From positions 1 to 29,836 of IMG/VR virus record IMGVR_UViG_3300037847_000185: a stretch of DNA of 29,836 bases. One strand, written 5' to 3'. Source of the stretch: a virus. A program made the position numbers and the translations under genes. A model generated the notes under the pieces. That model searched no databases. It was not told where the DNA came from and saw only the letters and a list, made by a program, of their open reading frames with translations. Shown piece after piece: positions 1-29,836 of this stretch (position 1 is its first letter; each line of letters starts with the position of its first letter).

Positions 1-368
1 AATGCCTGCTTCATAAAACGATACACCTGCGCTCGGAATGGCTCCTCAAGGCTCATCATTCCCACGGGGTGAAACCTAGAGTAGTGCAAGGCCAATTGGC
101 TCACTAGCGCAGACTTTGCGCTGTTGTTTGGCCCAGCAACGAGAGTTACCTCGCCGGGACGCCACCCCCACCGCTCGTTCATCGCATCCCACGGCATCGG
201 CACGCCGCTGTTCTTGCCATGCTCCGCCATCTCAGACCAAAGCTGATCCTTAGCGTCCGACATCTGGGTAAGACGCATTGACTCAAATTGGCTTAACCGT
301 TCCGCTAATTGGCTTGGGGATAGGTCACGGATGTCTTCATCTCGAATGGGCTGTAGTACCTCACTCAT
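1..368 (-). CDS. Replicative DNA helicase, RecA/DnaB-like fold, C-terminus cut by window edge
   Basis: About 122 N-terminal residues are present; the rest lies beyond the left edge. The start at 368 overlaps the stop of the upstream gene as ATGA. After a short (about 55 residue) lead with no visible TOPRIM primase or zinc finger, the RecA core begins with RPGEVTLVAG and a P-loop GPNNSAKS at residues 79-86. A strand containing VGMMSLEEP follows, as in DnaB/Twinkle/T7 gp4-type helicases, where the Glu activates water for ATP hydrolysis. The usual Gly before the P-loop Lys is Ala here. The role inferred is unwinding at the phage replication fork. Its neighbours, a DnaT-like protein and a primase zinc finger, fit this. 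A RecA-like recombinase (Sak4 type) is the main alternative and cannot be excluded without the C-terminus. Confidence 0.72.
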   Translation of the reverse strand, partial: MSEVLQPIRDEDIRDLSPSQLAERLSQFESMRLTQMSDAKDQLWSEMAEHGKNSGVPMPWDAMNERWGWRPGEVTLVAGPNNSAKSALVSQLALHYSRFHPVGMMSLEEPFRAQVYRFMKQA

Positions 369-961
369 AATCCAGCCCAATTCTTACGAACCGCCTCCTT
401 AAAAGCCGCATCCCAATTAACGTAGGTGTAGCCTTTCGCTACCGCTCGGTCTACAAAATGGTCTAGGTGCTGATTCAGAGAGCCATGCCCGTTCCGCAGC
501 GCCCAATCCCTGACCTGATCTGAAATAGAAAAATCAGAAGGAATAGTGGTTTTCCTTTGTATCTTTCTCTTCTCTTCTTTTCTATTAGGAGGGATTTTCT
601 CCTGATCTACTCCAGAGTTTATCCTGACAACATTGTTCTGACGCATTAACTTCACGGTGTATTCATCTGATCTGCTGGACATTTTCAGGCACGTTATGCG
701 CCCTTGTGCGTTCTCAAACAAACCCAATTCACACATAAATCGCATCATCTCTTCCACCCTGTCTCGATGGATGTTGATCTCTGCTGCGATAAGCTCTGCG
801 TCCTCCTCCAACTCGAACGTCAAGTTATGAGGCTCAACGGTTCTGGCTACGCACTCTAGTAGATACCAATAAACCCCATAGCCCTCCATTCCATACTTCA
901 GCCGTAGGCGCTTCAACTTTGCGTCCATGCTGGCGGTAGAGTCGTGCTTAAACCATTTCAT
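365..961 (-). CDS. Replisome organiser / helicase-loader-like protein (Lin1244/DnaT-like)
   Basis: 198 residues. The N-terminal half begins MKWFKHDSTASMDAKLKRLR and contains YGVYWYLLE (about residues 29-37). This is the pattern of the Lin1244/Lin1753-like (DUF4373) winged-helix domain found in phage replication initiators. A basic linker (about residues 127-138) leads to a C-terminal domain ending in NWDAAFKEAVRKNWAGL, which resembles the DnaT / replication protein O-type region that binds single-stranded DNA or helicase. The likely role is origin recognition or helicase loading for the helicase directly downstream, to which it is coupled by an ATGA overlap. It also overlaps the primase zinc-finger gene upstream by 4 nt. 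The family placement is from recognition of the sequence pattern; the loader role is inference. Confidence 0.68.
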   Translation of the reverse strand: MKWFKHDSTASMDAKLKRLRLKYGMEGYGVYWYLLECVARTVEPHNLTFELEEDAELIAAEINIHRDRVEEMMRFMCELGLFENAQGRITCLKMSSRSDEYTVKLMRQNNVVRINSGVDQEKIPPNRKEEKRKIQRKTTIPSDFSISDQVRDWALRNGHGSLNQHLDHFVDRAVAKGYTYVNWDAAFKEAVRKNWAGL

Positions 962-1371
962 TTAGACGCCTCCCGCTTGACCATTTTGGAAAAGCCAAAC
1001 TCCTTGCCGCCCCGGAGGGCGGCGCGTTCAGCCTCAGCTAACTGACGGTCATTGAGAGGCTTGGAGTTATTGGCTAGGTCAACGATGTAATCGTCGTTTG
1101 TGCGCTCTTTGATGCCGTTACGCCGGGCTATACTGGCGTAATGCCGATCCTCCTCTGGATAAAGCTCCTCCCAAGAAACGCCGACAGCGCTTATGACATC
1201 CAGGTTAGAGCAACCGGCCCAGCAATGTAAAAGCAGACGCCCATCTTTCCCGACATCAATCGCCAGAGACGGGCTGGTGTCCGAATGAGCCGGACAACAC
1301 GCGATCCAGCTTCCTTCCCCCTTCTTCTTCACCTTCTGAAGTCTGCTTAAAAAATTGCTGTAACTGCTCAT
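958..1371 (-). CDS. Stand-alone CHC2-type zinc-finger primase domain protein
   Basis: 137 residues. The zinc-binding pattern is C26-P-A-H29, then TSPSLAI, then HCWAGC with C50 and C54. This is the DNA primase CHC2 zinc-finger signature that contacts template DNA. No TOPRIM catalytic domain follows. The remaining 80 residues are charged and end in a Lys-rich tail, so the protein cannot be a complete primase alone. It may supply template recognition to a catalytic primase or to the helicase encoded two genes downstream. The start at 1371 has a GGGGGA ribosome-binding site about 10 nt upstream. Its first 116 nt are also the 3' end of the XRE gene in another frame, and its stop overlaps the next start (ATGA). 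Confidence 0.72.
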   Translation of the reverse strand: MSSYSNFLSRLQKVKKKGEGSWIACCPAHSDTSPSLAIDVGKDGRLLLHCWAGCSNLDVISAVGVSWEELYPEEDRHYASIARRNGIKERTNDDYIVDLANNSKPLNDRQLAEAERAALRGGKEFGFSKMVKREASK

Positions 1372-1612
1372 TTGGCGTTTGTCCCCCTTGCGCTTCGAAT
1401 TGCGCCCTTTTGTTTGATTTAATAAGCATGGATGCTAATTCACTCTCATCTATGTCCAGAGCGTCACAGATTTTGAGCAGTGTTGTGACTCGCAAATCGC
1501 TTTGATTGCGCCAGCGGCTTAGTTGTTGCGGTGTAGTGTCAATACGCCTTGCTAATTCTGCCGCTGATACCTTCTTTCGAGCCTGCATTTCTTTTACCAA
1601 ATCACCAATCAT
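1256..1612 (-). CDS. XRE/Cro-family helix-turn-helix DNA-binding protein
   Basis: 118 residues from the preferred ATG at 1612, one base after the stop of the preceding gene. A longer in-frame ATG at 1684 would overlap that gene by 71 nt and is less likely. Residues 5-62 form a five-helix HTH with helix 2 SAAELARRID and recognition helix TTPQQLSRWRNQ, followed by LLKICDALDIDESELASML, typical of XRE/Cro repressors. The last 38 residues, rich in Gln, Glu and Gly, look disordered and are encoded entirely within the overlap with the primase zinc-finger gene. It sits inside the replication operon rather than in the control region, so it may regulate the divergent promoter near 3280 or act in replication. 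Target and partner are unknown. Confidence 0.75.
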   Translation of the reverse strand: MIGDLVKEMQARKKVSAAELARRIDTTPQQLSRWRNQSDLRVTTLLKICDALDIDESELASMLIKSNKRAQFEAQGGQTPNEQLQQFFKQTSEGEEEGGRKLDRVLSGSFGHQPVSGD

Positions 1613-1613
1613 C

Positions 1614-1877
1614 TTAAAACCCCGGATCAGCTTTGACGGGAGCCTGCTCTTTCTGATTAGGCTCGTAAGTGTTTTCTTTCGCATAGGGCTTTCCGCCCTT
1701 AGAAATCAAAAACTCCATGTTCAACCATTCGGTGTCCGGGTTTAATTCCAGCCATGCCGTTATGAACTCTCGGAACTGCGGGATGTTGATATTGCAATTC
1801 CCGATCTTCCAATCAGGCGCATTTGGATTGCGCTCCTTGGGGTAAACACCCCCGATTAACACACCATCATTGCTCAT
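1614..1877 (-). CDS. Small conserved phage protein of unknown function
   Basis: 87 residues from ATG 1877, chosen because AAGGAG lies 11 nt upstream and the start overlaps the preceding gene by only 11 nt. A longer version from 1955 would overlap it by 89 nt. The protein reads like a small soluble alpha/beta domain: a GGVYPKERN turn near the start, a central INIPQFREFITAWLE helix, then strands with EFLISKGGKPY and a polar, probably flexible tail. Members of this general type accompany single-strand annealing or single-strand binding genes in phage replication operons, but I do not recognise a defined family. Position between the putative recombination protein and the XRE gene suggests DNA metabolism; this is inference only. 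Confidence 0.6.
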   Translation of the reverse strand: MSNDGVLIGGVYPKERNPNAPDWKIGNCNINIPQFREFITAWLELNPDTEWLNMEFLISKGGKPYAKENTYEPNQKEQAPVKADPGF

Positions 1878-2550
1878 CAGCGAAAATCTCCTTTCTTGCT
1901 GCGTTACTTTCATTTGTGCGGAAAAATGCCCGCTCCTCGGTGGTAAAAACCCCACCCTTTGATGGCGCTAAACCAAATAACGCCTCCAAATCATCATTGT
2001 CGATGTCACAGTAATAGCGGTTAGCCTCTAAAACATCGCCCACTTTGACCAAATGCTTCATGTCTACCACATGATTCCAATGCTTCCGCACGGCGTTTAA
2101 GTGCTGCAATAACTCCATGCCTCTGATGCGGCACGCCTCAAGATCAGCTTCTGCCTGCTTCACGTTACCCGCCTTTTCTTGAAAGTCATCGGCCTCCTCT
2201 TCGCTGTAGGCGTCACCATGCAAACCAACCAGCTTGAGTATCACGCGATCCTTGGCTCGCTTTTCTGCCATAGCGCAGTAGTATTTGTTGTGGCTGGTAG
2301 CGGCAGATGCCTCACCCACCGACCACTCTGATTTACCCTCTAGCCTGCCTGTAACACAGATAGCCGCGAACTCTGGGCTAATGTTTAGTGGCTGCGGCGC
2401 GTCAAACTCAATCTTCAGGTGCATCGCCACCTTCTCTAATGCTTTGTGCTTCACGGCCCATGTCCCCGACCGCACTTCCCAGCAGGCGCTTTTGCCATCC
2501 TCTCCTACGGCCTTCAGAAGCTCCTGTAAGCGCTTTGGTATTGAACTCAT
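1867..2550 (-). CDS. Conserved phage protein, possible recombination / single-strand annealing role
   Basis: 227 residues with a strong AGGAGG site four bases before the ATG, which overlaps the previous stop as ATGA. The most recognisable stretch is the central GEASAATSHNKYYCAMAEKR followed by AKDRVILKLVGLHGDAYSEE. This NxYxxAMAEKRAxDRVILKLxG pattern recurs in early operons of many marine and enteric phages, sometimes under a doubtful tRNA-transferase label. The arrangement of a strand-rich N-terminus, a central helix with Lys/Arg and an acidic segment is loosely reminiscent of Rad52/Erf-type annealing proteins, but no decisive motif is visible. Call it a conserved early protein; the recombination role is inference from context, with primase, helicase loader and helicase downstream. 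Confidence 0.62.
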   Translation of the reverse strand: MSSIPKRLQELLKAVGEDGKSACWEVRSGTWAVKHKALEKVAMHLKIEFDAPQPLNISPEFAAICVTGRLEGKSEWSVGEASAATSHNKYYCAMAEKRAKDRVILKLVGLHGDAYSEEEADDFQEKAGNVKQAEADLEACRIRGMELLQHLNAVRKHWNHVVDMKHLVKVGDVLEANRYYCDIDNDDLEALFGLAPSKGGVFTTEERAFFRTNESNAARKEIFADEQ

Positions 2551-2834
2551 ACATCCTCCTTTCTGGTTCCGTTATCTTCCATCTGAGCAAGCTCATAGCC
2601 CCTGCTGTAGCCATAGCGGTATGCCTCTGACTCAAAGGGGGTAATCCTGCTGTAATCGTGAACGTAGCCTGCCAAGAACCCGTCGAAAAATTCACTTCTT
2701 AGTTTAGGCAGGATGTCTGCAAACTGCTCCTCAAATATCCGCATAGTGTGCTGGATATCAACTATTTTGGCCTGACCGAAACACTCAGAATGCCTCATGC
2801 CGCGCTCAATTAAATCGTTTTGATCAGGAATCAT
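2547..2834 (-). CDS. Small hypothetical early protein
   Basis: 95 residues from ATG 2834, preferred over the upstream ATG 2876 because GAGGAG lies 8 nt upstream and the start overlaps the previous stop as ATGA. The sequence is mainly helical and soluble, with a Tyr/Gly-rich stretch EAYRYGYSRGYELAQME near the C-terminus that looks like a short helix with aromatic spacing. No catalytic motif, membrane segment or signal peptide is seen and I do not recognise a family. It is the second gene of the leftward early operon and is coupled at both ends. Confidence 0.6.
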   Translation of the reverse strand: MIPDQNDLIERGMRHSECFGQAKIVDIQHTMRIFEEQFADILPKLRSEFFDGFLAGYVHDYSRITPFESEAYRYGYSRGYELAQMEDNGTRKEDV

Positions 2835-3214
2835 TCGGTCCACTCCTCGTATCGCTCTACGCGCAGAAGTAACCATTGATGGATTTGCTCTTGCAGGTAG
2901 CCCCAGATAGCCTTCGCAGTTTCGTAAGCAACTGGCGGCAGGCCGTCAATCTCAGCAGCGTCCATTGTCTGCATGACCCACTCCATCTGACTCCGCACGC
3001 AATATGGTGCAATCTCAGAGAGCCAATCGTCATAACCGTCTTTCAAAAACTCCAAAACCAGGTCAGCGCGTAATTGCGCTAGGTTGCCCGGCGCTGGACC
3101 CACCTCACCCGCAGAGCTCAGCAATCGAGACGGATAATCACGCCAATCTGGGTCGTGCTTAACGACCTCCTCCACTAAATCAAGCCAATGCTGGCCCCTA
3201 TCAAGTACGCTCAT
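2831..3214 (-). CDS. Hypothetical early protein, first gene of the leftward operon
   Basis: 127 residues from ATG 3214, chosen over the ATG at 3241 because GGAGG sits 5 nt upstream of it. The protein is acidic, rich in Trp and Leu, and predicted to be helical (for example QHWLDLVEEVVKHDPDW and IWGYLQEQIHQWLLLRVERY). No known motif is seen. As the promoter-proximal gene of the early operon it would be made first, a position often used by phages for small host-takeover proteins, though nothing in the sequence proves that. Its stop overlaps the next start (ATGA). Confidence 0.6.
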   Translation of the reverse strand: MSVLDRGQHWLDLVEEVVKHDPDWRDYPSRLLSSAGEVGPAPGNLAQLRADLVLEFLKDGYDDWLSEIAPYCVRSQMEWVMQTMDAAEIDGLPPVAYETAKAIWGYLQEQIHQWLLLRVERYEEWTE

Positions 3215-3272
3215 ATTTCCTCCAATGCGGTAAATCCGCAAAACAAATAATAAGCCAGTTTGTTTAGGTTGT

Positions 3273-3302
3273 ACTATATTTTTTTGTTCTTAAACTAGGC
3301 AA
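3273..3302 (-). promoter_or_regulatory. Candidate sigma70 promoter for the leftward early operon
   Basis: On the minus strand a -35-like TTGCCT (3297-3302) and a -10-like TATAGT (3273-3278) are separated by 18 bases that include an A7 tract. Transcription would begin near 3265, about 50 nt before the ATG at 3214. The divergent gap 3215-3344 is the only place in the window where two operons point away from each other. It is markedly AT-rich and has repeated AGTTT-containing sites that could be operators. A rightward promoter for the gene at 3345 should lie in the same gap; only a weak TTGTAC/TAAACT pair with 16-base spacing is visible. Confidence 0.45.
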
Positions 3303-3344
3303 CATACAAAACTAACCGATCTAAATCATTTCTGGGGGAATGTC

Positions 3345-4505
3345 ATGGATCATCCACTGCTCGAATTTTGCACGACAGATAAGCAAAGGCAGTGCGTCCG
3401 CCTCAATTGCATTGAAGGGTTGTCTCAGTATGAGATTGGCAGAAAGCTGGACATAACTCGTAGCGCCGTCCGAGACCACCTAAAAGTTGTAAAGGATAAG
3501 GCCGCAAGACGCGGTTACAGCCCAGATCATGACTGGAAAAACCCCGTTCCTGACGGTCATAAAATTAAGGGTGTATCAACATTTTATGATGGGGAAGGCA
3601 CTGCTATCCGGCAATGGGTGAAATCTCAGACAGATGAAGAGCGTCAGTTTGAAATTTTAGTTGAGCGAATAGAGGCAGCTAATGAGGGGCTTCCGAAATT
3701 TAAGCCCCTAGCAGCCCCGAAAACCGTAGATGGCGATTTACTGACCTTGCTCACCATAACCGATTTCCACTTGGGTATGTATGCCTATGAAGCTGAAACC
3801 GGGGATGATTGGGATGTCACCATAGCGCGAGACGTTTTCCTCAATTCAGTACACGACATGATTAAGGCATCACCGAAGTCTGGCACCGGGATTCTTTGTC
3901 AGCTAGGAGACTTCTTGCACTGGGACGGAATACTTAGTGTCACGCCGCAGTCAGGTCACATTTTGGATGCCGACACCCGCTACGGCAAGCTGGTTGAATT
4001 GTCCATGTCTGTCATGACCGAAGCCGTCAAGATGATGCTTAAACATTTTGCCAAAGTTGTTGTCATTTCAGCGGAGGGAAATCACGACATTTCGGGAAGC
4101 ATTTGGCTACGGAAGCATCTTAAACACCTTTTCGCTAAAGAGCCTCGACTTGAGGTTATTGACAATGACTTTCCTTATTACGCTTACCTACACGGTCAAA
4201 CCATGTTGGGCTTCCATCACGGTCATAAAGTAAAGCTGGCGCAGCTGCACAAACTATTCGCTAGTGAGCCTCGCTTCCGAGAGATGTGGGGGGCGTCCAC
4301 TAGCGCGTATTTGCATACTGGGCATCTGCATCACGAGAGAGTAATTGAAGACGGCGGGGCAATCGCTGAGATGCACCCGACCCTAAGCGGCAGGGATGCG
4401 TATGCAGCTCGAGGGGGTTGGGTATCAAGACGCGGGGCAAAGGTTATCACTTACCACAAAACAGATGGTGAAGTTGGCAGGATTACAGTGAGGCCAAGAA
4501 GATGA
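3345..4505 (+). CDS. Metallophosphoesterase with N-terminal helix-turn-helix
   Basis: 386 residues. Residues about 10-52 form a sigma-region-4/LuxR-like helix-turn-helix (GLSQYEIGRKLDITRSAVRD). After a linker, a calcineurin-like phosphoesterase domain starts near 132 with the metal-binding motifs in order: TDFHLG (D140, H142), LGDFLHWDG (D189), GNHD (245-248), HHGHK (291-295) and GHLHH (326-330). All expected metal ligands are present, so a two-metal nuclease or phosphodiesterase is likely. The HTH probably directs it to DNA. Similar HTH-phosphoesterase fusions occur in other phages, where the substrate is mostly undefined; a role in DNA repair, genome processing or host DNA attack is possible. 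The start has GGGGGA upstream. With the next gene it is the only plus-strand transcription unit here. Confidence 0.82.
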   Translation: MDHPLLEFCTTDKQRQCVRLNCIEGLSQYEIGRKLDITRSAVRDHLKVVKDKAARRGYSPDHDWKNPVPDGHKIKGVSTFYDGEGTAIRQWVKSQTDEERQFEILVERIEAANEGLPKFKPLAAPKTVDGDLLTLLTITDFHLGMYAYEAETGDDWDVTIARDVFLNSVHDMIKASPKSGTGILCQLGDFLHWDGILSVTPQSGHILDADTRYGKLVELSMSVMTEAVKMMLKHFAKVVVISAEGNHDISGSIWLRKHLKHLFAKEPRLEVIDNDFPYYAYLHGQTMLGFHHGHKVKLAQLHKLFASEPRFREMWGASTSAYLHTGHLHHERVIEDGGAIAEMHPTLSGRDAYAARGGWVSRRGAKVITYHKTDGEVGRITVRPRR

Positions 4506-4759
4506 TACCTATATTTAAAGTCCCAATGGGTAAGGGTCAGATTGCTTTACTAACAGAGACAATTGGCGGGGCCATGTCTAACAGCACCAGCCCAGAGCTA
4601 ACAGACGTTTACACCGACACCTTCCCAGATGGCGTAACAGTAGACATCACAATAAATGATTTTGTTAAGATTTGGTTGACTTGCTATTGTTGCGAGCTAG
4701 AAGAGCTCGAGGGCGAAATTGAGTTTTTAGTTTCAGACCAATCCGACAAGGTTCATTAG
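4502..4759 (+). CDS. Small hypothetical protein coupled to the metallophosphoesterase
   Basis: 85 residues, starting at an ATGA overlap with the phosphoesterase gene. An internal ATG at 4574 is a possible alternative start. The protein is acidic, with a strand-rich middle (DTFPDGVTVDITINDFVKIW) and a C-terminal acidic helix following CYCCELEE. The closely spaced cysteines are not arranged as a clear zinc site. No family is recognised. Its 3' end overlaps the convergent endolysin gene by four bases, with no terminator visible between the two operons. Confidence 0.5.
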   Translation: MIPIFKVPMGKGQIALLTETIGGAMSNSTSPELTDVYTDTFPDGVTVDITINDFVKIWLTCYCCELEELEGEIEFLVSDQSDKVH

Positions 4760-5127
4760 TACGACCACACCGTAGGACCGGGCCTGTCATCGCACCAATC
4801 TAAATGAATAAACCGCAAAGTCCCGCGCTGATTGACGCCTACTCGCGGAACATTATGAGCAAATGCCACTTTCAGCAAGGCATGAGCTTTGTCCAATTCA
4901 ACAGCCAAGTCAACAGCCTTGCCTGTAGTGTGAGCCCCAGGCGGTCTACCATTCGCTATTTTGTCAGCCTCAATTGAGTGTTTTGGGCATCTGTAGCCTG
5001 AAGATACAGGTAATGGGAAGCCTACTTCTTCACGAATATCGTTTAGCCGAGCAAGAGCTTGCTCATCAAACCGATACGTCCCGCAGCCGCACTTGCAGCG
5101 CAGCTCATCTTCACTGAAATAACTCAC
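4756..5127 (-). CDS. Endolysin, M15-family zinc peptidase
   Basis: 123 residues, a single-domain Peptidase_M15_3 / D-Ala-D-Ala carboxypeptidase-like fold. An N-terminal CKCGCG motif begins the domain. SSGYRCPKHS (42-51) is followed by the zinc motif GAHTTGKAVD with H66 and D73 (HxxGxAxD) and by FIHLDW with the third ligand H108. These enzymes cut peptide cross-links of peptidoglycan. There is no signal peptide, so release through a holin is expected; three small membrane proteins lie directly upstream in the operon. Length is normal for the family. The start overlaps the holin-like gene as ATGA. Confidence 0.85.
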   Translation of the reverse strand: MSYFSEDELRCKCGCGTYRFDEQALARLNDIREEVGFPLPVSSGYRCPKHSIEADKIANGRPPGAHTTGKAVDLAVELDKAHALLKVAFAHNVPRVGVNQRGTLRFIHLDWCDDRPGPTVWSY

Positions 5128-5318
5128 TCTTTCTTGCCTAGAAATAAACCAAATGCCCCGGTTAGCGCGCCCGTCATAACTGACACGAGAGCGGCTTGCT
5201 CTGGGTTGGGGTCAGGGAGAGACATAAACCACTCAACGGTGCGATATGTCATTGCAATCATGGCAAACATCAGCAATCTGGGGATGATGCGCCATGCGTT
5301 AAGTTGCTCTGGGGTCAT
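5124..5318 (-). CDS. Putative holin, two transmembrane segments
   Basis: 64 residues with an N-terminal membrane helix (about 11-30, IIPRLLMFAMIAMTYRTVEW), a short polar loop SLPDPNPEQ and a second helix (about 42-60, ALVSVMTGALTGAFGLFLG) ending in a charged GKKE tail. Size, two-helix hairpin and position next to the endolysin match a class II-type holin. It overlaps both neighbours by four bases. The proteins encoded at 5315-5689 and 5689-5871 are also membrane proteins, so which one forms the pore cannot be decided from sequence. Confidence 0.68.
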   Translation of the reverse strand: MTPEQLNAWRIIPRLLMFAMIAMTYRTVEWFMSLPDPNPEQAALVSVMTGALTGAFGLFLGKKE

Positions 5319-5689
5319 GACTTTTTGAGCTTCATCAGCTTGTCAGCGCCCTTAATCCCGAAGGAGGCGCTCACAGCCAGAAAAAGTAAGTATTGATACC
5401 AAGACGGTAAAGTATCAAGTGCATCAAAGCTATCGCGAACGCGACCAACAATAGTGGGATCATCCATGACAACAGAGTATGCCAAACAAAATAAAGGCGC
5501 TGCCAAACAAATAGTCCAAAATTCGTCTTTCCAGCTCGACGCAGAAGCCGCCGCCATCTTAGCTTCCCAATCCGCATCATTTTGGATAACTTGGAGCTTG
5601 GCTTGGTGCTTGGCTTGCGCTTGCTCATGCTTGTTGGTGAGATAACCAGATGCAAGATTAGCTATCGGCCCTATCAATGCCTGTAGCAT
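5315..5689 (-). CDS. Membrane protein of lysis cassette, 3TM holin-like
   Basis: 124 residues from ATG 5689, which overlaps the previous stop (TGATG); a TTG one codon earlier is also possible. A hydrophobic N-terminus (LIGPIANLASGYL) is followed by a charged Gln/Ala/Lys helix, then WKDEFWTICLAAPLFCLAYS (membrane) and WYQYLLFLAVSASFGIKGAD (membrane) and a Lys-rich tail. The WKDEFW..P and WYQYLL..AVSASFGI..A pattern recurs in phage and gene-transfer-agent proteins placed next to endolysins (Holin of 3TMs type). Pore formation or holin antagonism is inferred from context. Confidence 0.62.
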   Translation of the reverse strand: MLQALIGPIANLASGYLTNKHEQAQAKHQAKLQVIQNDADWEAKMAAASASSWKDEFWTICLAAPLFCLAYSVVMDDPTIVGRVRDSFDALDTLPSWYQYLLFLAVSASFGIKGADKLMKLKKS

Positions 5690-5871
5690 CAACGGAAACG
5701 CCTATTAAAGCGGCGATATACGTCTCGCGCTGTATCAGTCTCCCATATCCGAATTGCAGTCCAAATAATCGTTAAAACGGCGGCAATCGCTGGGAGTAAA
5801 CCAGCAAGAGCGCCAACGCCTGTCGCTACCGAAACAGTATCCACTACTTGCTTTAACCCCTCATCACTCAC
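5689..5871 (-). CDS. Small membrane protein of lysis cassette, holin-like
   Basis: 60 residues, starting with GTG at 5871 and an AGAGGA site about 8 nt upstream. After a short acidic lead there is one long or two tight membrane segments (about 17-41, TGVGALAGLLPAIAAVLTII), then an amphipathic basic tail ending YRRFNRRFR. Small proteins with this layout are common immediately before endolysins in T7-like and related marine podoviruses and are often labelled holins. With two other membrane proteins beside it, a holin/antiholin set is plausible. The basic C-terminus is typical of the cytoplasmic end. Confidence 0.58.
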   Translation of the reverse strand: MSDEGLKQVVDTVSVATGVGALAGLLPAIAAVLTIIWTAIRIWETDTARDVYRRFNRRFR

Positions 5872-5886
5872 CGTTTTATCCTCTAC

Positions 5887-6282
5887 TTACTGCAACGGGT
5901 TGCTTACCGCATCCATTGCATTCCACAAGTCATCTATTTCGCGTCTAAGGCTTTGCATTCTATCATCATATTTACTGACTATATCAGCTTGACTTTCGAC
6001 CGTGATAGCACTTTCTCCGGCCTGCCGCTCCGCTGTCTCTACTCGATCACGCAAATCTAGTAGCTCTCTCTGGCGCTCCATAATCTGCTCCAGATTAGCC
6101 CCTAGCTCTGCCAGCTTGCCCTGTAGCCCAGCGATGTTTTGGTCATCAATCCGAGCGAAAAACTGAGAAGCAGCCCATATGCCGCCGCCAATGCTAGTAG
6201 CCATAGACAGAACAATAGCGATCCAAACACCTTTGAAGCTAGTGCCATTAACATTTAGCTCAACCCCATCTAAACCTGACAT
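5887..6282 (-). CDS. Membrane-anchored coiled-coil protein, possible inner-membrane spanin
   Basis: 131 residues. A single membrane helix (about 18-40, VWIAIVLSMATSIGGGIWAA) is followed by a long charged heptad-like coiled coil (about 45-125) with ERQRELLDLRDRVETAERQ. An N-terminal anchor with a periplasmic coiled coil is the architecture of an Rz-type i-spanin, and its place in the lysis cassette fits. No overlapping outer-membrane lipoprotein partner (Rz1-like) is nested here, however. The phage lipoprotein gene at 7690-8481 is the nearest candidate partner. Other roles, such as a membrane-bound virion or exclusion protein, remain possible. Confidence 0.5.
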   Translation of the reverse strand: MSGLDGVELNVNGTSFKGVWIAIVLSMATSIGGGIWAASQFFARIDDQNIAGLQGKLAELGANLEQIMERQRELLDLRDRVETAERQAGESAITVESQADIVSKYDDRMQSLRREIDDLWNAMDAVSNPLQ

Positions 6283-6283
6283 C

Positions 6284-7135
6284 TCAACCGCCCTGACAGC
6301 TATCGACTATTGAAGGATCTTGGAAGAACGCGCATGGGTTATAAGTAGGCCCAGTCTGGTAGAACCCGCTAGTCTCACCCTCTGTCAGTATTTCTGCCGT
6401 TGTCTTAAAGTAATCGCCAACCGATACCGCAACCGTTGCAACCACCTCGTTAAACTTCACCGTCACATCGCCTGTAGCCGCATCAAAGAACGACTCAGTA
6501 GCATCGGCATACGTTGTATCTAGCTGTGCCGCCTGCTCGTTTGCGCTGTCAATGAGCTCCGGGCTAGACGCTACCGCCATAAATGCAGCAGCAGTCTGGG
6601 TCGTTTCTTCTACGTTTGTTAGCGCATCGTTGTAAATATCTACCTCTGCGTCCTGCAGCGTAACGTCATTTGTGTTGAGGTATTCTTGCACTGCCGCAGC
6701 CTTTTCGTTGTCCCCAGCTGCTTGGGCGTCAGTGGCAATCTCATTTACCCGGACAACCTCAATCACCGCCTGCGCCGCATCTACATAAGCGTCAACCGCT
6801 ACGGCAACCTGGTTCATAGCTTGATCTGACGCCTCATTGAAATATTCTTGAGCGCCAACATCTATGGGATACGTTGCTGCCTGTACTGCAGCCACCGCAG
6901 CGTTATAAGCATCTGCCTGACCATAGCTAATCAAGCCATCAGTTACTGTGCCTACCGGAGCAATGCCGCCCGTTTGAGCGTAGGCAGCCATTCCGCCGAC
7001 CGCCCTTATCCCGTAATCAAACGTAGACCGGATTGACGCACTTGTGCTTACAAGATCATCAATCCCCGCCGCTGTTAGTGCTGGTGCGGAAACGCTCGCT
7101 AATACTAGCCCCGCTATCGACTTCTTCAATTTCAT
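6284..7135 (-). CDS. Secreted Ala-rich protein of unknown function
   Basis: 283 residues from ATG 7135, which has AGGTGA five bases upstream; a GTG at 7144 is an alternative. An N-terminal signal peptide (KLKKSIAGLVLASVSAPALT, cleavage likely after TAA) indicates Sec export. The mature part is acidic, rich in Ala, Val, Asp and Thr, and mostly helical, with few aromatic residues. Two cysteines near the C-terminus (NPCAFFQDPSIVDSC) could form a disulfide loop. No catalytic motif is seen. The signal-peptide-coding segment lies inside the 3' end of the upstream gene in another frame. It is one of three consecutive exported phage proteins; a periplasmic or surface role is inferred. Confidence 0.62.
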   Translation of the reverse strand: MKLKKSIAGLVLASVSAPALTAAGIDDLVSTSASIRSTFDYGIRAVGGMAAYAQTGGIAPVGTVTDGLISYGQADAYNAAVAAVQAATYPIDVGAQEYFNEASDQAMNQVAVAVDAYVDAAQAVIEVVRVNEIATDAQAAGDNEKAAAVQEYLNTNDVTLQDAEVDIYNDALTNVEETTQTAAAFMAVASSPELIDSANEQAAQLDTTYADATESFFDAATGDVTVKFNEVVATVAVSVGDYFKTTAEILTEGETSGFYQTGPTYNPCAFFQDPSIVDSCQGG

Positions 7136-7685
7136 CTGTTTCACCTATGTTCAACATGGCATCGTAGTAGGGCTTTCTTTTCACATAGTCCGGTATGAAT
7201 ACCGTGGGCAACTGGCGCATCGCCATCATTGCCGCTCGACCTACCACTAGCTTGCCATTTACCAATATTGGGCAAGGCGTCCCAGACGTAAACATCGCTG
7301 TCCAGATTTCTTTCTCTTGGCACATGAGGCTTACTGCCGCAATGCTCATGCCCAATTCCTTGAGAGTCTTAGCGTCTTTGCGCCGATTGCATTTTTCGTC
7401 TTGCATATATTGCCCAGCGGAGATGCCAATCATCACAAACTGAGCGCCGCCTGATTTTGATTTTAGGCAAGTGTCGTTGCCGCTACTCATCAGGCTAGGA
7501 GAAATGGCGCTGTACACCGGCATCTGACTGCTAGACCCAGCACCATTAAACGTCTTTGAATTGTTTGTTGTACTGTTGTTGGAATTAACAGTACTGTCTT
7601 GCGTGTTAGTGTTGAGGTCGCCCTGCTGATCGTTTTGCGCGTTTGCACTTACAGCCAGAAAAACAAACAGCAGGAACCACCTCAT
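7059..7685 (-). CDS. Secreted Cys-containing conserved phage protein
   Basis: 208 residues with a short signal peptide (MRWFLLFVFLAVSANAQ, cleavage after ANA). A low-complexity Asn/Thr/Ser linker (about 18-48) follows, then a globular domain with conserved-looking features: ISPSLMSSGNDTCLKS, FVMIGISAGQYM, DEKCNRRKDAKTLKELGMS, SLMCQEKEIWTAMF and GTPCPI. Four cysteines suggest disulfides in the periplasm. I recognise this general pattern (SPS.M...DTC...S...G...DE.C.RRK...L...GM) from tail-to-lysis regions of other marine podovirus-like genomes, where its role is unknown. There is no clear ribosome-binding site, so translation probably depends on coupling with the lipoprotein gene that ends five bases upstream. 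Confidence 0.65.
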   Translation of the reverse strand: MRWFLLFVFLAVSANAQNDQQGDLNTNTQDSTVNSNNSTTNNSKTFNGAGSSSQMPVYSAISPSLMSSGNDTCLKSKSGGAQFVMIGISAGQYMQDEKCNRRKDAKTLKELGMSIAAVSLMCQEKEIWTAMFTSGTPCPILVNGKLVVGRAAMMAMRQLPTVFIPDYVKRKPYYDAMLNIGETDEIEEVDSGASISERFRTSTNSGGD

Positions 7686-7689
7686 AGCA

Positions 7690-8481
7690 TTAGTTGCAAG
7701 TCACTACGACTTTGCCATCATCATCCGTTGTAATCACACAGCCCTTATTGGTCGCAGTAGCGTACTCTAGCCAATCTTGGTTGGTCGTCCAGATGCCTTC
7801 CATCCCGATTTTTCCGAGGCTGTGCAGATTCGTTAGGGCATTAGTGCCAAGCGTCACAAGGTTGGTCATGCCAGCAGTACCCATGTTGTAGGTTGCGTTT
7901 AGGCCGTCTTCAGCAGTAGCGCCAATTTGGGTAAAGCCAGCTACGGCGATCTCAGCGTTAGTATCAAATCCTTCTGTACCTAGAGTGACTGCGCCATCAA
8001 TACCAGCAGTACCTAGCGTTACCATGCCGTCAATCCACGGCGTGAAGTCTACGTTTGATGCCGCCTCACCCATGCTGACAAATGAACCGTAGAGCGCCTG
8101 CTGCGTAGTTGCATCAGCACTGATACGAGCAAGATCAACCTCTGCCGAGTACCGAGCCATTGTCTTGGTTGAGTCTGCCTGCATCCACATCATGCCCAAA
8201 TTACTGATCGGGGCAGCTAGTATGCTTGCCCATTGGATTGCCTGAGACTGCTGGGGAATAGGCTGTACAACAGGTGTCTGTGTCATGGCTAGAGCCATAA
8301 CCGCAGCACTAGCCGCTTGTCCATCGCCTGCCGCCGCAATAGCCGACAACGCATCGAATTTTGCCTGCGCTGCTCTGGCGTTAGCTTCAGCACTTTTTTG
8401 TACCGCTTCGTAGTATTGAGTAGTAGTTGACGCACACCCAACCAAGCCCAATAACGCTACCGCACAAATCAAATTTTTCAT
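7690..8481 (-). CDS. Lipoprotein with 11-residue repeats
   Basis: 263 residues. A lipoprotein signal peptide MKNLICAVALLGLVGC has lipobox LVGC with the lipidated Cys at 16. A helical Ala-rich region (30-140) with an Ala/Met hydrophobic stretch (about 82-100) is followed by eight consecutive 11-residue units (151-238), the clearest being DGMVTLGTAGI, DGAVTLGTEGF and TNLVTLGTNAL. A short C-terminal hairpin carries C248 and C262, probably a disulfide. Eleven-residue periodicity suggests a hendecad helical bundle or a regular surface repeat. Being lipid-anchored it should sit in the inner or outer membrane; residue 2 after the Cys is Ala, not Asp, so outer-membrane sorting is likely. AAGGA precedes the start. 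Candidate roles are superinfection exclusion, lysis (o-spanin-like) or envelope modification; none is proven. Confidence 0.7.
   Translation of the reverse strand: MKNLICAVALLGLVGCASTTTQYYEAVQKSAEANARAAQAKFDALSAIAAAGDGQAASAAVMALAMTQTPVVQPIPQQSQAIQWASILAAPISNLGMMWMQADSTKTMARYSAEVDLARISADATTQQALYGSFVSMGEAASNVDFTPWIDGMVTLGTAGIDGAVTLGTEGFDTNAEIAVAGFTQIGATAEDGLNATYNMGTAGMTNLVTLGTNALTNLHSLGKIGMEGIWTTNQDWLEYATATNKGCVITTDDDGKVVVTCN
7768..8031 (-). repeat. Eight tandem 33-nt units encoding hendecad repeats
   Basis: These 264 bases encode residues 151-238 of the lipoprotein as eight in-register 11-residue units with no gaps. DNA similarity between units is still visible on the plus strand, for example ccagcagtacc(t/c)a at two places and tagagtgac / tagcgttacc / aagcgtcac at comparable phases. 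Amino-acid conservation (VTLGT core, hydrophobic last residue) exceeds DNA conservation, which suggests old duplication kept by selection. Confidence 0.7.
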
Positions 8482-8482
8482 G

Positions 8483-8851
8483 TCAAATGTCCTTCCCTAA
8501 ACTAAAGGTGAAAGGCTTATAACCTTTCTTGTCCAGCACCCGTTGCCAGCCTTTACGGCCCGCAACACTCATCCCAGTACAGCCGCTTAACTTTGCATAG
8601 TGTACCGCCGATTCATCCATATCAACAATAGTGTCCATATTTCCGCCCGCTAGGAAGATATGTAACACTTTTTTGCGCGGGTAACATATGATCTCAGTTA
8701 CAGCGCAGGCATCGTCAGCAGGCCAAAACTGCATTAAGCCTTTTTTTACGCCATCTACGATGTCTTCAAATATGTGGGTGTTGCCCCCTCTGTCTAATGC
8801 CGCCTCAATCCACGGTTTACAGCGGTCTAGCTCTTTATCTAAATCCTCCAT
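8483..8851 (-). CDS. Conserved phage protein, possibly GNAT-like fold
   Basis: 122 residues with a strong AAGGAG site. The pattern AVTEIICYPRKKVLHIFLAG followed by DMDESAVHYAKLSGCTGMSV and AGRKGWQRVLDKKGY resembles a recurrent phage protein in the tail/late region. The layout (a strand with a basic YPRKK segment, a helix, a strand, then GRxGWxRxLxxxGY) is like the end of a GNAT acetyltransferase, where a GRxGW/GF motif precedes the last strands. A complete acetyl-CoA binding loop (Q/RxxGxG/A) is not obvious, so catalysis is doubtful. It may be a degenerate GNAT fold used structurally. No membrane segment is present. Confidence 0.55.
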   Translation of the reverse strand: MEDLDKELDRCKPWIEAALDRGGNTHIFEDIVDGVKKGLMQFWPADDACAVTEIICYPRKKVLHIFLAGGNMDTIVDMDESAVHYAKLSGCTGMSVAGRKGWQRVLDKKGYKPFTFSLGKDI

Positions 8852-8862
8852 TTACGCACTCC

Positions 8863-9156
8863 TTACGGTTGAACTTTAACAAAACCGTTTGAATCAACGT
8901 AAAGCGCCCCCGATACAGATGTGCTGCTCGGCAAGCTGTTACCTTTAGACATTAAAACTTGCACAAATTCGTTACCAACGGAAACAACCAGATAGCCATT
9001 GCTTGCGTCATACAGCAAAATGCCGTTTTCAGTTGCCACATCGGACGTTTGCTTTTGCGATATCAGCGCCCTGACCCGGGTTAGGTAATCGTTTAGATCC
9101 TCCGCCCATAAATGCGGTGTCTCTCTGGAGTACGGTGGTGGTAACTCTCTGCTCAC
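8863..9156 (-). CDS. Small tail-associated protein, unknown
   Basis: 97 residues, starting with GTG at 9156 (GTGA overlap with the stop of the large tail protein) and preceded by GGAGGAAGG. A helical N-terminal part (TPHLWAEDLNDYLTRVRALI) is followed by short beta repeats, YLVVSVGNEFVQVLM and ALYVDSNGFVKVQP, of the kind found at fibre tips or in small virion decoration proteins. Position directly after the large tail protein suggests a virion component. No family assigned. Confidence 0.55.
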   Translation of the reverse strand: MSRELPPPYSRETPHLWAEDLNDYLTRVRALISQKQTSDVATENGILLYDASNGYLVVSVGNEFVQVLMSKGNSLPSSTSVSGALYVDSNGFVKVQP

Positions 9157-11057
9157 CGCCTTCCTCCGCCGCTGATACGCAACCGGACATCACCTACACG
9201 CCAGTTAGCCTCTGCATCGCCGTCAATCCGAACCCTAACTTGCCTGCCCGTCATCCTAACGCTTGTCGGGTTTGTTGGGTCAAACGGGCCATGCTCAGTC
9301 TCGCTTCCGTTAGGGTAAAAGCGAGTTTTAAATTTAACGCTGACCTCGCCCTGCGTATCCTCTTCTGGGATCATCTCCGTAATACGCATAACCGTGTCAC
9401 CGTCAGCAATGTTTACGGGGCCACTTTCAACAAATACCGCGCTACCCTCATGACCATATCCTGACTCATGGCGATATACCGCGCCATCTGTGCCAATCCA
9501 CATCGGGTCCAAGAACACGCCAGAATCTACGCCAGTGCAGCGCCCAAGATCGCCCACAAGCCAATGGTTTTCGTTGTAGTCGTAAGCAACGTACCGGGTG
9601 TTTTCGCTTTGGCCTTCGCCAGGGTAAAACCACCAAACCTCGTTAAATTTCTGATTAGCAACACAGAATCCGTGGCTAATTCGGTCTCGGTTCATCTCGG
9701 TAAATACCTTGTCATGCACCTCGCATGGAAGAACTCGAGCCGTTGAACCGTCATATACAAAGAAGTTGCGTTCACCCATCCAGAAGGCTGTCGGGCCTAC
9801 AGAAGCCAGCATATTGCGACCAACTAAGCCGCACGAGTTGCCGATTTTCTGAAACCCAAACACCGTAGGTGGCCCCTGATACGTTGCGACCCACGCATCT
9901 ATATCTGTACAGATCAGGGTTCTACCTCGCACCCTTGCCCCTGCAACAATCTCGCCTGATGTCTGTAGCTCAAGGTCGCCAGCCTCGTTAGTAACCGCTG
10001 GCTGCCACTCGTACAGGTTTTCACGGTCACACCACTGCACCTTCCGAGTGTTGCCGCCTGCGCCAAGGCAGAATACAAATCTTTCAGCGGTAACAACTAT
10101 CGCTTTGTTTGATGTTGGCACTTCGCTAGAAACGGACACTGATGAGTTAGCAGAAACAAGTGTTGCAACCGTTGTCGTAGGACTTGCCGCAAATGCCGAC
10201 ACATCCAACTCATACAAGTTGCCGTCTGCATCAGACAGCGCAACCAAGTCTTCACCCCAGTTGTCTAGCGTCCAATTAGTAGCCGCTGCGACCGTGTAGT
10301 TTCTTTCTCTGGGTACGCCATAAGCGCCAGAGCCATAGTTTTTACCACCGTAACCAAGGTTTTCAGTCGCTTGTGCAATGCCCGCACTGAACCCTGCCGG
10401 GGTGATGTCGTAGACAACATCGTTGCCGTCTATCATCGCTAAACGGTTGTATGACCCAGCAGCAAGGTATGGCGATCCATTATTTGACGCCCATGCGTGT
10501 GAGCCTCTGGACTGCCTGTTGGCTTGGCGTACCGTTATCTCAGTGAGCGTAATCGTGTCTGTCTCTCCGCCCGTAGCAGAGTCAAGCGTAATAACTAGAT
10601 TGGTGTTTGAAAGCGATCCGCCAGTGGTGATCGAAAACGAACTACGGCCTGTTGTCGTAATGTTTGTGCTGGATGCCACCCCGCCAAGGGTGATCGTTGC
10701 TGACGCCCCTGTAGACACCGCTGTTACGTTTACATCTACGACATAGCTGGTTGAGACCGCCAGCACACTCGACAAGCTCTGCGTGATGCTCGCCGCTGTG
10801 CCTGCCGTATTGCTCAACTGCAGCGTGTCAATATCTGCATTGTAGTTGGTGTTAGATAGCGTCCACTTTGACGAATCTTCTAGGTGCGGGTCATTGCTAA
10901 TCGTTTCAATGTTTGCCGACTGCACCCAGCCGCCTACTGGCTGCGGAGCGTTGTTAGTCCAGCGCACAAGGCTAGAGTCAAGCCAGCGCCCCTTAGAGTC
11001 TAAGTCTACGCCGTGACTATAAACGCCTGCGGGAATGTCCAGCTTGAATAGGGGCAT
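9153..11057 (-). CDS. Large tail structural protein (stabilisation-type) with inserted beta domain
   Basis: 634 residues. The start IPAGVYSHGVDLDSKGRWLD..VRW and PVGGW, and the end with TRFYPNGSETEHGPF, PTSVRMTGRQVRVRIDGD and WRVGDVRLRI, match a widespread marine podovirus structural protein. It is comparable in position to P22 gp10-like tail stabilisation/accessory proteins. Between residues about 49 and 179 lies a Ser/Thr/Gly-rich beta segment (carbohydrate-binding-module-like) that interrupts the conserved core, which resumes at SRGSHAWASNNGSPYLAAGS. The central region is a beta-rich, propeller-like structure with repeated W/Y-containing turns. It begins at a TAATG overlap and probably forms part of the tail hub or fibre attachment ring. 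Exact particle location is inference. Confidence 0.68.
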   Translation of the reverse strand: MPLFKLDIPAGVYSHGVDLDSKGRWLDSSLVRWTNNAPQPVGGWVQSANIETISNDPHLEDSSKWTLSNTNYNADIDTLQLSNTAGTAASITQSLSSVLAVSTSYVVDVNVTAVSTGASATITLGGVASSTNITTTGRSSFSITTGGSLSNTNLVITLDSATGGETDTITLTEITVRQANRQSRGSHAWASNNGSPYLAAGSYNRLAMIDGNDVVYDITPAGFSAGIAQATENLGYGGKNYGSGAYGVPRERNYTVAAATNWTLDNWGEDLVALSDADGNLYELDVSAFAASPTTTVATLVSANSSVSVSSEVPTSNKAIVVTAERFVFCLGAGGNTRKVQWCDRENLYEWQPAVTNEAGDLELQTSGEIVAGARVRGRTLICTDIDAWVATYQGPPTVFGFQKIGNSCGLVGRNMLASVGPTAFWMGERNFFVYDGSTARVLPCEVHDKVFTEMNRDRISHGFCVANQKFNEVWWFYPGEGQSENTRYVAYDYNENHWLVGDLGRCTGVDSGVFLDPMWIGTDGAVYRHESGYGHEGSAVFVESGPVNIADGDTVMRITEMIPEEDTQGEVSVKFKTRFYPNGSETEHGPFDPTNPTSVRMTGRQVRVRIDGDAEANWRVGDVRLRISGGGRR

Positions 11058-11563
11058 TAAGATGTATACCCAATAAATGAACCGTAAAGAGTGCCGCCCA
11101 CATTCCAGATTTGAATCCAGTTTGTAGCACCCACCTCAAGCTCTGGGGCAGACCCAAACAGCCACTCCATAGTGGGCCATGTGATGTCGTCAGTAGAGCC
11201 AACAGAGGTAAAACGCAGGGTTACGAACTCGCCAGATGCAAGGCTTGAGGTGATAGTTACGTCACCCGCCATCGCGCACGTTTGGACCGTCCCGTTAGCT
11301 GGGTCAACATTCTGAGTGCCTGATGTGCCTAACGCATGGACTTGCTCAGTAATCTTGCCATCTACGTCAAGCGCGGCGACCTGATTTAGCGTCATGCCTG
11401 ATGTGGTATAGCTGTTGAGGTTTAGTACAGTCCCACCGCCGCCACCCCCAGCATTCAGCAGAGTGTCCAAAGATGTCCAGTTATTGTTGAGTTTTGTACC
11501 CCACGCATCGGAGTCGCCACCGATTGCGGGAAGGTTAAAACTGAAATTTGTAGTAGTAGTCAT
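11057..11563 (-). CDS. Short tail fibre / tail tip protein
   Basis: 168 residues. The N-terminus FSFNLPAIGGDSDAWGTKLN followed by NNWTSLD is a common adaptor sequence at the base of phage tail fibres. A poly-Gly hinge (GGGGGG, about 39-44) separates it from a beta-rich C-terminal domain with TVQTCAMAGDVTITSSLASG, FVTLRF, ITWPTMEWLFGSAP and IWNVGGTLYGSFIGY. That C-terminal pattern is the knob found in many fibre tips. It follows a 45-bp AT-rich gap after the Gly-rich gene and overlaps the next gene as TAATG. Confidence 0.65.
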   Translation of the reverse strand: MTTTTNFSFNLPAIGGDSDAWGTKLNNNWTSLDTLLNAGGGGGGTVLNLNSYTTSGMTLNQVAALDVDGKITEQVHALGTSGTQNVDPANGTVQTCAMAGDVTITSSLASGEFVTLRFTSVGSTDDITWPTMEWLFGSAPELEVGATNWIQIWNVGGTLYGSFIGYTS

Positions 11564-11608
11564 AGCTGCTCTCGCTCTTAATCCCTATATTTTACTACGG
11601 CTAATAAA

Positions 11609-12520
11609 TTATTTTGCCACTTTCGTTGACGGGTAACGCCTTGATCTTCCGGGCCACACAATCCTTACCGCGCCTTCTTTGCCAGAATATCCGTAAAATC
11701 CGGCACCAATCGAATTAGCCCCTGCTGGGGTTGGACCGCCGCCGCCATATTCCTGATCATCTTGTCCTGAGTCTGTGCCTTGGTCATGCGACCCTGGGCT
11801 GCCATCGTTCTCTCGGATCGTATTTTCTGACGTATTTGCAGTGTCATAAATACCACCAGCGCCGGAAGTACCCTGACCATATAGACTCACACCGCCGCCA
11901 TAGCCCCCTTGTCTTCTAAAAGGGCTGAAGCTGCCACTAAGCCATTTTCCACCAGCGCCGCCACCGCCACCACCGCCTGACCCAGCGGAGCCGTTCCCTG
12001 TTGCGCCGTTACCGCCATTTCCAGCATAGCCAGCAGCACCGCCACCACCGGGGCCAGCAGAGCTAAATCTGCCATTGGCCCCAGAAGCGCCGCTTCCGCC
12101 TGCATATGATCCCTTTCTGGAAACTTCCGCCGCCAAAATGGTAGTGTCGCTGTTTGTGTTGTCGCCGCCTGCACCGCCTTTTGCTTGTATTAAAGTCGTG
12201 CCGCTGCGGGATATTGATGACGCGCCGCCGTTACCCCCTGCGTCGTTAACCCCGCCAAAGTTGTATGCCCCGGCTGACCCACCATCACCAACGACTACGG
12301 TAAGCTGCTGTCCCGGGCTAACTTTTATCGTCCCGTAGGCTAACGAGCCTCCGTCTCCAGCTTCACAGAGATAGTTGCTAGAGCCGCCGCCACCGCCGCC
12401 AATACAAACACACGCTATATACTCAACATTATCTGGAACAGTAAACGTGTGGGTTCCCGGGCTGAATATCTGCTCCCCTTTTGCGGGCAGACCCTTGGCT
12501 TTCACCATTGCTCTAAACAT
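11609..12520 (-). CDS. Gly-rich tail adhesin-like protein
   Basis: 303 residues with a short N-terminal lead and a beta motif EQIFSPGTHTFTVPDNVEYI that opens the Gly-rich domain. From about 40 to 290 glycine makes up roughly a third of residues, in runs such as GGGGGGSS, GGAGGDN, GPGGGGAAGYAGNGGNGATG and GGGGGGAGG. The protein ends in YSGKEGAVRIVWPG. This order (strand, Gly-rich body, ..G..G.VRI.W) matches Gly-rich adhesins; in T4-like phage S16 the gp38 adhesin packs polyglycine helices into a sandwich that displays host-recognition loops. A receptor-binding role is therefore likely. It overlaps the upstream gene at TAATG; GGAG lies about 10 nt before the start. Confidence 0.7.
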   Translation of the reverse strand: MFRAMVKAKGLPAKGEQIFSPGTHTFTVPDNVEYIACVCIGGGGGGSSNYLCEAGDGGSLAYGTIKVSPGQQLTVVVGDGGSAGAYNFGGVNDAGGNGGASSISRSGTTLIQAKGGAGGDNTNSDTTILAAEVSRKGSYAGGSGASGANGRFSSAGPGGGGAAGYAGNGGNGATGNGSAGSGGGGGGGAGGKWLSGSFSPFRRQGGYGGGVSLYGQGTSGAGGIYDTANTSENTIRENDGSPGSHDQGTDSGQDDQEYGGGGPTPAGANSIGAGFYGYSGKEGAVRIVWPGRSRRYPSTKVAK

Positions 12521-12984
12521 TACACATTACTCCAAGTGTCGCCAGGTTCTGGCCTGTCTGCCCAGATCGCGGATGGCTCCACCCTGTCTGTCCATGTGTC
12601 GCCGGGTTCCGGCTCTGATTCCCACTTCAAGCGTCCTGATATCGCCATGACCCCAGTAGCGGCAGATTTTGCGCCTGATTTAGTAATGATCCTAACTGTT
12701 GATGCTAGTAAATTACCTTCTGCTGCTATCAGGGCCGCGCCAGCATGATTCATCCCGGCACCAGCGTTGGTGACGCTAACTGCAGCCGCTTGTATTCCGG
12801 CCTGCTGTACTCGATACGGCGAAAGCGTAGTGCTAGAGGCTGCCGCAGAAGCGAGTGCCGCCGGGAGTACAAGCCCCGCGCCAGCGTTAGTGGCAGATGC
12901 TACATCAGAAGATGCAGCGGCATTAAGATAATCGCCTTCTGCGTATCCCTTTGCCCAATACCCTGACGCAACATATTTGCTCAT
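12520..12984 (-). CDS. Small fibre-associated protein with Trp decapeptide repeats
   Basis: 154 residues from ATG 12984; a TTG 18 bases upstream is the only longer option. It begins SKYVASGYWAKGYAEGDY, a short aromatic segment seen at the start of small structural proteins in marine phages. An Ala-rich beta/helical middle follows (about 25-120). The C-terminal 29 residues carry three tandem decapeptides (EPGDTWTDRV, EPSAIWADRP, EPGDTWSNV). It lies between two receptor-binding candidates and is likely a virion surface component. No ribosome-binding site better than GGCGATC is visible. Confidence 0.58.
   Translation of the reverse strand: MSKYVASGYWAKGYAEGDYLNAAASSDVASATNAGAGLVLPAALASAAASSTTLSPYRVQQAGIQAAAVSVTNAGAGMNHAGAALIAAEGNLLASTVRIITKSGAKSAATGVMAISGRLKWESEPEPGDTWTDRVEPSAIWADRPEPGDTWSNV
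12523..12609 (-). repeat. Three tandem 30-nt units encoding a Trp-containing decapeptide
   Basis: The last 87 coding bases of the gene at 12520-12984 encode EPGDTWTDRV, EPSAIWADRP and EPGDTWSNV. The first and third units are nearly identical at DNA level (gtgtcgcc(a/g)ggttc(t/c)ggc on the plus strand), which indicates recent duplication or recombination. Confidence 0.72.
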
Positions 12985-13020
12985 GCAATCAGATCGCCGC
13001 AATAATCAAAGCAAATGGCA

Positions 13021-13989
13021 TTAGTTAGCTCCCTCTAACGCTTCTAGTCGCGTTGTTAAATCAGCAATAGACGATGCTTGCGCGTCAATAGTTGTTTTTT
13101 GCTCTTGAATAGCTTTAGTTAACAGCGCAACCATGTTTCCGTATGCCAAAGCCTCTGGCTCATCTTCAGTGTTGTAATCTACAAACTCTGTTAAGCCCGC
13201 ATCGTGTACTTCTTCTGCAATAAACCCACCAAACCGTCTACCGTCTGCATCATTAATTCCCTCAAACGTAACAGGACGTAAATTCATTACATCAGACAGG
13301 CCGTAAGACATATCAGTAATTTCTGTCTTGTAGCGTCTAGATGATGTTGATCTCTGAAAACGTCCAGCGGGAGTAATTTGTACATTTGCGGAACTGCTAG
13401 TGGTGTTTGAGTATGTTGGGGTGCTTTCTAAATACCCATCGGTAGTAAAGCGCGCCGCGATAACACCAGACGTAGCTTGTCTAAATACAAGAGCGCCTGC
13501 GTTGTCGTGTCGTAAACCAACTTGCCAAAATCCACCATCGGTTTTCCATGACGTAGCGGAGTATCCGTTGGTTCCAGTAGCCTCGATTATTGCACCCGCT
13601 GATGTACCAGAAGTTTGCACTTTAAATTGGTTGTAAGAGTCTACGGTTGTAGTGCCAATGGCTACGTTACCGCCTTTTGGATTTAAGGATATAGTTTGAG
13701 CGCCTGCCGAAAGGTTTCGTGATTGAATAAAACCAATGGCGGTTGCGCCACTGTTATCCATGCCAAACTCAAGCTGATTGTTTGCGTTGCCGCCTTGTAT
13801 TGAAAACAGCGGTGACTGCGAACCAAGCGCCCCGTCAGCGTCTGACGTAGAACCAGCAACGTGCAACGGAACAAGAGGGACAGTTATATTAACGCCAACA
13901 CGCTCTGAGCCATCTACCGTAATTGCTGTGGCGTCTGCGCCATCATCAATGGCTTGCGAGAATTTACCTTGTGCTTTAGTCAGTGCCAT
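13021..13989 (-). CDS. Tail fibre with C-terminal S74 intramolecular chaperone
   Basis: 322 residues. The N-terminus carries the repeat module IDDGADATAITVDGSERVGV shared with two other fibres in the window. The middle is a beta-rich shaft with short repeats typical of trimeric fibres (WQVGLRHDNAGALVFRQATS, ARFTTDGYLES). From about residue 216 it has SSRRYKTEI, the Ser-Lys start of the Peptidase_S74 chaperone domain, then PVTFEGINDADGRRFGGFIA and EEVHDAGL. It ends in a coiled coil (QEQKTTIDAQASSIADLTTR). S74 domains help the fibre trimerise and are then cut off before the Ser. AAGGTAAT precedes the start. Likely a host-binding fibre. Confidence 0.78.
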   Translation of the reverse strand: MALTKAQGKFSQAIDDGADATAITVDGSERVGVNITVPLVPLHVAGSTSDADGALGSQSPLFSIQGGNANNQLEFGMDNSGATAIGFIQSRNLSAGAQTISLNPKGGNVAIGTTTVDSYNQFKVQTSGTSAGAIIEATGTNGYSATSWKTDGGFWQVGLRHDNAGALVFRQATSGVIAARFTTDGYLESTPTYSNTTSSSANVQITPAGRFQRSTSSRRYKTEITDMSYGLSDVMNLRPVTFEGINDADGRRFGGFIAEEVHDAGLTEFVDYNTEDEPEALAYGNMVALLTKAIQEQKTTIDAQASSIADLTTRLEALEGAN

Positions 13990-13999
13990 TTTGATTACC

Positions 14000-15334
14000 T
14001 TATGGAATTAAATAGGCTACAGAGCCGCTAAACCGTGTGTTGTTGTTAAGTCCTGACACTGTCATATATTGAGCAGTGGTATTGCCTGACGTACTGATGT
14101 AAGACAGCCAACCGTATGAATTCGTTAGCTCCCACCACATAGAATTCACAGACGTAGACATATTAAGAAAATTGGCTATGCCGCAATCAAAGTTGGCGCT
14201 CTCTCTGCTAAAGGGCCAGCCTGAGAGCAAAACATAGTTACCAGACATATTGCCTTTATTACTTAACTGGACTGCGTAACTCGCTACAACAAGACGGCCT
14301 ATTTTGACGTAATGCCCTTCTTGAGAGGAATATGTTTGTGATGCTGGAGTGGATTGACCATACCCAATCAAAGTTGGCGTCCACGTTCCTTCCTCGTAAT
14401 CGTCAAGCGCATTTGAGGCGGCGGTATCCCCGTTAAAGGTTAAGCCGTCAGCGGTTACCCGCGCCCTTTCTGATGCGGTTGTGTTATTAGCTGATGAGGC
14501 ATAAAACTTAACGTGACCGTTGCCGCTTGCGCTTGATAGCGTTACGCCTGCATGGGCTTTGCTCGTATTAACGAACGCGCCCGTATTTGGGTTTCTTTGC
14601 GTGTTTAGCTGTAGAGAAGTGCCATCAAAATCCAAAAATCCCGCGTTGGTTGTGCCGCCAATTTGTAGCGCCCCAGCACTATCGATGCGCAAACGCTCGA
14701 CTCTGCTTGAGCCTGAGTTAAATACAGTAGACCCCGAAGAACTTACGCTTAATTGGTCTCCATTGTGGGCATAACCAATCTGACCCCTATAACTAGCATC
14801 GCCGCTCGTGCCGTCTGCAAAATGAAGATAATTATTATTGGTTGTGTTAGTTGACGCTATTGTTACGCCGCCTTCAGACCCAGCAGAAACTACTAGGTTT
14901 TTTGCATAGTAAGAAGATGGGCTGGTAGTACCAATCCCGACCTGTTCTGAACTATCTATGGTTATAGCTACGGCGTCAGCGTTATCGTCGATGCCCGTTG
15001 AGCTAAAATTGCCCAGAGGGTAATTCATCTGCGCCGTGCCAACCGTGCCATCAGAAGGTGTGCCAATGTCCACGGCGTCACCGATTACTAGGATGTAGTC
15101 GATCACATCGCTGCTGGTCAGCGCAGAGTCAAACACAATGTTAGACCCGGATACGGTATAGGCAGACTCGGGAGCCTGCGTTATACCGTTCAGCGAGACG
15201 ATTAGGTTTCTAGCTGAAGCAGGGAAATAAGCAGTGCCGCCTACCGCCAGCGCATAAGTAGCGGTAGCTGACGTAGTTATAGCGTCAATTAGCTGGTACG
15301 CGCCTACTTCTGGCTGCTTTCCGATAAACGGCAT
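14000..15334 (-). CDS. Tail fibre protein
   Basis: 444 residues. The N-terminal domain (1-100) contains ATYALAVGGTAYFPASARNL and IVSLNGITQAPESAYTVSGS, the LNGxxQxPxxAYTVSG pattern of a particle-binding beta domain found at the start of many podovirus fibres. Residues 114-136 carry the shared module GIDDNADAVAITIDSSEQVG. A repeat-rich beta shaft follows. At 302-321 the linker DTAASNALDDYEEGTWTPT introduces the C-terminal domain with YVKIGRLVVASYAVQLS and Trp/Tyr-rich strands, a head domain probably contacting the receptor. It lacks an S74 domain. The MPF(I/L)GKxP start is shared with the fibre at 15651-16550, pointing to duplication. Confidence 0.74.
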   Translation of the reverse strand: MPFIGKQPEVGAYQLIDAITTSATATYALAVGGTAYFPASARNLIVSLNGITQAPESAYTVSGSNIVFDSALTSSDVIDYILVIGDAVDIGTPSDGTVGTAQMNYPLGNFSSTGIDDNADAVAITIDSSEQVGIGTTSPSSYYAKNLVVSAGSEGGVTIASTNTTNNNYLHFADGTSGDASYRGQIGYAHNGDQLSVSSSGSTVFNSGSSRVERLRIDSAGALQIGGTTNAGFLDFDGTSLQLNTQRNPNTGAFVNTSKAHAGVTLSSASGNGHVKFYASSANNTTASERARVTADGLTFNGDTAASNALDDYEEGTWTPTLIGYGQSTPASQTYSSQEGHYVKIGRLVVASYAVQLSNKGNMSGNYVLLSGWPFSRESANFDCGIANFLNMSTSVNSMWWELTNSYGWLSYISTSGNTTAQYMTVSGLNNNTRFSGSVAYLIP

Positions 15335-15338
15335 TTAC

Positions 15339-15599
15339 TTACTCCCCAGGCGGCGTATTTGCCGCGTCAAACTCTTGCTTGGCGTCAATGACTTCCTGCG
15401 TGTGAACAGCAGCGCAGATCGCCTGCACTTCTGCATCCTCATTACTGTAATCATCGCCTGCATTAATAACGTGGCGATGGAAACCGCGAGAGATTTCTGC
15501 GCCGTCTTTGTAGATGACCGTAGCTGTGCGTACTTGCACTGCCTTAAACTGGCCTACGACTTCTACCTTGTCTACTTCTACTGATTCTGTAAGTGCCAT
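15339..15599 (-). CDS. Conserved small protein between fibre genes, possible fibre assembly factor
   Basis: 86 residues with AAGGAG 8 nt before the ATG. Strand-rich first half (VEVVGQFKAVQVRTATVIYK) followed by GAEISRGFHRHVI, then an acidic helix and AICAAVHTQEVIDAKQ. The ISR(S/G)FHRHVV..D.S.E..(V)...A...HT..V pattern recurs in many marine phage genomes next to tail or fibre genes. Small acidic proteins in such places are often fibre assembly chaperones, but no published function is known to me for this family. It sits in the fibre cluster between two paralogous fibres. Confidence 0.6.
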   Translation of the reverse strand: MALTESVEVDKVEVVGQFKAVQVRTATVIYKDGAEISRGFHRHVINAGDDYSNEDAEVQAICAAVHTQEVIDAKQEFDAANTPPGE

Positions 15600-15650
15600 G
15601 TTTATCTCCTTTGGCTATGGACTGTCTGCCCCAATCTCCGAGAGGGGTAA

Positions 15651-16550
15651 TTAAGTGGTTTTGTAGGTAGCACTGAGGTATAGATTAGTGTTGCTCGTAC
15701 CTAGATTGCTAGGGTAAATAGATTCGGAATTTGAGCGAGTGTCTGTGTTGTACAGATAAAAAGAGGTCATCCCATGACCAGTTGAGCCAGACGTAGGCCA
15801 AACACTACTAAAGTTGTAAGCATATCCAATAGTAATGCTTTGATAAGCGGAGCTGTGGGCAGTAAAAGGCATACCGCCGACAAGCAAATACCCGCTCGCT
15901 GATCCAATAGACATAGAGCTAGTATCCAATCGACAGTGAACAGTTACGAGGTCGCCAATTTTTGTGTAGTGTCCGCTTCTCGTGCCGTAGCTAAGAGAGC
16001 CAAAACTGCCCGATGACGGGACATACGTTGGCGTCCATGTGCCTTCTTCGTAATCGTCCAAAGCGTTAGCGGCGGCTGAGTCTGAGCCAAACTTAATTCC
16101 ATCAGCGTCAACTCGTAATCTGGTAGCCCCGACAGAACGCAGATATAAATAGTCTTGTGCGTGGTAATAGCCAACGCCCCCCACATCATTGTCATCAGGG
16201 TCAGAGAAAAAAATTACTGACTCTGTACTAGCGGGGCTAGAAAGCTGAATAGCCGCGTGTGAGCTATGCTCTACATGAAGTTGAGTATAAGAGTGAGCGG
16301 CAGTACCGCCAGATGAGCCACCATAAACGTGTAGCTTGTCAGACGGGCTTGCAGTGCCGATGCCCACTTGCTCAGAACTATCAATCGTGATCGCAGTAGC
16401 ATCAGCGTTATCGTCAATGCCGTTTGAAGTAAAAGTGGTGACCGTAGCGGGCGCAGCAGATCCGCCGCCGATAGTCGCGCCGTCGATAGTCCCGCTGTTA
16501 ATGTCTACTGGACTAGCGACCTCTGTTGGCTTCTTCCCAAGAAACGGCAT
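15651..16550 (-). CDS. Tail fibre protein, paralogue of the fibre at 14000-15334
   Basis: 299 residues. Start MPFLGKKPTEVASPVDINSG, with no LNG-type N-terminal domain. Residues 44-66 carry the shared module NGIDDNADATAITIDSSEQV and 156-175 the linker DSAAANALDDYEEGTWTPT. Both are nearly identical to the 444-residue fibre, while the domains between and after them have diverged. The C-terminal domain (176-299) contains HYTKIGDLVTVHCRLDTSSM followed by Ser/Tyr-rich strands. The protein therefore looks like a shorter copy with different binding surfaces. It begins at a TGATG overlap with the preceding gene. Likely host-range determinant. Confidence 0.74.
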   Translation of the reverse strand: MPFLGKKPTEVASPVDINSGTIDGATIGGGSAAPATVTTFTSNGIDDNADATAITIDSSEQVGIGTASPSDKLHVYGGSSGGTAAHSYTQLHVEHSSHAAIQLSSPASTESVIFFSDPDDNDVGGVGYYHAQDYLYLRSVGATRLRVDADGIKFGSDSAAANALDDYEEGTWTPTYVPSSGSFGSLSYGTRSGHYTKIGDLVTVHCRLDTSSMSIGSASGYLLVGGMPFTAHSSAYQSITIGYAYNFSSVWPTSGSTGHGMTSFYLYNTDTRSNSESIYPSNLGTSNTNLYLSATYKTT

Positions 16551-16882
16551 CAGGTGATCTCCATGATTCCTAAGACAACATCTAGCGCGGACGCTGTGCC
16601 TGACTGAACCTTTAGGGCATCACCTGTTTCTAGGATGTACTTCTGCCCAGCCAGCGTTTCTAGCGTAGTGTTGCTAGGGATCGACACGTTCTCTAAAAGC
16701 TGGTGCGTAGTGCCTCCAGAAGAGTCGCTAAACTGCACCTGTACGTCAACGGCGCTCGTTGTCTTGTTGGCAATAGCCAAGCCCAGCACAACCGTTGTCG
16801 TGCTGCTCGGGGCCGTGTAGAGGGTGCTGTAAGCGGAGTGATTGACGTTAGCCAAAGCCGCATTTTTGAATGTGTTAGCCAT
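16550..16882 (-). CDS. Small conserved tail protein
   Basis: 110 residues with AGGATAA seven bases before the ATG. Start MANTFKNAALANVNHSAYST, then LYTAPSSTTTVVLGLAIANK, then VDVQVQFSDS, TTLETLAGQKYILETGDALK and LDVVLGIMEIT. This is a single beta-sandwich of a very common marine phage family (MANTFKNA....LYTAP..TT.V..L...N), usually encoded beside fibre and neck genes and taken to be a virion component. The fold and role are inferred from context. Confidence 0.62.
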   Translation of the reverse strand: MANTFKNAALANVNHSAYSTLYTAPSSTTTVVLGLAIANKTTSAVDVQVQFSDSSGGTTHQLLENVSIPSNTTLETLAGQKYILETGDALKVQSGTASALDVVLGIMEIT

Positions 16883-16886
16883 AAAT

Positions 16887-17147
16887 TTATCCTAGTGCGA
16901 TAGCCAGCGCTGTCGCGTCATCTACAGTTGCGTAACTGGTCAGAGCAGAGCTAGTTATATAATTGCTATCGTTAGTCCACTGGCTTATGTTGCCGGATTT
17001 GTTGGTAAGCGTATTGGTACTCGCAGCCTCAATCTTGTTGTCATTCAGATTGATAAAGTTTGCGTCTACCTCGGCATGGGTCAGCGCAGATCCTTTTGCT
17101 GCAGTGCCGTCAGTTTGCGCCGTTGTCCGGGTTACAATGGTAGCCAT
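16887..17147 (-). CDS. Short fibre-adaptor protein
   Basis: 86 residues. It begins MATIVTRTTAQTDGTAAKGS followed by ALTHAEVDANFINLNDNK. The LTHAEVDANFxNLN motif is a very frequent first element of phage tail fibres and presumably docks them to the tail. Here the gene stops soon after a beta repeat-like stretch (NYITSSALTSYATVDDATAL), so it is an adaptor without a shaft. It could be a stand-alone docking protein or the remnant of a longer fibre. It overlaps the upstream gene as TAATG. Confidence 0.62.
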   Translation of the reverse strand: MATIVTRTTAQTDGTAAKGSALTHAEVDANFINLNDNKIEAASTNTLTNKSGNISQWTNDSNYITSSALTSYATVDDATALAIALG

Positions 17148-17560
17148 TAGTTAAGTGTTACCTTCAGATTACCAGCGGTAATTCGCAGTACATCTCCGGT
17201 TGCGACTGTTTTTGACAGCGGAGTGCTGAAGTCAGAGGGATCGGTTAGCTGCGCGTAGGCGAGCATATTGCCGCTACTAGAGGCATCAAATATCCCCGCA
17301 TAGGTAATCGTACCCCATGATCCGGTAGCCTCTGGGAACTCTATGTTCGCACTAGACGCCGCCGTAGTGGGTGACGTACCTGACACCGTAAATGCTGCCG
17401 TCTGCCTGGCGTAGCCGTTGCCAGATACCTCAGTGCCTGCCGCAGAGTCACTTGCAGTTGACGTAAACAAGCCAACGTACAAAGTAGTCGGCGCAGTGTA
17501 AGCCGTACCCCCAAAAACGTGATCGAGAACCTTGTCCTCAAGATAGTCTGAAAAACTCAT
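17147..17560 (-). CDS. Conserved tail/neck structural protein
   Basis: 137 residues. N-terminus MSFSDYLEDKVLDHVFGGTA, then YTAPTTLYVGLFTSTASDSA, GTEVSGNGYARQTAAF, then beta strands IEFPEATGSWGTITYAGIFD. The GGTAYTAPTTLYVGL...GTEVSGNGYARQ signature marks a widespread virion protein family in marine phages and prophages, typically encoded right after the connector. Probable role is in the tail or neck; it starts at an ATGA overlap with the connector gene. Confidence in the family is good, in the exact structural role low. Confidence 0.65.
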   Translation of the reverse strand: MSFSDYLEDKVLDHVFGGTAYTAPTTLYVGLFTSTASDSAAGTEVSGNGYARQTAAFTVSGTSPTTAASSANIEFPEATGSWGTITYAGIFDASSSGNMLAYAQLTDPSDFSTPLSKTVATGDVLRITAGNLKVTLN

Positions 17561-18180
17561 CCTAATCCCCTTATCTTCATATTTAACCCGGTGCCGGACA
17601 TAGATGCCGCATCACCTGATGCATTTACTTTTGATACTGCCGCGCCATATAGCTGCGCCCATATAGCCGTTCTGGAGTCTTCTGCTAAATATGGCGCTGA
17701 ATGTATTAGTGCGCCGTACAAGTAAACATCAGGCGCATCTGTTAAAAGCCAATTCGTTGCGTTACTGCTTGAGAGGGCAGGAATCTTTTGATAATACAAA
17801 AGCTCTGTTTGATATGTCCCATCTGGTGACGGGAATACCTCAAACGCTCTTTCAGCGTGACGGTAATACTTGGGCTCTCCAGTAGCGTTCTCGACGCCAG
17901 CACGCTTGTCTGCCATTGCCGCCCCAGAAAGTAGCTGCAAATTCCGCGTCCCGCTATTTGTAATATGGATTCGGATGGTTTCCACCCAATCTGATGGGCG
18001 ATCTAAATACTGCTGATCAAGGTCAGCCGTAGCCCGGTTCTCCATCTCATAGTGGCGGATGTCGCGGTTGATCTGCGCCTCAGCCAGCGTAATGAAGTCA
18101 GGAATGACCGATGTAAGATCATCCCTATTAAGGAAATCAGCAATAGAGCTTTTAAGCTCGGAGTAATTACTCAGGGCCAT
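17557..18180 (-). CDS. Head-tail connector / adaptor protein
   Basis: 207 residues from ATG 18180, nine bases after AGGAGG; an ATG two codons earlier is only three bases from the site and less favourable. N-terminus LSNYSELKSSIADFLNRDDL, then PDFITLAEAQINRDIRHYEM, then LDRPSDWVETIRIHI and FEVFPSPDGTYQTELLYYQK. The helical opening with ITLAEAxINRDIR and the central beta part with DWVE are typical of the podovirus adaptor family that binds the portal and builds the neck. Location downstream of the terminase and before tail genes supports this. Confidence 0.7.
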   Translation of the reverse strand: MALSNYSELKSSIADFLNRDDLTSVIPDFITLAEAQINRDIRHYEMENRATADLDQQYLDRPSDWVETIRIHITNSGTRNLQLLSGAAMADKRAGVENATGEPKYYRHAERAFEVFPSPDGTYQTELLYYQKIPALSSSNATNWLLTDAPDVYLYGALIHSAPYLAEDSRTAIWAQLYGAAVSKVNASGDAASMSGTGLNMKIRGLG

Positions 18181-18484
18181 ATTCATCGTCCTCCTCTGGA
18201 AGTCGAGGTATAAGCTCAATTACCGTAGGAGACATTGACCCGTCACTACTGGTTAAATCAACTTCAGTAGCTTTCAGCTTGGGTTCAGTGTACGCAGCGA
18301 TCTTGTCCCATGCGTCAATACTAGCCCTAATATCGTTTGTCTCCCCGTCAACAGCCTTTTCGTGCAGGCGCACAGCTTGCTCTGCCATCCGCATAATTGG
18401 ATGGAAATCATCGCCGTACATATCCTGCAACCGATTAAGCAAAAATGCTTTGTTTCGATTCGGGCTGCCTTTTCTGCTTGGCAT
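18167..18484 (-). CDS. Terminase small subunit-like protein
   Basis: 105 residues. Basic start MPSRKGSPNRNKAFLLNRLQ, a helical middle HPIMRMAEQAVRLHEKAVDG, then IDAWDKIAAYTEPKLKATEV and an acidic tail LPEEDDEY. A helical body ending in KIAxYxxPKLKA is characteristic of small terminase subunits and of phage proteins of DUF5681 type. DNA-binding and terminase recruitment would be the role. Against it: the gene lies after the large subunit rather than before, and no clear HTH is seen. The start overlaps the previous stop as TAATG. Confidence 0.55.
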   Translation of the reverse strand: MPSRKGSPNRNKAFLLNRLQDMYGDDFHPIMRMAEQAVRLHEKAVDGETNDIRASIDAWDKIAAYTEPKLKATEVDLTSSDGSMSPTVIELIPRLPEEDDEYGPE

Positions 18485-18642
18485 TACTTCTTCCTCTTTT
18501 TCGCTGTTTTAGCCGACTGCTTAAACGCTTTTGCTGTCGGAGCGCCTTTAGAGCCGGGCTTTCGCATTTTTTCGCCAGAACCAGCTTTGATGCGCTTACG
18601 CTTTGCATGGATGTTGGCGTACAGCCCTTTTTTACTTGGCAC
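18484..18642 (-). CDS. Small Lys-rich conserved phage protein (52 aa, GTG start)
   Basis: 52 residues starting with GTG at 18642, inside the last codons of the preceding 35-residue gene, and ending in TAATG with the next start. It reads PSKKGLYANIHAKRKRIKAG, SGEKMRKPGSKGAPTAKAFK and then QSAKTAKKRKK. The GLYANIHAKR.RI.AGSGEKMRKPGSKGAPTAKAF pattern recurs across phage genomes and is well conserved despite the tiny size, so it is certainly a real gene. The charge (about one third Lys/Arg) suggests binding to packaged DNA or to an acidic partner; the function is not known to me. Confidence 0.72.
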   Translation of the reverse strand: MPSKKGLYANIHAKRKRIKAGSGEKMRKPGSKGAPTAKAFKQSAKTAKKRKK

Positions 18643-18739
18643 GGTACTTCACCTTCTTACCAGACTTTTTAGCAGCTGCTTTTGCCTTTTTCATACCTGA
18701 CTTAGTGTACGGGTACTTTTTCTTTCCTACCTTCGGCAT
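18632..18739 (-). CDS. Tiny Lys-rich protein (35 aa)
   Basis: 35 residues from ATG 18739 with GAGGTGA six bases upstream. The sequence is MPKVGKKKYPYTKSGMKKAK followed by AAAKKSGKKVKYRAK, so about 45 percent is basic. A good ribosome-binding site, tight spacing (eight bases after the previous gene) and an 11-base overlap with the next gene support expression. MPKVG(K)KKYPYTxxGxKKAK-type mini-proteins occur beside terminase genes in other marine phages. DNA neutralisation or a virion role is a guess. Confidence 0.62.
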   Translation of the reverse strand: MPKVGKKKYPYTKSGMKKAKAAAKKSGKKVKYRAK

Positions 18740-18747
18740 ATTTCACC

Positions 18748-19029
18748 TCACCATTTCGTCTTGTTTGCCCAATACGCCGCAGACATTTTGCCTTTGGCAA
18801 TGTTCTTAGCATGACGCGCCTTAAAACTTTTTCGTCTATTCTTTTCTGTTGATGTTTTGGGGTTTTTGCCAGCCCCACTGACGCCTTGCTGCCCAAACCT
18901 AATTGTTTTTATCTTATCACCTTCTTTAGCCACTACGACATGACTTTTGGTTGGGTGACTAGGGGTTCTTTTAGGCTTGTTGTAAGCGCTTACTCCGGCT
19001 CTAGCCAGCCTACTGTCTTTCTTTTTCAT
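18748..19029 (-). CDS. Small basic conserved phage protein next to terminase
   Basis: 93 residues, starting at a TAATG overlap with the large terminase stop. Reads LARAGVSAYNKPKRTPSHPT, KSHVVVAKEGDKIKTIRFGQ, QGVSGAGKNP, then SFKARHAKNIAKGKMSAAYW ANKTKW. This is a highly conserved family in marine and soil phages (YNKPKRTPxHPxKSHVVxAK...IRFGxQGVSGAG....SFKARHxxNIxKGKxSAAYWAxKxKW). It is strongly basic and found near the terminase or portal. The role is unknown; DNA binding within the capsid or packaging complex is inferred from charge and position. Confidence 0.75.
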   Translation of the reverse strand: MKKKDSRLARAGVSAYNKPKRTPSHPTKSHVVVAKEGDKIKTIRFGQQGVSGAGKNPKTSTEKNRRKSFKARHAKNIAKGKMSAAYWANKTKW

Positions 19030-20309
19030 TACGCAACACCTCGCAATCGCCTACGCAGCGGCTGTCCCCAATCAGACGTTTGCCGATAACCTACAGCCAA
19101 ATACCTAAACGAATCTGCTGAGTGACTAGCCCAATCGTGCGCTGGCCTACCCTTCCAAACCATATTGTTGTCATCATACTCTCGATGATATGCCCGCAAG
19201 GCTTCTACGCCGTGGGCGCACTTCTCAGCGTCAAACCAGCACGTTGGCAGCATTGAGCGAACAGCTTGAATACCGTCATCTACGTTTAATTGCGGCGCAA
19301 TCGTTACGTTTGTAAGGCCAAGAGATTGCAGGGTTTCTAAGCGTGATTTGCCGGAACCGAGCTCTCTAACTCTTACATCATGCGGTAAGATGTGCTGCCC
19401 GTAAACATAGCCTTTCTCTTGCAGCATACGAGCATAATGGTCTAAACCAACACCTGACGCTTCGTAATGGTCAATCAGCCTAGTTTCCGCCCCAATTTTT
19501 TGCGCAAACCAGATAGCAGTGCTGTCTCCAACGCCCAAGTCCCAGGCGGTAATGACAGGCGCAGACTTCTCATACGGCACAGTGCCAATGCGCCCCTCAG
19601 CGTTAGCGTCACGCATTTCAATCGAGTAATACGCCCCATCATGAAATGTAAGAAAAGCACCTTCCCAGATATGGTCATAACTTTGAGGGCGCTTATCAAA
19701 ATCTTCTAGTCGCTGCTTCATCAAGACTTCAGGGAAATATGGATTGTCACGCCAATTCATTTCCGTAATCTTGCAATCATCAGGAGTGTCTACACGAAAA
19801 CGCTGATGCGTAGCTGATAGCTTGCTTTCCGGGTTCCATGACACCCAGACTTCTGAGTTTTCTTCACGCACTGTAGGTAATAGCTTGTCCCACGCCATAG
19901 ATGACACGGTTTCTGCCTCATCTACCCAACACAACAAAATTCTCGCTCTGGACTTGATGCTGTCTAGGTTTCTGCGCAAGCCAGCAAAAGTAAATTCAAT
20001 GTTGCCGTCTTTGGAGCGGATGTACCGCTCTCCAACATCGTAATACTCATTTAGCCAGTCGTATGACTGGATAGCCCCAGCAACCTCAGTAAATGAACTA
20101 TCAATCAAACTGTTCATAAACTCGCGTGCGCACAGTATCTGCCCTCTGCGTCCGCTGTTGCCCCACATAAAGCCTCGAACAGCCGCCATAATGGCAAAAC
20201 TTCTGGATTTTCCAGACCCTCTGCCTCCATAGGCGCACCTATACCTAGCATCGCCAGAAAACAAGTTAATGAGCTTTGGGGGGAGCTCAATAGTCGCAAC
20301 TTCAGACAT
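19029..20309 (-). CDS. terL: Terminase large subunit (ATPase and nuclease)
   Basis: 426 residues, normal length. ATPase: adenine-binding region before Walker A GGRGSGKS (28-35), Walker B ILLCWVDEAE with D130 and catalytic E131, motif III VSWNP (156-160). Nuclease of RNase H fold: WDLGVGDST (D257 and D262), LPHD (D311), then GRPAHDWASHSADSFRY (D392, D399) as metal ligands. The sequence is of the Terminase_3/PBSX to P22-like type. It pumps DNA through the portal and cuts it at the end of packaging. The start at 20309 follows the preceding gene by three bases. The small basic genes and a TerS-like gene follow. Confidence 0.93.
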   Translation of the reverse strand: MSEVATIELPPKLINLFSGDARYRCAYGGRGSGKSRSFAIMAAVRGFMWGNSGRRGQILCAREFMNSLIDSSFTEVAGAIQSYDWLNEYYDVGERYIRSKDGNIEFTFAGLRRNLDSIKSRARILLCWVDEAETVSSMAWDKLLPTVREENSEVWVSWNPESKLSATHQRFRVDTPDDCKITEMNWRDNPYFPEVLMKQRLEDFDKRPQSYDHIWEGAFLTFHDGAYYSIEMRDANAEGRIGTVPYEKSAPVITAWDLGVGDSTAIWFAQKIGAETRLIDHYEASGVGLDHYARMLQEKGYVYGQHILPHDVRVRELGSGKSRLETLQSLGLTNVTIAPQLNVDDGIQAVRSMLPTCWFDAEKCAHGVEALRAYHREYDDNNMVWKGRPAHDWASHSADSFRYLAVGYRQTSDWGQPLRRRLRGVA

Positions 20310-20312
20310 GGA

Positions 20313-20600
20313 TTAAATCCTGCCCTCAACAATTCTGAGCTTTTTAAAGTTGGGGTCATTCAGCTTTTTAATAATGACCCGCTTTCGGCCTTCGGAGTCT
20401 TCCCAAGCAACGCCTTCTTCTTTCATCCATTGCTCAAGCAAGTGCATGGGTACTGAGCCAACACACCATGTGTCTTTGGTTTTGCCCAACCCCATAGAGC
20501 GCGCCGTTTCAGTACGCTCTAAATACGGATCGTTAGAGTAGGATGTTCCTACTGTAAACGTGCCGTCATTGTTGTCCTGAAACTTCTCTTTGACTTTCAT
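20313..20600 (-). CDS. Conserved phage protein between capsid and terminase
   Basis: 95 residues, GGGAGG ten bases upstream of ATG. Reads KFQDNNDGTFTVGTSYSNDP YLERTE, then GSVPMHLLEQWMKEEGVAWED and KLNDPNFKKLRIVEGRI. The NxDGTFTVGTxYxNxPxLER...VGxVPMHLLxxWxKExGVxW...KxxDPxFxKxRxxxG pattern recurs in the same place (next to capsid and terminase) in many marine podovirus-like genomes. It is probably a virion or packaging-associated protein of unknown function. Its 5' end overlaps the preceding gene by 35 bases in another frame. Confidence 0.68.
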   Translation of the reverse strand: MKVKEKFQDNNDGTFTVGTSYSNDPYLERTETARSMGLGKTKDTWCVGSVPMHLLEQWMKEEGVAWEDSEGRKRVIIKKLNDPNFKKLRIVEGRI

Positions 20601-20754
20601 CTTTTCTTGGCCTCCCGCGCTTTCTTTTTACCTCGGTAACTTTTTCAAGTTGCACGCCTAATGTTGCTGCCTGCTCTTCCGGGATATCAATTACGTCACC
20701 CCGGCTGTAGCTTTTTCCATCAAGAATCAGCCTGCTAATTACTACTTTGTACAT
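20566..20754 (-). CDS. Small protein with AT-hook-like tail
   Basis: 62 residues with GGAGG five bases before the ATG, immediately downstream of the capsid terminator. The body (KVVISRLILDGKSYSRGDVI, DIPEEQAATLGVQLEKV) resembles a small SH3-like beta fold with the SYxxGDxIDIPEEQAxxL pattern of short phage structural proteins. The C-terminus KRKRGRPRK is an AT-hook-type minor-groove binding motif. It could be a head-completion protein or a DNA-binding factor. Nothing further is recognised. Confidence 0.6.
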   Translation of the reverse strand: MYKVVISRLILDGKSYSRGDVIDIPEEQAATLGVQLEKVTEVKRKRGRPRKDESQREVSGQQ

Positions 20755-20770
20755 ACTTCCTCCGGTTTTT

Positions 20771-20795
20771 AAAAAAGGGGGCGGCGAACCGCCCC
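20771..20795 (-). terminator. Strong intrinsic terminator after the major capsid gene
   Basis: Read on the minus strand, GGGGCGG-TTCG-CCGCCCC forms a perfect seven-pair all G/C stem with a four-base loop, followed by C and a T6 tract (20771-20776). It lies 16 bases after the stop of the capsid gene and 16 bases before the next start. The T6 is followed by five As, so the element may also fold weakly in the opposite direction, but the minus strand has the proper U-tract. Confidence 0.9.
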
Positions 20796-20810
20796 AAATC
20801 CACTCACCAC

Positions 20811-21767
20811 TTACGAGGTAGTGTTGTCAGCGATAATGCCGCTGGCCTTCTCATTCTTACAAATGAGGGTAAGCTCAGTGACAACCTGACGGCGAGTTGC
20901 ATCGCCAGTCTTGGCAAGCTCTGCGTTCTTGGTGGGACGCAGTACGCCAACAGCCCACATATCGTCTTGCATGACGAATACATCACGGCTGCGGTTCTGT
21001 CGAGAAGGAACGAACTCGACCGTGCCCCAGGGCGTGACATATACATCCATGTGCTTAACGACTTTTTCGCTTTCAGCCTTGATGGACGAACGCTGGTTGT
21101 TGTTACCAGTGAACGCCAATGCCTTGTTCATTTGGAAAGCGCTGAGGTAAACCGTATCCGGCTCACCGCCCTGCTCCCAAATTGACTGCATTACATCATC
21201 AAACTTGGTTTGTGAGAAAGCAGTGGCAGTACCGTCATCGGTTCGGGCATCGCTACCATCTCCGGTGGGGTTTGCACCGCTGTTGCCGCTTTGGAAATTC
21301 ACGTTAGTGATTAACCAAGCAGGAGCGCCAGCCAACTCGCGTGCAGTAGTAGAGTTACCAGCTACAGCAGCGTTGTTGTCAAACAGAGCTTTCTCAATAT
21401 CGAGCTTTTGCTCTTTGGCTGTTTTGAGCATTTGATACCCAATTTCAGCCGCTCGGCCCGCTTTCTTCAGACCCTCATCCGTATCAGGGATGACGGTTGC
21501 GTTCTTGAAGATTTGCGTTCGGTTTTGACGACGTACTGTAGCAACTCGTGCTTCAGCAGTAGTCTCGTCACCTTCAATGTGCGCGTTAGTAGTAGCGGCG
21601 CGCAAAGCGTCCGTCTGCCACTCGTGCAGCGTGTTAGCAACCTTTACCTTTTGGCAGGCGCTATAGAAGGGGGTATCGCTGGGAGAAATATCGTAAATGA
21701 TATCCTCAAGCGACTCTCGGATGCCGACAGCATCGTAACTGTCGAACGTATTGCTTAACTGTGCCAT
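20811..21767 (-). CDS. Major capsid protein, SU10/DUF5309-type
   Basis: 318 residues. The N-terminus NTFDSYDAVGIRESLEDIIY, then DISPSDTPFYSACQKVKVAN, LHEWQTDALRAATTNAHIEG and a C-terminal YVTPWGTVEFVPSRQNR, DVFVMQDDMWAVGVLRP match the SU10-type (DUF5309) HK97-fold capsid family of podo- and siphoviruses. The family is found with a P22-like portal and a separate scaffold, both present here. No N-terminal delta-domain or protease is encoded nearby, consistent with a separate scaffold. AAGGA sits 10 bases before the ATG, and a strong terminator follows the gene, both fitting high expression. Confidence 0.88.
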   Translation of the reverse strand: MAQLSNTFDSYDAVGIRESLEDIIYDISPSDTPFYSACQKVKVANTLHEWQTDALRAATTNAHIEGDETTAEARVATVRRQNRTQIFKNATVIPDTDEGLKKAGRAAEIGYQMLKTAKEQKLDIEKALFDNNAAVAGNSTTARELAGAPAWLITNVNFQSGNSGANPTGDGSDARTDDGTATAFSQTKFDDVMQSIWEQGGEPDTVYLSAFQMNKALAFTGNNNQRSSIKAESEKVVKHMDVYVTPWGTVEFVPSRQNRSRDVFVMQDDMWAVGVLRPTKNAELAKTGDATRRQVVTELTLICKNEKASGIIADNTTS

Positions 21768-21778
21768 GATTTAAGTCC

Positions 21779-22750
21779 TTAACTCTGAAGTATTAAAGAT
21801 AGAGCGTCTTCAATGTTCCCGCTCTTTTTCAGTTTCTGTCGTCCTTGTTTTGCATCGTTTTTAACAGATGCCACTTTCTTAGCTCCGGGCTTAACGGTTC
21901 GCTTTGGCTTTGCCTTAACTTTTTCGGCGCTCTTTGACTGAAGCTCCTGATATTTGATGGCGTCATGCAATACTCGAATTGCACGGTGGTCCATCACGGC
22001 AGAAATTTCGTCAGGTTCGTAGCCGTAAATTTCTTGACCCATGACCATAAGGCGATCACGAGTCTCGGCAGCCTTAACTGGCTCGCTAAACTCTGGTACT
22101 AAGGTTTGTAGCGTCTCCATTTCACGTTGCAAGTAAGCACGTTGAGCTACTTGTTCAGCCTGACTTTGCTGCGCAGCTTGTTGCTGTAGCATTGCCATTT
22201 GACTATCCCAAGCCGCCTTTTCCTCTTGATACGCATTGTTGGCGTTGATATACCCAATGGGATCACTTTCCTGCAATGACTTATCTGGAGGAGTAGGTGC
22301 CTGCAAAGCACCAGACTGCGCTAATTGCAGTGCTTGGCCTATTTGCTGGCGCTCATTCAAAAGGTTTGCGTAAACTGCCTCAGCTTCCTTTCGGAGCGCT
22401 GCTGCTTCTTGCATTCCCTTCTGGACATACTTCTGACCGCTGTATCCTTGCTTCAGATCCTCAAGGGTTACCTCTTCTTCCTTGCCGTCTACTCTGACGG
22501 TGTATAGCGGAGGGGCTGGGGCATCTTCGTCTGCTTCTGGGTCTTCGTAATCGTCCGGTAGTGCTACGGGTTCATCTTCATCGCCTTCCGGCTCTTCCGA
22601 TTCTTCCGCTTCTTCAGCGACTTCGGTTTCTTCAACCTCTTCGCCTTCTAAGTCTTGCTCTTCCGCTTCAGTCTCCTGAAGGTCCGGCGAGAGAAGACCA
22701 TTTACTGCGCTTTCTATGGTTCCATCGAATTGTGAGTCAGTCGTTTCCAC
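21779..22750 (-). CDS. Scaffold protein
   Basis: 323 residues, GTG start at 22750 with GAGGACA 8-13 bases upstream. A strongly acidic N-terminal region (20-80, Glu/Asp runs) is followed by a YTVRVDGKEEEVTLEDLKQG motif typical of podovirus scaffold/capsid assembly proteins. An Ala/Gln-rich coiled coil comes next (about 100-215), then a helix (SAVMDHRAIRVLHDAIKYQE), and a Lys-rich C-terminus (275-310) suited to binding the capsid shell. Position directly before the capsid gene and after the portal supports the call. It should be absent from mature particles. Confidence 0.85.
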   Translation of the reverse strand: METTDSQFDGTIESAVNGLLSPDLQETEAEEQDLEGEEVEETEVAEEAEESEEPEGDEDEPVALPDDYEDPEADEDAPAPPLYTVRVDGKEEEVTLEDLKQGYSGQKYVQKGMQEAAALRKEAEAVYANLLNERQQIGQALQLAQSGALQAPTPPDKSLQESDPIGYINANNAYQEEKAAWDSQMAMLQQQAAQQSQAEQVAQRAYLQREMETLQTLVPEFSEPVKAAETRDRLMVMGQEIYGYEPDEISAVMDHRAIRVLHDAIKYQELQSKSAEKVKAKPKRTVKPGAKKVASVKNDAKQGRQKLKKSGNIEDALSLILQS

Positions 22751-22761
22751 GGTGCTTGTCC

Positions 22762-22989
22762 TCAGTGTCGTTTATCAAAAATCGCTTCATCTAAGATGAT
22801 TTGAGCAATGCGATCTTCAATTTTACTAAGCGCAATAACAATGCTATGCGCGGTTTCCCGGTCCTCTATTGAGGAATGCGGGTTTAGGAAGATGTTGCTC
22901 TGATCTTCCTTAATGCTTTTTAGCAGGTACTGAAACGCCTCATCGTTTTGCAGGCGTCTAATCTCTGCCGCTTTTTCTTTAATGTTCAT
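22762..22989 (-). CDS. Small conserved protein between portal and scaffold
   Basis: 75 residues, overlapping the portal stop as ATGA. Helical and soluble: INIKEKAAEIRRLQNDEAFQ-type N-terminus with FQYLLKSIKEDQSNIFL, and a SIEDRETAHSIVIALSKIED helix. The E.R.L..DE.FQ.....I...Q...F......ED.E.AH..V.AL..IE pattern is common in phages at exactly this position, and is usually thought to be a head-associated or portal-assembly factor. Function is not established. Confidence 0.7.
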   Translation of the reverse strand: MNIKEKAAEIRRLQNDEAFQYLLKSIKEDQSNIFLNPHSSIEDRETAHSIVIALSKIEDRIAQIILDEAIFDKRH

Positions 22990-25070
22990 CTAGGCTCGGC
23001 CTGCAGCTGTTTGATGCGCTCAACATCTAGTGCTGTACCGTACTTGCCCAGAATCTCTGCGGCGCTAACCAATAGATCCTGATCCATCTGGTCACGCGCT
23101 CGATCATCATCCATTGACGCCTGCTGAGCCTGTAGCTGCAGCTTGAACTGTTCAATTTGGTTCTTAGCCTGTAGCTGCGCCATATCGGACTGCGCTTTAG
23201 CTTGGGTCTTAGCCATCTCCGCCTGTAGGTACGCTTGTGCCTGCGCGTCTTGCGGCTGGCCTTGCTGTTGCTGTGCCGCCTGCTGTTGCAGTAGCTGTTG
23301 CTCAATCTGCGGGTTCATTGGGTTAAAGTAGCGGGTGCTATTCCTGATCCCGTTGAGTGCCAGCATATCGGCAATAGTGTTGCGGATTTGCGTTAGCGTT
23401 ACGATGCCATTTTGAGGGCCGTACTGGCCTACAATCTGCTGCTGCGTCTGGAACGCCTGCATCAAGGCCGCGAGCTTCTGCTCTTCTTGCCCAGTGCCTA
23501 GACCAACATTTACCGTCACATCCATCGTGACGTTCCATGAGCGCGGGTCAACAGGCACATAATCTGTACCGTTAAGACGCATCATTTGCTCTTCTTCTAC
23601 ATTTTCATGCGTCAGCTTCAGCATTAAAATGAATAGCTGGCGCATACCGCCTTCTGCAAGGTTTCGGGCCATGACCTCTATTTGGCCTGCCTGCGCCTGA
23701 ACTGTAGCCTGAACAGCGGCAGCAGTAGTTGATTGCAGTGCATCTGGGTGCAAACCCATAGATGCTTTTGTTACGCCAGTTTTGTTTTCAATTTCTTGGT
23801 CAAAATACTGAAGAGCGCTTAACGTCTGGCCCGCTACGAACGGCACAGATTGCGCTGTGATTGCCCCAGGTTGCTTGGTTCTTACAATGCCGCCGATCTC
23901 GTTATTAAGTAGATCCTCAATATTCACAGCACCATCAAGTATCTCTATGCGCGGATTATTAGTTAAGGCGACATTATCCAAAACGCTACGCATCATCGCA
24001 GTCATCGCGTCTTGGTCGTTAATAATTAGGTCAGCAACAGATCGACCATAAAAAGTGTGAGGCTCTGGGTCTACCTCAAACACGGCAAATGGGATATGGC
24101 TGCAGGGCATATAATCTAGCAATTTATACTCTGCGCCGCCTAACGTAATCTTGTGGAGCATGGGTACGCCAGTACCGTCTACATCCATCTGCATATAGAC
24201 TTCAGTAACTGCCACTTTTCGCATGGATGGGTCAGCTATGTCCTCATCCCTGTAATCCTCTTCGTAGCCTCGGCGCTCAAACTCTTCAACCTCAGAGAAT
24301 GTGTCCTGATGCTGCAAACCACTTAGGCTTTTAACATCTTCGTAGTCAAAGCCCATCGCTAACAGGTCGTAGATGCGCATCTCAGTGCGATGTACAACAG
24401 AATATGCGTCCTCTAGGCTCCTAGCGTTCCTGTCAACGAAAAACTCTTCAGGGGGTACTGACTCTATACATAGCTTCCCGTGCTTCGTGTAGCGGCCTAT
24501 AACGATGTCATAGACGGGGCTTTCAACCTCAACGCCTGTCTGGTCAACTTCAACCTCAATGCGTTGCGTCTCTTTCAGCACCTCTACATCTTCATCCGCT
24601 ATGAGTACCTTGTACTCCATTTCGTTTAGGTCAGCGAAAGAATAGGTTTCCTGTTTTTCGTAATCTTCCCAGTACGCCTTTACAATGCCTACTTTTTTTA
24701 CCAGCGCATCGTGGAAAGCGTCATTTAGCACACGGTAGCCGTTATGCTCGTTGAAGACGTAGTGCATATACTCGGTGGCTTGCTCTGCCGTAGCAACGTC
24801 CTCTGGGCCTCTGGGGACATACTCAACAGGCTTGTCGTGTGACAGAAATACGCGCATGAGAGACGGCTTTACGGCCCTCACGGTGTCTCTTACTTTGGTT
24901 GCTACAACCCTAGATCGCCCTTCTTCTTCACCAATATCTACGCCACCATCAAAATAGCGCTGTGACTTAATCCGGTCTTCTGCAATTTCAGACTCAACAA
25001 AATCAACAGCATCATCAACCGCTGAGGCGGCAATGGACTCGATTTCGTCTGGTGTCATCTCTTTCAACAT
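22986..25070 (-). CDS. Portal protein, P22/SU10-like
   Basis: 694 residues. N-terminal region DFVESEIAEDRIKSQRYFDG and VVATKVRDTVRAVKPSLMRVF, then HDKPVEYVPRGPED, VLNDAFHDALVKKVGIVKAY, then a central GxSVADLIINDQDAMTAMMR SVLDN and VTKASMGLHPDALQSTTAAA. These are the clip/wing/stem landmarks of the P22-like large portal family, usually about 650-750 residues, so the length is normal. The last about 110 residues are Gln-rich and coiled-coil (QQAAQQQQGQ, QAKNQIEQFKLQLQAQQ) as in the P22 barrel. The start has AGGGGC upstream. Forms the dodecameric vertex for packaging. Confidence 0.88.
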   Translation of the reverse strand: MLKEMTPDEIESIAASAVDDAVDFVESEIAEDRIKSQRYFDGGVDIGEEEGRSRVVATKVRDTVRAVKPSLMRVFLSHDKPVEYVPRGPEDVATAEQATEYMHYVFNEHNGYRVLNDAFHDALVKKVGIVKAYWEDYEKQETYSFADLNEMEYKVLIADEDVEVLKETQRIEVEVDQTGVEVESPVYDIVIGRYTKHGKLCIESVPPEEFFVDRNARSLEDAYSVVHRTEMRIYDLLAMGFDYEDVKSLSGLQHQDTFSEVEEFERRGYEEDYRDEDIADPSMRKVAVTEVYMQMDVDGTGVPMLHKITLGGAEYKLLDYMPCSHIPFAVFEVDPEPHTFYGRSVADLIINDQDAMTAMMRSVLDNVALTNNPRIEILDGAVNIEDLLNNEIGGIVRTKQPGAITAQSVPFVAGQTLSALQYFDQEIENKTGVTKASMGLHPDALQSTTAAAVQATVQAQAGQIEVMARNLAEGGMRQLFILMLKLTHENVEEEQMMRLNGTDYVPVDPRSWNVTMDVTVNVGLGTGQEEQKLAALMQAFQTQQQIVGQYGPQNGIVTLTQIRNTIADMLALNGIRNSTRYFNPMNPQIEQQLLQQQAAQQQQGQPQDAQAQAYLQAEMAKTQAKAQSDMAQLQAKNQIEQFKLQLQAQQASMDDDRARDQMDQDLLVSAAEILGKYGTALDVERIKQLQAEPR

Positions 25071-25073
25071 AAA

Positions 25074-26723
25074 TTATTGCCCCTGACCTAATAGACCAGC
25101 TTGCGCATAAACATTTCTAAGTATTGGTGATGTCAGGATTCCTGATCCCGGAACAGCCCTGATTGCTCTGCCGGGCAGCCCTGCAACCTGACCAGCGCGA
25201 TATGCAGTCTCTCCGATAAGGCGCGGAGATGAGGCTGCGATGCCTGCCAGCATTTGCGGATTTAAACCGCCGCCCAATCCAACCCCAATCCCAAGGGCGG
25301 TAGGAGCCCGAGAAAGCCCTCTCGGGGAAATTTGTTGCAATGCTTGACCGGAAAGCGCAGGCATGACATCTACACCACCCTGCTCTTTGAGTTGATCTGC
25401 CAACTTAGCTCTAGCGCCATAGCCCGTGTTTGCGTTGTTACGCAGAATTGATTGCAGTTTTCTTAGCGCAGTATCTGGTAGCTTGGTCTTGCCTAAACTT
25501 AGCGTAGTTTCTAGCTGTCTAATTAAGTCAGATGCCTCTGCATAATCCTTCATTATGCTGGCATAAATAGGGTCATGCGCTCTAAGCTCTTTCCCAATGC
25601 TGTCATAAACTTGCTTGGTTAAAGCGTATTCAGCGGAGTCATAACCTTTATTTTTCGCTACGCGCTGCATGAATTGCCCAATGCGCTTTTTAAGGTCATC
25701 CATGCCAAGTGGAGTGTGGAATTCAACTGGGTCAAGCATTTTGTATTCGCTGACAATATCTTCAAGCTCGTCAAGCGTTTTTTGAACTTCTGGGTCGCGT
25801 ATCTTTGGTGGGGCAGTGCCTGATTTGCCTCGTGATATGTTCGCCTCAAGCGCCCTAATCATTACACTATCTATACGCTCCATGGGCAGTGGAGTTTCTG
25901 ACTTACCAAATTTTGCAAGCTCGCTTAAATACGCTTCTCGCCTGTTAGCGCGAATTTGCTTAACGCCCGCTTTTGCTGCATCCACGACATCTGTTGGGTC
26001 TACTTTTCCACTTATGTTCTGCCTGAACTCACTAGCGCTTTCACCGCCAGCTTTGCCAGCCTGAAATGCCTGCGAAATAGCCTCGTCGCCTGCGCCAGTA
26101 GTTACGCCAAGAGCCTGTTTTGTAATTTCGCCAGGTATCCTTGCCACAGCACCTACGGGTGCTGCCACAGCCGCTAACGGCTCAATCTTGCCTCCGATAC
26201 GGCTAGTTGTTTCACCTGCCTTTCTAGCCGCCTGAGAGGCCATACCAGCCGTTTTAGCAACACCCAAGCCTCCGACACCCAGAACGGTAGAAAGGTCGCC
26301 TAAGACGCCTACAGGGTCGTTTTTGACGGTTTCCTTGGCGGCTTCCAAACTGCCATAGCGTTCAACCATCAATTCGCCTACTTTTGTGGCTAATTGCTCT
26401 GATTCGTCGCTAATCCCAAGACGCTGCTGGAAGTCATCGCCCAATCCAAGGCTGAGAGCGCCAGCACCTAACTGTCCGATTGTTTTTGCTGTATCAATCG
26501 GATTCATTACAGCTTCTGCAAGACCGCCGAAATACCGCGAGGCAGACTCCGGGATATTGCCTATAGTTTCTTCAGCAAAACTTTTTGGTTCTTCTGGGGC
26601 AGGGGCAGGCGTTACGCTACTTTGGCGCTTTGCAAAGGCAAATATTTGCCGCTCAGTAGCGCCTTCGGGATGCCTAACTGTAACGATTTCGCCAGATGGC
26701 GTTCTTACTCGTGTCTCAGGCAT
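25074..26723 (-). CDS. Probable DNA-ejection / internal virion protein
   Basis: 549 residues. Start MPETRVRTPSGEIVTVRHPE GATERQIFAFAKRQ is a small domain found at the start of many phage structural and ejection proteins (VTxxHPEGATxxQIxAFA). A long helical middle (about 280-420) and Gly/Ala-rich hydrophobic stretches follow (for example LGVGGLGVAKTAGMASQAAR at 150-170 and APTALGIGVGLGGGLNPQML near 470), as in proteins that cross or bind membrane during genome entry. Position between portal and other virion proteins fits. No lytic transglycosylase or protease motif is visible. Start has no strong ribosome-binding site. Confidence 0.62.
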   Translation of the reverse strand: MPETRVRTPSGEIVTVRHPEGATERQIFAFAKRQSSVTPAPAPEEPKSFAEETIGNIPESASRYFGGLAEAVMNPIDTAKTIGQLGAGALSLGLGDDFQQRLGISDESEQLATKVGELMVERYGSLEAAKETVKNDPVGVLGDLSTVLGVGGLGVAKTAGMASQAARKAGETTSRIGGKIEPLAAVAAPVGAVARIPGEITKQALGVTTGAGDEAISQAFQAGKAGGESASEFRQNISGKVDPTDVVDAAKAGVKQIRANRREAYLSELAKFGKSETPLPMERIDSVMIRALEANISRGKSGTAPPKIRDPEVQKTLDELEDIVSEYKMLDPVEFHTPLGMDDLKKRIGQFMQRVAKNKGYDSAEYALTKQVYDSIGKELRAHDPIYASIMKDYAEASDLIRQLETTLSLGKTKLPDTALRKLQSILRNNANTGYGARAKLADQLKEQGGVDVMPALSGQALQQISPRGLSRAPTALGIGVGLGGGLNPQMLAGIAASSPRLIGETAYRAGQVAGLPGRAIRAVPGSGILTSPILRNVYAQAGLLGQGQ

Positions 26724-26726
26724 AAA

Positions 26727-28178
26727 TTAATTCACAATTGAAAAGTTTGAAAAATCGTCATCATCAACAAAACCAATATCAATAGGCGAAAGTGGACGGC
26801 GAGCTAATCTTGAAAATCTATCTAAGCGACCTTCACTTAAAGCAGTGTTGTACCGTTTGACGATTGTTTCTTGCTTGCTCATTCTGTCTTTTAGCAGCGC
26901 CTGCAAGAATCCTTTGGTTTGACCTGGCTGGCCTGCCATAACCTCAATTAAAAACTGCCGTTCCGCTGGCGTATCAAGTCCACGCGCCCCGATGCCAAGC
27001 TCTCCAATTGCTTGGAAAACTTGCTGGCCTAACACAGCTCTCATTCGCAAAGTGTTGTCGCCTTTTTGCAGCCACTCTCCAAAAGCGTTTTGATCGCTGG
27101 CATCAACACCCAAACCTTGAAGCACCTTTGCCAATTCTGTTTTTGCCTCGCTGAATCGGCCCAAAAACATCGGATCATCCAATTTTGAAAGTGTTTGTTT
27201 TGTTCTTTCGTAGTTTTCTTCTGCCGCAAACGCATTGTTCACAAGATCGCGGTCATCTTGCGCAATTATTTTTTCTAGCTCTTTTTGGTATGAGCTTCCA
27301 CCAGCAGCAGTTACACCGCCCAAAATATCTGAGGCAAGCGATGGGTTGGCTCTCACAATTTCTGCTTCAGCAAAAAGACCCTGATCCTCTAGGTATTTTG
27401 CTGTTGCGTTTCCTGATCTTTGTAATGCACGCTGCTCTTGTATCTGCTCAACCTGACCCTGTAGTGCGGCCTGATAGCCGCGATTAGGCTGCGAGCTTAA
27501 ACCAGCTAAACCAATAGCTAATGTCTTGCGGTTTACTGGGTCTGAGTAGTAATCAAGCATCCCACGACCTAATCGAGACAAAAATCCGGGGTCTTGCGCC
27601 GCTACCGATTCGTTTTCTCCTTGAACTGAAATGCCGTTTATTCTTTGATCTCGGCCCCGCATATCAGCTTGGCCCATTGAATCAAGCAATCCTGCAAATC
27701 TTTTTCCCTCTTCATCAAGAGGTGCTGCACGCAATTCTGCGTTTGTTGGCCCTTTAGGAGTGGCAGGTGCCGCTTCCACAGCATTGGGGGCTGGTTTCGC
27801 GGCTGGTGCCGGTGGTGCCGCCGAGGCCGGTGGCGGCATGACTGTGTTAGGGTCGGTGTATCTGCCGTCTGGGTCGCTGAGATTGAACCCCGGCCTTACT
27901 GCAAACGGGGGAAAGCCCGCGTCAATCAGGGCGTTGTCCCGCGCAATCTCTTCCCGCGCAGCTTGCTCGTTGAGTTGCCGAGCTATATCAGCTTGATTTA
28001 TCGCCCTTTCTTCAGGTGTAGGCCGCAAAGTTTCTGGAAATGGCTCTATAAGCGCCTCTTGCTTCGCCTTAGTGCGGCGCTGCCTTTCTGCGGCATCGTC
28101 CAATCCCTTCTTATAACGCCCCCATGCTTGTGGCGCTTGCGCAAAAAAATCCAGCAATGACATTTGCTTTGTGCTCAT
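26727..28178 (-). CDS. Probable internal virion / ejection protein
   Basis: 483 residues from ATG 28178, nine bases after GGAGG and one base after the previous stop; the longer TTG start at 28193 is unlikely. Charged helices (1-95), then a Pro/Ala-rich linker (about 114-150, PPPASAAPPAPAAKPAPN), then a helical domain with TLAIGLAGLSSQPNRGYQAA. The C-terminal part GARGLDTPAERQFLIEVMAG and RMSKQETIVKRYNTALSEGR is a recurrent element of marine podovirus virion proteins. An internal or ejected core role is inferred from position after the portal. No enzyme signature. Confidence 0.62.
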   Translation of the reverse strand: MSTKQMSLLDFFAQAPQAWGRYKKGLDDAAERQRRTKAKQEALIEPFPETLRPTPEERAINQADIARQLNEQAAREEIARDNALIDAGFPPFAVRPGFNLSDPDGRYTDPNTVMPPPASAAPPAPAAKPAPNAVEAAPATPKGPTNAELRAAPLDEEGKRFAGLLDSMGQADMRGRDQRINGISVQGENESVAAQDPGFLSRLGRGMLDYYSDPVNRKTLAIGLAGLSSQPNRGYQAALQGQVEQIQEQRALQRSGNATAKYLEDQGLFAEAEIVRANPSLASDILGGVTAAGGSSYQKELEKIIAQDDRDLVNNAFAAEENYERTKQTLSKLDDPMFLGRFSEAKTELAKVLQGLGVDASDQNAFGEWLQKGDNTLRMRAVLGQQVFQAIGELGIGARGLDTPAERQFLIEVMAGQPGQTKGFLQALLKDRMSKQETIVKRYNTALSEGRLDRFSRLARRPLSPIDIGFVDDDDFSNFSIVN

Positions 28179-28179
28179 G

Positions 28180-28626
28180 TTATTTGCCTCCAAACATCAA
28201 TTCTAATGGGCTTTTCTGCCTATTTTGCTCTTCAAGCATCTTCATTAGGCCGTCTACGTCGGCAGTTTGCTGTCCACGCGGCTGAATGACGTTGGTTTGT
28301 TCTAAAACAAACTCAAAAGGACTCTTTGCGCCCTGCCTACCACTAAAATTACTCATCAATCCCATCGCCTGATCAAACATATCTGGCGATGCAGTCGCAG
28401 GCTTAGGTATTGCCGGAGATGCTGGCGACATCTGTGGCGCTTGCATTTTTTGTAGTGCTTGCGGTGAAAGAGGGTTTTGTCCAACCGGAGACATAAGCGG
28501 CTGGTTAGCCATCTGCATGGCGGAACCACCAGCGGCGTTTGCCGTTTTGGTCGCCATAGAGTCTCTAATACCCATTTTGTCAAGGCCAAACTCAGCCATT
28601 TTCATTAAGCCGAATAGTGGATTCAC
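28180..28626 (-). CDS. Small Met/Pro/Gln-rich virion-associated protein
   Basis: 148 residues, GTG start at 28626 in a GTGA overlap with the previous stop and with GGGGG upstream; ATG at 28605 is an alternative. Opening helix MKMAEFGLDKMGIRDSMATK, then a long low-complexity segment rich in Met, Gln, Pro and Ser (MSPVGQNPLSPQALQKMQAP), then GLMSNFSGRQGAKSPFEFVL and KMLEEQNRQKSPLELMFGGK. Two copies of a KSP(F/L)E(F/L) motif occur. It looks intrinsically disordered and could be a linker protein within the virion core. Family not recognised. Confidence 0.52.
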   Translation of the reverse strand: MNPLFGLMKMAEFGLDKMGIRDSMATKTANAAGGSAMQMANQPLMSPVGQNPLSPQALQKMQAPQMSPASPAIPKPATASPDMFDQAMGLMSNFSGRQGAKSPFEFVLEQTNVIQPRGQQTADVDGLMKMLEEQNRQKSPLELMFGGK

Positions 28627-29836
28627 GCAATACCCCCATAATTTACGCGGAGATAGCCATCTGGGAACTCATGCACAAGATCCGGCCTAGTCTCCCTAAC
28701 CTCTTGCGCTATAACACCCATATCAGAGCCAGTTTTACCGACTATGCTCTTGGCTTGCTTCTTCCAATCCCATGCGTAAAGGTTGTGACCGCCAGGGGTC
28801 TTGCCAACTCTGCGAATGTTTTTCTTCAGCCTAACGTCAGACAAAGCTAACGATAGAAAGTCAAACACTCCGACATCACGAGACTGTGACTGCGGCGCTT
28901 GGGTGACGCCAAGAGCTTGCGCAATTAAGCCCATTGCGTTTTCATCTGCGCCTTGGTAACCGCCGTATTGCCCTTGAGGGCCAGCTTTGTCAAACAGTGA
29001 CTGCATAAGCGCCTGCTGTAATGCGCCCTGCAAAGCCATGTTGTCTTGCAAGTCTCTACCCATGCCAAAGCCAAGGTTTGAAAGAGCGCCCAAACCTGAA
29101 GCAGCAGCTAATTGATTTTGAGCTGCCTGCATACCAGCGCCTTGATTAGCTAAAGCGGCTGCCAGCCCCTGACCTAGACCAAACTGCTGCGCTGCCCCAT
29201 ATGCGTTTTGATTTGCAATCTCTTGCTGCAATCTAGCTTGCTGATTGGCAATGCTAGTTTGAGCGCCAAGCTGTGCGTTTGTCATTCCTGCTTGCAAGTC
29301 ACTAGCTTGATTAGCCAAAAGCGACTGCAACTGCTGCTGTGCGTTCTGCTGAAGTGCTTGCTGACGGCGAGCAACATCTTGTTGGCCCATCTGAGATGCA
29401 AACTGGAAGCCTCTATCGCGCAGGCCAGCCGCTGTACGCGCTCCGGTATCAAGTGCGTTACGGGCGATCTCCGCTTCCATCAACGCGCCTCTCGAGCCGC
29501 CAAATGCGCCTGCCGCTTGTGCTTGTGCAGCCGCTTGGTTTGCCTGCATCAGCCTTGCTCTCTCAATATCAGCGAGCGATGCGTCAATGACCTCGCCAGT
29601 GTAAGGGTTCATGAACTTTTCGCGGTCAGCTTGCTGGAATTGTGCCGCCTGATAATCCGTAGCGTTAGGGTCTAATTGCTGCGCCCTGACCTTTCCAAAC
29701 CCGGCTCCGCCGCCCATCTTGCCAATCATGTAAGGGTCGTAGCTTCCGCCCTGCACATTCATAGGCTGGTAATTCATGGCGTCCTGCATACCGCCGTAGG
29801 CTTGTGTTAAACCTTGTGCGGACTGCTCAAACGCAT
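28623..29836 (-). CDS. Ala/Gln-rich virion protein with C-terminal S74-like chaperone domain, 5' end cut by window
   Basis: The frame is open to the right edge, with 15 sense codons above the ATG at 29789 (ending GLTQAYGG). The true start is therefore probably outside the window, although 29789 would give 388 residues. Visible parts: NPYTGEVIDASLADIERARL, Ala/Gln-rich helical repeats (AQAAGAFGGSRGALMEAEIA, QQNAQQQLQSLLANQASDLQ), Gly-rich turns, then a C-terminal domain of about 72 residues LSDVRLKKNIRRVGKTPGGH, LYAWDW, MGVIAQEVRE..P. The Ser-x-x-Arg-x-Lys and GVIAQEV pair are signatures of the Peptidase_S74 intramolecular chaperone. First of the core virion genes seen here. Role: trimeric or multimeric virion protein, possibly ejected. 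Confidence 0.68.
   Translation of the reverse strand, partial: AFEQSAQGLTQAYGGMQDAMNYQPMNVQGGSYDPYMIGKMGGGAGFGKVRAQQLDPNATDYQAAQFQQADREKFMNPYTGEVIDASLADIERARLMQANQAAAQAQAAGAFGGSRGALMEAEIARNALDTGARTAAGLRDRGFQFASQMGQQDVARRQQALQQNAQQQLQSLLANQASDLQAGMTNAQLGAQTSIANQQARLQQEIANQNAYGAAQQFGLGQGLAAALANQGAGMQAAQNQLAAASGLGALSNLGFGMGRDLQDNMALQGALQQALMQSLFDKAGPQGQYGGYQGADENAMGLIAQALGVTQAPQSQSRDVGVFDFLSLALSDVRLKKNIRRVGKTPGGHNLYAWDWKKQAKSIVGKTGSDMGVIAQEVRETRPDLVHEFPDGYLRVNYGGIA

Follow-up and report, generated by a model that had tools for sequence, protein, structure and literature searches.

The window, that is, the whole stretch of 29,836 nucleotides analysed here, comes from an uncultured marine phage and carries three adjacent tail-fibre genes, all on the minus strand: F1 (15651–16550), F2 (14000–15334; phrog_18673, tail fibre, 5e-43) and F3 (13021–13989). 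Each fibre would consist of an N-terminal part of constant class (N1, N2 and N3, respectively), a repeat termed M1 and a shaft (A, B and C, respectively), followed either by a second repeat, M2, and a knob (C1 in F1 and C2 in F2) or, in F3, by a Peptidase_S74 chaperone domain (PF13884); M2 is absent from F3. Between F1 and F2 lies a small ORF of 86 residues (15339–15599, minus strand; phrog_6228) that travels with the F2 N-terminus and is 73–88% identical at the amino-acid level in four related loci (L035, L279, L323 and L361). On the other side of F1, and beyond the segment considered in the sequence-only reading, a 110-residue all-β protein (16550–16882, minus strand) is preceded by an 86-residue fibre anchor (16887–17147, minus strand; VTRTTAQTDG..LTHAEVDANFINLN). 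The variable locus is bordered by a backbone gene for a Gp80 family protein (GP4 'fiber I' family; 17147–17560, minus strand; PF23140, E = 4.4e-42), which is 82–88% identical in relatives with different fibres, and, beyond its other side, by a first conserved gene recognized by comparison with relatives (12520–13002, minus strand); these flanking genes are conserved among relatives, while the fibres between them differ. Since a megablast search of positions 8000–26000 of the window against named phages gave zero matches, the comparison was built on IMG/VR contigs.

The five repeat peptides listed in the sequence-only reading all translate as given, in frame and on the minus strand: M1 at 16353–16421 in F1 (GIDDNADATAITIDSSEQVGIGT, continuing into the capping-loop motif VGIGTASPSDKL), at 14927–14995 in F2 (GIDDNADAVAITIDSSEQVGIGT) and at 13891–13950 in F3 (IDDGADATAITVDGSERVGV), and M2 at 16026–16085 in F1 (SDSAAANALDDYEEGTWTPT) and at 14372–14431 in F2 (GDTAASNALDDYEEGTWTPT). 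A second M1-like motif is found in F3 (13633–13677, minus strand; KGGNVAIGTTTVDSY). The likeness among repeat copies is confirmed to be far beyond chance, with BLASTP E values of 4e-22 and 3e-16 for F1 and F2, 2e-9 for F1 and F3 and 3e-7 for F2 and F3. At the DNA level, repeats of 97 nt (74% identity) and 81 nt (72%) were found, together with a shared gene start of 35 nt (74%). The high DNA identity previously ascribed to the modules holds only in relative terms, as the F1 and F2 copies are merely 73–75% identical; their longest exact runs are 14 nt in M1 and 11 nt in M2, and the third base is shared in 8 of 22 and 9 of 17 codons for the same residue. Conservation in the modules is at the protein level, the synonymous sites being near-random between copies. 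M2 is not isolated: the alignment of F1 with F2 (37% identity over 142 residues) runs through it.

Homology supports the assignment of M1 as a capping-loop motif that would terminate a trimeric β-helical segment. A profile of F1 relatives matches the Bdellovibrio MAT fibre Bd2133 (8ond, E = 6.4e-13), and the capping-loop motif is present in F1 (VGIGTASPSDKL) and in F3 (VGVNITVPLVPL); the strict pattern is not matched by the F2 copy. M2, previously described as a linker, is not a free one, since homology supports its comprising, besides the linker, the first strand of the folded C-terminal knob domain. The predicted model of the F1 knob (15654–16058, minus strand; residues about 165–299; pLDDT block means 78–98) has the fold of the Dettilon tailspike C-terminal domain over most of its length (6f7d; Z = 14.7, r.m.s.d. 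of 2.2 Å for 124 aligned positions within model residues 167–299), a fold type also retrieved by Foldseek (E = 6e-5). The C-terminal domain of F3 (13180–13344, minus strand; residues 216–270) scores above the curated cut-off for PF13884 (30.4 bits, cut-off 22). The SDxxxK catalytic motif is missing in F3, with SSRRYK at that site, which makes self-cleavage doubtful; F3 is therefore best labelled an S74-containing fibre.

Fibre organisation is clearly not identical in all relatives. Other phages carry these N-terminal, shaft and C-terminal parts in different arrangements, as the sequence-only reading had anticipated, and the junctions cluster at M1 and M2. On a single contig (L323), the anchor end, the 110-residue protein, N1 and M1 are fused to the F3 shaft, the F3 N-terminus and M1 to an M2/knob, and the small ORF, N2 and M1 to the M2 and C1 of F1. 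In L361 a DNA block matching 16422–16027 (84.6%), which covers the M1-to-M2 shaft of F1, is flanked by a different N-terminus and a different knob, and in L279 the F1 shaft (16421–16027, 71%) is followed by the F2 knob (14428–14011, 82%). The backbone of L343 and L345 is unrelated to that of the window, and their junction falls at 13896: L343 shares 248 bp with F3 (13896–13649, 94.8%), a cassette that begins at M1 and has the second M1-like motif at its distal end. Fibre parts have moved from phage to phage, even where the backbones are unrelated, with breakpoints concentrated at the modules and most of all at M1. The region from 16934 to 13021 is probably a multi-fibre receptor-binding cassette assembled from exchangeable parts.

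This clustering was assessed in three ways. In a test centred on the window, with neither a tolerance nor a filter for abrupt ends, 18 of the 45 DNA block ends internal to F1–F3 fell inside the five modules, against 4.6 expected (P ≤ 5e-5), and 27 fell outside them. Across the collection, 14 of 47 abrupt ends lay at M1, against 3.0 expected (P ≤ 3e-4), although the M1 profile used for this is not fully independent, having been derived from the copies in the window and then extended on the same set of 288 ORFs; M2 alone was not enriched there (5 against 3.6 expected, on one side). Replacing the profile by a regular expression for M1, which missed many real copies, gave a weaker enrichment (9 of 47 against 4.0, M1 and M2 together). 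Finally, where C-termini were common to different N-terminal classes, 21 of 34 junctions occurred at M1 or M2, against 9.2 expected (P ≤ 3e-4), and 13 elsewhere; these 34 were obtained with a swap filter of 40% identity, and a stricter one of 55% gave six pairs. The loci retrieved by M2 or by F1–F3 form a non-random sample, and the ends counted are partly non-independent. Moreover, alignments tend to stop at conserved islands without exchange, a bias that the filter for abrupt ends lessens but does not remove.

A break at M1 or M2 would join two self-contained folding units, so that chimaeras would still fold, and such swaps may alter the range of surface sugars or proteins recognized. As to the cause of the breaks, it is somewhat probable that the repeats are conserved structural punctuation only, with illegitimate recombination occurring anywhere and selection keeping those chimaeras that are broken between folding units. 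The few third bases shared by the F1 and F2 modules argue for this reading, as do their exact runs, 14 and 11 nt being short for RecA-type recombination, and both M1 and M2 map to domain edges. It is nevertheless compatible with the swaps themselves, differing in molecular cause only, and the partner phages could have carried closer module copies at the time of recombination. Possible, but rather unlikely, is a role of M1 and M2 as brief stretches of common sequence at which phage annealing enzymes would bring about crossover between co-infecting phages. Besides the clustering of breaks, an exact 77-bp stretch of the F3 cassette common to two phage types in the same metagenome (3300030395; overlap of L345 and L006) is in keeping with such homology-driven exchange; on the other hand, the modules have diverged at synonymous sites, and no recombinase was found among the window proteins scanned (a subset of the ORFs of a perhaps incomplete contig).

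Exchange within the genome, also put forward in the sequence-only reading, is not supported. Deletion or fusion of fibres within one genome, by way of the direct repeats (spacings of 1426 and 1654 nt), might serve to change host, and M2 copies of one locus show a slight excess of shared codons (113 of 195, against 94.4 expected from codon usage), but this is very improbable given synonymously diverged copies and same-species contigs (L005, L006, L349 and L350) collinear with the window at 99.7–99.9%, L349 spanning both F1 and both F2 modules (99.66%). Inverted repeats, as in an invertible cassette or shufflon, are weak (arms of 18–29 nt at 72–83% identity within 12000–17600), and neither a site-specific recombinase nor the reverse transcriptase of a diversity-generating retroelement was found among the same scanned proteins.

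The 110-residue protein is 71–93% identical across 41 aligned homologues and falls into PHROG families of unknown function; no significant sequence relative was found in NCBIfam, Pfam or the PDB (best PDB E value 0.5). AlphaFold2 predicts a jelly roll (pLDDT 92), and a fold search retrieved many unrelated oligomeric jelly rolls with Z scores of 8–10, among them a trimeric phage cement protein, a virus turret and nucleoplasmin; these matches to the model suggest a common arrangement and assign no function. Nearly always, the ORF preceding this protein terminates in (A/S)IALG or a near variant of it, and this holds for unrelated anchors from podoviruses and myoviruses. Among cultured phages, Pelagibacter phage HTVC010P and Methylophilales phage Melnitz are carriers. 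In the window, this tail (YATVDDATALAIALG; 16890–16934, minus strand) is a candidate docking plug and a candidate third seam, and the DNA blocks of L035 and L280 begin exactly at 16934. In relatives lacking the 110-residue protein, the anchor forms the N-terminus of a single long fibre ORF. The anchor tail may plug into the 110-residue protein, a putative hub accepting interchangeable fibres, which would hang on the anchor through it. That the tail is conserved merely through overlap with the ribosome-binding site of the hub gene is very improbable: 60 of the 77 tails have GGA as their last glycine codon, so that some of this stretch may function as a Shine–Dalgarno site, but the 77 tails have 65 distinct DNA sequences, their variants retain the hydrophobic IALG pattern rather than the bases, and the tail is kept despite an intervening ORF before the hub in three loci (L356, L377 and L403). 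An anchor–hub fusion by frameshifting was also considered and dropped, since the two are separated by 4 nt in the window and by varying distances from locus to locus. As a tentative proposal with close to an even chance of being right, marine phages of different morphotypes may share a plug-and-socket fibre standard: an anchor of any type with an (A/S)IALG plug would dock in the jelly-roll hub, the hub would offer two to three fibre slots for fixed N-terminal peptides (MPFLGK.P, MPFIG.QP..GAY and MA(L/I)(S/T)K), and podoviruses and T4-like myoviruses would trade the distal parts of their fibres at seams marked by the capping loop and the knob.

Little is known of the host range of marine phages, which is deduced from their receptor-binding genes. 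With a defined set of seams, and perhaps a hub in common, fibre parts from unrelated phages could be recognized, compared and counted, and the sharing of receptors by distantly related phages would be easier to explain. The tail/hub pair may also mark multi-fibre loci, including a protein listed in PHROGs without a function, and is directly testable with purified proteins. Modular fibre exchange is already known; the present layout was not found in the literature searched, in which the strings DYEEGTWTP, EEGTWTP, GIGTTSP, VGIGTTSP, ATALAIALG, DATALAIALG, MPFIGKQP and MANTFKNA do not occur, although it may have been described in other words.

In T-even phages, short conserved GxHxH motifs of gp37 flank swapped adhesin segments; unlike gp37, none of F1, F2 and F3 contains GxHxH. 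The Alteromonas phages A5 and V22 show a fibre module common to distantly related marine phages, in which the whole module moves and the chaperone is separate; seams like those described here are not mentioned in the abstract of that report (PMC10579305). The branched tailspikes of the Ackermannviridae carry several receptor-binding proteins per branch and share with the present locus the general principle of constant N-terminal docking parts and of C-terminal parts that move between genes and between phages, but they are enzymatic spikes whose docking relies on XD/TD domains, relatives of T4 gp10, in place of the candidate C-terminal peptide and small β-sandwich protein proposed here (PMC11721090). 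The MAT fibres of Bdellovibrio bacteriovorus, in the part of the account available, have trimeric β-helical shafts, V-G-..-P-x-x-x-L capping loops, S74 and non-S74 ends and chimaeric tips; the present fibres resemble them in capping loops, in both kinds of end and in profile matches to Bd2133 and others, but MAT fibres are bacterial surface fibres with a signal peptide and an N-terminal domain of ∼130 residues, and no hub/tail pair is described for them there (PMC10769870). The N-termini of F1–F3 resemble those of other phage fibres, and the fibres were not assigned to the MAT superfamily. The F1 knob model shares its fold with the C-terminal domain of the Dettilon tailspike gp208 (6f7d and 6f7k) at 21% identity, a match confined to that domain of the spike.

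The window, an IMG/VR virus record of 29,836 bases, has structural genes of podovirus type (terminase, portal, a Gp80 family protein and a phage stabilisation-like protein), and the best named-isolate match of the stabilisation-like protein is Octadecabacter Antarctic DB virus 2 (48%). Three neighbouring fibre genes, F1 (15651-16550), F2 (14000-15334) and F3 (13021-13989), lie on the minus strand, and the gene for a 110-amino-acid protein, here called the hub (16550-16882), is found next to the anchor, an 86-amino-acid ORF (16887-17147, minus strand). A different protein near the window end (28623-29789) closes with a second Peptidase_S74 (S74) domain (PF13884, 36.3 bits). An exonuclease-like protein with an N-terminal sigma-70 region 4 match (3345-4505, plus strand) is encoded opposite to most of its neighbours and is 78% identical in the IMG/VR locus L323, a phage that is otherwise different.

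The peptides of two repeats, M1 (in F1, F2 and F3) and M2 (in F1 and F2), occupy exactly the five positions assigned to them by the sequence-only reading, and their similarity is highly significant. The high DNA identity attributed to them was overstated: F1 and F2 are only 73-75% identical there, and same-residue codons agree at the third base in 8 of 22 cases (M1) and 9 of 17 (M2). The modules are thus maintained by protein-level selection and not by recent intragenomic copying. A profile built from 49 sequences, namely the F1 and F2 of the window with their relatives, retrieved from the PDB the mosaic adhesive trimer (MAT) fibres of Bdellovibrio bacteriovorus (8ond, E 6.4e-13; 8oml, 4.7e-9; 8ojn, 3.5e-6), the printed alignments passing through the VGIGT..P motif of M1. 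According to the passage on this motif in PMC10769870, V-G-..-P-x-x-x-L is, in MAT fibres, a loop that caps the trimeric beta-helix at its edge; copies are VGIGTASPSDKL in F1 and VGVNITVPLVPL in F3. In the AlphaFold2 model of F1 (mean pLDDT 79.8), residues from about 165 to 299 form a confidently predicted C-terminal domain, which has the fold of the Dettilon tailspike C-terminal domain (Z 14.7, r.m.s.d. 2.2 Å, 124 aligned). Since the first strand of this domain is predicted to be DYEEGTW, preceded by the linker ANALDD, M2 is, as modelled, the front edge of the knob domain common to F1 and F2. The corresponding place in F3 is taken by an S74 chaperone domain, in which the SDxxxK motif reads SSRRYK. 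Other recurrent strings, SPTLVTPxLGTP and GGSTTQVQYNN, likewise lie at junctions in fibre ORFs of L140, L185, L199 and L317.

Fibre parts are exchanged between phages, as had been anticipated: related contigs combine the parts of the window differently. Among the 80 loci fetched through the stabilisation protein, those spanning the region keep the genes on either side, the fibre genes between them being replaced. The window carries N1-shaftA-C1, N2-shaftB-C2 and N3-shaftC-S74 (N-terminal classes, shafts and knobs of F1, F2 and F3 in turn), L323 carries N1-shaftC-S74, N3-short-other knob and N2-short-C1, L279 carries N3-shaftA-C2, and L361 joins another N-terminus and another knob to shaftA. 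The DNA common to L361 and the window runs from 16422 to 16027, from the first base of M1 to the last of M2 within one base. Outside the fibre region, L343 and L345 are devoid of window genes, apart from one small ORF and a weak S74 match in L343; their common DNA with F3 (248 bp at 94.8% and 159 bp at 95.6%, respectively) starts at 13896, the end of M1. Two contigs from metagenome 3300030395, L345 at its 3' end and L006 (99.9% identity to the window) at its 5' end, have exactly 77 bp of the F3 cassette in common. Such an overlap is expected if co-occurring genomes of different phage types share a stretch. The overlap resembles an assembly-graph branch. L009 and L016 have the distal fibre half and the genes behind it in common and differ in the shafts in front, with the switch near INSSGTVDF.

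The breaks cluster at the modules. Among 545 loci, DNA blocks in common with 13021-16550 of at least 60 nt occur in 119 and of at least 150 nt in 55. Removal of four same-species loci and collapse of block ends by position and identity left 45 internal ends, 18 of them inside the five modules (4.6 expected, P<=5e-5) and 24 within 30 nt (8.9 expected, P<=5e-5); with position as the sole criterion, a manual count gave 9 of 27 sites (2.8 expected; manually calculated binomial P about 0.001). Abrupt ends of similarity in 288 non-redundant fibre ORFs number 47, with 14 at M1 (3.0 expected) and no significant enrichment at M2 (5, 3.6 expected). Where different N classes precede the same C-terminus, in 199 ORFs typed by N-terminus, 21 of 34 junctions fall at M1 or M2 (9.2 expected). 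None of these sets is a random sample, since many of the loci were retrieved with M2 or with F1-F3 as query. Such clustering could arise from recombination in shared DNA or from selection at domain borders, and the latter is favoured because the modules have diverged at synonymous sites. Recombination inside one genome, also proposed from the sequence, found no support, as L005, L006, L349 and L350, which represent the same virus (99.7-99.9%), are collinear with the window across the covered parts, L349 spanning both modules of F1 and both of F2. The M2 copies of one locus have 113 of 195 codons in common (94.4 from usage), a slight excess. The 3' end of L350, a same-species contig of another metagenome, falls inside the F1 copy of M2 (window 16059) and may likewise mark an assembly branch.

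Next to the fibre genes, the hub is associated with the C-terminal peptide of the anchor (the tail). In L035 and L280, the DNA block in common with the window starts exactly at 16934, where YATVDDATALAIALG, the anchor's end, has its first base. The hub is 71-93% identical in 41 aligned homologues and, in 76 of 80 loci fetched by it, directly follows an ORF ending in (D/E)ATALAIALG; an inserted ORF splits the pair in three (a GIY-YIG protein in L377, 2095-2682; an endonuclease VII-family protein in L356, 5685-6095; and L403), and a frame change alters the tail's end in L404. By eye, the L403 insert looks like that of L377. The anchors before the hub are of several unrelated N-terminal types. 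In the reverse search from the tail (78 loci examined out of 120 stretches), the 77 loci with room downstream have a hub homologue in 73 (28-85% identity), a divergent hub recognised by eye in two and no hub in two. These 77 tails represent 65 different DNA sequences; it is therefore the peptide, not the DNA, that is conserved. Seventeen further hubs (34-44% identity) lack the strict tail pattern; each of them comes after an ORF with a tail variant at its end, such as AFAIALG, AMAIALG, GLVIALG or AMSIAL. Agreement is graded in five isolates: Melnitz-1 (DDATALAIALG), HTVC010P (PTALAIALG), S-TIM5 (ALSIALG), HMO-2011 (AMAIAL) and, weakly, PhiW-14 (WAIVMG). As a control, among the 80 loci fetched by the stabilisation protein, the same anchor motif occurs with neither hub nor tail in 11 and with both in L035, with no discordant case. 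A hub after an (A/S)IALG-type ORF end is seen across unrelated anchors and phage morphotypes (L349-L428, L429-L505). The hub is modelled with confidence (pLDDT 92) as an all-beta fold, its structural neighbours being generic, and the fibres downstream of the hub start with a few recurring N-terminal peptides.

The tail may dock in the hub, which would hold the fibres, and exchange of fibre parts may change receptor range. The module and tail peptide strings did not occur in the literature searched, which is weak evidence for novelty. Modular exchange of receptor-binding proteins is known in T-even phages. It is well known in general (PMC11721090, PMC10579305); the precise set of seams in a multi-fibre locus, together with the tail and hub pair, appears to be new.
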